DNA from: Liolophura sinensis
Lineage: Eukaryota; Mollusca; Polyplacophora; Chitonida; Chitonidae
DNA: 64,000 bases
Assembly (NCBI RefSeq): GCF_032854445.1
Contig: NC_088305.1
Location: 16,371,606-16,435,605 of the forward strand
Direction of reading: 5' to 3'
Part shown: positions 1 to 64,000 of the stretch, piece after piece
Numbering within the stretch: the stretch's first letter is position 1
Layout: every line of letters begins with the position of its first letter
Position numbers and translations under genes: made by a program
The notes under the pieces: generated by a model
Told to the model about the DNA's origin: nothing
What the model saw: only the letters and a program-made list of their open reading frames with translations
Databases searched by the model: none

Positions 1-302
1 GAATGCTTGGGGTTTAACGTTGTATTTAACAATTGCTCAGTCACATGACACCGACGGAATCCCCATAGTGCATGCAATCCTTGTTGCAGGACGGATTTCC
101 TGCCGCTCTTTTATGTAGTGCTGCTTCACTGAGGCGCCTTACCGGGTCAACCAGTCGTTGCAATATCCCCTTCATGCTGAACGCCAAGAGAGGGAGTTAT
201 AACTTTCTCTTTTAAGGTCTTAGGTGTGACTCGACCCAGGATTGACCCTGGATCTATCGCTCCCGAAGCGGAGGCTCTACCAACTATGCTATCGGGGGCC
301 GG
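1..302 (-). mobile_element. tRNA-derived SINE, family B, minus-strand copy
   Basis: Read on the minus strand, this begins with a tRNA-like head (near 302: 'gcccccgatagcatag', then a B-box-like 'ggatcaatcctgggtcgag') and ends in 'gttaaaccccaagcattc' at position 1. The same body, in the same order, occurs at 42928-43292 on the plus strand and in decayed form at 11338, 17522, 23385 and 52770. The shared middle segment corresponds to 'ttcagcatgaagggg' and 'actggttgaccc'. The copy may continue beyond the window start. It is classed as a SINE from its tRNA-like head and dispersed copies; no transcription evidence is available. Confidence 0.7.
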
Positions 303-864
303 TCCCATTGCATATATTCATTCGAAGTTATGACGTAGTGTTTAGTGAGAGAATGGTGTTTTACGTCGGAGTCGTGAAAAATATTACGATTATACGACAG
401 TTAGCGTAATGGGAGGAGAAAAGATTGTGATTAATAAAGATCTCTGGTGTAAAACGTATTACCTGCATGGTATGTGTTTGCACTATATACGGTGTATAAA
501 TCGTGAAGCATGAAATGACTGCATATGCCTTGATTATATGGTTTCAACTGTATATATATATATATATATATATATCCTCGGATATGTCTTCGGATTTATC
601 AGTTCATGCATAGTTTCCAAGTTGTTTTGGCCTTTTGATCCCTGGGCCAGTACGAGTCAGCCGTCTTTCCACGACGTCTAACGAGAAAGTAAGACATCAC
701 TACGTGCATATTAACCCTTTGTTTAGGATGTATCTAAAGAAAGTAAGCATCATGTATACAAGTATATTTCCATGACCTCTGGTGACACGAAACTTAATAG
801 CAACATATCTATACCTGCGGGATTTGTTTTGTATGTAGACTTGTGTAATGTTACACATCTCTCA
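303..864. other. Intergenic, no gene seen
   Basis: AT-rich sequence without a convincing reading frame. It contains a (TA)n microsatellite at 551-575. Nothing else is recognised. Confidence 0.5.
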
Positions 865-865
865 C

Positions 866-951
<86 letters not shown>

Positions 952-964
952 TGTGTGTGTGTGT
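865..964. repeat. Compound (TA)n(TG)n microsatellite
   Basis: About 13 TA dinucleotides pass directly into about 35 TG dinucleotides, with one TA interruption. The open frames across it on both strands (Cys-Val, Tyr-Ile or Thr-His runs) are a consequence of the dinucleotide repeat and are not genes. Confidence 0.95.
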
Positions 965-1654
965 TTTGTAATTATATCGACGCATTTCCCTTCCCAGGAC
1001 CTTAATTGTTGTCGTGCGTGTGTGTATAGGAAATACCAACAGTTTGGCCCACGGTGCCACGCGCGGCAACCGTAACGGGTGGACACCGAGGATTTGCCCA
1101 GCAGCTAACCCTGGACACGTGAAGCGGCGTAAATAAGCCTATACCCTTGCCAAATCATGTCTCAAGCTGTGTTCCCCAAGCAGTTTGAAGGACCAGTCAA
1201 CACCTGAAAAATAAGCAAAAATTAAATTCAAATTTATAGTTGACGCTTTGCAAATTTCGTGGGGCTATATCCAACATGCATGGCAGGTTTTCCCTGCGGG
1301 CGTTTGATCTCGGAGTGTTGGGGTAGAGGGATGAGGGGTAGGAGAGTGGAACTTGAGGGGTGGGGTGGGGTAACAGCTGTATGCATGTGTAATATGATTG
1401 CCAGTTTTAGGCTTTCCAAAATGTTCTTATTTTTTTCTTCTAGTTTTACTGACTGATTGATTGATTGCTTGATTGATTGGTGTATTACCGGCTTACTCAA
1501 AAATATGTCACATGAAAACCAGCGGCTCAGGAGATTACAGCGCTCTGGCTCGCTGCGACTGCAGGATAGGCGCCTGACCAATGAGGTCATGTCTGTGAAT
1601 CCTGCTCTTTCTGCGGCCTCAAGTCAGGTAGTTTATCAGGTTTATTACCACATA

Positions 1655-2200
1655 TCAACCATTTGTCCATCATACCTTACACCAAACCTCAAGCACCAGT
1701 ACGTATAAACCATGTGTCCATCATGCTTTACACCAAACCTCAAGCACCAGTACGTATAAACTATGTGTCCACCATGCCTTACGCCAAACCTCAAACACCA
1801 GTACGTATAAACTATTTGCCTATCATGGTCAGGAGAAAGCCTAAAACTCAAAACTCTTACACCAAACCTCAAGCACCAATACGTATAAACCATGTGTCCA
1901 CCATGCCTTACACCAAACTTCAAGCACCGGTAGGTATAAACCATTTGTCCATCATGCCTTACACCAAACCTCAAGCACCAGTACGTATAAACCATTTGCC
2001 TATCATAGGCAGGGGAAAGCCTAAAACTCAAAACTCTTTCACCAAACCTCAAGCACCAGTACGCATAAACCATTTGTCCATCATGCCTTACACAAAAGTC
2101 CAAGCACCAGTACGTATAAACCCTTCGTTCATCATGTCTTAGACGAGAGCTCAAGCACTAGTACGTATAAACCATGTGTGTCCATCATGCCTTACACGAA
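1655..2200. repeat. 51-bp minisatellite with a 180-bp higher-order period
   Basis: Nine copies of a unit containing 'cctcaagcaccagtacgta' occur at about 1690, 1741, 1792, 1870, 1921, 1972, 2050, 2101 and 2152. Spacings are 51, 51, 78, 51, 51, 78, 51, 51. The 78-bp steps hold a 27-bp extra segment ('aaagcctaaaactcaaaac') near 1836 and 2016. The real period is therefore 51+51+78 = 180 bp. Both strands are open because all the unit lengths are multiples of three. Confidence 0.93.
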
Positions 2201-4295
2201 ATGAAGATGGAGATCAAGTGGTTGCCCTAGCCTGGTTGAAAACAAAATGGACACCCAATGATGATTTCTTTCAAAGAATACACTGTCGCTGACAGATATT
2301 CAGTAGTCATTTTCCTATGCATTTTTCTTCACCCAGGACATCTGTTACTACTATCACGTGGTCTCTAGCTTGCGGGCCTTCTTATAGATATTCTGTAGGA
2401 CGGAAATTTTACGAAGCTTCCTACAGGTTTCAATAGAACCCAACCACGACCATGCGAGCGCGGTCAAATATATAAAGCGAACATAGTCATCCAGGGCTAC
2501 CGTCACCTTTACCTGTACCCAACTGCCTGTCCATGGACGTGTCAACCTTTTTCCAGCCTCATTAACAGACCGAACATCCATTGACACACCACGTTCGCCA
2601 AGTTGACGAAACCGTGTCGCCTAAATTGGCTGTTTGTTTAGCACCCGTCATAAAATTCTCGCATTCTTCTACAAAACACTGCCGGCACAAAACAAAATAG
2701 GGCAAAACGACCGAATGACGGCGATGGCGAGACGGGTCTATATACGCCTTCATGGTAAATATACGCTCAAAGCTACACTTTGCAGTGCATATGCAAACAC
2801 ATGTTCCTATATAATCCGATGGTACCGCTACCTTTTGCGGAACCGTGTTCGCAGATGTGACGTTAAAATGTCAGCCGGCATTTCACACGGTCTGTTTGTA
2901 CTATATTATGGCATACAAAACCCCTTTTAAATAACGCTCTTTTAGGTGTTTAAGGGAAAAAATAATGTCAGGTCTTAAACGGTATAACTTTATTCAATCC
3001 AAACAGCTTTCATATACGTGTTTTAATTACAGCCTTCCCAGCTATCTGCAGTGACATTTTAGACGTGTGCAGAAGTTTATTTTAACCGCTGAATGTATAT
3101 TTGTCTTCATAGTAGAAAGATATCGGTTGGCTAATTGCTGGCGTGTCATTATATCCCAAAAGGCACCTTTTTCATTGACGTTTTTAACCGGGTAAACAAA
3201 AGCGAACATAAATATTTTTAATGACACAGCTACAGTAACAAGTTTTCAGCAACATTTACATCAGCATTTTGATTGTTTGTTTGTAAAGTATATTTTCAGT
3301 AAAGATTGGATGTTGCCGAAATTATGTTGCTGTGAATTTTAAAGTGACAATTGTTATTGCATGGTTCTAGATCAGCGAGCACTCTTTCATTTTCTCCCGA
3401 TCGAAGTACGCGAATAGTATGAACATGTATGGTCTTGCAGGTTCTTCTTTATACCGTTACACTTATTTAAAAATACAAATGCTTAAAATGAAAAGCTGGG
3501 AGTAATAAAATCAGTATTTGTCAGATTCTATAATACTTTTTTTTCATGCAATTATTGCCACAATGAAGTATTAAAACATGAATTTGAACATAACATGCCT
3601 TAACATACTCCACAGCTTAACTTTCAGAAACACTGGTCCCAGTCGTTCAAAATTGGTTCAAGGCTAAGTACCGGTACAAGATTTAACTTTAAGACAAGTC
3701 TTCTATTTTGTACTAGGGCTTGCATACCAGTACATTCAGTGTGAACAACAGCTGCTGCTGTTATACTTTGATTTTGGACAACTACACTGGCTGCGAAGGT
3801 TGGCTAAATTTTTTAATATAAGATATGACTTAATACCAGTCTTAGCTTATACACTTTTGAAAAACTGCGCCCTGATTTATAGCCTACTTTTCCATTCATT
3901 AACGTGGAACTCGGTTTTTTCGACTGTGCTGTCCTCAATATGTCGACACTGTAGGCTACCAAAATATGTCTTCTCTAATTCTGCAGTAATTCTGACTTCA
4001 TATCTCCTTGGTATTTATGAATAATAAACACCATAACGTCACAATTATCGCAAATGTTGGCTACCTCATGCATCGGCAGCAAGACAAACTTCATCAATCG
4101 CCATTTTTAATTCGAATCGGCCGCACTTGGCATCGTCCGGGAAAGAAGATAAACTCGTGGAGCGATTGAATTGGAACCAATGAGATTATAAGGTTAACTG
4201 ATAAATTATTCTGGAGTCTATCATCACTATAATAAAACTATTGCGAAAAAACATAAGACTGGGATGAGCAGCCGAGTCTACCATAACAACGGAGT
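2201..4295. other. Intergenic, no gene seen
   Basis: AT-rich sequence with only short, non-homologous reading frames. No repeat family is recognised apart from short A/T runs. Confidence 0.45.
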
Positions 4296-4358
4296 CACGT
4301 GATTCTAAAATGGCGGTGTGCAAAGTTCTGACGCTTAAGTCTTTATTATTCCTACATG
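4296..4358 (+). other. Possible orphan first coding exon with upstream E-box
   Basis: A CACGTG palindrome at 4296-4301 lies eight bases before an ATG at 4310 in the context 'ctaaaATGGCGG'. The frame encodes MAVCKVLTLKSLLFLH and meets a good splice donor (G|GTAAGG) after 4358, in phase 1. This looks like a promoter plus first exon, but no downstream partner exon is recognised. A similar 'aaaATGGCGG' at 6341 runs into a stop after ten codons, so the motif may be chance or belong to a repeat. An alternative 5' end of EXOG 15 kb away is possible in phase but is not favoured. Confidence 0.2.
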
Positions 4359-7229
4359 GTAAGGCGATATGAATTCAAAATTGCTTGAAATGCCAACGCT
4401 GTACGTGACAAAAAGAAGTGTTCCGTAATCTTAAAGGGCAGCACAGTCGATCGGACCGAGTTCCAGGTTATGTAACGATTCAGAGCGGAAGCTATGTGGA
4501 AGCTATAAGCTGGGAACATAGCCAAATGAACTCAGAACTACCTCACGTTAAGCCATATTCCTTCATTCATTTATTTTTCTTTCATTACTCAAGCTCGAAC
4601 CCTGTCACATTCTATCATCTTTATATTTTATATATTCCACTAAAGGATTGCGCTGGGGCTATTTTTGTCTCAAACGGCTGAAGTGCTGGCGGTCTGACAG
4701 CCAAACTCATGTTCGCGAGCTCGATTCCAGGCGTCGGCAGTTTCTATCGCGGCTTTACGTTGTAATGTGTGCTAGATTGTTTTGCTGCGGGTACTCCTGT
4801 TTTCTGCTTCTACAGACCAGGCCATAGCCATAAAATTAAGCGAAAAAGTCTTGAACAGCAACCAAATATAAATAAGTAAATGTACAACGTTCACATGTAT
4901 TGCTAAGTTCATAGTGCGTAACATTTACACACGAATACAAGGTATATGTGTCTTATTTTCAATTGTGTCTTTAATTTGGAGGTAAATCACCTTAATCGTT
5001 GCTTGTAAACATTTATCGGGAACTGTAAAACGCACAAACATTACCTATAATTCATCCTAATTTAGACACTGAGAAACATCAGTTTTGTTTAATTGGCACC
5101 TGCCAGCCCTAGTGTGCAACTGGATATGTGCGGTGTAATATATGCAGCTTGCATCTTTGGCGATACATCTGTGCACGTTATCATATTTTGTTCTGTTCTT
5201 TCAATAGTTCATGGCATGCGTACACAGAATAGAGACATATACAAAAGCCTGTTCACGTGCGTGTAAATGTCTGCCAGTGCGACAAACAACCAGTGACTCG
5301 TGTCAATCTTGCCTACAGCGGAGGTTCTGTGCAGTTCCACGCGGCGGTAGTATCGGCTTGCGAATCATCAGGAAATTTCATCTGCAGTTAATTGCCCCCT
5401 TGTAAGTTTTCAGCGGGGGATATATTTTGTTTATTCAGGTTAAAAAATAATGAAAGATTTTAGCTGGCCTACATGTCTGGTATATCTGTGTACTGTACAA
5501 TGTGTATTTTATTTGTGCTGAATACAGTGACCATGGCAGCAAGGAACTGTCTTAATGAGTCCCACTGAATTGTGACGGCATACACTTTACATAGAACAAG
5601 TGCCTTGAATTAATAATAATTTTGATTATTATTAAGAACTGAACACCAACTATATACTATATTATTTTATGTTATGTTATGTGGGTAACCAATATTAATA
5701 GGAGTATCTAAAGAATTAACTATACCTTAACTTTGAGTTACAGGCAAGAGTAGCTTGCATACTGCATGATTGTTGGGGCTATAAATACGTTATACCGCTA
5801 ATATACCCGATCACTTGGTTGACACATTTCTTTATACCAGATTTCATAACATAATTTGCGGCTGTGTTCATTCTAATGCATGCTCCATTGTTTTCTTTCT
5901 CGACTTTAGTTTTTCATTTGATTCTTGCTTGACTAATGAAGCCGGATGAGGACATCTCGTCCGTCAGCCCGCCACTGACTCCATACTGAAGAACTTTTCA
6001 GTTATACAATGGCGGTCCGTTTACAGGTGGAGAACACCAGAGTTCCCGGAGTAAACCGCTGACACGCCGATGGAAGGCAAATTACCGCTGTAGACAGTTA
6101 AGCCTCTTTGACAACATCCAAAATCCCAATTTTTGCTGTACAAGCATAAGTTAGGTCGTGTATCATGGATATTGTACGTGGTCCGGAACAGTTCAGTAGC
6201 GGACAACACCAACCAACACTGTTGCGTCATGTTTGTGCGTGTATATTCCTTACAACTTTGTTGAACTGTGTTGCACCTGATCAGCCAATCGAAGATCAGC
6301 TTGGAATCATGTGATATTATTAAGACGCGTGACCTGGACAAAATGGCGGTCTCAAAAGTTAAAAAGAATGAATGAATGATCATGGCTTGACGACACATGG
6401 GCAATATTTCAACAGCCAGGCCCTGAGATCACGAAGCGATATTATTAGGCTTAAGTCCAAATTTCAAATCACTTCAAAATTGTTACTTCTTATGCAAAGG
6501 TCAAAATATTGCCTGACAATGTAAATTCTGGATGAATTATTGCGCAACAAATTTCTGCTAAAATAATGGAACAGGACATACTAAATTTGATGATTGAAAT
6601 TTTTACATACGTCTAAGACCGCTTCGTGATCCGGGGACTAGAGCTATAATTTCTGTCGAAAATGTAAATATGTCTTCTGGATGAACTTCATTTTTCTGAC
6701 GACTGGAGGGAAATAACCTTGAACTTTCCTCCAATTTATCAACATTGTGTCAAAACACAGTTCAACACCGCCATACGATGTTGGCAGTTGTTGGTATTGG
6801 TTATACGCCTTCGTTATAAAGACAGACGTGGTGGACAACATGGCACAACAGGAAGTGCTTATGCTGGCCATCAAAACTTGGCGACGTTGGATGGGGTGGA
6901 TAGTCGACCGCCTATTGTCAAATTCCCACGAATATTGAGAGTGCAGGAATTTACAATTTCCTACTTTAAGACAGGAAATAAATTATGGGAGAAATTATAA
7001 TTATATAATCTTCTCTTGTCGTAACAAGTCACAGAAGAAAGTACTCAAATGTTTTTACAATCATTTGCATGCTTTCTTTCTGTATTCCCGTTGTTACCTT
7101 TCGGATGAAATGTATACGACTTGTTCCTTTTGCAAATGTGAGGGTGTCCACGTTGCCTCCTCGTTACTTTAGCTGGCTTTTCAGGTGCATGAGTACGGCC
7201 TTCTGTACAGGTTGCTTGTTGTAAATGTT
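4359..7229. other. Intergenic, no gene seen
   Basis: AT-rich DNA with scattered short frames, none resembling a known protein. A tRNA-like stretch near 4680-4740 (B-box-like 'gctcgattccagg') may be a decayed SINE head. The 127-codon minus-strand frame at 6021-6404 has no recognisable motif and no splice context, so it is not called. Confidence 0.4.
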
Positions 7230-7690
7230 GTTCAGAATTTAAGCTCCGTTCAGACTATGCAACATCGTTCAACTTTTGCTGACTCAAAACCAAGTTGAAT
7301 ACTGTTGAGGTAAGTTGAGTATCTCGTTCACACTACAAATCAAATAAGTCAGCATTGTCCACCACTGTTGTCTCACTGTTTTTTTTTTAAACCAAACTTT
7401 CGATAAATTGGTGGGAAATTTCTATCTTTCTCTCCGATGCACGAGACACAATGATTTCTTGTGCCCGTTTCAAAGTCCCTGTATTTCAAAGTCCGTGTCT
7501 TTGTAATATTTAGAGAGAGTGTTATACAGGCAAGGTATTTTTCAAACTCCTGTATCAACGAAAATGTCTCATCGTGAGACCACTTTCTCTCTTTCGCCTT
7601 TGGTGCCGCCATTTTGTTGAACAAAGTTGAAGACCGGGTCCAGACTACTTAACTTGTTGACCCAACTTCAAGTTGACACTTGTTCACGTG
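7230..7690 (-). mobile_element. Decayed DNA-transposon piece with Myb/SANT-like ORF remnant
   Basis: A minus-strand frame at 7624-7373 begins MAAPKAKERKWSHDETFSLI. The pattern (basic start, K-W-S-x-x-E-T-x-x-L-I) resembles the Myb/SANT-like DNA-binding domain carried by PIF/Harbinger-related elements. The rest of the domain is scrambled and then ends. Flanking sequence on both sides carries related 'gttcagactatgcaac' and 'gtccagactacttaac' motifs and repeated 'caagttga' words, as expected of element ends. It is too short and degenerate to be an active gene. Confidence 0.35.
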
Positions 7691-7699
7691 CATGTTAGG

Positions 7700-8490
7700 T
7701 AGCGTGCATGTTTAGTAGCGGTTTCCTTGTTCACGTGCATGTTAGGTAGCGACGTTGTTTGTAGAGCTTGTTCGTTGAGTATCAGCCTACTTTGTTGTTT
7801 AGCTTGCTCAGGTGTATGTTACGTAACGGCCTAGTTCCAACAGTTTGTCGAACGCTTGCTCGCTGAGTATCAACCTACTTTGTTGTTTAGCTTGCTCAGG
7901 TGCATGTTAGGTACCGACTTAGTTCGCACAGTTTGTTGAACGCTTGCTCGTTGAGTATCAGTCTACTTTGTTGTTTAGCTTGATCAGGTGCATGTTACGT
8001 AACGGCCTGGTTCGCACAGTTTGTTGAACGCTTGCTCGTTGAGTATCAGCCTACTTTGTTGTTTAGCTTGCTCAGGTGCATGTTATGTACAGGCCTAGTT
8101 CGAACAGCTTTTTGAATGCTTGCTCGTTGAATATCAACCTACTTTGTTGTTTAGCTGGATCAGGTGCATGTTACGTAACGGCCTGGTTCGCACAGTTTGT
8201 TGAACGCTTGCTCGTTGAGTATCAGTCTACTTTGTTGTTTAGCTGGATCATGTGCATGTTACGTAACGGCCTGGTTCGCACAGTTTGTTGATTGCTTGCT
8301 GGTTGAGTATCAGCCTTCTTTGTTGTTTAGCTTGCTCAGGTGCATGTTATCTAGCGGCCTAGTTCGAACAGCTTGTTGAATGCTTGCTCGTTGAGTAGCA
8401 GCCTACTTTGTTGTGTAGCTTGCTCAGATGCATGTTAGGTACCGACCTAGTTCGCACAGCTTGTTGAGCGCTTGCTTGTTGAGTAATAGG
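7700..8490. repeat. 88-bp minisatellite, about nine copies
   Basis: The unit holds 'cttgctcgttgagtatcag', 'ctactttgttgtttagctt' and 'caggtgcatgttacgtaacg'. Successive 'cttgctcgtt' starts at 8031 and 8119 give the 88-bp period. Several copies contain the perfect palindrome GTTACGTAAC. The first copies (7700-7790) are degenerate. Short reading frames in it are by-products. Confidence 0.9.
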
Positions 8491-10460
8491 CCTATATACT
8501 TTTTTCTGTTACCAAGGCTTGAAAATCTCCAACAAAAGGTACAAGGCGATGCATGATTCAATATTTCGGTTTTATTTAAAACTTTATGAAGCTTATCAGT
8601 GAAAATGGAAATACCTAGTAGAGAGACCATGCAAATTACAATCAATAAATATAGAATGGAAACAAACATATATATATGTGCATACATACACATATACATA
8701 CACACACATACATACGCACATACATAGAGACAGACAAACAGATTGCCCGGGTACCATCCTGCTTCTTTCTCACCTTACTACAGAAGATACGTTGTGCCAT
8801 GACTGTGCGGGCTTAAATAACGTTTATTAAACATTAAATGTAAATGTATTGATGCTAAGCGTAAATAACTAATAAATATATGTGTTCGTGTCTAAGTACA
8901 CACAGAATGTAGCAGCCGTAACACACCTGATTTCTAAATAATCATAAGTGACGATTTAATCGACTCAACGCGCACGATGACGTCACAGCTGGATGCGTTT
9001 TCTAAAACCAGAAAGAGCGCTCCACTCGGCGACCGTAAATAGGATACGGGGTGTCGCCTTAGAGGCAATAGATATCTATGGCTAAATCCAGGTCTTCATA
9101 AGACACATCCCTGCCTTTTAATTGCTTACATTTGCATTCTTTATGTTGGCCTGTCGTATCGGTTTAAAAGACGGCCGTGTCACCAGCGTGTATTGGTATT
9201 TCCCCTGGGGGCAAGCCTAGCTGTGATCGTGCACATATTTGTTTACCCCCCAGGCCATCTGTCTTTATGTCATATTAAATGCTAATCTGCGCTTAAGACT
9301 CATGAGAGGAATCCGTGAATGTTATGTACATGTAGACATACAGCTGGCTGAAGTCTGATGTGACACACACCGTAAATAATGTACATCTGCAACGCTAGGC
9401 TATACGAAATATTAACGTATATGTATACATGTATGTATATTACTTGATGTTAATGTCAAGGTACACACTTACGTGAAGTGAGAATGTGTCATGGTCAATT
9501 GTTATACATGCTTATTAGGCTTTCAAACGCTGTAGCAGGTGCCCTTTCAATCCCAGCCCTGGGCAGAGAATTTCTATAGATTCCGTGGATGTTCTGCACT
9601 GTCTAACGTTCGTGAGAACTTCCACTGATTATATAGTTACATGATGTGCATGTCTGTATAGGTCTCTTGTGAGAGAGTTTGCAAGTAACATGCCATTGTC
9701 CCTGGGTTTACTGCGAGCTGGCCCATGAAACTGAGCAGGGCATAGTATAAGTATTTTTTTTTATAGTGTAACGTTTAAGAACAACCAAATAATTACATAA
9801 AGCCAAAGTAAATAATTAACTGACGTAATGAATAGAAATGATCATGGTGATGACTGCTGGCTGAATTGAGTAAATCACAGGATGTTAATATAACAATGTG
9901 GTCTAACCGTACACATGAAGGCATCATTCTAAGGCCAACCCACCATGAATGAAGAGGCGGAGACTGCTGTGGCTTTAAGTCAGGAGGAGGAACCTGCCGA
10001 CTAAATACTGGCAGTATCAAAGTTGGTGATGATTGTAAAACAGAGCCAAGGGTCAGTTCAGATAATCATTCTAAAAACATTCAAATCTTTTGACTGTGTC
10101 ATATTCTCGACTTTCAGAGCTTTGTTACAGATTAAGAGACGACAGTTCCTTGGTATATTTAGCTGGCTTTTCATTCAGTTTTTCTTGTACTTTCTGCTAT
10201 CATTGAAAATGACAGTTTAAATGATTAAAGTTTGGGCATTTTGTACGTCATTATAGGCCTACTTTTTTTGGCATATATCCCACAAAATTTTCTGCATACT
10301 AGACCTGAAGGCCTGTGTTCAATCTTTTATTTAGATGTAGTTTTCGTATGAAAGATTCGAACTGTTGACTACGTATCACCTGGGCTTAAATACCGACTGA
10401 GGCATCACCCTCTTCAACTCTTCTAGTGACTAACGCCTCTGTTTTTCCGCACAAAATGGC
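8491..10460. other. Intergenic, no gene seen
   Basis: AT-rich sequence with short CA/TA-rich patches (8660-8740, 9415-9440). No homology to a protein or to the repeat families defined here could be recognised. Confidence 0.4.
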
Positions 10461-10867
10461 GTGTTTCTTGGAAACGCCTCTGGGACCTGCGCCATTGCTT
10501 CAGCTCGGAGCGCCTATCGTGAAACTGCAGGAAATGTGCACATGCTGCAATGGACGGATACACTGAGGATGAACCGAGGCAGATTGTTGTGGGCTTTTAA
10601 TCCTGCTGCAATCCGCTCCATTTCCCCCCTAGTTTCGACCGGATTCACACACCAGTTAACACACCAGAAGTGGCACTCTGCAGGGTTGCCGATTAATCCA
10701 TTTATTGTTTCCAGTTTTTCGTGCAATAATGTGGGGTATATGGTGTGGTTTAATACTGCATCTCCTTCCCGGAGCCACTCATGGAACATAGTCCGGGCAC
10801 AATGATTTCCCTGTTGACTCATACCTGATTGGATTACTTTCTCTGACCGGGTAATATTTCGGCCCAC
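10461..10867 (-). pseudogene. PIF/Harbinger-like transposase fragment (decayed)
   Basis: A minus-strand frame of 117 codons contains 'ETRGEMERIAAGLKAHNNLP' followed by 'RFILSV'. In DDE_Tnp_4 (Harbinger) transposases, the segment before the first catalytic aspartate reads roughly 'E..I..GF....gfP...GaiDG.H'. Here the expected D-G-x-H is replaced by S-V-H-C. No other catalytic block follows. I read it as a broken remnant. The alternative is a chance frame. Recognition is by pattern from memory only. Confidence 0.35.
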
Positions 10868-11337
10868 ACGCAGTTTGCATGCAAAGCCTTCCTCTTTATC
10901 TGTTTTAGTTAATATCTGATATTCATGCAGATTATTCTTCCGCTTTCCACCTCCAATTATCTTGGCTTTGGCAGTTTCTGCATATATTATTACATTAATA
11001 CATCACTGCAATCCATCATGAAGACATGTATAACTAGGAACTCAAAGCTATAGCAATATATATTAATCAGAAGGTGTCTCTACACGAATAGTAGACTGAA
11101 ACACAGTTAAAATACAACCATATACATTATTTCAGAAATATCGTGGGGAGACAGGACACGAGGTGTGGGTTCAAATCCGTCTTTGGACAGGGAATTTGGA
11201 GATTCTCGCACTCTCACTGTTCCTGAATTGTTGCTAACAATAAACAGTCGACGACAAAATATAATATAACAAAGACTTATGACCATGTTTAAGCGCTAAA
11301 GCAGACGCTTAAGTATAGCCATGACTAAGCCCGGCAT

Positions 11338-11660
11338 GAATGAATGAATGCTCGGGGTTTTTACATCGTACTTACGACGACGAGGAGTCATTAGGTGTGT
11401 GTACACACACTGTCTTCTTGTGGCAGGGCTTCCGCCACTGTAGTATAATGCCGAAGACACCAGGCATGACACGCCACCCTGTCACATTATACTGACACCG
11501 GGTCAACCAGTCCTATTTCCTTGCTCTAACCTCTCAGTGCTGAACGTCAAACGAGGCAACAACAAGCACCATTATAAAATCATTGGTATGACCCGATCCA
11601 GGTTTGATCCCGGTTCTCCCGACTTGAGGCGGATGCTCTAACCCTTAGGCAACCGAAGCG
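11338..11660 (-). mobile_element. SINE family B, minus-strand copy, diverged
   Basis: On the minus strand it runs from a tRNA-like head near 11660 (B-box-like 'ggatcaaacctgg') through 'actggttgacccggtgtca' to a tail 'gagcattcattcatt' at 11338. It shares its body with the copies at 17522 and 52770, including a 'ggcggaagccctgcc' segment that the 1-302 copy lacks. This suggests two subfamilies. Confidence 0.6.
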
Positions 11661-11884
11661 GTCTGGACTTAGGCTTTGTTAGGGATATGGTTATAGTTAT
11701 GTTTAACAGCTAACTGTAACCTGATATATAACTATAACAAGGCTTAGCACTTAACCATTAGCATGAGTATAAGAAATCTTCGCATTTATACATATTCATC
11801 GGCATGAACATATCAAAGTAAGCGCTAAAACATAGGGGTGAAACATAACCTTAAGACCTAACAAACCTCAGTGCTTAAATATAG

Positions 11885-12235
11885 CCAATGGCCGAGGGAG
11901 TTAGCACGCCAGCGCGGTATAATGACCAAAGAGCCTCACTCCAATGCGGTCGCAGGAAGTTCATATCTAGCTGATGCTGGCTCCCTTTCCAGTCGTACGT
12001 GGGAAGGTCTTGCAGCAGCCTGCGGATGGTCATGTCAACAGAACCACAAGCATAAGTATATGGAAACCCACGGCCATCAGTACGTACGACCGGAAACGAA
12101 ACCGGCATGAGCTGAACTTGAATTCACTGGAGTTCAAGTCTGTTTCTCAACTCCAGCTTGAACTGGATTTGAACTCATTGGCGAGAGGCTCATTGCGCCG
12201 CGCTGGGGTGCTAACCACCACGGCCACGGAGGCCA
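11885..12235. mobile_element. Two family-A SINE heads in inverted, tail-less arrangement
   Basis: 11885-12035 is a plus-strand 5' half of family A ('ggccgagggagttagcacg', 'cacgtgggaaggtcttgc'-like). 12060-12235 is a minus-strand 5' half ending in 'ccacggaggccac'. The two face each other with their 3' halves missing, so the locus can fold into a hairpin. Reading frames over it have no protein homology. Confidence 0.6.
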
Positions 12236-13164
<929 letters not shown>

Positions 13165-13428
13165 ATATCTCTCTCTTTCCTTACTGCGGCGAGCGACATA
13201 GACTGTCCAAACTCCTCGCAGTGAACAGATATGATGTACTGGTAAAGTAAAATATGTATGGCGGTGTCGTAGAATGTGAGGGGTGATGGTTTCCTTCGAC
13301 TAGCTGAAGCATGGTGGATAATGCATGAGAAATAGTGTCTCATAAAAAGGGCCAATTCTGAACAATGTGTATACATTTATATTAAATCCATCTCAAAAAT
13401 ACTATCAAATCTTATCTTAGTCTATGTC

Positions 13429-13593
13429 GTGATGCTTCCTCTCCGGCCGTACGTGGGAAGGTCCTGCAGCAACCTGCGGATGGTCGTGGTTTTCCTCCGC
13501 GCTCTGTCAAGTTTCCACCCACCATAATGCTGGCCGCCATCGTAAAATATTCTTGAGTACGGCGTAAAACACCAATCAAATAAATAAATAAGT
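13429..13593 (+). mobile_element. SINE family A, 5'-truncated
   Basis: Carries the 3' two thirds of family A: 'ccgtacgtgggaaggtcctg', 'caccataatgctggccgcc', 'ttcttgagtacggcgtaaaa' and an AATAAATAAATAA tail. The tRNA-like head is absent. Confidence 0.8.
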
Positions 13594-14194
13594 ATGTCCT
13601 GATGATTCTTTGGTCTATGTCCTGGTGTTTCTTTAAAGCCTACATATATTACAATAATCCTTTGCACATTTATGTGAAGAACCTTTCATGTAATTGACTT
13701 ATACATGTAGAAGAGCCTTTTAAGGATCTTCACGAGGTGCCATCTTTGACTTGACGTAATTACATATAGGCTTACAGTTAGAGTTTCACTCCCACCAGAT
13801 GTTAAACTAAAGGCGTAGACAGTTTAATGGCAACGCACGGAAATCGCTTGTCTTCTCACAAAAGTGCCTTAAAACACGTGTCAGTTTTGACACAATAGCC
13901 GCATGGTTTAATTTCATATAAAACTGAGTTATAGTTACCGATTTGAATGGCCATCTCTTTTAGCGCTTATATTAACTGTTACTTTTGAGATATTACGAAG
14001 CAAGAAAAGATTCACTGCGGGTACCGGCAAAAAAAAGAGACCAAAAAAAGGCAAATCTTCATTATTTATCTGTTCTGTCTGTCGTGTGTCTCGGTCAATT
14101 ATTTTATCACACACTCTTCTCCTAGACGGCCCCTATATGACGAGCGTTATTTGACAGTTATATATGTACATGAGACCTGTACAACACAGGTATC

Positions 14195-14204
<10 letters not shown>

Positions 14205-14286
<82 letters not shown>
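14205..14286. repeat. (TA)n microsatellite
   Basis: About 40 uninterrupted TA dinucleotides. A diverged family-A SINE starts immediately after it. Confidence 0.95.
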
Positions 14287-14290
<4 letters not shown>

Positions 14291-14295
14291 CTTTA

Positions 14296-14514
14296 GAGGG
14301 TTTTTGGTGGTAGAGTGATTAGCGTGTTAGCGCAGCACAATGACCCAAGAGCCACTCACCAACGATACCGCTGTGAGTTCAGCTCCTGTCATGCGCGCAA
14401 TCTGCGGATGGGCGTTGGATTCCGTCGAGCTCTTCCTGCTTGGTTTCTTCTCACCACTATTCTGGCCGAAGTCGTATAAGTAAAGTACCAATGAAAGAAG
14501 TAGATAAATAAATA
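14296..14514 (+). mobile_element. SINE family A, diverged near-full copy
   Basis: Contains 'tagagtgattagcgtgtta' (A-box region), 'gctgtgagttcagctcc' (B-box region), a shortened body, and the end 'gtcgtataagtaaagtac' followed by an AGATAAATAAATA tail. Confidence 0.65.
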
Positions 14515-15170
14515 TGCCGTATATTACATTGACCTTCGGTAACTATTTAAAGTGAGCATAAACGCTGTGACGAATTGAGTCAGTTCCACTCAAAGCATAG
14601 CACAAAACTGTTTTCATTTCATTTCCTTTTGGAACGCCTTCTGTATAACGGATTATCGCTGTTTTGGCAAGAATTTCCGCCAATTTTCTACGGAAAATTT
14701 TGAAAATTATCAATTATTTTCTGTGAAATTATCATTCTATGAATTCCGCTAGGATCATTCCAGCAAGTTTCAGACAATCAAAATAATGTGAAAATCCATT
14801 TTAAAATATTGTCTCAAAAACCAGCTTAAAAACAATTGCTTTTGTGGAATTTGTTGGTAAGAAAAGAATGTAAGAAAATAATTGAAAGTATTCTGAACAC
14901 TGTTCTAGCCTTTCGGTTGAGACACACATTATTTTTGACTTCATGTTCGCATTAATCTTTGGATATGTATTGATTTAGAAAATTTACAAAGGTTTGTCTT
15001 TGCCAGTAAACGACTTTATATATATGCTTGAAAATATGAACAGGCCCACTGTTGGCCACATCAAGCCTTTATTTCTGCTCAAGAACACCCGAATTTGCTT
15101 AACTCAGAAATCGCTAATATTTCGTAGTATTTTAATGAAACCTGAAGGTCCATGGTGTACTCCGGGCACT
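14515..15170. other. Intergenic, no gene seen
   Basis: AT-rich. The frame starting at 14994 is open only because it runs into the 27-bp repeat. Confidence 0.4.
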
Positions 15171-15173
15171 GCG

Positions 15174-15302
15174 CTTTCTCCACACACCTCGCCGCTTTCT
15201 CCACACCCTAAACCTCCACCGCTTTCTCCACACCCTAAACCCCCGCCGCTTTCTCCACACCCTAAACCTCCACCGCTTTCTCCACACCCTAAACCTCCGC
15301 TC
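15174..15302. repeat. 27-bp minisatellite, about 4.5 copies
   Basis: The unit 'ccgctttctccacacccta' plus 'aacctcca' is repeated. Nine codons per unit gives Pro-rich frames on the plus strand and Arg/Trp-rich frames on the minus strand. Neither is supported as a gene. Confidence 0.9.
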
Positions 15303-15895
15303 CTTCATATAAATGAAAGGCCCTTGAAAACGTCGTTTTTCATCAGCCAAACAGTCATTCTAAGGAAACACAGCTATCACCCAAACGATTCTCAGAATAA
15401 AAACTCTCTACTCTCTATGCAAGTTGATTAAGAACGAAAACTTGGTGTTTGGCAAGGTGCCAACTGAACTGTACTGCAGATTTTAACTAGGTTGGAACCT
15501 TTCTAAGCCCTTCGCAGCCTGCAAGATATTCCTCCGCAGTGTCGCCTCTGGATGCGCCAGTCGCGACGTCTGCAATTGTGCGTCAGGGAGCTCATGCTAT
15601 TTTTCGATGGGTTTCTGTATTTTGCATAGATATGCGGTAAACGCCTTTCACACGGCTGTCAGTTAGAACGGCGTGAAGACCAATGGTTTTCGCCTAAGGC
15701 ATCAAACTAATCAAGGTAATTAATACCTGAGAATCTAATAAACCTTTAGCTGGGGGCTCGTTTATCAAATTAATACCCTTTCAGATGACATGCTATGTCG
15801 TAGCACAGTGATTCGTGCCCGCTTTTTTTTTTTTTTTTTTTTTTTTGCAGGAGTATCAAAACTGTAGACAAACACATGATCAAGTAGGCCTCTAT

Positions 15896-16300
15896 ATACG
15901 GACGTCTATTGATGCCACTGTAAATTTTAAAAAATGTGTCCAGCTTATTCGTTTAGATTACTATTATTATTACAGTTACCATTTTTATTACGGATTACTA
16001 TTCCGTTTTAACAAATTTCTACATCGTTATAACGAATTAGCAAATCGTTTCAGCGGATTGCTATTCCGTGAAAACGAATCAGTAATCCGTGAAAACGGAA
16101 TAGTTATCCGTTAAATCATTTGCAAATCGTTATAACGTATAGCCAATCCGTTATAAAACGATTTGGTAATTCTTTATAACGATTTAGTTATTTGTGAAAA
16201 CGGAATAGTAATCCGTAAGAATAACAATGATAGTAAAAGGGAATAGCAATCCTTAGCTGGACACATTTTTAATTTACACTGGCACCAATAGGCTTCCGTA
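15896..16300. mobile_element. Long inverted-repeat (foldback/MITE-like) element
   Basis: The left arm from 15896 ('tacggacgtctattgatgcc', then 'aaaatgtgtccagctta') is matched by the reverse complement of the right arm ending at 16300 ('tacggaagcctattggtgcc', then 'aaaatgtgtccagctaa'). Pairing continues inward through 'ttacggattactattccgtt' on both sides, so nearly the whole 405 bp forms one imperfect palindrome centred near 16100. The interior is made of permuted 'aatccgt', 'cggaatagt' and 'cgttataacga' words. No coding capacity. A non-autonomous DNA element is the simplest reading. Confidence 0.7.
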
Positions 16301-16369
16301 CCTACACCAAGTTTTGTCGTCTGTGCACACAAAAACATTTGTTCTTGGCGACTTCTTTGTTGTTTCAGG

Positions 16370-17515
16370 CTCTGTATGTTTGGGGTGGTTCCAGTGATAG
16401 GTTCCTGGGTGTTTGTCATGTCTGGTGTCTTTTGGTGTCCTAAGACTTTGTAAGATGTCATTTCTGGTGCCTTTGGTCGTTATTAGCCTGGTTGAGCTCT
16501 CATATGTGATGGGGTATCTAAAAATGGGTGGATGTAGTGTCAGAAGTCTTTGGTCATTATAAGCTTTGATGAGATGTGGCTGGTGTGTTTGTTATTGAAA
16601 CCGGATGCGGGCATGCTTCCTCTCCTACACATTTTCCTCAAAACAGGAAAGGCGATATTTGAAAAAGAGTGCGAGATTTAATCAATCGAGATTAGGACGA
16701 AAATGCGACATTCTGATGAGGTTCCAACGAAATTCCGTCAAGAATGTTGTCTGACTCTGTGGTGTTTTTGTCTCGGTGGGATGTCGTGTCAGGTGTGTTT
16801 GTCCATCCTGCGTCTGGGTGGGATGTCATGTCTGATGTGTTCGTCCATCCTGCGTCTGGGTGGGATGTCATGTCTGGTGTGTTTGTCCATCCTACATCTG
16901 GGTAGGGTGTCATATCTGATGTGTTTGTCCATCCTGCGTCTGGGTGGGATGTCATGTCTGATGTGTTTGTCCATCCTGGGTCTGGGTGGGATGTCATATC
17001 TGCCGCGTTTGTCCATCCTGCGTCTGGGTAGGATGTCATGTCTGGTGTGTTTGTCCATCCTGCGTCTGGGTGGGATGTCATGTCTGATGTGTTTGTCCAT
17101 CCTACATCTGGGTAGGGTGTCATATCTGATGTGTTTGTCCATCCTGCGTCTGGGTGGGATGTCATGTCTGATGTGTTTGTCCATCCTGCGTCTGGGTGGG
17201 ATGTCATGTCTGATGTGTTTGTCCATCCTGCGTCTGGGTAGGATGTCATGTCTGGTGTGTTTGTCCATCCTACATCTGGGTAGGGTGTCATATCTGCTGC
17301 GTTTGTCCATCCTGCGTCTGGGTGGGATGTCATGTCTGGTGTGTTTATCCTGTCTGTACCTGCGTGGGATGTCATATCTGATGTCATCCTGCGTCTGGGT
17401 GGGATGTCATATCTGATGTGTTTGTCCATCCTGCGTCTGGGTGGGATGCCATGTCTGGCGCGTTTGTCCATCCTGCGCCAGGATGGGATGTCATGTCTGG
17501 TTTGTTTGTCCTGCT
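16370..17515. repeat. 42-bp minisatellite, about 17 clear copies plus degenerate flank
   Basis: From about 16770 the unit 'gtttgtccatcctgcgtctg' plus 'ggtgggatgtcatgtctgatgt' repeats every 42 bp. 16370-16600 carries degenerate related words. A variant with 'ctacatctgggtagggtgtc' recurs near 16890, 17100 and 17270, pointing to block duplication. Since 42 is a multiple of three, long frames are open on both strands (up to 276 codons on the minus strand). I treat these as artefacts. Confidence 0.9.
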
Positions 17516-17521
17516 CACCCA

Positions 17522-17705
17522 TTTATATCATACTGACACCAGGGCAAACAGTTCTCTTTCCTTGCTATAACCTCTTGGTGCTGAGGACTAAGCAAGGCCA
17601 CAATATGTACCATTTTTGAAGCATTTCATATAACCTGATCCGGGTTTGATCCCTGGTCTTCAGACTTTGAGGCCGACGATCATTTTTGTACTAACAGGGT
17701 GACTT
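17522..17705 (-). mobile_element. SINE family B fragment, minus strand
   Basis: Contains 'atactgacaccagggcaaac', 'ctctttccttgctataacct' and, towards its tRNA-like head, 'tccgggtttgatccctgg'. It aligns with the copies at 11338 and 52770. The distal tail is missing; it abuts the 42-bp array. Confidence 0.6.
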
Positions 17706-19513
17706 AGCACACTGGGTGTGCTCAATAATTTGGTGCCATAATGCAGATAAATGATTTGATGAAAATAATAAAATAGAGCTAAAGAAAAGAAAGACGCTGT
17801 TACTTTCAGAGTGCCTCTAGTCGGGATCGAACTCTTGCCCTCATCAAATACAGCATCTCCATTCTCGAAACTCGCATATTGTTGCTCGGCTCAGCGTCAG
17901 TCGTTGATGAAGACAAAGTGGGTTCAGCAGGTGCTGAGTGGGGCACTGACATCCTCCCTGTGCGTTTATCGGCACGGTGAGTGTGTTATAAACCATTAAC
18001 GCCATGCCCAATAAACGTCACCCTCACACGCACAGATGTACGTACAGTACGTGGTATGTGTTGCCTATCGGTTTGCTCGTCAGAGTAGCCTCCCCTGAAA
18101 CAGACCGTTACAAGTACAAAGGGAATAAATATTTACAAGCAGTAAAAATTCCACTATCCCAATATATGGAGGGCTTGCAACAATCAGTAGTGTGTGTTTT
18201 GATTCATATTTTACTTACATGTACTTTGATTTGTATTTACCCTCTTAAACACTGTAGTCGAGAATAAATTCTTTTTCATGGCGGTGATTTTATTGGGTTA
18301 TTTAGTTAGATATAATTAGGTAGTCGGTGGCGTCGGAAAGGAATTGAAAGTGGGGGGAGGAGGGGGCCACCTATCACAACCCATTAGGCGAGGGTCCAGG
18401 GGCAGCCTAGGCCCCGGAAGTCCCGCGACCCTAGACTGCGGTACATGAAATCTCAGCCACTTTTGGGCACCGAGAGATGGGGTCTGAAGTATATAGAGCC
18501 GTGAAAGTGAATTGCAGCAAAAAAAAAGAGTTTTTAAAAGCACATTAGACCCCCAGACCCCCAACCCTAGATTGCCACAGACGTATTCTTGAATAGCAAA
18601 GTTGGGCCACCGAATCGACACACCGGTAATTTAAAAAAGTTTATAAGTGTGTCACAGCACATTAGACGATTTTTCAGCCATTCAAAGTTAACTGATACCC
18701 CTTGGTAATTAAAAGAGTGCGGAGCCATGAAAAAATCGACAAAAATAATTAACACGTTTAAAGTCAGTACCCCGAATTTAGGGCGTTTGGGCTCCTACTT
18801 GGAAAGCTGGGGACTGGCTTAAATATCACAGCCACAGATGAGCATCTTCGGAGAAATTTTTCACTATGTCCCTTTAAAAAGCTTCGTGAACAGTCTTAAC
18901 TGATCTCGAGAAAACAAAGAATTTCAAAATTCTTAACAGAATTTAAATTTCTCAGGCACGTAAAAATTGGAGGGTTCACTGGTAGTAGACCTACTGAAGA
19001 ATACTTCACAAATACTCAGAAGGCAGAACATGAACTAGAAAGTCATTATTGACTAATATTAAATATGCTTTTTGAAGGTCTATTGCCTTTACAGAAGAAA
19101 AGAGGGAATTTTTTATGGTGGGAATTTAGGGTTTTTGAAGGCATCAAATGATTTGTGTAAAGTACAAGTCTAAAACATTTTGAATAATTGCGAATTTATA
19201 AGAGGGATGGTTTTTTTTGTTTTTGTTTTTTGTTGTTGTTGTTTGTTACCTGATACATACAGGTCTGTAAGACTATGCTCACTGCACCATGGCTTGCGAT
19301 CATCGTATCGTAGAGAGCCTCATCTGGGGAATCCCCCGAAACGCAGCCTCGGTTTGGCTATACACTCATGTTGCTTCTTTTTTGCGCCATGTGCAAACCA
19401 GCAAGACGTGTTTCTAAACGATTTCAGCACAAACTGAAATAGATTAGACGATTTTCACCGAGATTTACAGGATATTTTATACCACTTTATACCTGAGAGA
19501 GCGTTAGTGTAGC
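17706..19513. other. Spacer upstream of EXOG, no gene seen
   Basis: No coding exon was recognised. The EXOG promoter must lie at its right end, but no TATA box or other element is clear. A TAG at 19505 closes the EXOG frame just upstream of its ATG. Confidence 0.4.
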
Positions 19514-19688
19514 ATGCGTGTGTTTGGGTCGTACAGTCGTGGATTTTTGTCCGGCTCAGCGTTGTCCTTATCATGTTGTGCAGTGTGGTACGGTCTTCTT
19601 TCCCCGCCGGGACTTCGCTGTGAACGGCCGCATCTCAGTGACAGCAATCTGCCCGTGTCATCTGTGGTGGACACAGACCACTCACTAG
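19514..19688 (+). CDS. EXOG: EXOG exon 1 (signal anchor)
   Basis: 58 codons plus one base, donor CTAG|GTGAAC. It encodes MRVFGSYSRGFLSGSALSLS and a hydrophobic stretch to about residue 31. SRGFLSG resembles the SRRFLSG of human EXOG. The phase-1 end plus AG at the next exon makes Glu59. Total length then matches the family, which supports this otherwise weakly conserved exon. Confidence 0.75.
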
Positions 19689-22600
19689 GTGAACTAAATG
19701 AATAAGGAGTGAATGAATGTACCATGTGTGAAATGCAATCAGGGTTAGGAAATTATATGGTTGCTGTCCAGATTTATTACAGTTACCCCTGCATGGGCCT
19801 GTAAATGTTAAGTTGAGTTTAATGCGTTACGTTAATCTTAGTAATGTGACTCTCAAAATCCCTAGGCTGGTTTTATGCATTTTTTCTGCCAACACTTGGT
19901 AGTCTTCGCCAAATTATGTGGTCAAGTCCATCCTTTACAAGTTGTCATAGACTTCTGGTATTCGAAATTCTGGCTTCAGTAATGACTGATGACATACAAA
20001 GTTTGTCCCTTATTAAAGCTGTTGGTTCCAACCCCCCAACAGGGTGAGGGTCATTTCTGGTGAATAAGTATACCAATATTTTCACATTTGATGTGTTTTC
20101 ATGCGGGCCGTACTTTGTTTTCGTTTGCTAGAGGACATCCATCAACTAGATACGAGTCGTGAGATCCTAAAGTATGGAGTCCCTGACCGAGGCCCTGTGG
20201 TGCGATCATACAGTGGTCATGCTCTTGCTTATGACCAGGCGAGGCGGGTGCCTGTGTGGGTGGCTGAGCACCTCACACCGGACAGTGTTGTGGGTAAGGG
20301 CAGTAAGGTGACAGTAAAATTGTAAGGCTGTGTACAGTGATCACACACTGATGTACAACAATGTGAGGCGGGTGCCTGTGTGGGTGGCTGAGCACCTCAC
20401 ACCTGACAGTGTCATGGGTAAGGGCAGTAAGGTGACAGTAAAACTGTAAGGCTGTGTACAGTGGTCACAAACTGATGTACGACCATGTGAGGCGGTGCCT
20501 GTGTGGGTGGCTGAGCACCTCACACCAGACAGTGTACTGGGTAAGGGCAGTAAGGTGACAGTAAAACTGCAAGGCTGTGTACAGTGGTCACAAACTGATG
20601 TACGACCATGTGAGGCGGTGCCTGTGTGGGTGGCTGAGCACCTCACACCAGACAGTGTCGTGGGTAAGGGCAGTAAGGTGACAGTAAAACTGTAAGGCTG
20701 TGTACAGTGGTCACAAACTGATGTACGACCATGTGAGGCGGTGCCTGTGTGGGTGGCTGAGCACCTCACCCCTGACAGTGTCGTGGGTAAGGGCAGTAAG
20801 GTGACAGTAAAACTGTAAGGCTGTGTACAGTGGTCACAAACTGATGTACGACCATGTGAGGCGGTGCCTGTGTGGGTGGCTGAGCACCTCACCCCTGACA
20901 GTGTCGTGGGTAAGGGCAGTAAGGTGACAGTAAAACTGTAAGGCTGTGTACAGTGGTCACACACTGATGTACAACCATGTGAGGCGGGTGCCTGTGTAGG
21001 TGGCTGAACACCTCACCCCTGACAGTGTACTGGGTAAGGGCAGTAAGGTGACAGTTAAACTGTAAGGCTGTGTACAGTGGTCACAAACTGATGTACGACC
21101 ATGTGAGGCGGGTGCCTGTGTGGGTGCCTGACCACCTCACACCAGACAGTGTCATGGGTAAGGGCAGTAAGGTGACAGTAAAACTGTAAGGCTGTGTACA
21201 GTGGTCACCATAAAACTGACTACTGTACCACTTTATATATGAAAAGTGAGTATAGAGTTAAACAACAATCAAATTTGAAATACATGTAAATAAATAGATA
21301 TTGGAATTCGTCAACCTATTCAGATGTTTGCAAGGTGTTTATTCAAACATATTCAAGACTGATGATACTATATTTTCTGGGAGGCCCTGATATTGGACAA
21401 CCCAACCAGGGTAGATTTGTCTTAAAAATCAAAGTGAAAAAGTACATAAATTACGCTAAAAGTTGCTCTTTCATAGCTGAATAGGTTGAGGGATTAGGGC
21501 ATATGTACTTAATAATATGTTGATCAGCCCCATCAGTGGTCTCAATGTTCAGTCATTCACTCGTTTTTAAGAGCTCTAAATAAAAATGATGACCTCTAAT
21601 TGAGTCCAAGTTATCGGAAAAGATGATATCTCCTGCGTGAATACAATATTCATAATTTCAGTCCCATATTGTATAATGGTAAATTTGTTGAATTTTAGGA
21701 ACTTTTTTGTTTTGCAAAGTCTATGAATGACAAAATGTAATCTATTTCAGACATTTAAATCATAGAAAAAGACCTTATGTTGTGTCAAGGTAATCAGTCT
21801 GAAGAGCCTGAGATATTTTGTTTATCCCTGCTTATTGTAGGTCCTGCTCATAGAAAGCACTCCAAGTTCAAGCCTGATCCGAACATCCCAGCCATGTTCA
21901 GCGCTCAGAACAAGGATTTCTTGCAAAGTGGGGGCTGGTCTCGGGGCCACATGGCACCCGCAGGGGACTTTAAACATAGCCAGGTCAGTGCTCAGAACAG
22001 TGATTTCTTATAGAGTTGGGTCTAGTCTTGGGGACACATGGCACGTGGGAGTTCTAACAGCCAGGTGGGTGCTCAGAGCAAGAATTTGCTACAGAGTGGG
22101 ATCTGGTCTTGGGGAGACATGGCACGTGGGAGTTCTAACAGCCAGGTGGGTGCTCAGAGCAAGAATTTGCTACAGAGTGGGATCTGGTCTTGGGGAGACA
22201 TGGCACGTGGGAGTTCTAACAGCCAGGTGGGTGCTCAGAGCAAGAATTTGCTACAGAGTGGGATCTGGTCTTGGGGAGACATGGCACCTGCAGGGGACTT
22301 CTGACAGCCAGGACTTGCTCTCAGAGCAAAGATTTCTTACAGAGTGGAGTCTAGTCTTGTTCAGCTGTGGGGGTACACATGGCACCCATGGGGACTTCTG
22401 ACAGCTAGGTGAGTGCTAAGAACAAGTATTTCTTACAGTGTGGGGTCTGACAACACATGGAACTGGGACAGACTGCTTGCTGTGTTATTCTTTTATCTAG
22501 TGCTCCTTTACTGAGACGACTTACCAACACATGGAACTGTGACAGACTGCTTGCTGTGTTATTCTTCTTCAGGACAGACTAGGGTGAATGCATGGAACTT

Positions 22601-25600
22601 CGGACACTTTTTAGGGTGAATGCATGGAACTTCGGACGCTTTTTAGGGTGAATGCATGGAACTTCGGACACTTTTTAGGGTGAATGCATGGAACTTCAGA
22701 CACTCTTTAGGGTGAATGCATGGAACTTCAGACACTCTTTAGGGTGAATGCATGGAACTTCAGACACTCTTTAGGGTGAATGCATGGAACTTTGGACACT
22801 ATTGGCCATTGTCTGAAAAGCACTAAATATTTTCTCCAGGTATGATTATTAGCGGCGATCTACATGTACCATGGAGAATATGAACATAAGGTCACTCACA
22901 GCTATTCTGTATGCCGTTATTGGTCACCTTATTTTTTTTAATATACATTTTTATATGTAGAAACTGATTTTTTTTACACAGTAACAAATTCAAAACCCTG
23001 AGCCTGCTTGCACAGAGATCTTAGCTACAATCGATTGTAGACCCTGCACTTGAGTTTAGAATTGATTGTAAAACTAAGTTGTGCCGTTAGCACAAAGGAA
23101 TTGTAAGGTGATTGTAAATTTTTGAAGTTACAATTGCAATCGTAGGTCAAATTTGACTTATACATAATGGAGGCCCATGTGCTGGTCGAGAACATTTATT
23201 GCGTACAGTTTCCAAAGAGTTCTACGACTACGTGATTCAGCAGTTTACAACTGCAGCATGAAAAACTACTTGTAGCCTCTTCTCGAGACAATTACATTGC
23301 CCATATTTGCAAACCAAGTCCAAAATTACCAACAGTATATGTGTTAAAGGCACGTATTTATATGTGACGTTAATTTTTGGTGAGTGGGTGCTTATGGTTT
23401 AACGCCATACTTATCAATTTTTGAGTCGTATAACGACGAAGGAGTCCTTAGAGTGCATGTAATGTGCCTCCTTGTTACAGGACGGATTTCCACTGTTCTT
23501 TTATCTAGTGCTCCTTTACTGAGACGACTTACCAAAGGCAAGTAAGCCACCCCACCCTAGGATTGATCTTGCATGTACTGCCCCCGGGAGTGGATGCTCT
23601 ACCCACTGAGCCGTCGGGGAGGGTCTTTAATATTGGGGTGATTGTTAATATTTACAACTGGGTCAAGCCAATTGTTATTTCTGATTGCTAACTTCAACTG
23701 TCCTGCTTTGTGCAGGAGAGTGTCAATTGATGTCATCTTGGGCTTACGATCCCCAGAGCTGGAGAATATTTCCTGGATTCTCCCTTCAACTCTGTCAGAA
23801 GACTTGAAGCCAAATGTACATGTTTGGACGGGGCCAATCTTATTGTTGAGGACTTCAGAAGGGGAGTTTGGTACAGTGTAAAACACCAATCAAATAAATA
23901 AATAAATAAATATATGGAAGGGGAGTTAGCCAAACGTCTGAAGTTCCCCAACTTTACCATGCGTTTAGTGGCATTTATACATGACGTTCATCCTGGAAGA
24001 AAGGGTCTCATACATTTGTAACAAATGAATTAAAAGTTGTAGACTTAAATGAGCAGGAAAAGTGCTAGCTCCAAAAACTTTTTCCGACTCTTATAAGCCG
24101 CATACTAGTTTGCAAAAATCTTCCGAGAGCCGGGCAGTCTTATGAGTAACAGATAGGGGGAAAACATGTCACTTTGCAGTTTTACCCCTTGGTTATTATT
24201 TATTTTGAAGCATACATACCAACACATTCACCCCTGGCCCCCCCACCCCTCCCCCCCCCCTCCAAAAAAAAAAAAAAAAAAATGATAATATCAGCCATAT
24301 ATTGGCTACTTTCGGGAACTTCGAAGGTAACATTGGCCTATGCTTAAACATTTTTCGTGAAATTTGTATGAAAACTAAACTTTTTGTGGGTAAAGTATCA
24401 TATTACATAATTTACAGTCTGATTGGTATAAGCGCCCAACAGGATGAGAGCCCTAATGCTTTCCGCAACAAAAAGGATTCTTGATATGGCCCTGAAGCAG
24501 GATCATGAGGATTCTTAACCGCTGACTGCAGTGTTTAATAATAGGCCCTAACTCACAAATTTATGTGGCTCTCGCAAGACTTCCACAGAAGTCGAGCCTG
24601 GCATAGTAAAGTAGTCAAATTAAGGCCCGATCACCTTGTATATGCATGGCTGAGATAAGGGAGATAATCGCATGCGTAATCTCCGAGTTGTGTCCCTTGT
24701 TCCCCTTTTGTATATAGATGTTAAAGGAATACAGATTCTATGCTGATTGACCAACAGTGGAGATAGGCATTATTTGGTTATAGCATGTAGCCTACAGTAA
24801 GTATTATTATGCGTGGAGTGCCCATAATACAGCGTACGCTAGGCATATCATTGCCTGGACTTGTCTGTCTCTCACATCGGCCAATCAGGTAATGAATGAT
24901 TCTATACAGATTTAAGAAAACGGTTTAAGCGAAACTGACATATTTATTTTATATTTTCTAGGCAGCCATGAACTCCACGTTTTACCTGACAAATGTGGTC
25001 CCGCAGAACTATGAGAACAACGCCGGTTATTGGAACAGATTTGAAATCTTCTGTCGTGATCTCACACGGAGTTTCAGTGACATTCGAGTGTTCACAGGGC
25101 CTTTATTCTTACCCAATGTTGTGGAGGGACAGAAAAAATACGTGAAATATGAGGTATGTGTCCGCATTAATTAGAATTATGTTTTGTTTCCTCTCACCAT
25201 AGTGCAGGCTGCTGTATATATATATTTTTGTATGGGATAAAACACCAATTAAGAAAAAAAAATATAAATAAATAAATAATTCAACTTAGTACATTGATTC
25301 CTATGCTTTTCAGTCGCTAGGGTTCAAATCCAGCCTAGTAGAGGACAATTTTATATTCGTCTGCTTTCACTGCATCTTAGTGGCAGTAACTAATCAACAA
25401 CTCTGCAGTGGATTTGCACAGCCTAGACGTTAGTCTCGCTGGTTTCTCACTTATGTGGTGTACATACAGTGTTTGTAAGTAACAGTTTTGGGGAAAGTTC
25501 ATCAGTCATTTGCAGGAGGTTGTTGGTTTACCCCAGGCTTTCCAGTTTCCAGTGTGATCATGTAAGTGAACAATTCTTCACTATGGCAATGAACAATCAA

Positions 25601-27104
25601 GTTATCAAATATACAGAACAGGCCAAGTAAAACTGGCTAGCCCAATGGCGGGACTGCTTTATATATGTGGTGTGCTTGGTATTGTAATGAGGGAGCAGTA
25701 GTTCTCTAATCTACCACTGCTTGTATTTGTTTGACATCACCAGCCACTCTGTTATAAGTGAAAAGACTGTATGACCTTCATGTTTGTCAACGTACATATT
25801 TTGTAAATGTGATGAACGAAAAAGATCATGAAGAGGTGAAGGTATTGTTTGCCTACCATCGATGTTAATACAGAAATCCTTTCCAAGACAACATAAAACT
25901 TGATCTGCACATATGTACACCTTGATTGCATTCACAGTTTGAGAATTCTGGGACATATTGTGTGGACATCTAGCATGGTATGATTTCCAAGTATCATCAG
26001 GCATAATTTTCTGAATATTGTAGTTTATTGATTTATTACATAAATTATTCAACGTCAGCTATAGCATTTCTATAATATCCTTATATGTGTCTTTTAAAAT
26101 TTTATGTTTTTTTTTTTTTTATTTTCTTTAATGGTTTAATATTGTCTGTGTGTTTCTGTCTTGATTTTGAATGTCTTCATTCTAACGTGGAAAACCACAA
26201 TTGTTTCCTGGTTCCAACATGTTATTGTCAAGAATATTGCTAATGTGGCTTTGTACCTCCATCAATCATGCTTCCTGGTTCCAACATATTATTGTCGTGA
26301 ATATTGCTAATGTGGCTTTGAACCTCCATCAATCATGCTTCCTGGTTCTAACATATTATTGTCATGAATATTGCTAATGTGGCTTTGAACCTCCATCAAT
26401 CATGCTTCCTGGTTCTAACATATTATTGTCATGAATATTGCTAATGTGGCTTTGAACCTCGATCAATCATGCTTCCTGGTTCCAACATATTATTGTCGTG
26501 AATATTGCTAATGTGGCTTTGAACCTCAATCAATCATTCATTCATTCATTTCATCCCATCACAGTGCTGACCATTGTTGTATAATTAAAATATTCTTGAA
26601 TATGGCATAAAACTCTAATCAAATGAATAAATAAATAAACCATTCATTTGCATTGGCCATCAGGTTATTGGAGAAAGTACCGTCGCTGTTCCCACACATC
26701 TTTACAAGTTGATTGTCGCTGAAAACAACAGCTCAGACCAGAAAGCTGTGGGTGCTTTTGTTGTGCCTAATGAACCACTAGGATTTGACCACAAACTGAC
26801 TGAGTACCAAGTGACCCTGGAGGCTCTGGAAGGGATGACAGGCACGACCTTCCTACCGCTCATCAACCAGACAAAACTTGTGGATCTGTGCACAGTGGAC
26901 ACATGTCAACTTTTGTCAGCCCAAAAGTTTGAACTACACGTTCTTTCAAGTCGACTTCGTAATGCGAAGAATCGTGAAAAACTGGATAAAATCTGGAGTG
27001 AATTGGAGAGCAAAAAGCTTGTTCCAGACACATTCATCACGGAAATCTATGAGAAAAAACGCAAAGAGTTTGAAATCAAGGAAAAGCAGAAATCAGAACT
27101 TTAA
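19514..27104 (+). CDS. EXOG: EXOG: mitochondrial endo/exonuclease (EndoG-like), complete, five exons
   Basis: Coding exons: 19514-19688, 20132-20293, 21841-21983, 24962-25153, 26664-27104. Joined, they give 370 aa (human EXOG is 368 aa), with matching phases and GT-AG junctions. EXOG is a ββα-metal nuclease of the mitochondrial inner membrane that processes DNA 5' ends in mitochondrial base-excision repair. Residues 1-31 are Arg/Ser-rich then hydrophobic, fitting a mitochondrial signal anchor. Residues 89-106 hold HALAYDQARRVPVWVAEHL. The catalytic motif SRGHMAPAG gives His149, equivalent to human His140. NNAGYWNR gives the metal-binding Asn180, equivalent to Asn171. GAFVVPN and the Lys/Glu-rich C-terminal helix typical of EXOG follow. 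It is EXOG rather than EndoG because EndoG has DRGH and lacks the long C-terminal wing. Two intronic arrays are copied from its exon ends. The start is the first ATG after an in-frame TAG at 19505; exon 1 is the least conserved and least certain part. Confidence 0.93.
20132..20293 (+). CDS. EXOG: EXOG exon 2
   Basis: Acceptor 'tttgctag', donor GTGG|GTAAGG. Encodes residues 59-113 including YGVPDRGP and HALAYDQARRVPVWVAEHL, which align with EXOG 'FGFPLTG' and 'HALSYDQAKRVPRWVLEH'. The last 50-odd bases and the donor are the first unit of the 123-bp array that continues into intron 2. Confidence 0.93.
20231..21208 (+). repeat. 123/124-bp array derived from the 3' end of EXOG exon 2 and its splice donor
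   Basis: 'ggtgcctgtgtgggtggctg' begins at 20247, 20371, 20494, 20617, 20740, 20863, 20987 and 21111 (steps 124, 123, 123, 123, 123, 124, 124). Each unit has about 52 bp of exon sequence, then the donor 'gtgggtaagg' (or 'atgggtaagg', 'ctgggtaagg'), then about 71 bp of intron. The first unit is the genuine exon end. The seven downstream copies keep the exon-like sequence and a GTAAGG donor. A 207-codon minus-strand frame across the array is an artefact of the near-multiple-of-three period. Confidence 0.95.
21209..21840. other. EXOG intron 2 remainder
   Basis: AT-rich sequence between the exon-2 array and exon 3, ending in the acceptor 'ttattgtag'. No other feature is seen. Confidence 0.6.
21841..21983 (+). 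CDS. EXOG: EXOG exon 3 (catalytic histidine)
   Basis: Acceptor 'cttattgtag', donor AGCCAG|GTCAGT. Encodes residues 113-160: HRKHSKFKPDPNIPAMFSAQ, then the catalytic GWSRGHMAPAGD motif with His149. Nearly identical in pattern to EXOG 'RKHCKFKPDPNIPPTFSA' and 'GWSRGHMAPAG'. Confidence 0.96.
21903..22450 (+). repeat. 81-bp array derived from the 3' end of EXOG exon 3 and its donor
   Basis: Starting in the real exon, units end at 21983, 22064, 22145, 22226 and about 22311, followed by a longer unit to about 22410 and a partial one. Each keeps recognisable exon words ('gctcagaacaaggatttctt', 'acatggcac', 'acagccag') and most keep a 'cag|gtgggt' or 'cag|gtcagt' donor. The catalytic-histidine region survives in altered form: SRGHMAPAG becomes SWGDMARGS in copies 2-4. 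Copy 1 has an in-frame TAG after eight codons, so reading through from exon 3 terminates at once. Copies 2 and 3 are almost identical, indicating recent expansion. Confidence 0.92.
22494..22570. repeat. Duplicated 'cacatggaactg' block split by a SINE-B scrap
   Basis: 'acacatggaactgggacaga' with 'ctgcttgctgtgttattctt' near 22453 recurs near 22528. The intervening 'ttatctagtgctcctttact' is the family-B SINE segment also seen at 23502. Confidence 0.6.
22581..22803. repeat. 32-bp minisatellite, seven copies
   Basis: 'agggtgaatgcatggaactt' plus 'cggacacttttt' starts at 22581, 22613 and every 32 bp after that. It lies in EXOG intron 3. No exon similarity is seen. Confidence 0.93.
23385..23625 (-). 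mobile_element. SINE family B, minus-strand copy
   Basis: Runs from the tRNA-like head near 23625 ('ctccccgacggctcagtggg', 'aagatcaatcctaggg') to the tail complement 'gtttaacgccatacttatca' at 23400. It carries 'acggatttccactgttcttt', shared with 1-302 and 42928-43292. It lies in EXOG intron 3. Confidence 0.7.
23877..23918 (+). mobile_element. SINE family A tail remnant
   Basis: 'tgtaaaacaccaatcaaata' followed by (AATA)n is the family-A 3' end without the body. Confidence 0.6.
24962..25153 (+). CDS. EXOG: EXOG exon 4 (metal-binding asparagine)
   Basis: Acceptor 'atattttctag', donor GAG|GTATGT, 64 codons in phase 0. Encodes AAMNSTFYLTNVVPQ, then YENNAGYWNR with Asn180, and FTGPLFLPNV, equivalent to 'VSGPLTLPQT' in EXOG. 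Confidence 0.96.
25222..25280 (+). mobile_element. SINE family A tail remnant
   Basis: 'gggataaaacaccaattaag' followed by an A-rich AATAAATAAATAA tail. The sequence to about 25610 holds further diverged SINE-like words ('agggttcaaatccagcc' near 25320, 'tttaccccaggctttcc'). Confidence 0.5.
26204..26530. repeat. 67-bp minisatellite, five copies, EXOG intron 4
   Basis: 'cttcctggttccaacatatt' starts near 26204, 26271, 26338, 26405 and 26472. Copies are over 90% alike by eye. It ends about 130 bp before exon 5 but shows no similarity to that exon. Confidence 0.92.
26583..26640 (+). mobile_element. SINE family A tail remnant
   Basis: 'atattcttgaatatggcata' plus 'aaactctaatcaaatgaata' matches the family-A 3' end. 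It lies only 24 bp before EXOG exon 5. Confidence 0.6.
26664..27104 (+). CDS. EXOG: EXOG exon 5 (C-terminal part, stop)
   Basis: Acceptor 'ggccatcag', 146 codons then TAA at 27102. Encodes VIGESTVAVPTHLYKLIVAE, then GAFVVPNEPLGF, LTEYQVTLEALE and VDTCQLL, each with a clear EXOG counterpart. It ends in a charged helix (YEKKRKEFEIKEKQK) typical of the EXOG C-terminal wing. This exon is longest and most diagnostic against EndoG. Confidence 0.96.
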   Translation, partial: VIGESTVAVPTHLYKLIVAENNSSDQKAVGAFVVPNEPLGFDHKLTEYQVTLEALEGMTGTTFLPLINQTKLVDLCTVDTCQLLSAQKFELHVLSSRLRNAKNREKLDKIWSELESKKLVPDTFITEIYEKKRKEFEIKEKQKSEL

Positions 27105-27949
27105 AAATGTAAAATCGTCTGAAGTAGGGACCTTACCTGACCAAATATGGGGGATACATGTAATGCATGTACAATATTAATATTGTTTTGAAAGTCATTA
27201 CCGCGAAGAAATATCAGGATATATAGGGTTGACTAAGTTGCAGATTTTGCCCAATTTTGCGTTGAGTTCTGTTGATATTAGAATTTATGTGTTTTGAGGT
27301 TTAATTTTGTGCGAGTTATGATGGTATCTTACTCGAAAAGCACCCAAAGTAAGATTTTATGACATTTCTTTGCCTATAAAAATGCACTTTATCAGGGCAC
27401 AGTTTTAGGAGATTTTACTCATGTACATGTTATATTGTTAATATACTAGTATATAAATGGCATATATTTTAATCTGTTACTGTCCTGTGGGTAAAAGATA
27501 TAGTCAGACAAGGCAGGTAATCCAAAATGGCTGCCATAGCAGAAGTATTTCTTTTCACAGCTATGATAGGAACTTGATCAGGCATTTGGAGATATATTTA
27601 CTAAATGGGAACAAACTCTTTCATAAGCAACAGCACACAACTTTATCATTGTGAATGGTATTTTTTTCAGAATGGTGGCACCTGGTGGCTATGTTTTATA
27701 TATCTTTTGGAAAGTATTTCACAAACCATTTTAGATGTACATGTATCTCACCAAATTTTGCCAGTATCTCATACACTTTTAAGTTATTGTGCGCAGATGT
27801 GCGATAATGTGGAAGCATTCATTTCACTTTTATTTTATCACAGTAAACGGTGTTACTATGTCGTAAACTACATTTTTATTACTATTTTAAACTACGTAAA
27901 CTACTATTTTATTTCATCACTGTGTTATTTTGAAGTGTTATTTAGGAGA
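27105..27949. other. Probable EXOG 3' UTR and spacer
   Basis: No coding similarity. No canonical AATAAA is seen close to the stop. The SINE beginning at 27950 carries AATAAA motifs and could supply one, which is speculation. Confidence 0.35.
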
Positions 27950-28190
27950 CCTCCGTGGCTCAGTCGGTAATGACCCAGGAGCGTCTCACCAATGCGGTCA
28001 CTGTGAGTTCAGCTTATGCTGGCTTCCTCTCCAGCCGTAAGTGGGAAGGTCTGCCAGCAACCTGCGGATGGTCGTGGGTTTTCCCCGGGCTGTGTCCGGT
28101 TTCCACCCACCATAATGCTGGCCGCCGTCATATAAGTGAAATATTCTTGTGTACGGCATAAAACACCAATCAAGTAAATAAATAAATATG
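27950..28190 (+). mobile_element. SINE family A, near full length
   Basis: Head 'gacctccgtggctcagtcgg', then 'caatgcggtcactgtgagtt' (B-box region), 'acctgcggatggtcgtgggt', 'caccataatgctggccgccg', and the end 'gtacggcataaaacaccaat' with an AATAAATAAA tail. A few head bases are missing between the A-box and 'taatgacccagg'. Confidence 0.85.
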
Positions 28191-29552
28191 AAGTGGTATT
28201 TACTCTAATTGTTAAAATTTGTTTTAATGTCAGTTCTATATTGTCAGTATATTAGTTTCCAAAAGGCCCGGTCAGCCTAGAGCTTGGGGTACCTATATGT
28301 TGGGATTTTTAACCCTCATGTTGTTTTAGCTAGCTGTAAGTGTAAATGTGACTGGGCGCTAAATGTATGTCAGACCATATTTCTCAGGGTACATCAAACA
28401 GTTGTGTTTTATTTCTTAATATGCAGCAGTGGCGTAAAACACCAAACAAATAAATAATATGCAGCTTAAGAGATATCCTATCTTATAAAAGTACAGAAAA
28501 GTTTCACAGCTTTCTACGTGGAGCCCCAGTTACCAGTCTGGAAATTGTGAAGCACATATATATATAGCTTACAATCTGACAGTGGTGATGTCAACGGGGA
28601 TAGCTGTCAAAAAAAACTTTTCCAGGGGAAGAGTCTAAATGTGCTACCGTAAAGTTGTGCGGCCCTAAGAGTAATTTCATTGATGATGTCATTTCTGAAA
28701 AATTGACGATCATTGAAGCAAAATGTGCATAAAATGAGGTGTTATTAGAAGAGATAAAATATGCCTCAGAAATGGTTTTATTTTTAAGAATTTATTTTGG
28801 TTATAACTCTTTCCCTTTGCCATACAACCATAGTCTTTCTTTTACAGTACCTTTTTCATTTTTATTTTAACCATTTTATCCATGCATTCCCAAGTAACAA
28901 CATTCATTGTGTTTTTTGTCATACCTCTACATTCCATCACTCAATCAGTCAGCATTGGGCAGGGAAAGTTTATGACATTCTTACCAAAGGTCGGTGGCTT
29001 TCTCTGGACTCTTCAGTTTTCTCCCCCACAAAACTACCCATTATAGTATGGGTGCAAATATGTTGTGTAAGGAATAAGGAAACGAATGAATCAAGATGGC
29101 TGATCAATCAGCCTCAGTCTCAGTATCCTTCTGATAATCGTGGCATCTTTATTTGGTATTTTGTCCAAACCTCATCAAGATGGTCAATTTGTGAACTTTT
29201 TAGTTTTATCAGGGGTATTGTACTTTTGCTGCTACTCATATTCTTCACAGGTAAAATGGTTACCAATTAAATTGTACATTAAGTCATTTACAAAGCTAGT
29301 TATGCTTGCATTTGGTTCCAAATATAGAGCTACGACAATGTGCATGCATGGTGTTTCGGAGTTAATTGTACCTGTAATTCCCCACTTTGAGCCGTTAAGT
29401 CCACGAGGGCAGAGTCTAATTGACCGTCGCAGAATATCCCAGTAGATCTTGACGGGTGTGTGAGATTATGAGTTGTGACACAGTCACTTGACTATGGCTT
29501 GACTATGTGAATTTTTATTCAGGAGGTTGCCAAGCACTTGCTGAAATGCGGT
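28191..29552. other. Intergenic, no gene seen
   Basis: Only a family-A SINE tail scrap at 28424-28460 ('gtggcgtaaaacaccaaaca'). The 157-codon frame at 28797 is T-rich and resembles no protein I know. Confidence 0.4.
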
Positions 29553-29750
29553 GGCGTTCTGTTCCACCCACAAACTTGGCCGCCAACATGCAAGTGAAAT
29601 ATTTTTGAGAGTGGTATAAAACATCACTGAAATAAAGAAGTCACTTTTAAGCTACATGAAGGGCCTCCGTGGCTCAGTTGGTTAGCGTGCAAGAGCAGTG
29701 TAATGACCCAGGAGCTTCTCACCAATGTGGTCGCTGTGAGTTCAAGTCCA
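29553..29750 (+). mobile_element. SINE family A: tail fragment followed by a separate head fragment
   Basis: 29553-29640 is the family-A 3' end ('ttggccgccaacatgcaagt', 'ggtataaaacatcactgaaa'). 29657-29750 is a 3'-truncated head ('gggcctccgtggctcagttg', 'tcgctgtgagttcaagtcca') with well-preserved A and B boxes. Confidence 0.75.
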
Positions 29751-30012
29751 AAAACATTTAAAAAGCACAAAAAAGCTTCTCTGCCCTTCCTTGGGGTGTA
29801 AAAATGGCTTTAAGCTTAAGTTTCCCCGAGGGCCCAGCATCGGTCCAGATTAAATCAATACAACTCTGTAGGCCCCTTGTTCCCAGTGTAAGTTCATCCA
29901 TGATGTTATTTTCTGACCATTGACGGACTTGAACAAATGCCTGGTTTGTCCAAGGAATGAAAGACAAGAATAGATGTATTAACCACAAAGCCACAATGTG
30001 ACAGGCATGGTG

Positions 30013-30340
30013 TCTACATAGACAACTGTGTTTTGCAAGTACACATCCAGAGTGTCTGCACAGATAACTGTGATTTGGACACACACATAAGACAGTCTGC
30101 ACACACAATTGTGATTTGGACAAACACATACAGCGAGTCTGCACAGACAACTGTGTTTTGGAGGTACACATACAAAAGTCACCACAGACAACTGTGTTTT
30201 GGATGTACACATATAAGAGTCTGCACAGACAACTGTGTTGGACATACACATATAAGAATCACCACAGACAACTGTTTTGGATGTACATGTAAAAGGAGTC
30301 TACAAACAACTGTGTTTTGGACATACATGTACAGAAGAGT
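30013..30340. repeat. 39-42-bp minisatellite, eight copies
   Basis: 'cagacaactgtgttttggac' recurs near 30020, 30062, 30104, 30146, 30187, 30227, 30266 and 30306. Period varies between 39 and 42. Frames on both strands (Cys/Thr-rich) follow from the repeat. Confidence 0.88.
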
Positions 30341-31083
30341 CTAGAAATGTGACATACATTTCAGACATGCATGTAGAAAGGCAGCAGACTGCTAAGACAA
30401 CTTAGCATGTAACTGCTCTAAGACAATCTAGTTTAAGCAATTTATTCAGTTTTTCTTGCATATTTTTTTATTCATTTTTTTTTTTACTGGCATATACACA
30501 CACATGCTTACAGAGATATTTTACACAGCAGAATGCAGGTTTTATCACCAAGTATATATTTAAACTATTAGCAAACTTAGGTCTGATTATTGTTCTAACA
30601 ATGACAAACGTTGACAAGACTTCTGGGAATCAGAATTTGTTCGTAACACAAGATTATTCCAAATAACCGAGCAATCCAGAATCTTTAAAGAAGTTGACAC
30701 CTTTTTAACAACTGCAGGACATTCCTGAATACAGACCGTTAGTCATAACAGAGTTAAAAGATAATAATAAATAAGTAAAGGAATCGTTATGTAAATTTCA
30801 AATGTGAAATGAGTTTTTGATGCCCAATACAAAGATACTGGCCTGCATTAGGACTGAAGGTTGGTGTAACATTTCAAATTTATGTGAAGATGCCTGGACT
30901 TTGTAGGATTTGCGGGATTTCTTTTATTTATATAATTTTGCCAATTGGTTGCAAGAAAACTATGTGCTTCCATTAAATACAAGACTTGTGTAAAACCAAA
31001 CATTGAAAAATTAGCCTTTCTGGTATTGGTGACACTAATCAAGCAAATAAATACTCTTGATGGCAAGGGAGGACACCAAGCAG
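30341..31083. other. Intergenic, no gene seen
   Basis: AT-rich. No gene or clear repeat. Confidence 0.4.
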
Positions 31084-31201
31084 ACCTCGATGGAAACCCA
31101 AGACCATCCACAGGTTGCTGACAGACTTTCCCACGTATGGCCAGAGAGAGAGAGAGAGCCAGCATGAGCTGGCATGCTAACCCCCTCAACTATGGATGCC
31201 C
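31084..31201 (-). mobile_element. SINE family A fragment, minus strand
   Basis: 'ggaaacccaagaccatccac', 'tttcccacgtatggccagag' and 'ccagcatgagctggcatgc' match the complement of the family-A head and middle. A GA-run replaces part of the body. Tandem 'gtactagcgtgtgattaagc' words follow to 31300. Confidence 0.6.
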
Positions 31202-32189
31202 TTCTGGTACTAGCGTGTGATTAAGCACCACACAATCAAACAAATACATACTCGTGATGGCGTGTCTGGTACTACCGAATGATCAAACACCAATCAGATA
31301 ATTGTTGCATAGCCTATTGACTATTTGTGTCATGAGCTCTAATAAAATGTTTTCTTTCTACCATACATGCAGCTACATTTCAGTGATTTTCTGCAAACAT
31401 CACAGTTATAACACCTGTTTGGAAATAACATAAGGCATACTGACAGACATTTATGAACTAACCCAGCCCTGGAAACAAGGGACACAACTCTAGTCACATT
31501 GGTCCTTGCAATCCTGCATGTCTCTCCCTATAAAATTACTTGAATACATCATAATGCCTGCTGTAAAAATTATAAAAATATCCAAGCAAAGGCAGAGGCA
31601 TGTATTAAGTCTAAACTGCTCCCATGTTCATCCTTAATTTGGATGCCTCGTAAAAGACAACCTGGCCTTTTGAATACAAATTACACCAATTTTTTTATAA
31701 AACAAAACAACTATAGGCCAAGCCTATTTTCTCCACCAGGTTAAATTGAAGAAGAAAGGTTAAATTGAAGAAGAAAGCAAATTTGTTCATTTTCTGAAGA
31801 TATTAGAATGATCACAATTACTTGTTAACTATATTAAAGTTAACATGCACAAAGTAGCTAACATGAACAGTCTATATACTGTATTTCAACAAAATTTTAA
31901 CAATTTTTAAGTTAAAATATTTTGCTGCATTCAAATAATCATCAAATAAGTTTGATGTCTAATCAGAAAGGTTATTTCTAGGGCCTTAGATATGCTTCTG
32001 TAAGTACATTTTACATACCAAGCTTTAGTGCTTTTAACATACCAAGCTTTAGTGCTTTTAACATACCAAGCTTTAGGTGAAATACATCATTTTACATACA
32101 ACTGCATGTGAAAAGCTACATATAAATATACTGAAAACTCAATTATTCTGATCATAGAATGTGTTTAAGTTTTTTTTTGTTCTTTCAGT
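31202..32189. other. Intergenic, short tandem duplications only
   Basis: AT-rich. Two 20-bp copies of 'ggttaaattgaagaagaaag' at 31740, and three 24-bp copies of 'accaagctttagtgctttta' near 32018-32075. Confidence 0.5.
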
Positions 32190-32430
32190 TATTTATTTAT
32201 TCATTTGACTGGTGTTTTACGCAGTATTCAAGAATATTTCACTTACACGACGGCGGCCAGTGGAAGAACCCTGGCAGAATCTGGGGGAAACCCATGACCA
32301 TCCGCAGGTTGTTGACAGACCTTTCCACTTACAGCCAAAGAGGAAGCCAGTATGAGCTGAACTTGAAATCAGAGCGACCACATTGGTGAGAGACTCCTGG
32401 GTCATTACGCTGCACTAGCGTGCTAATTTT
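32190..32430 (-). mobile_element. SINE family A, near full length, minus strand
   Basis: Begins 'tatttattcatttgactggt', runs through 'cttacacgacggcggccagt', 'catgaccatccgcaggttgt' and 'gagagactcctgggtcatta', and ends near the A-box at 'cactagcgtgctaat'. Confidence 0.8.
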
Positions 32431-35400
32431 GTTTGAGACCAAGTTCTAAATAATGGGGCATATATCACTATGTGTTCAGATGATTTTTAAACAGCAAAAA
32501 TGACTGAAGTTTTTGAAACAACTGTTAAAAAAAGTTTTTAATGTTTATTTAAGTACATTGCTATTTGGTTAGCAGAGTAGTGGAGACAGAATTGAATTCG
32601 TATAAGTTTTTGTTGTGAAAACATTTCGCTATAAAGTCAGCATATTAATTTGCTGTCTAAATTTGAAACAAAGTTTAATGTAATTTGATAGAGTATTATT
32701 GTTAAAACAGAGATACAGAGCAATCATACACTGCTGAACATCAAAATAAAGCCCTAAATTTAATGTGCCTTCACTGAGAACTACTTTGGAATAAACGCAG
32801 ACAAAAAAACAAACAACTGAATTAACCCATAACGTAGAATTTTAAACACTTAAATTAAGCAAACCAATTAACTATAGTAAGTGCATCCGGTACGTTTGAA
32901 AAATTCACTGGCACCTGTGTCTCAATAGTGAAAAGTCATGAAAAACAACTAGAACAATTTTGCACAAGTATAGTGTATAATTAAATACTGCAAATGCTAT
33001 CAAGAACACAACAAATCACTGAATATGTAATCAAAAACTAAGCTAAGAGAAACACTAAGACAGCCAAGTGGTATGGTGTAAAACCGGTGTATACGTGTAG
33101 AATTAAGTTAAACAAACTCCAATGTTCAATTTAATTTGATCGACTTGACTGATCGATTTGTGTTTTAATACATGTTTTGAAACTTTGCATTGACTGACAC
33201 AATGCACTGACATCATATACATGAAGTCATTTTATTTAATTACCGGACTGATCTAGTTACCCTCATTCACAGTTTACATCCCATATACATGTACCAGTTT
33301 ATTTCCTCATACTTCACAGAGCATATGTATCACATGTAATTCTGCAGTAATGATCTAGTAGCCAATGTACTTGTACTGTAACAATACATGATCAAATATA
33401 TTTGACTCTATGCCTGACCTGTAACATAGTACACATTCACAACATTAATTATATCAGAAAATTGGAAAATTTACTAATTATGTACGAGGTACATGTAGCT
33501 TGCTTGTAAATGAATACACAATGGGTATACAGGTACTAGTATGTTGTTGGCCGTAACCCAACCAACCCTCCAAGCAAAATCCCAGCTTTAAAGTTATTAC
33601 AATTTTGACAGAAATTGTGCTTCTAAAAAAATTTCCCACAATGTTAATGTCTTAAAACCCACCGTCTTGTTCAGTGGGCAGAATTAACAAAAAAGAATTC
33701 TCTATAGATCAACCCTATATTGTCTGACATGGTCCCATCATGCCCAACACAGAATTTTTTGAGAATACCCTAAGTTGTAGTGCCATTCCAAACAGTGCTT
33801 AAAGCCCATGGGTTGGTTTCGTGTAGTTGTACATGAAAGCCACACACTGGAGTCAGACCCTCCACACAAAGCCATTCAAGTTATCACTCTGCTTTCTCAG
33901 AACTGTAGCCTAAATGTCTGCTTTCCACACAATGACAAACTGTGGCCTCCAATGTAGCAGTATCCTGAGCATGTTAAAATTATTGATAGTAAAACTTTGA
34001 ACTCGATACAATGAATAAAGGGGTATCACCAGATCATAACTGTTACATATTTATCTTTACTTTTCCTTCATTAAACTCGGGATTTGTACCATAAAATGAC
34101 CGTACTTCACACACATTTTTTTGTAAGATTGCTATTTTTACTTTTAATTTTCCATTAGCCATTGTTACACAAACCATGAGGAGTTCTTCAGGCTGACTAC
34201 AAGGATTTTCAAGCATTCATCTTTATCCAGACAATTGTGGCCAGATGTTCCAGTGATGATAACATATTGCCCCATTGATAAATTAATATCTTCAGACTCA
34301 AGCATACTCAGCTGTCACAGGGAGAATTTCTGACTGGTAGATCTAATTGATTTGTCAACCATCAGACACTCTGGGGTGATAACCTGCGCCGATTAGTCTG
34401 GGCCCAGTTATGTACTCATAACTAAGGTATGCATCGTCATGGCAATAACATGTAGGTGTACATAGTGGCTGCTCATGGAAAAACTGCTCTTTAAAAAGAA
34501 AAAAACCCCACAGTTTGCACCTGTTTTGATTGCCATAGACAGGGAAGATGTAATTAACTTTGACACGGTGCATGTTTTTGTTGAAGATTTCATTTACATT
34601 TTATGTTGCCATGTTCACAATGTGCAAATATGGGGCAAACAAAACATGCCATAAGTTACCTCCTTTTCCCTTTCCAAACAAAAAAGAACAACACTTAATT
34701 TTGTTATTATTTAACCACTGTTCACAAGACACATACAAACAGCTTGACAAGAAACTCAACCTAATTCTGGAATGAGTTATGTTTTGCAGGCCAACTCTTG
34801 CCTCTGTCATTTTTATGCACGCTTAACACTAGTACTGTACAATCACAAACACTGGTATATATACATGTACAGGCACAGGCTTGTTCCAACATGCAAATGA
34901 CTTACACAATATTATCAACACAAATCTCTTTAATTTTCAAATATTTCATTAGTTTAAAGCCTTAATAACATACATGTAGTTCTAACAGTGTTTGGTTTGG
35001 GAGTGATCTCCCTTGCTGTGAGTATTTCACGGGGATACGTCTAAACATGCTTGACAGTCAGGGTAGACAACGCACAAACTAGACTATTATGTCTAATCTA
35101 TTGTTACCATACTTTTTGACCTATATATACACCCCATGTTTTTTTTGTTGATAACAACGGGTAATATTTTACAATTTACGATTGTGCCTTACACTTGGTT
35201 CATGATCACGAGACAATATTTTTTCATCACTGTTTAAAAATTCACCACTAAAGTCCACACACCACTAATCCTTTACAACTACAATGACATCACGACTACA
35301 GATGACTAAACAGGTTTTAACCCATATATGAGCACGTAAATGAAAATGTATGGAATTGGTCAAACAATCACTTGTGAACTGTCGCTGCCAATTACTCTAG

Positions 35401-35551
35401 CCACCAGCTCATGGCACACTCAGTTAATCAATAAGGTAATTACAATGATCGGGCTAAGAGACCAGCCTCTGATCTTCTGTGTAGTATATATGTTCATTAA
35501 TAAGAAGGAATGGAATTTCAAGAATCAAATATTACAGTCTTGCTATGGAGT
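32431..35551. other. AT-rich region downstream of GDI; may hold its 3' UTR
   Basis: No coding similarity on either strand. If GDI has a long 3' UTR it would extend leftward from 35551. Several TTTATT words (AATAAA on the minus strand) exist, for example near 33230 and 33297, but none can be assigned. Confidence 0.35.
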
Positions 35552-36889
35552 TCATTCATCTGTTTGCTCTAGACGGGACGACACGTTGGAGAAGTCGAAT
35601 GGTGTACCCATAACCCTCTTGTACAGGTCAAGCACGTCCGTGCACGTCGTCTCGAAGTGGCTGCTAGCATCGTATGACTTCGAAATGAAAAGCTGGTTTT
35701 CGGTTCCGTCATCCAAAGGCTCCAGCAGATCCTGTTCAGAAATAAATTGTTCGCGAATGGTTCCCAGCAAATCAAGGCCTGGTCTCAGCTCTTTGGTGGG
35801 GTCAGAGGTTTCCACAGTGGTGCTGACAATGGCTAAGTAGAAGCCTTTGGCGGCGACATTGTGCGTGTAGGAGACGACACCTATGTAGATATCGTTTTGT
35901 CGTCCCACCTGACTCTGAGGAATGATGATCTGACAAGAAACGGCGTCGTTGGTGCCTGGTACTGGGTGATCCAGGATGCAGATGGCACGAACCACACGGC
36001 CCACTTTGCGGCACTTGTCCAGGGCGTAGGAAGGGTCACAAATGACAGCCTTGCACCTGGCGGTTTCCTCGCCTGAGCGCACACCAACGACTTTCCCATC
36101 TTCCATCTTGATTTCGTCAATGGACTTGTCCAGCATGTACGTACCTCCATAAATGGCACTCAGTCTGGCGAACCCCTGTGGCAATTCGCCCAGCCCGTAA
36201 AGCGGGTAAAGGTATGGCGATTTCAGTCCTTCGTAGGCAGCCAGGGATGCGCTGTACAGCTTGATACGGTTAATGGTCTCCTCACATGGCTTCTTGAGAT
36301 AGTCATCATTGCTGTACAGGGCAAATGCATGGCCTGTGAAATCAATGGTGTTCTTATCCAGGTTGAAGCATTTAGACATCATCTCTTCTGATGTGGTTTG
36401 TTTGGGGTTGACATTTTTCCAGGTCTTCGGGTCTTCAGGGTTGAATTCCTGAACGAACAGCAGGAACTGGCGGTATCTTCTCTTTTCAAAAATGCCCATC
36501 AATGACGACGCCAGAGCTTCTCTCTCGTTTGAAGGTACTTTGTAAATCTTTCCGCCTTTGTACACGAAGCTGCCTTCGATTCCTTTGAAATCGAGGTAGC
36601 GGGTTACGCCAGTGTGGATCAGCAGTCTGACCAGTTGACCATTAGCCATGAGGAATTTGGGGATAAGGTCGACGTTCCAGTCCCTACCCCTTCCCATCCC
36701 GTCCCCAGGAGAATCTTTCTTGAAATGCTTATACAACTCCTCCAATGGATTCATCGATGTGCTCTCGCCGCCGTAGTATTTATTTCGGTCCATGTGCAAC
36801 ACCTTCTTCCCAGCTACGGACAGCAGGCCGCTAAGAATACACTCCTTTAGGCCTGTACCCAAAACAATCACATCGTATTCCGCATCCAT
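35552..36889 (-). CDS. GDI2: Rab GDP-dissociation inhibitor, complete single-exon reading frame
   Basis: 445 codons without an intron, the usual length of the family (human GDI1 447, GDI2 445). Rab GDI extracts GDP-bound, prenylated Rab GTPases from membranes, keeps them soluble in cytosol and returns them. Visible signatures: the FAD-fold-like [11 protein letters not shown] (11-21), [13 protein letters not shown] (31-43), [20 protein letters not shown] (66-85), [18 protein letters not shown] (228-245), [19 protein letters not shown] near 345-363, and [13 protein letters not shown] near the end. The start follows the conserved MD(A/E)[10 protein letters not shown] form. It is a GDI rather than Rab escort protein because it lacks the long REP insertions. 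Animals other than vertebrates usually have one GDI, so the symbol denotes family, not strict orthology to GDI2. The absence of introns contrasts with both neighbours. It lies head to head with BBS12. Confidence 0.96.
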
Positions 36890-39317
36890 AGTGAGTTCTT
36901 ACCAAAATCTGGGACAAACAGCTTCCGCAATCTAATCGGTCTGACGAAGCCGCCTCCTGTCTGATTGATTATTCAATATGGCGAATCTTCTGTATAAGTT
37001 ACGTCCCTTGGACAGCTCTTTTATGTCAGGAGGCCTGAACACATTTACAACACTTTCAGTTTGTCTAACATTTCCTTGGCAATCGTATGTTGTTTACGGC
37101 AAATATTTGCTTTCTGTAAGTATGAGAATGCGTTCCAAGAGGTTTACCCGAAGCGCATCTGAAAGTTAATGGTCACTGACAATCTGTTGGCCGAAAGTAT
37201 TCACTAAAAGTGGATGAAATTAGTGCGTAAAATTTGTGGTTGATAGAAGTGACGAAACGAGTTGTGAGTGTCACATGTTCCAGTGTGAAGTTCAAGCAAA
37301 ACAGACACGTGGATATTGATACGCGTGGCGTCAATGAAATTCACATTTGTCACGTGGTCTTGCAATAAAGATAAAATAAAGTTTGATTAAATGTCTTAAA
37401 ATGCATATAAACAGCAATTTAAAAAAAATCATGAGAAATTAACAGAAAAAACGTATAAAATTATCACCTGACTGTGTGTAGGCCTACTCAGGTTTTATTG
37501 TTATTCTAATAAGCAGTGAAAGTAGTCCCAGCATTGTATTGGTTTTATTATTATTTTATAAGTAAATGATGTTCATCCTGTGCAAGGGAAGAGAGCATAA
37601 TAATTGATTTATTAGTGTTGCTCAATGTATTAAAAAAAAGTACTGGCAGGCTAATCAGACTGATAAACTAGCATTGAACATTACAAAATGAATTACATAT
37701 AGTTGCTGATCTCTAATTAATAGTATAGTTCCAGTGCAGTTGTGTGTGTTTGAGTCCAACCTTCACCGATTTGCTAGCCCGTGGTTAAATATTGGCGGGA
37801 TGTTCAGTTTATGACTGTGAGATGAAGTGATAGTCACCAGATTTTCCATTAAACCCAGCCTTACCTTCAGTGTTTGAGTTAAATATCCCTGAGTGCTGTG
37901 TAAATGATTAAGTAAACAAGCTCACTGGAAGTTTTAATAAATGTGTATATCAATGTTCACAACAGAACAAAAATGCAAAAAAACGGTGACTTCAAAATGA
38001 CAGGCCCATTTTAAAAAACAAAAAAGAAGTGAGGAAATCTGTTGTTCAAAACAGGACAAAAAAAAAAACAGCCGTATTTCAAGTAAAAGAAAGGTAAAAT
38101 ATGAAGTAAGGTTCATCACATAGACAACTGAGAACTATGCATAAAAATACATTTATTTTTTGTTTCAGATTTTTTTAAAGTGTGTGGAAAGGCATTTAAG
38201 TATTTACATACTGTGGTTTGCTTTATGAGGCATATTGATGGTATCTGGGAACTCGGACGTCACATTCCTTTTTGCCCTGATGTTGACCAGAACAAAGGAA
38301 TTTTTGTGAGCATTATTTCAGTAATTCTTTACTTACAGGTAAAAAGAGTTTTTCCATATTCAGTGTTGTGATTAAAGTTAAAAAAACTTCCTGTGACGTC
38401 AGAGTCCTAAACCTGATAGAATGGTCCATAAAGCCCACCTTAGAATTCAGATGTTTGAATGCCTTTAACTCTCTTCCCAAATATCAAAAAACATAAATGA
38501 AAGTATATTTTATGCATAGTTTTAAGTGATCTGTTTAGTGATGCCTACATCAAGTTTTAGAGGCCTTTACTATTAAAGTTTGTCAGAAAGAATTGAAGAA
38601 TATTGAAACTCTCTGTCTGTAAGCTAGCCCCGGGTAGAACCATGTATGAAGTTTCAATTCAATTCGAGACCACGGATATTATGGTTAAATTCACTCACAC
38701 AGTCTCAGAAGTGAAAATGTTGTCCAGTTCACACCGAAGTGAATTCAAAATTCTTGGCAAAACAAATCTAAAACTAGGGTTTGTTGCTTTTCACAATTAA
38801 CATATGCTGTCCAGAATGGTCTAACATCAGTAACACCTGGTTAATATCAGCCAATGTCAGGTGTAGTATTTTTGGAATATTTCCCATTGTGTTCATTTCT
38901 CCGTATACCTCACCATGTTATCTATATCCCTGTTGTCTGCTATGGACTGCCTCACAATTACCTGTTTGGGACTGTTAATGCAACAAGATTATAATACAAC
39001 TGTGAAAATTATTAGACGACAAATTAAACCAATTAATTAGAAGAGCAATGTTTCTCAGGAGAAACACAATTAAAACAGTGGTTAACGAACCATGTGGGAA
39101 ATAATAAGCAGCTTATTAATTATTTACGTGAACTGTTTCAATTGAAGCAATATAAAAAAGGTCAAACAACCAAAGTATAAATACATGCGATGAAATGAAA
39201 GTAAATAAATAGAAGTAAAAGCTTTTATTATAATGTTAGGTTATAACCTATGTTTTCTCCTATCCTGTAGATGAGTCGTTTAATATGGAATGTTGTGATA
39301 CGGATAACAGATGAGTT
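36890..39317. other. Divergent spacer between GDI and BBS12 start codons
   Basis: 2.4 kb separates the two ATGs, so both promoters must lie here unless there are distant 5' exons. A 63-codon plus-strand frame at 36978 ('MANLLYKLRPL...') matches nothing known. An acceptor-like 'cctatcctgtag' at 39259-39270 just upstream of the BBS12 ATG could start exon 1 after a 5' UTR intron, and an ATG at 39271 would open a short upstream frame ending at 39375. No convincing RFX X-box was found. Confidence 0.4.
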
Positions 39318-39375
39318 ATGGCGGGCTGCTGGGCAGGAGGGAGACACAATGGACTGGAAGCCGCTGTGGTGTTAG
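39318..39375 (+). CDS. BBS12: BBS12 exon 1
   Basis: ATG at 39318, donor TTAG|GTAAGG, phase 1. Encodes MAGCWAGGRHNGLEAAVVL; RHNGLEAAVV aligns with RRHMGLQQLSS of human BBS12. Confidence 0.85.
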
Positions 39376-42300
39376 GTAAGGAAGTACTGATGATTTGAAG
39401 ACAATACATCTGTTGTAGCTTTGATTACAGTTATGCCTAGTGGCAACATAAAAAGGAGCGCTAACCATCTTGGCCGCATTAAGAGTTGGAAATCAGTGCC
39501 ATGCAATGAGACAAGTATATGTAGCTTATCCTTGAAGAAAATTGGTATGTTTGCAGATATACAGTAGTTTAAATGTTGATGTTCATTAATATTAAAAGTA
39601 CCACGGGTGCATATTTCTGGCAGACAGCCATGGATTTGATAGGCGAGTTTAGTGTTTGTAGTCTTGCTGCAGCTAACCAGCACTGGTGTATGAATGAATG
39701 ATTGATTTTGGCATAAGGAAGAAGAAAACGTGAAAATGATGCCAGAATCATATAATAAAACGCAAAAAGTTGTATGCAAATAAGATCTTTAATATTTTTA
39801 AAAATTTTTTCCTTCAGCAGAAAAAGATATTTGAAAATACTTTGGTATGGTGCATATTTGGGACAAACTTTTGGTATATATCGTCTTTACATCATAATGC
39901 TGTAAATAATGAGGTGATGCATGTCTAATAAATTTATTCATATGTAAGTTTGTTGCTTATATCCTAATTCATGCCCTTAATCTGAATTATGATAATATGT
40001 ATGACTATATTAAAAATATAAATAGGATAAAAATTTGAACACATTGGTTAGCTGAAAAGACAGAATTCTAGTGCAAATATTGAAATAGTGAAACATGTGT
40101 TATATCCTCATTTATAACATTATTGCACTACGGCATAAAACACCAATCAAATAAATAAATAAATAACATTATTACACAAAAACCATTTACACAAAAAGTT
40201 GGCCCCAATTACCCACCGTACAAAAATTATCATCAAGTGTCTTTTTCTCTTTAAAGAAAAATCAAAAAAAATATTGCAAACCACATTCTCTTTTCGACTT
40301 AACTTCATGTAATTGTTATGTTTTCTCCACCTTTAATGCTCCGTCAGTAATAATTCAGCCATAATGTTGTGACTGACCCAAGATTAAAGTCTGAAGGTGC
40401 ATCTACTACATGTACCTGGTGCAGGTTTGACAAGTTTATGTTGACACTCACCTGGAAGTGCCTCTGCCACATGTAGCTGGTGAAGGGTGGGCAGGTTTAC
40501 TGTGGACACTCATCTGGAAGTGCCTCTACCACATGTAGCTGGTGAAGGGTGGGCGGGTTTACTGTGGACACTCATCTGGAAGTGCCTCTACTACATGTAG
40601 CTGGTGAAGGGTGGGCAGGTTTACTGTGGACACTCATCTGGAAGTGCCTCTACTACATGTAGCTGGTGAAGGGTGGGCAGGTTTACTGTGGACACTCATC
40701 TGGAAGTGCCTCTACTACATGTAGCTGGTGAAGGGTGGGCAGGTTTACTGTGGACACTCACCTGGAAGTGCCTCTGCCACATGTAGCTGGTGAAGGGTGG
40801 GCGGGTTTACTGTGGACACTCACCTGGAAGTGCCTCTACTACATGTAGCTGGTGAAGGGTGGGCAGGTTTACTGTGGACACTCATCTGGAAGTGCCTCTA
40901 CCACATGTAGCTGGTGAAGGGTGGGCAGGTTTACTGTGGACATTCACCTGGAAGTGCCTCTACCACATGTAGCTGGTGAAGGGTGGGCGAGTTTACTGTG
41001 GACACTCATCTGGAAGTGCCTCTGCCACATGTAGCTGGTGAAGGGTGGGCAGGTTTACTGTGGACACTCACCTGGAAGTGCCTCTACCTCATGTAGCTGG
41101 TGAAGGGTGGGCGGGTTTACTTTGGACACTCACCTGGAAGTGCCTCTACCACATGTACCTGGTGAAGGGTGGGCGGGTTTACTGTGGACACTCACCTGGA
41201 AGTGCCTCTCCCACATGTACCTGGTGAAGGGTGGGCGGGTTTACTGTGGACACTCATCTGGAAGTGCCTCTGCCACATGTAGCTGGTGAAGGGTGGGCAG
41301 GTTTTACTGTGGACACTCACCTGGAAGTGCCTCTGCCACATGTACCTGGTGATTGGTGGGCAGGTTTACTATGGACACTCACCTGGAAGTGCCTCTGCCA
41401 CATGTACCTGGTGAAGGGTGGGCAGGTTTACTGTGGACACTCACCTGGAAGTGTCTCTACCACATGTACCTGGTGAAGGGTGGGCAGGTTTACTGTGGAC
41501 ACTCACCTGGAAATGCCTCTGCCACATGTACCTGGTGAAGGGTGGGCAGGTTTTACTGTGGACACTCATCTGGAAGTGCCTCTGCCACATGTGCCTGGTG
41601 AAGGGTGGGCAGGTTTACTGTGGACACTCACCTGGAAGTGCCTCTGCCACATGTAGCTGGTGAAGGGTGGGCAGGTTTACTATGGACACTCACCTGGAAG
41701 TGCCTCTGCCACATGTACCTGGTGAAGGGTGGGCAGGTTTACTGTGGACACTCACCTGGAAGTGCCTCTGCCACATGTACCTGGTGAAGGGTGGGCAGGT
41801 TTACTGTGGACACTCATCTGGAAATGCCTCTGCCACATGTAAAACTGACCACCATTGTTAAATGAAATATTTTTGAGTGTGGCGCTCAACAAAAAAATAA
41901 ATTTTATATGGGGTTCAGCATAAAAATTTGAACAGAATGTTTTTCTTATTTGAACTATAATAAATATATATATGTGTTTTTTTAATCCGTGAGTTTTACA
42001 TCATGATTTCATGGACAAACCACAAAGCACCTCGAATCAGGAATTTGTTTCACATTTGTTCGTTAAGAGGTGGGATATCCGAGTTAAGCCACTCCTTTCT
42101 CGAACGTGGAGGTTGGAGGATGTACATGTGGCTCAGTGAGAAAGGTGCATGGTGTCGGTTCAATTCCAGCCTTGGACATTTGTAGATTGTTTTGTTCTTT
42201 ATGTTTATAAGGGCATTCGTGATAATAGGGTGTGTACAAATCTTGTCAGGCCCTTAGTGCATTGTTATTACCTCCAGTGTACAAGTGAAAATTTCAGAAA

Positions 42301-45300
42301 TGGTTAAGTATTATCTAAAACAATAAGTCAGTCTAATGATGAATCAGTCAAAATGCCCAATATGGGTTTGTTAAAAGAAAACAAAAGAAAAAATCAATAC
42401 AGTGATGAAATAAATACATGGGTTAAATTTGCTGTAGATTGATATGCCATGAATTTATTGTCCTGTATCTTTTGCAGGTCAACTTGGGAACTCTCTTCTT
42501 GGCAGCAGTCAAAGGTTTGTCATTTATTATATTGATGAGCAGAAGAAAAAACGCATGTTGCAAATTGAAATTATCACACTGCAACATTAATGTCAAATAC
42601 CCTAATTCTTCAACCTTTTCAAAGGCCTCTGCGACCAATGTTTTGAAACTTTCTAAGAGAACTGTGGGGAGTAGAGTAATAATTTGCACAGTTTTTTGAA
42701 TCTTGCATCTTTAATGACACAAGCACATCACATTATCATCATTTTCCTAATATTTGTAGGCATAAAGTCCACTGAAAAGAATGCTTTAGTGGTTGAAAAG
42801 GTGGAAAATGTACAGTAAATAGAATTCTGATGCACAGATGAAGTCGTGTGTTTAGAGAGACACTATCATGTTTCTTATCGTCACGTCATTGTAGATGAAT
42901 ATCTTCATTGTGTTAATTACCGCCCCCGGATAGCACAGTTTGTGGAGCGTCCGCTTCAGGAGCGGTATATCCAGGATCAATCCTAGGTCGAGTCACTCCT
43001 AAGACTTTAAAAGAGGAAGTTGTAACTTCCTCGCTTGGCGTTCAGCATGAAGGGGATAGTGCAATGACTGGTTGACCCGTATCAGTATAATGGCTCGGGC
43101 GGGGCGGCTTACTTGTCTACGGTAAGTCGTCTCAGTGTCGTCTCAGTGAAGCAGCACTAGATAAAAGAGCGTTGGAAATCCATCCTGCAACAAGGAGGCA
43201 CATTACATACAACCTAATGATTCCTTTGTCATCATATGACTGAAAAATTGTTGAGTATGACGTTAAACCCCAAGTACTCACTCATTCACTCATTGTGTTA
43301 ATTCAACTCGCACATCACACGGCCCCCTTGTTGTTCTTTTCTGCATCATTTTATTCTGATAGATTGCAAAATTTCAATATTGTCATTTTTGATTTGTCCC
43401 TGAACCACATCTGGCATCCTGGCATTTTTAATGATTGTTTGTGGCCTTAATTGCTGTACCAATTGTGCTACAGGGGTTTGCCTTGTGGTTTGCCACAGCA
43501 AACAAAAAAATGTCTCTGCTGGACTGGGGCTATAATGGTAGGTGCTTGGTAACCCCAATTTCTGTATTAAGAAATTTGTATAAAATAAGTGTCTTTTAAT
43601 TGTTACAAAGAAATGGGCCATTATTTTCTGTTTTTTCATTTCATTTGTTTCAGAGATATTTCCATAAAATGTAAACCTTTCGTCCATTGCATGTATCTGA
43701 CAGTGCATAAGAGTTAAGATTAAAGAATCTTTCTGTTGGGATATGTTCCAGGGTTGTAGACATGTTTTACGCGTACATGTGCAAGTATGTTGTGAAGTTT
43801 TACAGTGTATGCCAAACATTTATCACCAAATCATTTTTTTTTCATTCACGGTTTTCATCTTTTATCTTGAACAGTAAATTTCACATATATCTTATATTTC
43901 AGTTTGAAATGCATTGTGGGTGATGATAACTCTAGTGTGACAGTTTCTGATCCAGTGGAACTTCTGAAAAATCTGGATATTGAGGTATTTGCTTGGAATA
44001 TTTTCGCTTGTTAAATGAATTGATTTTCCTTGTGTTTTTCCCTTATTATTTCCTTGTGTTCTTCCCTTTTTATTTCGTTAGTATTTTCCTTTATTATTTC
44101 CTTATTGTTTCCTTATTGCTCAGATGTTATTAGGCGTTGCTTCCATCCCATCCTCAGGCATGCAGAGTTTGAGATTTCCCTCTTCTTTGTGAAAGTTTGA
44201 GATTTCCCTCTTCTGTGTGAAAGTTTGAGAATTGAGATTTTCCTCTTCCTTGTGGAAGTTTGAGGCTTTCCTCTTCCTAATGGTAGTTTGCCCCAAGCAG
44301 ATCATTTCTTTCATGGGCACACCATTTTTTGTCTATCTAATAAACTGACTGCCATAATATACATGTAAGTTAAATATTCTTGAGTATGATACTAAACCCC
44401 AGTCAATCGATCAAACAAACAAAGAGTGGATCATTCAGTGAATTTTGGCTTTATTATTACTGACCTACATGTACAGATTAATTAGTAATCAAAACTGTAA
44501 GAGATTATGTTCCTTAAAATGGCCACACCTTTGACATATGTAGCTGACAATATTGTCGTACTTTGTCTGTCATTTCAGTATATTGTAGGTCAGTCTCACC
44601 AGAGTACACACTGAATTATTCTGCCTGTCACTCCTGCATCCTGCAGGTCAGATCATACGGGACACCTGTCAGTCTCATCAGAGTGCACACTGAATTATTC
44701 TGCCTTTCATTTCAGCATCCTGCAGGTCAGATCATACGGGACACCTGTCAGTCTCACCAGAGTGCACACTGAATTATTCTGCCTGTCATTTCAGCATCCT
44801 GTAGGTCAGATCATACGAGACACCTGTCATTCTCACCAGAGTACACACTGAATTATTCTGCCTGTCACTCCTGCATCCTGTAGGTCAGATCATATGAGAC
44901 ACCTGTCAGTTTCACCAGAGTACGCGCTGAATTATTTTGCCTGTCATTTCAGCATCCTGTAGGTCAGATCATATGAGACACCTGTCAGTCTCACCAGAGT
45001 ACACACTGAGTTATTCTGCCTGTCAATTTAGCATTCTGTAGGTTAGATCATATGAGACACCTGTCAGTTTCACCAGAGTACACGCTGAATTATTTTGCCT
45101 GTCATTTCAGCACCCTGTAGGTCAGATCATATGAGACACCTGTCAGTCTCACCAGAGTACACACTGAATTATTCTGCCTGTCATTTCAGCATCCTATAGT
45201 TCAGATCATAGGAGACACCTGTCAATTTCTCCAGAGTACACACTGAATTATTCTGCCTGTCATTTCAGCATCCTGTGGGTCAGATCATACGAGACACCTG

Positions 45301-48300
45301 TCAGTCTCACCAGAGTACACACTGAATTATTCTGCCTGTCATTTCAACATCCTGTAGTTCAGATCATATGGGACACGTGTCAGACTTACCAGAGTACACA
45401 CTGAATTATCCTGCCTGTCATTTCGGCATCCTGTAGGTCAAATCGTACACGACACGTGTCAGTCTCACCAGAGTACACACTGAATTATTCTGCCTGTCAT
45501 TTCAGCATCCTGTAGGTTAGATCATATGTGACACCTGTCAGTCTCACCAGAGTACACACTGAATTATCCAGCCTCTCATTTCAGCATTCTGTGGGTCAGA
45601 TCATATGAGACACCTGTCAGTCTCACCAGAGTACACACTGAATTATTCTGCCTGTCATTTCAACATCCTGTAGGTCAGATCATAGGAGACACCTGTCAGT
45701 CTCACCAGAGTGCACACTGAATTATTCTGCCTGTCATTTCAGCATCCTGTAGGTTAGATCATACGAGACACCTGTCAGTCTCACCAGAGTACACACTGAA
45801 TTATCCAGCCTCTCATTTCAGCATTCTGTGGGTCAGATCATATGTGACACCTGTCAGTCTCACCAGAGTACACACTGAATTATCCAGCCTCTCATTTCAG
45901 CATTCTGTGGGTCAGATCATATGAGACACCTGTCAGTCTCACCAGAGTACACACTGAATTATCCTGCCTGTCATTTCAGCATCTTGTAGGACAGATCATA
46001 CGAGACACCTGTCAGTCTCACCAGAGTACACACTGAATTATTCTGCCTGTCATTTCAGCATCCTGTAGGTCAGATCATACGGGACACCTGTCAATCTCAC
46101 CAGAGTCCACACTGAATTATTCTGCCTGTCATTTCAGCATCCTGTAGGTCAGATCATACGAGACACCTGTCAGTCTCACCAGAGTACACACTGAATTATT
46201 CTGCCTGTCACTCCTGCATCCTATAGGTCAGATCATATGAGACACCTGTCAGTTTCACCAGAGTACACGCTGAATTATTTTGCCTGTCATTTCAGCATCC
46301 TGTAGGTCAGGTCATATGAGACACCTGTCAGTCTCACCAGAGTACACACTGAATTATTCTGCCTGTCATTTTAGCATTCTGTAGGTCAGATCATATGAGA
46401 CACCTGTCAGTCTCACCAGAGTACACACTGAATTATTCTGCCTGTCATTTCAGCATCCTATAGTTCAGATCATAGGAGACACCTGTCAGTTTTTCCAGAG
46501 TACACACCGAATTATTCTGCCTGTCATTTCAGCATCCTGTGGGTCAGATCATACGAGACACCTGTCAGTCTCACCAGAGTACACACTGAATTATTCAGCC
46601 TGTCATTTCAACATCCTGTAGTTCAGATCATATGGGACACGTGTCAGACTTACCAGAGTACACACTGAATTATTCTGCCTGTCATTTCAGCATCCTGTAG
46701 GTCAAATCGTACACGACACGTGTCAGTCTCACCAGAGTACACACTGAATTATTCTGCCTGTCATTTCAGCATCCTGTAGGTTAGATCATATGTGACACCT
46801 GTCAGTCTCACCAGAGTACACACTGAATTATCCTGCCTCTCATTTCAACATCCTGTAGGTCAGATCATACGAGACACCTGTCAGTCCCACCAGATTACAC
46901 ACTGAATTATCCTGCCTGTCATTTCAGCATCCTGTAGGTCAGATCATACGAGACACGTGTCAGTCCCACCAGAGTACACACTGAATTATCCTGCCTGTCA
47001 TTTTAGCATCCTGTAGGTCAGATCATATGAGACACCTGTCAGTCTCACCAGAGTACACACTGAATTATCCTGCCTGTCATTTCAGCATCTTGTAGGACAG
47101 ATCATATGAGACACCTGTCAGTCTCACCAGAGTACACACTGAATTATTCTGCCTGTCACTCCTGCATCCTGTAGGTTAGATCATATGAGACACCTGTCAG
47201 TCTCACCAGAGTACACACTGTATTATTCAGCCTTTCATTTCAGTATCCTGTAGGTCAGATCATATGAGACACCTGTCAGTCTCACCAGAGTACACACTGT
47301 ATTATTCTGCCTGTCACTCCTGCATCCTGTAGATCAGATCATACGGGACACGTGTCAGTCTCACCAGAGTACACACTGAATTATTCTGCCTGTCATTTCA
47401 GCATTCTGTAGGTCAGATCATATGAGACACCTGTCAGTCTCACCAGAGTACACACTGAATTATTCAGCCTTTCATTTCAGTATCCTGTAGTTCAGATCAT
47501 ATGAGACACCTGTCAGTCCCACCAGAGTACACACTGAATTATCCTGCCTGTCATTTTAGCATCCTGCAGGTCAGATCATATGTGACACCTGTCAGTCTCA
47601 CCAGAGTACACACTGAATTATTCAGCCTGTCATTTCAGTATCCTGTAAGTCAGATCATGCGGGACACCTGTCAGTCTCACCAGAGTACACACCGAAATAC
47701 TCTGCCTGTCATTTCAGCATCTTGTAGGTCAAATCATATGAGACACCTGTCAGTCTCACCAGAGTACACACTGAATTATACTGCCTGTCATTTCAGCATC
47801 CTATAGGTCAGATCATATGAGACACCTGTCAGTCTCACCAGAGTACACACTGAATTATTCTGCCTGTCATTTCAGCATCCTGTAGGTTAGATCATATGTG
47901 ACACCTGTCAGTCTCACCAGAGTACACACTGAATTATTCTGCCTGTCATTTCAGCATCCTGTAGGTTAGATCATATGAGACACCTGTCAGTCTCACCAGA
48001 GTGCACACTGAATTATTCTGCCTGTCACTCCTGCATCCTGTAGGTTAGATCATATGTGACACCTGTCAGTTTCACCAAAGTACACACTGAATTATTCTGC
48101 CTGTCATTTCAGCATCTTGTAGGTCAGATCTCACCAGAGTACACACTGAATTATTCTTCCTGTCATTTCAGCATCCTGTAGGTCAGATCATACGAGACAC
48201 ATGTCAGTCTCACCAGAAAACTTATGGAACAGGGACAAAAACTCTGCTGGTTCTCATTGGTATCTGGATGAAATCGGCCATGAGACTTCGAGAGCAGGTA

Positions 48301-51300
48301 TTAATTTCAGAGGACATGATGGGGTCAAAACTGATGTCAAATATTAATTTAGATATTAAAAAGACTATACTGGAAATTTTGGACAAAAAATTCATCAGCA
48401 AGAATCCAATTGAATTTTTTGTAATATTTTAGGATAGGCCAAATAATTAACATTTTATGCATGTACTATCATTGAGAATGGGTAATAAGATTTGTAAAAT
48501 TTATGATTTGGGTCATTGTAGAATCATTTTAACTAATTAATAGTAAAGGTACAGGTACAATATTTTCGGAGCCCTTCTTTTTGTATGATGATTTGATTTG
48601 TGAAGATCCACTTTTATCACAAATCAGGGGCCTCCGTGGCTCAGTTAGATAGCTCACTAGCGCTGCGTAATGACCGAGAAGCCTCTCACCAATGCGGTTG
48701 CTGTGAGTTCAAGTCCAGCTCATGCTGGCTTCCTCTCCGGCTGTAAGTGGGAAGGTCTATCAGTAACCTGTGGATGGTCGTGGGTTTCCCCGAGCCCGGT
48801 TTCCTCCCACCATAATGCTGGCCACCGTCGTATAGGTGAAATTTTCTTGAGTACGGCGTAAAACACCAATGAAATAAATAAATAAATAAGTAAATTATCA
48901 CAAATCTCCGCTCTAGCCCCATTCCCACTTGCTAGCCTGTGACTTCTATTTTGGGAATATGTACAGTGTAAGTATATACTCCAGAGTATGGTAATTTTGT
49001 CCAAGTTGTTTTCATTCCAGTTTCTCCACCCATCAAACCTGACCCCTAACATAGTTGAAATGCTGTATTTCGCATAAAGTTTGGCCTGAAGCAGGTCAAG
49101 GCTGTAAATATGATTCTTCTGATGCCAACATTTACGTTTTTCTGATAAGAAGTAAGTCAAAATTCACAAAAAGATCATTAAATGCATGGCCTTGTGATGC
49201 AGATAAATCAATCAAAATCATTTGTCACTTGAAAAAAAAACTCTTGTGAATACGGTGTCCTGGAGATAGGCATAAAAACTTTATAGCAAAAAGTTGGGAA
49301 ATTCCTTAAAGTTCACATAGTGAAAATTGGGTGTTTTTTTCTGTCCTGGAACAATGGCTATCGCTTGGTTATTTGTTGCTTTTTTTTTGGATTGGTGTTT
49401 TACGCTATACTCAAGAATATGTCCCCTGCCAGCATTAAGGTGTGAGGAAAAGAGGCAGAGCCCGGGGGAAACCCACAACCATCCCCAGCTGGCAGACCTT
49501 CTCACATACGACAGGAGAGGAAAACCAGCATGATGGACATGAACTCACAGGGACTGCATTGGTGAGAGGCTTTGCTGGCAGGCTAATGATCTCGGCTATG
49601 GAGGCCTCAGGGAATCACTTGTCTGTATGACCTAGTACTCAGTCTGGTAGCACAGCACAGTGACCGAGAAACCTCTCACCAATATGATTGCTGTGAGTTC
49701 AACTCCAGCTTGTGCTGGCTTCCTTTCTGGACATACATTGTCATACAGGTCTGCCAGCAACCTGCAAGCAGTCATGGCAGTTGCGGGTTTCTCTCCGATT
49801 CTCACCAGTTTCGTCCCACCATAATGCTGGCTGTGTTTGTATTCCCTAATTCTTCAACCTTCTCAACTGTCTTTGCAGCCATTATTTCGAAAGATTCTGA
49901 GAGAACTGTGGGGGTGTAAAGAAATAATTTGCACAGTTTTATGAAGCTTGCATCTTTAATGAAACTTACAAATCGTTTTTAGTGTCATTTTCATGATGAT
50001 TGTATCCATAAATTCCACTGAATAAAGTTCTTTAGTGGTTGAAAAGGTTGAAGATTTACAGTACCGGTAAGTGAATATTCCAGAGTACCTGGTGAAATAA
50101 AATCAAATAAATAAATAAATTGCCTGAGCATCAGTACACATGTACTCTGAATAGAAAAGGACTGCACTTTTTTTTGAAATGCTTAACATTTAGTTTTGTA
50201 ATTTATTGTTGCAAGCTGTAATGATGTGAATTGCTTGGTTTTAGCTACAGTACTTTGCATGTGTGGTACTGATTTTTGATGTTCTACATTATTTGTCTGT
50301 TTGTAGGATGTTCCAGTGAGGGATATCACACAGCTGATGCATGCTGGGATAGATGCTATTCTAGAACATCTTCAGAAGATGAAAATCCCACAGATTTGGG
50401 ATCATTTTGAAGAAAACAGTGAGGAAGAAGAATCTAGAAAGGCATGGAATACTTCTGGAAATGTTGAAGATGACACAGCTTTAGAAACTGGACACGGTTC
50501 CAGTGTGATTGACAGTAGCATAATTGCAGAAGATGCTTCTGTGGGTTGTGATCCGTTCTCTGCAATTTCAGAACCAGCTAATGCACCAGGATTAGATCTT
50601 ACTTTTCAGCCAACCAGCAGCTGTGATTTGCCTTTAAATGCCTTTAAAGAGCTTTCAGACATTCCATTGAAAACAAAGCCTCAGTTTAGCAGCTTAACAA
50701 ACTGCCATGATTCAGATGATGATTTTGCAGATTGTTTTGATGGCATCCCCGAGTCACAAAAAGATAATGATGTCAGTGAAGATCCTTTGAATGAAGACAT
50801 CAGCAAATTTTTTTCCAAGTCAAGAAACAATGACTCCTATATTATCAACAGTAGTCATTGTGAGATTAATACTTCGGTAAAATTACCTACAAACCAGACA
50901 GTTGCATCATTGACATTGCAAATGAAGAACCAACCTGACCTTGATGAATGTTCCGATGATATATCGTGGTATTTTGAATCAGACTCAGGGAGTGGAAAGG
51001 ACAAGGGCCAGATGGATTCCTGTTTGCATCAGATGTCTGGGATTGGAAGGAATGATTTAACGGGTGAAAGTTCAAAGGTCACATCCAACATGCTCTTAAA
51101 AGATTTAAGTTCATATTTGGAGAACGATTTTCAAAATGCTGACATCATTAACTTTGCAGTTCACAGTAACTCAGTTGAAGAAATTACAATAGGAGGTAGT
51201 GTTCTTGATAGGAGAGATATCAAAGAAAGCCTTGAACAAACAGAAATGAGGAAGAAAATGGAAGAAAGACAAAGGAATCTTGAAGATGTACTGCGCAGAT

Positions 51301-54300
51301 CAAAGCCTGTGTCACTTCCCAAGTTGAAAAATTGCAGTCGGCATTTCAAAACTATAGAATCAACAGTTAAGTTGCACCATGTAAAGCAACTATCGGAGGC
51401 TGAAAATGCCTATTGCTCGATTGAGAAACCAAATGCGACAGACTATGAAAATGTGGATGGTTTTAGTGTTCTTAATTCAACGGCTAAAAACTATTGTATT
51501 GAAAACCCTGAATTTAGCAGTCTTTGTGCAAAGTCTTCTTATGGGGAATGTGTGAATGGTTTTTCTATAGAAAAGACACCTGGAGCTCTTGAAAATGGAA
51601 TGTTGAGCAACGTAAATCAAAGAAAACCAGAAGGTTTATCGACTCAAACAAAGCTTGTGTCACATATGAAATCACAAAATTGTAGCCACCATTTCAAAAC
51701 TATCAATTCAACAGTTAGGTCAAAGCTTGGCCGGGCCTTGTGTGGTGACAAAAACAGATGTTACATTAAAGAGCAGGAAGGTGAGTCCAAGAACACATCA
51801 AGGCTACATTATGGCTTTCTTGATCTTCAAGAATCGGGGGAACAAATTCTTGATGAATCAGTGGAAAGTTCAAGTGACTTATTTAGAAAGAGTGGGGAAA
51901 ATGATTCAGTATTAAAGGAAATGTGGACAACATCCAAGGAGAGTGCTGTCAAAAACAACAGAAGCTTAAACCATCAGCTGCAAACCCATATTGTAGAATT
52001 TTCTACAGATGGTCTATCGAGTGACCACAGTATTTGCGAAAACATTGTCAGGCATTTTCCTGACATAGACGAGTTAAAAGCTGCATGCTTTTTATCAGAT
52101 AATCTCAAATCTTTAGAGTCATTCATTTTAGAATCTGCCGACAAGCCTACAGATTGCCAGGTGGATTTTACGGAAGACATTCTGATTCCTGGAGTGAAAA
52201 CCGTGGAAGAGTTGGCTTACAGACTTAGTCATGGTCATGATTTGGCCATGAGGCTAGTCATGGAAGTCTACCACCGGCACCGTGAACTTCGTCAGAAAGA
52301 CAGACACTTCCAAAAACCACAGTGAGTAGGCAGTGCTCCTCTCTGCATTCATAGAAGTCAGTTTTGGCAAAAATGATATGTAAGTTTTAAGAAATACTGC
52401 AGGTATATGTACCGTATGTGTAATTCAAAAATGAAAACTGGGTATATTTTGGTAAATTCAAGAAATACTATATCTGATTCAAAAATGGAAAGAATAATTT
52501 GGTCATTTTAGTGTATTTGTCAGTATTTATGTGGTAGAACTTAAGGATAAGTGTCCAGATTTATTATTTATTTATGATTAACTACTACTTATATATATAT
52601 TAAACTGAGTTAAGAAAATATTTAAAAAGGGTCTATTAAGAATGGCACTTAAAATCACAAGATAATGAGGCTGGTTTTGTGCATTTTTTCCACCAACACT
52701 TGGAAGTGCCATTTACTTAAGTGTTAGAAAAGCTATAAGAGTGAAAACAAGCAGGTGAGCCCATGCTTCGAAAGTGCTGCCGCCACTGCAGTATCATGCT
52801 GATGACACCAGACATGACACCCACATCCAGTCACATTGTACTGACATTGGGCCAACCAGTCGTGTTTCTTTGCTCCAACCTCTGAGTGCTGAGCGCCAAG
52901 TGAGGCAGCAGCAAGTACCATTTTTAAAGGTTTGATCCCGGGCTCTCCTCACTTTGAGAGGGACACTAATCATTAGGCCATGGAAACAATCAGTTAAATT
53001 TTATGGTAAACACACGAAATGTACAGTACCAGTTTTACACAAACAGGATAAAGCTTTATGGCTTATCTGTCCATATTGCCAGTGCAATTTGAAATACCTG
53101 GACAAAGACCAGGTTCAATGGCTGAAAACTCAGAATGTGAAGCCTGACCAGAGATGCCAGTGTCATAAATCGGAACTTCTATGTTGTCCACTATGGGTTC
53201 AAATTGATATGGCAGTATACTTGCTTCAGTGTAGCTGGAATTCATCTTGAAAGTGACATCGCTTTTATGCGAATTCCCAGGTTAAATGGCCCGGCCGTCC
53301 TATGGTTGGCAGCTGTGACGCCACTTGTTGAGTTGTACCAGTGCAGCCGGCTGGAGATTGGCTAGAGCAGTAAATCTGTTGTTTTTGGTGGATTTAAAGT
53401 CGTTATTATGTCTCTTAGAAGATATCCAGGTGGACAGATAGAAATCGACTGGTGTTATTTCAAACAGATGCCCAAAAAGAAGTAAACATGAACAGTCTAT
53501 TTATTTAAAACTTTGTGCTGCCTAAATTGGATATTAAAGGAGACAGATAAATGTAGATGTAAGATCATCATGTCTGTTGTCAGCGGTGTGCATTACTCTA
53601 CACTAGTCTACATGTATACTCATCAACAGTATTTCATTCATAGTTAAGGTTTTTTTAATTGACACATTGTGTTTGATTAAATTCATTCACCATATAGTGT
53701 CACCATATAGGGTCAAAATATAGGGTCACCAAATAGGGTCACTTGAGTGTATTTTTGTGACGATTAATTAACCTCTGATCAGAAAAAGTAAAGTGTTGAC
53801 ATCAAAATTATAGGCATCAAAATTATAAATTTCAAAGCCTTTGTGTGTTACTGATAGTGTATTTTCACAAGCCAAACTTTGGAGGAAATACAGTGTATGA
53901 AATTACCACATTCCGTACATGTACTTACTGTGATCATGACAAGGCTGTTGACCATCTTGAGACATCAGCAGTGGAGGTAATATAGCGGCATACAACATAC
54001 AAAATATACAAGAGATTTCTGTGTTTATGTTTAGGTTTGACAGTAGCAGATTGCACACCTGTGTCACAGGCCCAGGTACAGAGAGAGCATCTTGTGTGAG
54101 GGAGGGGCTACTGGTGCCTGTGTCACTTGATCTCATGATTGACAGGTCTGCGTGGAGAGAGAGAATGGCCCAGGCTTTGGTGAGGATGTCATTTGATGTG
54201 TGGTTTAATTGAAATGAAATTTTTACGGAGAGATACCATGCTGCATATGTTGAGATGTCGCCAAAATTGTACAATTTCTCCAAAGCTCAGTCTGACTGGA

Positions 54301-57300
54301 AAACTTGACACAGTGGTCACACAAATGTCAGAATCACACGTCTCTAAATGCAACACCAATTATACATTTTGTTTTAGGCGCGAACCAAGACTAAAAAAAA
54401 AAAAAAAAAAATGGAATAGGTATAAAACCGAAAATCCACCTCTTTATGTTGTCAGATCTTGAGGTTTTTATGAATTTCAAGCCCTTCTGGATCATATAAA
54501 TATGTCTCCAACACGAAAAATTGGTGGTACAGTACAAATTTTCCAAAAATTGGTTGTTTTTTAAGTTTTCATTTTATTTATGCACGCCAATGACATTGAG
54601 AAAAGATTTACTCTGCCTGTAAGACAATAATTTAAGCTGGTGTAGCCTGAAGACAGTGTAGCCTGAAGACAGTCAAAGCTTATCTCCTGCTTTCAGCTTG
54701 TTAATGGGAACATGTCTTCTAACTCGAAACATACCGGCTACAAGACTATCAAAGCCGTCACGGTATTCTCCAGACCTAGGTCAAAGGTCAGTGGAAGCTG
54801 GAGTCAGACGATTCTGCAGAAGATACTTGATGTAAGTAAATGTATGTCAATGTATGGAATGAGCTAAACACAAGGTCTTCAGGTATTACTTTTGGTGATG
54901 AAACTTACAAACAAAATGTCAAGACGCCTTTCTAACATCAGTGGATCCATTAGAATGAGACAAAGTGAGTAACAGACATTTTAGGTGTAATGCAGCCTAA
55001 AACCAGGACATCATGTGCATGGTGCCCTGATGGAACCACGGCACTTCTCCACAGCTGTAGTCTGAACTAGGGGAAGTTGGATTAAAATATGCAGCTTTGC
55101 TGCTTAAAGTTTTACCACCGCACAATAATAGTTTAGCAGACAGTATATTCGGGATTATCTTTAAGTGAAGGGAACATGATAGGACATGTCCCACACTCCA
55201 CACTTCTAGAAGTAGAAATAAATGCATTTTAAGAGCCAGAAACTCCCAAATTTCTGTGTTGACTTCTAGATTAGTTTGAGGAGCCTCACTTATAAAGTAC
55301 TTATGCCAAGGTTAGTGTCAAATAAATCATGGGCTCATGAGTTTCAGCCCCTGCACAACTCCCCCCCCCCACCCCTTTCAACAGTTGGACTCTTCAAACC
55401 ATACCCCCCTCGTTCTCAAACAGTGGACAACTCGTATCTCCTGTGCGTTAAGTATTTGATCATGGCAAGCTACGTTTGCTCCCTTAACTCAAGAACATTT
55501 CAATTATTCTGATGGCAGCCAGAATTATGAGGTGAGAAATCCAGGCTCTAAACCCATAGTGGCTGCATCTGCTTGTTGCTGGCAGACCTTTTTACATACA
55601 GGCATGATCTTTCCAACATTGCTATTGTCGTATAAGTGAAATATTCTTGAGTACAGCGTAAAAACACGAATCAAATAAATAAATAAATCAAACATCTAAT
55701 ATACTTCGTGTTTTCTTCCAGTTGGGTGTCGATATTTTACTTGTGAAGGGAACTGTGGATGCAAACTTAAAGCTGTTGCTGGAATCCGGTGGTATTGTTG
55801 TGGTGGAACATATCCAGTACAGACTGCTTACAGTCCTGGCTGAGAAAGACATGTCCAAATTGGTGACATATGTGGAGAGTTGCTCCAGAGTATGTTGAAA
55901 AAATGCCTAGACCAAATGTATACGGGCATGAATAAAGTATCCCACATAAAGTTTAAAAAACAAACCTTTTTATTTTCCTCATGTAAGAAATGTAAGAAAG
56001 ATTGTGCGATCAATCTCACAGATTGTTTTGTCCCTTTTTTTCCTTTTACTTATGTGCATGGTTCATGATAACACTCTGTTAGGAATTATCTGTGTATGTA
56101 ATTTACATTAAATTGAGAAATAGATTTTTTTATCTTGTTTTGCGCCTTTGTCCAAACAGTAGTGGAAGGAAAGTGTAGAAAAATCTTATTTTGTTTCTCA
56201 GCCTGGATGGTGACAGTGGTGCTGACATGCTTGTTAAAGTCTCTGATTTTTTCATTTCAGGAGGACTTGTGTTGTCTGAATGTATCCACCCTGGAATTGG
56301 CTGATGACAACCTCAAGAATTTCTTTGTTCTCAAACCAGTTGACAGAAGCAACATGATGTGGGTAAGTTTATAAGAGATAATACTTTCTTGGTATAAACA
56401 AGACAAATACCAGCTAGCATACTAAGAAGACTTTGCCTGTACAGCTTCAAGATTTTTCTTGTCCTAAAACCAGTTTATGCAAAGCACTTGGTGTCATGTA
56501 ACATGGTGTCAATTTTATTTGGTTTAACGTTAGTGAAAGTATACATGAAAGCGAATCCTGAAACAAAGATTCTGGTTTTACAGGAAGTGAAGAAAGTTAT
56601 GCAAAAAATGGAAAATTTTTTTTTTGTTTTTGCGGGATATTTTATATCTCTTCAGTCAGTGGATTGGGAATGTGTTACCAGCTTTGTACCCTATATTTGG
56701 GCTCTTTCTCCCCACACAGAGTTGTTTTGACAGCCAACGTATAACCTCGGAAGCCTTAGAAAAACTGTAGTTTTAAGCCATTTTGCATCTCAAGAACAAA
56801 GCTGAGACGTTTTTATGTAAATTGACAGCTTAGGATCCACCCTAAACTGCTTATTAAGAAATAAGCACAAATTGTTGATGTGTTAGAAGAGATAATCCTT
56901 TCATGGCAAAACAAAGACTTTTGGAGAAATGAATGTACTATGTTAGTGAGACTCATTTACAGGGTGGAGGTGTTTGGTGTCTTTTGGTGTGACATTCCAG
57001 TGAGGCAGCATTATATAAGTATGTCAGCACATTGCTGGTTGAATATTGATTGATTAACCAGTCCAAATTACAGCAAACAGACAAACATTGATCAGTCAGA
57101 ATTGTATATCAGATATGGAAAGAAGTAAGTGTATAAAATAATGGCATATTGGTCTGATCAATCAGTCAGTCATTCACTGTTTCTCACAGACTGTTGTGCT
57201 GAGTCACCCCTGTGAAGATGAAGCCTGTCGCCGAGAGCAACAGGTGTGGAAATGTGCAGCCTGTCTGTCATCTGTTCTTCAAGGTCACGGTGTCATCCCA

Positions 57301-59228
57301 GGTGAAGGACAAAGCGAGCTCCAACTGGCCAGATGGTTGTCTGCTGGTGAGTTCAGTGTGAGCTGAAAGGAAGTGTGTTCAGATTTGGTGATAACTGTGA
57401 GCTGAATGAGAATAATGTGAGATCTTGTTCTGTTTTGTTTTATTTACGTCATATCCAACAGGTTGATAAATTACAATAGGGTAATTATTTTCATAATTAC
57501 TCTCCTTCAGGTACTTAGTGCAATAATGGATTTTCATGTACACAGATTTTGTCCATGCCGGCCCTGCTAAAGAATTGCACTAATTCCCTTGAAACTTTAT
57601 GTATGACTTGAAGACACATTTCATTATTGTGATGTCATACTGAAACTTTTGTATTTCACATGGATAATATCTGTGAATATTTGAGAATAATATCTGACAT
57701 CAGTATTTGAACGTATGACCTAAAATTATGCAGTTATACGAACGGCTCAATCAGATGAGCGACTGGTGTTCAAGAAAAGCCTTGTTATTTCTACTATTTT
57801 CATTATACAATTTATGTACAGCGTACAGAACCAATCCCCAAAATTATTGTCCTTGACAGCTATATTTATGTTTTTATTTTCTTTTATCCTTTGAAATTTT
57901 AAGGAATGGAAGGGGCGTATTTCAAACATCCGCATTCGATCTAATTTTGAGATTTTATTGGAACTTTTTTCTTCAAAATTATGAGGTTATGGACATTAAT
58001 AAGTCCAGTACTGAGGTTTTAATTTATGCTTGTGTAAACTTATCATGGTTTCTTTACATCTTAACCTTAAATATGAACATGCTTTGAAGATGTGCACCTT
58101 CTAAATTTGAAATAATATATGAATTGGGGCACAGAGTCCAGATTTTGGTGTTGACTTCTCTAGCTTGAAATAGATGTCCAGTCAACTTAGGCTGCCATTT
58201 AAACTGAAGCACTAATGAGCGAGCTGCCGGGTTTCTCATAGCCCTTCTTATACGCTGTTTTCCGTGATTAAACATAAAGTATGTGTGAAAGAGCCCAGTC
58301 TCAAGAGTCATGTCAAGTATCTTGCCCCCGTATTGCACCAGTGGTCATCTAGTGATACACTTTAATGTCAAACCTTACTTCCAGTCAGAATTTTGTAAAA
58401 AGACAAATGTTGTTTTGTCCATGACCATGTTGCCCATGTTGCCTAATTCTAAGTGTCCTGTTGATCTTAAAGAGCTGTTCTGAGGTTCGTTTGAAAGGAA
58501 AATGTACCTATTAAAAATGTTTGAAATAAAGTTTTAGCACCAGAAGTACCATTTTATGACATTTACAATTTTTTGGCCCCTATAAATGTCAAATTTGAGG
58601 TCATTTACTGTCCACTTCAGAAGATGGACAGATTTCAACCATTTATACATCTAAGCAATTCTGTTCCATTTCATTGACAGGTGACACTCAACCTCCTTAT
58701 GCTGATGACAACATTTTGAAGTCTTTGGTATTTGAGGAACTCGCTGCAGGATTCAGAGAGTACCATTCTTTGGTGCTCAGAAATGCTGGGATTTTGCATG
58801 GCACTGAAAGAAAAGATTATCCATCTTGTTTTTGTGGACATTTCGCCAAATCCGAGAAACCAAATAGCAGTGTCAACAAACAAGAGTACCAAGACTGTCA
58901 GTTTAGCAGTCATTGTACTTATACCCAACCAGGTCAGTTTTCATCGGACAAGAGTTGCATGGAAGGCTGGAATGACCAATATGTAAATAATGCCTTTTTA
59001 GAGTCCGTGCGTGATCTTAGAAACAGCGACCAATTGCTCTGTCCAAACTGCGGACTGTCCCAGCCGTCCATTGTAAATCCTAACCATCCATATTTGGATG
59101 ACTTTGTCTCTAAAGCTAGAGCATATCAGTCAGCCCTAGAAACAGTTTGTCTGATTCTTCAGTGTGATTATCACATAACAACGGGTATATCAGCTCACTG
59201 TGGCCCAGAAGTAAAGACTGTTCTTTAG
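39318..59228 (+). CDS. BBS12: BBS12: chaperonin-like Bardet-Biedl protein, complete, eleven coding exons
   Basis: Exons: 39318-39375, 42478-42514, 43903-43984, 48172-48297, 50307-52321, 54035-54179, 54697-54831, 55722-55889, 56261-56362, 57190-57346, 58681-59228. Phases agree throughout and give 1190 aa. BBS12 is a vertebrate-type group II chaperonin relative which, with MKKS and BBS10, helps CCT assemble the BBSome for ciliary traffic. Matches to human BBS12 run from end to end: RHNGLEAAVVLGQLG / RRHMGLQQLSSFAETG, VGQIIRDTCQ / VGQLLNEAVQ, TYGTGTKTLLVLIGIW / TYRTGISTLLFLVGAW, ELAYRLSHGHDLAMRLV / ELAVGLSHGDHSSMKLV, FDSSRLHTCVTG / [24 protein letters not shown] / [11 protein letters not shown], and VCLILQCDYHITTG / [15 protein letters not shown]. 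As in human, the GDGTT ATP motif of true chaperonins lacks its Asp (Gly78-Thr-Gly-Thr). About 600 acidic, Ser-rich residues in exon 5 have no equivalent of that size in vertebrates. Confidence 0.94.
40131..40170 (+). mobile_element. SINE family A tail remnant, BBS12 intron 1
   Basis: 'ctacggcataaaacaccaat' followed by (AAAT)n. Confidence 0.6.
40418..41842. repeat. 62-bp minisatellite, about 23 copies, BBS12 intron 1
   Basis: The unit 'ggtgaagggtgggcaggttt', 'actgtggacactcacctgga', 'agtgcctctgccacatgtag', 'ct' repeats with few indels. Each unit holds a donor-like 'ctg|gtgaag' but no similarity to any exon found here. 62 is not a multiple of three, so the short frames shift between units and are artefacts. 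The array runs straight into a decayed family-A SINE tail at 41849-41905. Confidence 0.95.
41849..41905 (+). mobile_element. SINE family A tail remnant
   Basis: 'accaccattgttaaatgaaa', 'tatttttgagtgtggcgctc', then an A-rich tail; this resembles the family-A 3' end in order. Confidence 0.5.
42095..42200 (+). mobile_element. Possible tRNA-derived SINE head, third type
   Basis: 'tggctcagtgagaaaggtgc' resembles an A box and 'tcggttcaattccagccttg' a B box. Similar 'gttcaaatccagcc' and 'gttcaaatccgtctttggac' words occur near 25320 and 11170. Its extent is unclear, and it is not a tRNA gene because the cloverleaf does not fold. Confidence 0.35.
42478..42514 (+). CDS. BBS12: BBS12 exon 2 (37-nt microexon)
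   Basis: Acceptor 'tatcttttgcag', donor CAAAG|GTTTGT. Encodes Gly20 to Ser32 (GQLGNSLLGSSQS), matching human 'AETGRTFLGPLKSS'. Length and phases are dictated by the neighbours. Confidence 0.85.
42598..42817. mobile_element. TIR-bearing MITE, copy 1, BBS12 intron 2
   Basis: The left end 'ctaattcttcaaccttttca' is mirrored by the right end 'ttgaaaaggtggaaaatgta'. The interior ('agagaactgtgggg', 'aataatttgcacagtttt', 'cttgcatctttaatga') matches the second copy at 49842-50067 along its length. No coding capacity. Confidence 0.75.
42928..43292 (+). mobile_element. SINE family B, best preserved copy, plus strand
   Basis: tRNA-like head 'cccccggatagcacagtttg' with B-box region 'aggatcaatcctaggtcgag', body with 'gttcagcatgaaggggatag' and 'actggttgacccgtatcagt', a 'catcctgcaacaaggaggca' segment, and the end 'gagtatgacgttaaacccca' plus (ACTC)n-like tail. 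It is the reference for family B here. Confidence 0.8.
43903..43984 (+). CDS. BBS12: BBS12 exon 3
   Basis: Acceptor 'cttatatttcag', donor GAG|GTATTT, ending in phase 0. Encodes LKCIVGDDNSSVTVSDPVEL and LKNLDIE, which align without gaps to human '[20 protein letters not shown]' and 'LESLDL'. Confidence 0.92.
44025..44280. repeat. Pyrimidine-rich and 29-30-bp short tandem repeats
   Basis: 44025-44118 is made of 'ttccttattatttcc' variants. 44160-44275 has four copies of 'gtttgagatttccctcttct' plus 'ttgtgaaa'. It lies in BBS12 intron 3, just before the large array. Confidence 0.8.
44564..48217 (+). repeat. 79-bp array derived from the 5' edge of BBS12 exon 4 and its splice acceptor, about 46 copies
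   Basis: Each unit is 33 bp of intron end ('gtacacactgaattattctg', 'cctgtcatttcag') followed by 46 bp of exon start ('catcctgtaggtcagatcat' through 'caccaga'). In the exon frame the units read HPVGQIIRDTCQSHQSTH then TGA; the genuine exon reads HPVGQIIRDTCQSHQKTYGT. The genuine exon 4 (48172) is the last unit, after which the sequence departs from the repeat. Most copies keep TTTCAG or TTTTAG at the junction, while several have 'ctcctgcat' or 'ttcaacat' instead and so lack the AG. Blocks are duplicated at 1264 bp (16 units). Confidence 0.97.
48172..48297 (+). CDS. BBS12: BBS12 exon 4 (ATP-motif region)
   Basis: Acceptor 'tgtcatttcag', donor CAG|GTATTA, 42 codons in phase 0 (residues 60-101). 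Encodes HPVGQIIRDTCQSHQ and KTYGTGTKTLLVLIGIW, gap-free against human 'SAVGQLLNEAVQAQNN' and 'TYRTGISTLLFLVGAW'. The acceptor and first 46 nt are the terminal unit of the 79-bp array. Confidence 0.95.
48627..48895 (+). mobile_element. SINE family A, full length (reference copy)
   Basis: 'ggggcctccgtggctcagtt' (A box), 'ttgctgtgagttcaagtcca' (B box), 'ggcttcctctccggctgtaa', 'gtcgtgggtttccccgagcc', 'caccataatgctggccaccg', 'ttgagtacggcgtaaaacac' and an (AATA)n tail: about 268 bp. It lies in BBS12 intron 4. Confidence 0.88.
49387..49612 (-). mobile_element. SINE family A, minus-strand copy
   Basis: Starts 'ggattggtgttttacgctat' and ends 'ggctatggaggcctca', with 'cagagcccgggggaaaccca' and 'ctcacagggactgcattggt' between. 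Confidence 0.78.
49635..50120 (+). mobile_element. SINE family A interrupted by MITE copy 2
   Basis: 49635-49841 is the SINE head and body ('gctgtgagttcaactccagc', 'caccataatgctggctgtgt'). 50068-50120 is its end ('taagtgaatattccagagta', then an AAATAAATAAATAAA tail). The 226-bp MITE sits between, with a TA on each side where an intact SINE has 'gtcgtataagtg'. Confidence 0.8.
49842..50067. mobile_element. TIR-bearing MITE, copy 2, nested in a SINE
   Basis: Left end 'ctaattcttcaaccttctca'; right end 'ggttgaaaaggttgaagatt' followed by 'tacagtaccgg'. Interior as in the 42598 copy. TA duplicated at the insertion point (49840-49841 and 50068-50069), consistent with a Tc1/mariner-type target site. 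Confidence 0.75.
50307..52321 (+). CDS. BBS12: BBS12 exon 5 (giant exon with lineage-specific insertion)
   Basis: Acceptor 'ctgtttgtag', donor CCACA|GTGAGT, phase 2, 671 codons (residues 102-772). The first about 30 codons (DVPVRDITQLMHAGIDAILE) and last about 43 (VKTVEELAYRLSHGHDLAMR onward, from residue 731) align with human BBS12. Between them about 600 residues are acidic, Ser/Asn-rich and probably disordered. Only about 125 residues occupy this place in human. Inside, NCSRHFKTIESTV (443-455) and NCSHHFKTINSTV (559-571) are an internal duplication. The frame is open throughout, with normal codon usage and a mild coiled-coil-like stretch near 51230-51300 (EQTEMRKKMEERQRNLEDVL). Confidence 0.93.
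52770..52985 (-). mobile_element. SINE family B, minus-strand copy, BBS12 intron 5
   Basis: Shares 'actgacattgggccaaccag', 'tttctttgctccaacctctg' and a B-box-like 'aaggtttgatcccgggct' with the 11338 and 17522 copies (the 'gccgccactgcagtat' subfamily). Confidence 0.65.
53690..53745. repeat. Short 'atagggtca' repeat
   Basis: Four to five copies of a 14-17-bp unit containing 'atagggtca'. Small and local. Confidence 0.7.
54035..54179 (+). CDS. BBS12: BBS12 exon 6
   Basis: Acceptor 'tttatgtttag', donor TTG|GTGAGG. One base completes Gln773, then 48 codons: FDSSRLHTCVTGPGTERASC and GLLVPVSLDLMIDR, aligning with human '[20 protein letters not shown]' and 'GYITVVSVSNNPVI'. Confidence 0.93.
54697..54831 (+). 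CDS. BBS12: BBS12 exon 7
   Basis: Acceptor 'ctgctttcag', donor GAT|GTAAGT, 45 codons. LVNGNMSSNSKHTGYKTIKA aligns with human 'LIEGDLTENYRHLGF' and 'ANIKT'; SQTILQKILD follows. Confidence 0.92.
55600..55690 (+). mobile_element. SINE family A tail fragment, BBS12 intron 7
   Basis: 'gctattgtcgtataagtgaa', 'atattcttgagtacagcgta' and an AAATAAATAAATAAA tail, 30 bp before exon 8. Confidence 0.7.
55722..55889 (+). CDS. BBS12: BBS12 exon 8
   Basis: Acceptor 'ttttcttccag', donor AGA|GTATGT, 56 codons. [20 protein letters not shown] corresponds to human '[20 protein letters not shown]'; VESCSR closes the exon. This is the apical-domain-like part. Confidence 0.94.
56261..56362 (+). CDS. BBS12: BBS12 exon 9
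   Basis: Acceptor 'ttcatttcag', donor TGG|GTAAGT, 34 codons: EDLCCLNVSTLELADDNLKN, then VLKPVDRSNMMW. Human counterpart: 'EDCVGDGVCVTFW' to 'VVDRNNRIAI'. Confidence 0.9.
57190..57346 (+). CDS. BBS12: BBS12 exon 10
   Basis: Acceptor 'tttctcacag', donor GCTG|GTGAGT, phase 1. TVVLSHPCEDEACRREQQVW and LQGHGVIPGEGQSELQLARW align with human '[20 protein letters not shown]' and 'KEEKVFLGGGAVEFL'. The VIPGxG pattern is the chaperonin equatorial-domain 'v.pGgGa.E' motif. Confidence 0.93.
58681..59228 (+). CDS. BBS12: BBS12 exon 11 (C terminus)
   Basis: Acceptor 'tttcattgacag', 181 codons plus TAG at 59226. Encodes YADDNILKSLVFEELAAGFR and, near the end, FVSKARAYQSALETVCLILQ followed by CDYHITTGISAHCG, matching human '[20 protein letters not shown]' and 'DSEIITGHGH'. 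The middle holds cysteine-rich CPNCGLSQPS, without a human counterpart that I can place. Confidence 0.94.
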
Positions 59229-59741
59229 TTATCACACATTACAGGAGTATCACATATACATTGCAAGGAAGGGAAGAATTTTCTTTTGTTATCACATATC
59301 GACTGATTCATATCAGCTCAACTCAACTCAACATTGCTCAGAAACCATGAATGCTCTTTAGCAGTCTAAGTAAATTTTCAATCGAACTGTAAAGAACAAT
59401 TTTCATACTTAGCTGCTGATGTGGCAAAAGTTCGTAAGTTCAAGACATGAAGAAGTCTTTGGTTAACTAGTAGGTAAAAGGATATCCTTGGTTCCCCAAA
59501 ACAGTCTCTATTGCCAATTAAACATGCTTTATTAAACATTTAAACAATTAAAAATCTGATTCCCAACATCTGAATTCATTTAAGCATTTGTTTGGAGGAT
59601 AAAAACCTTTAAATACAAAAGTGAAAACAAATATTTCAGAAGCATCTTCAAATGGTTTACCAAGTGTTGAGCTTACATCAGGATTGGGTTGTCTTTTGCT
59701 GACAGTATTTCGTAGGACAATTTATTTTTCATTACATGTAT
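59229..59741. other. Probable BBS12 3' UTR
   Basis: AT-rich and non-coding. ATTAAA at 59531 is a possible polyadenylation signal; no canonical AATAAA is seen in this stretch. Confidence 0.35.
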
Positions 59742-59948
59742 TCATTTATTTGTTTGATTGGTGTTTTATGCCATATTCAGAATATTTCGCTTATACAATG
59801 GTGGCCAGCATCATGGTGGGAAGAAACCGGGCAGTGCCCAGGGGGGACAGTCATGGCCATCCGCATGTTTCAGACAGACCTGTCCACATATTGCCGGAGA
59901 GTAAGCGAGCATGAGCTGGACTTAAACTCACAGCAACCTTGTTGGATG
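59742..59948 (-). mobile_element. SINE family A, minus strand, head missing
   Basis: 'atttgtttgattggtgtttt', 'cagcatcatggtgggaagaa' and 'catgagctggacttaaactc' in family-A minus order; ends before the A box. Confidence 0.75.
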
Positions 59949-60722
59949 TAAGTTTACATTCAGTTGTAAAGTTGTATATGTAGATCTAGATTGTCTTAAA
60001 TGAGGCAGATTAGATTGTAGGTATGAACTTTAGTATTGCAAAAAATGTTATGTCTCAAAGCCAAAAATACAGAAAACGTTTTGACAAGGAAAATGTGTTT
60101 GTTTTAAAACAATAAGGATGAATTTTGTGGAACATGTGTATGGCGTGACTACAGATTTGTTTTGTGGAACATGTGTATGGCGTGACTACAGATTTGTTTT
60201 GTGGAACGTGTATGGCGTGACTACAGATTTGTTTTTTGTCCAGTATAATGCCATGGAAACTCAAATCCAGATTCATGTTTTAAGCGAACTAATTCCTCAA
60301 CCTGTTAAGTTATCAAAGAACAACTTTTTATGCAATTTTAGCATATTTTTCATTTTGATTTTGGAGACAAAACTACATGAACGTTGGTTGGACTGGCCAA
60401 TTTGGTTTAAAAAAAAAAAGTAAAATTTAATCAGTCTATACAGAACCATGTCCTTGAATGAACATCCTGCAGACGTGAGAAAAGGTCAAGAAATTACAGC
60501 AAGTGCCGAAGAGGTAGGAAAATAAGTGAGAGCTTATAAATCTGCAGATGACAACGTTTGTCAAGGATATGCATGATAAGATGCAATAGTCCCCATTTGT
60601 TCAAAAGTGTATTAACTTAAATCTGCACTAAAGTGCAGGTGGTTCTGTATTACGCTAAGACTCGTATTAAGATTTAAGCCTGGTTTAATACACTTTTGAA
60701 CAACAAGCTTCTGGTTTCCTCC
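59949..60722. other. Intergenic with a three-copy 38-bp repeat
   Basis: At 60120-60235, three copies of 'tttgtggaacatgtgtatgg' plus 'cgtgactacagatttgtt', the third with a 4-bp deletion. No gene is recognised in the rest. Confidence 0.55.
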
Positions 60723-60950
60723 GGGCCTCCGTGGCCCAATTGCCTAGCGCACTGGTGCAGCGTAGTGACCTAGAAGCCTCTCACCAATGCGGTCGCTGTG
60801 AGTTCAAGTCCAGCTCATACTGGCTTCCTCTCTGGCCGTACGTGGGAAGGTCCGTAAGCAAACTGCGGATGGTTGTAGGTTTTTCCCGGGCTCTGGCCAC
60901 AGGTGAAATATTCTTGGGTATGGCGTAAAACACCAATCAAGAAACGAAAA
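60723..60950 (+). mobile_element. SINE family A, near full length with internal deletion
   Basis: 'gggcctccgtggcccaattg', 'tcgctgtgagttcaagtcca', 'ggccgtacgtgggaaggtcc', a deletion of the 'cataatgctggccgcc' part, then 'tatggcgtaaaacaccaatc' and an A-rich tail. Confidence 0.82.
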
Positions 60951-61029
60951 AAAAAAACAAAAATCTAGTTTCCTCATATATGTAAGTGTTTTCCTCATAT
61001 TTCTGCGTAGTTTTCACATGTAGTTTGTG

Positions 61030-64000
61030 TGTCCGGAATTTGAAGAGAACATCGACACACAGTACATTTAACTTGTGTGAATGAAATTTGGAGAGGACAT
61101 CCACGCACAGTACATGTAACTTGTATGAACGGAATGTGGAGAGAACACCCACGCACAGTGCATGTAACTTGTATGAACGGAACGTGGAGTGGACATCCAC
61201 GCACAGTACATGTAACTTGTATAAACGGAATTTAGAGAGAACACCCACGCACAGTACATGTAACTTGTGTGAACGGAATGTGGAGAGGACACCCACGCAC
61301 AGTACATGTAACTTGTATGAACGGAATGTAGAGAGAACATCCACGCACAGTACATGTAACTTGTATGAACGGAATTTAGAGAGAACACCCACGCACAGTA
61401 CATGTAACTTGTATAAACGGAATTTAGAGAGAACACCCACGCACAGTACATGTAACTTGTGTGAACGGAATTTGGAGAGAACATCCACGTACAGTACATG
61501 TAACTTGTGTGAACGGAATGTAGAGAGAACACCCACGCACAGTACATGTAACTTGTATGAACGGAATTTAGAGAGAACACCCACGCACAGTACATGTAAC
61601 TTGTGTGAACGGAATTTAGAGAGAACACCCACGCACAGTACATGTAACTTGTGTGAACGGAATGTGGAGAGAACACCCACGCACAGTACATGTAACTTGT
61701 GTGAACGGAATGTCTAGAGAATATCCACGCACAGTACATGTAACTTGTATGAACAGAATATAGAGAGAACATCCACGCACTGTACATGTAACTTGTATGA
61801 ACGGAATGTAGAGAGAACATCCACGCACAGTGCATGTAACTTGTGTGAACGGAATTTAGAGAGAACACCCACGCACAGTAATGTAACTTGTGTGAACGGA
61901 ATGTGGAGAGAACATCCACGCACAGTACATGTAACTTGTGTGAACGGAATGTCTAGAGAACATCCACGCACAGTACATGTAACTTGTATGAACGGAATAT
62001 AGAGAGAACACCCACGCACAGTACATGTAACTTGTGTCAACGGAATGTGGAGAGAACATCCACGCACAGTACATGTAACTTGTATGAACGGAATGTAGAG
62101 AGAACACCCATGCACAGTACATGTAACTTGTGTGAACGGAATGTGGAGAGAACACCCACGCACAGTACATGTAACTTGTGTGAACGGAATGTAGAGAGAA
62201 CACCCACGCACAGTACATGTAACTTGTATGAACGGAATGTAGAGAGAACATCCACGCACAGTGCATGTAACTTGTGTGAACAGAATGTAGAGAGAACACC
62301 CACGCACAGTACACAGTAACTTGTATAAACGGAATTTAGAGAGAACACCCACGCACAGTGCATGTAACTTGTATAAACGGAATTTAGAGAGAACACCCAC
62401 GCACAGTACATGTAACTTGTGTGAACGGAATGTGGAGAGGACATCCACGCACAGTACATGTAACTTGTATAAACGGAATTTAGAGAGAACACCCACGCAC
62501 AGTACATGTAACTTGTGTGAACGGAATGTGGAGACAACATCCACGCACAGTACATGTAACTTGTATGAACGGAATTTAGAGAGAACACCCACGCACAGTA
62601 CATGTAACTTGTGTGAACGGAATGTGGAGAGAACATCCACGCACAGTACATGTAACTTGTGTGAACGGAATGTCTAGAGAACATCCACGCACAGTACATG
62701 TAACTTGTATGAACGGAATATAGAGAGAACACACACGCACAGTACATGTAACTTGTGTGAACGGAATGTCTAGAGAACATCCACGCACAGTACATGTAAC
62801 TTGTATGAACGGAATGTAGAGAGAACACCCACGCACAGTACATGTAACTTGTATAAACGGAATTTAGAGAGAACACCCACGCACAGTACATGTAACTTGT
62901 GTGAACGGAATGTGGAGAGGACACCCACGCACAGTACATGTAACTTGTATAAACGGAATTTAGAGAGAACACCCACGCACAGTACATGTAACTTGTGTGA
63001 ACGGAATGTGGAGAGAACACCCACGCACAGTACATGTAACTTGTGTGAACGGAATGTGGAGAGAACACCCACGCACAGTGCATGTAACTTGTATGAACGG
63101 AATGTAGAGAGAACATCCACGCACAGTACATGTAACTTGTGTGAACGGAATGTGGAGAGAACACCCACGCACAGTGCATGTAACTTGTGTGAACGGAATG
63201 TAGAGAGAACATCCACGCACAGTACATGTAACTTGTATGAACGGAATTTAGACAGAACACCCACGCACAGTACATGTAACTTGTGTGAACGGAATGTGGA
63301 GAGAACATCCACGCACAGTACATGTAACTTGTATGAACGGAATGTAGAGAGAACACCCACGCACAGTACATGTAACTTGTGTGAACGGAATGTGGAGAGG
63401 ACATCCACGCACAGTACATGTAACTTGTATGAACGGAATGTAGAGAGAACATCCACGCACAGTACATGTAACTTGTGTGAACGGAATGTGGAGAGAACAT
63501 CCACGCACAGTACATGTAACTTGTATGAACGGAATTTAGAGAGAACACCCACGCACAGTACATGTAACTTGTATGAACGGAATGTGGAGAGAACATCCAC
63601 GCACAGTACATGTAACTTGTGTGAACGGAATGTCTAGAGAACATCCACGCACAGTACATGTAACTTGTATGAACGGAATATAGAGAGAACACCCACGCAC
63701 AGTACATGTAACTTGTGTGAACGGAATGTGGAGAGAACATCTACGCACAGTACATGTAACTTGTATGAACGGAATGTAGAGACAACATCCACGCACAGTA
63801 CATGTAACTTGTGTGAACGAAATGTGGAGAGAACACCCACGCACAGTACATGTAACTTGTGTGAACGGAATGTAGAGAGAACACCCACGCACAGTACATG
63901 TAACTTGTATGAACGGAATGTAGAGAGAACATCCACGCACAGTACATGTAACTTATGTGAACGGAATGTAGAGAGAACACCCACGCACAGTACACAGTAA
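61030..64000. repeat. 48-bp minisatellite, about 62 copies, running off the window
   Basis: The unit 'gaacggaatgtggagagaac', 'acccacgcacagtacatgta', 'acttgtgt' shows a few recurrent variants: 'tat'/'tgt' before 'gaacgg', 'gtggag'/'gtagag'/'ttagag', 'acaccc'/'acatcc', and 'gtctagag'. Period is exactly 48 with rare indels, so several frames on both strands stay open for up to 567 codons. These encode 16-residue repeats. 61950-62320 and 63631-64000 are near copies offset by about 1680 bp (35 units), both ending in the rare variant 'cagtacacagtaac'. Confidence 0.95.

Follow-up and report, generated by a model that had tools for sequence, protein, structure and literature searches.

The BBS12 locus and its repeat array

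The window analysed here, meaning the whole stretch of 64,000 nt, carries on its forward strand exons of two genes, EXOG and a gene that we call BBS12 from its putative similarity to human BBS12; their features are collected in Table 1. The joined BBS12 exons matched PF00118 in the Pfam search (E 1e-17), and a query composed of exons 1 to 4, plus the first 45 residues of exon 5, aligned in the PDB search to 9rwp_A (E 7.8e-11), free of gaps across the exon 3/4 junction (DIE/HP), which characterizes the N-terminal region of the putative BBS12 as group II chaperonin-like. No BBS12 appeared among the best 60 of the 111 PDB matches of the joined exons. The open frames 50307-52325 and 58599-59228, each searched as a whole, gave no Pfam match at E 0.01; by a presumed likeness both are probably BBS12 exons. 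Introns 3 and 4 are 4187 nt and 2009 nt long, respectively, with 594 nt of intron 3 preceding the first decoy copy. A 62-bp array in intron 1 (40397-41841) was considered as another exon-edge copy and discarded, being unlike the neighbouring exon edges by eye.

Table 1. Features of the EXOG and BBS12 loci in the window (mirage, an array spanning an exon edge, after the term used in amphioxus).
Feature	Position	Strand	Evidence or remark
EXOG exon A	20132..20293	+	Donor G/GTAAGG
EXOG exon A donor-side mirage	20233..21208	+	123-bp array, copies exon A end and donor
EXOG exon B	21841..21983	+	Donor CAG/GTCAGT
EXOG exon B donor-side mirage	21978..22359	+	81-bp array, copies exon B end and donor
BBS12 exon 1, coding part	39318..39375	+	In-frame join with exons 2-4; joined protein matches chaperonins; start codon picked by eye
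BBS12 exon 2	42478..42514	+	In-frame join; joined protein aligns to chaperonins
BBS12 exon 3	43903..43984	+	Donor GAG/GTATTT; in-frame join; chaperonin alignment
Shortened, diverged first unit	44567..44603	+	AG directly before 44579
44 full 79-bp decoy units	44604..48079	+	TRF and register layout
Last decoy, 59 bp	48080..48138	+	20-bp deletion
Genuine intron end and acceptor	48139..48171	+	8-nt pyrimidine run, T at -14
BBS12 exon 4	48172..48297	+	126 nt, of which nt 1-46 correspond to the exon part of each unit; donor CAG/GTATTA
BBS12 exon 5	50307..52325	+	Start after TTTGTAG; end given is the open-frame end, true donor slightly upstream

Intron 3 is largely occupied by a tandem array of a 79-bp unit, consisting of the intron's last 33 nt plus 46 nt from the start of exon 4. 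The first-pass annotation of this DNA had proposed this anatomy with about 46 copies; the count holds, with 44 full and 2 shortened decoys laid out in a register of fixed 79-bp steps ahead of the genuine exon, as does the unit structure, except that TTTCAG, listed there as an additional part, already lies inside the 33 intron nucleotides. The tandem-repeat finder that it had suggested (TRF) recovered the array at 44589-48130, with period 79, 44.8 copies and 91% matches, and a BLAST search of the window with the genuine 79-mer returned 47 matches on a single strand (44567-48217). The genuine unit (48139-48217) is the last of the array and stands at the exon end. Its exon start at 48172, likewise proposed beforehand, is fixed by the in-frame joined exons and by the PDB and Pfam alignments. 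The predicted closeness of exon 4 to the repeat was also borne out: its first 46 nt match the array at up to 45/46 positions, while 200 shuffles reach at most 27, and a control segment (exon 4 nt 47-92) reaches 22.

In the 609-Mb assembly, at least 39 matches of exon 4 were found among the best candidates scored, all of them at the BBS12 locus, of which one copy and one haplotype were found; a dispersed element is thus not supported. The units differ by 9.3% on average and their variants are ordered along the array. Differences are lowest between units 16 apart (6.0, vs 6.9-7.7 at the remaining lags from 1 to 23), from which we infer duplication of a multi-unit block within the array.

Splice signals of the decoys and of the genuine acceptor

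The first-pass annotation had described some 45 near-identical decoy acceptors encountered before the true site. The decoy-acceptor problem that it raised stands, yet the description is overstated, given that the acceptor AG is intact in 35/46 decoys and lost in 11/46, and that their pyrimidine run (3-6 nt) is always shorter than that of the genuine acceptor, which alone reaches 8 nt. The latter carries T at position -14, where all 44 full decoys and both shortened ones have G; being one base of three differences, this change may have arisen by chance. Reading from the register of every decoy, AG intact or not, an in-frame stop is met in 46/46 cases, after 4-55 codons, and none is met from the genuine site. 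The earlier expectation of a TGA after 18 codons applies to 19 decoys; the others stop after 7 codons (15 decoys), 4 codons (8 decoys), or 11, 22, 55 and 55 codons.

Among the full decoys, divergence from the consensus is alike in the exon-like (5.5%) and intron-like (5.0%) parts, which may reflect neutral evolution of the decoys. Erosion of the AG pair ranks 8 of 78 adjacent pairs, somewhat above most of the unit; selection against decoys could account for such an excess, although this rank is not compelling as a sign of special erosion. RNA folding of two adjacent units was no better than that of shuffled sequences (z 0.43), which speaks against RNA structure hiding the decoys. Read from the sequence, full units have an acceptor-like end followed, after the exon-like part, by the GT-containing GTACAC.

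Arrays at other exon edges of the genome

Two donor-side mirages lie in EXOG, within the same window as BBS12. Furthermore, among 60 sampled chaperonin and myosin exons, five further donor-side mirages (L023, L031, L034, L065 and L073) and one acceptor-only array (L032) were identified, with GT and AG states read by eye from the listed sequences, while 0/10 kinesin matches had an array. L032 was counted apart from acceptor mirages since its unit shares 0 exon bases by strict count, and its second array is confined to the intron; the arrays near the exons at L030, L057 and L071 were rejected as mirages, as they contain intron sequence only, by eye. Arrays within 60 nt of the match were located downstream at 8/60 loci and upstream at 3/60 (Fisher p 0.20), and the side difference was not significant at 30 nt (p 0.27) or 100 nt (p 0.24) either. 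Exon-edge arrays are apparently common in this genome.

In 7/7 donor-side cases the coding frame exits through the exon-proximal donor, by eye, and for EXOG exon A this exit was confirmed by protein alignment. At L023, L034 and EXOG exon A the next decoy has exactly the same donor sequence as the genuine site, hence site strength provides no general explanation of the choice. The length shared with the exon, in a conservative comparison with one decoy, is 1 nt at L031 and EXOG exon B and 4 nt at L073; other copies or BLAST extend it to about 23 nt at L031, up to 68 nt (82% identical) at EXOG exon B and about 8 nt at L073. The host genome encodes eight haemocyanin domains, presumably of the mollusc type, in which it differs from the hosts of the amphioxus mirages.

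Proposed origin and splicing of the array, and its significance

By its anatomy the BBS12 array is a mirage, a class known from amphioxus, and an unusually large one. Amphioxus mirages have been described in Adh3, the globins BflGb6 and BflGb9, TnC and PGBD5 (PMC3087553, PMC3902484), and RT-PCR points to their regular splicing (PMC3087553). As at BflGb6 (acceptor) and BflGb9 (donor), we found a minisatellite-like tandem duplication across an intron-exon boundary, in which the edge units stand apart and many, but not all, repeats retain AG or GT signals; the boundary-spanning unit, the authentic copy at the exon end and the many splice signals kept fit this class by sequence. The 46 decoys contrast with the 6 and 3 units of two BflGb6 haplotypes, and splicing, tested by RT-PCR in amphioxus, is deduced for BBS12 from the sequence. 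Internal tandem repeats of human segmental-duplication genes are likewise minisatellites at exon-intron boundaries which can change exon or intron status, with a mean unit of 30 bp in 4 copies; for most of the intron modifications described there, repeat-retaining transcripts also exist, whereas the BBS12 coding exon appears unchanged (PMC2812944). Intron gain by tandem genomic duplication, also discussed in the amphioxus mirage work (PMC3087553), similarly duplicates a splice-signal sequence and removes the duplicate as intron; EXOG exon B comes nearest to it here, while the BBS12 array enlarges an intron. Among molluscs, intron 3 of the abalone TSSK1-like gene holds a long minisatellite (a 27-bp unit in as many as 62 copies, varying between individuals), whose description, in the part consulted, mentions no splice site in the unit (PMC6905558). 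A mollusc-directed literature search, in the portions covered of sources including PMC6905558, PMC3862624 and PMC3902484, returned no report of a splice-site array in a mollusc.

In our judgement, the array probably reflects minisatellite turnover that chanced to include exon edges and could be tolerated, since the spliceosome would prefer the exon-proximal site. A segment running from the end of intron 3 through nt 46 of exon 4 would have been tandemly duplicated, and the array would then have expanded inside the intron, partly by multi-unit block duplication. Since only the copy joined to the remaining exon 4 can encode protein, it would remain the exon, and the others would drift as intron sequence. 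When the flanking introns exceed 250 nt, preference goes to the splice sites that lie closest across the exon (PMC9225289); with introns 3 and 4 both long, exon 4 would be recognised across the exon and the acceptor nearest its donor favoured, and the G to T change at -14 may further strengthen the genuine pyrimidine tract. For acceptors, however, long flanking introns do no more than weaken the preference for the upstream site (PMC9225289, section 9), and in the work of Reed and Maniatis the favoured site was the one nearest across the intron (cited in PMC9225289), so decoys could well be used. Transcripts using them would run into a premature stop and would probably be degraded; some mis-splicing could thus be tolerated. 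A heavy minisatellite load in the genome would explain why several genes have arrays spanning their exon edges.

That the upstream preference is reduced rather than reversed also agrees with a regulatory device, in which decoy acceptors bind up splicing factors or shunt a share of transcripts into unproductive mRNA and copy number sets BBS12 output; with AG kept in most decoys and early stops in all registers, decoy use would indeed lower that output. We nevertheless consider such a device unlikely, as the exon-like and intron-like parts have diverged equally, nearly a quarter of the decoys have lost the AG, and the occurrence of like arrays in unrelated genes, at both donors and acceptors, points to a mutational process of general scope. 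A different concern is that assembly may have produced part of the array or its copy number, in line with the single haplotype found and with the aberrantly assembled mirage of an amphioxus draft (PMC3087553). The units, however, are divergent and ordered, unlike the identical copies that a simple stuttering error would yield, and together with the block duplication at lag 16 and the separate deletion in each edge unit this makes an artefact very improbable. Finally, the acceptor-like end and the GT of GTACAC in each full unit might mean that decoys serve as real alternative exons, either as 46-nt pseudo-exons or as alternative starts of exon 4, and give distinct products; this we regard as very improbable, because every register, read through to exon 4, meets a stop within 55 codons and the candidate donor is weak by eye.

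BBS12 bears on how splicing discriminates between a true site and similar neighbours, whether by location relative to the exon, by strength of the tract or by the order in which sites are transcribed: 46 natural decoy acceptors precede one true site, where earlier work used few competing sites, and the same genome supplies donor-side counterparts with near-identical decoys. The finding extends mirages from lancelets to a probable mollusc, at much higher copy number. Counting the 5/60 sampled conserved exons, the two EXOG exons and BBS12, we tentatively suggest, at somewhat less than even confidence, that exon-edge tandem repeats may be genome-wide and continuing in this animal, with the exon-proximal copy coding at donors and acceptors alike. 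If so, its many natural splice-site competitions with near-identical decoys would constitute a large-scale natural test of exon definition, and new introns and isoforms could continually arise from its exon-edge arrays.

The BBS12 intron 3 array and its gene

Most of BBS12 intron 3 is occupied by a 79-bp tandem repeat (44.8 copies by TRF), each unit of which comprises, in register, 33 nt of intron end and the first 46 nt of exon 4; the TTTCAG that the first-pass annotation had counted in addition to the 33 nt lies within them. A shortened first unit, 44 full units and a 59-bp last decoy precede the genuine unit (48139-48217), which continues into exon 4. The array matches the first 46 nt of exon 4 at 45 of 46 positions (at most 27 in 200 shuffles), and the next 46 nt (exon 4 nt 47-92) at 22. 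TRF, register layout and this match confirm the described unit with the genuine exon as its last copy, and the observation is best explained as an unusually large mirage, i.e., a tandem array whose unit spans an exon edge including the splice site. Among the best candidates scored across the 609-Mb assembly, at least 39 matches to exon 4 were obtained, all reported ones at the BBS12 locus.

Full units differ pairwise by a mean of 9.3%, with a dip at lag 16 that appears to mark a block duplication inside the array. Divergence of full decoys from the consensus is alike in the exon-like (5.5%) and intron-like (5.0%) parts, and folding of two adjacent units revealed no unusual RNA structure.

The gene name BBS12 was assigned by what we take to be likeness to the human protein. 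The product of exons 1-4 plus the start of exon 5 matches PF00118 (E 1e-17) and group II chaperonins in PDB (9rwp_A, E 7.8e-11). Since the latter alignment (residues 8-133) passes gap-free through the exon 3/4 junction, with DIE before and HP after it against DIEHP, the exon 4 start can be fixed at 48172 from the encoded protein and without transcripts, as originally proposed. Exon 4 by itself matches PF00118 at E 1.4e-4, under the curated cut-off, and no Pfam match at E 0.01 was obtained for exon 3 or the open frames at 50307-52325 and 58599-59228.

Positions of exons, arrays and neighboring features
Feature	Position	Strand	Remarks
EXOG exon A	20132-20293	+	donor-side mirage, 123-bp unit, array 20233-21208
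EXOG exon B	21841-21983	+	donor-side mirage, 81-bp unit, array 21978-22359
Rab GDP dissociation inhibitor frame	35552-36898	-	complete, intronless; between EXOG and BBS12
BBS12 exon	39318-39375		in-frame join with next exons
62-bp array	40397-41841		23 copies, BBS12 intron 1
BBS12 exon	42478-42514		in-frame join
BBS12 exon 3	43903-43984		in-frame join
79-bp array	44589-48130		BBS12 intron 3
BBS12 exon 4	48172-48297		in-frame join; 126 nt
SINE-like element	~48630-48890		terminates in AAATAAATAAATAAA
48-bp array	61016-63994		62 copies, 3' of likely last BBS12 exon, reaching window end

The Rab GDP dissociation inhibitor frame (PF00996, 448 aa, E 2.1e-219) is possibly a retrocopy. The 48-bp repeat alone gives long open frames on both strands. 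On the reverse strand, many units of the 62-bp array carry CAGGTGAG, a good donor motif; no gene was seen on that strand at 40397-41841. The SINE-like element near 48700 is presumably mollusc-typical.

Decoy acceptors and splice-site choice

As first described, decoy acceptors precede the true one, but not all of the proposed 45 or so keep their splice signal, the acceptor AG being intact in 35 of 46. The predicted truncation in the exon frame would likewise hold, as an in-frame stop follows at 46/46 decoy registers and none from the genuine site; the stop after 18 codons, however, applies to only 19 registers, the remainder reading 7 (15 registers), 4 (8), 11, 22, 55 and 55 codons.

Three positions distinguish the genuine unit from the decoy consensus. 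At -14 it carries T instead of G, a change present in 0/44 full decoys that yields an unbroken 8-pyrimidine run (3-6 across the 46 decoys); because G is likewise present in the two truncated decoys at the array ends, T is most likely the derived state. The genuine unit also retains CGA (Arg), which is TGA in 18/44 full decoys, and its base at +30, found in none of the 44, is silent.

The coding frame takes the exon-adjacent copy (first donor or last acceptor) in BBS12, both EXOG exons and five sampled mirages. Protein alignments show this in BBS12 and in exon A of EXOG; the remaining cases were read by eye. A single rule, choice of the site closest across the exon, would account for donors and acceptors alike. 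PMC9225289 describes such a preference when flanking introns are long (>250 nt), which BBS12 introns 3 (4187 nt) and 4 (2009 nt), measured from exon coordinates, both are. In an acceptor array, transcription order by itself would favor the decoys, and for acceptors the same paper describes a weaker effect, upstream preference being only reduced; some decoy use in BBS12 is therefore to be expected, and the stronger pyrimidine tract of the genuine acceptor may compensate. Position must count in L023, L034 (both chaperonin loci) and EXOG exon A, where the genuine donor is identical to that of the next decoy. Which site the transcript uses, the degradation of mis-spliced messages and neutral evolution are all inferred. 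Exon 4 length is divisible by three, so skipping would leave the frame intact, and in-frame skipping is a possible outcome if the decoys disturb exon 4 recognition.

Exon-edge arrays elsewhere in the genome

Mirages are already known from amphioxus, where PMC3902484 adds TnC and PGBD5 as cases. The present array, in contrast, lies in a host with mollusc-type haemocyanin, carrying eight consecutive Haemocyan_bet_s domains (PF14830). This domain is taken as a marker of molluscs. Literature searches aimed at molluscs, which reached few subscription papers, showed no case of a splice-site array in that group.

Both EXOG cases were found through reading of arrays, and hence are not an unbiased sample. 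The two exons are consecutive, and their joined product aligns to EXOG structures (4a1n_A, E 8.5e-31); the alignment is gap-free at the A/B junction and has one single-residue gap, within exon B. The intron after exon B opens with a diverged copy of that exon, an arrangement resembling intron gain by tandem duplication.

The best 30 of 50 PF00118 matches and the best 30 of 81 PF00063 matches (194,022 bases with flanks) were then surveyed, a sampling that favors longer, well-conserved exons. Donor-side mirages were identified in 5/60, although several exons come from one gene and the cases are partly non-independent: chaperonin subunits L023, L031 and L034, which we take to be CCT3, CCT3 and CCT5, and myosins L065 and L073. 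The exon length common to the array is shortest in L073, where inspection by eye gives ~8 nt and the computed count 4, and longest in L034 (89 nt). In one further match (L032) the array contains the acceptor, but its unit has zero exon bases in common. This short chaperonin exon has arrays on both sides on the gene strand (~989-1531 and 1640-2810), the upstream one of 41-bp units each ending in an acceptor, and the downstream 27-bp one beginning ~12 nt past the donor. Outside these families the survey covered 10 of 132 kinesin matches, in two further stretches, none with arrays, and took in none of the 49 ABC matches.

Across the window, 20.7% of the sequence lies in arrays with period >=12. 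In the surroundings of the 60 sampled matches, array coverage drops towards the exon: upstream it is 13.8% at 800-1500 nt but 1.7% at 0-10 nt, and downstream 18.0% at 200-400 nt but 8.5% at 0-10 nt. Within matches it is 3.2%, in part owing to L032, whose match spans an intron. This pattern looks as if arrays may arise anywhere and be selected against near exons, rather than being drawn to splice sites. The difference between donor and acceptor arrays is not significant (p 0.20-0.27). The wider surprise is that exon-edge arrays look common in this genome.
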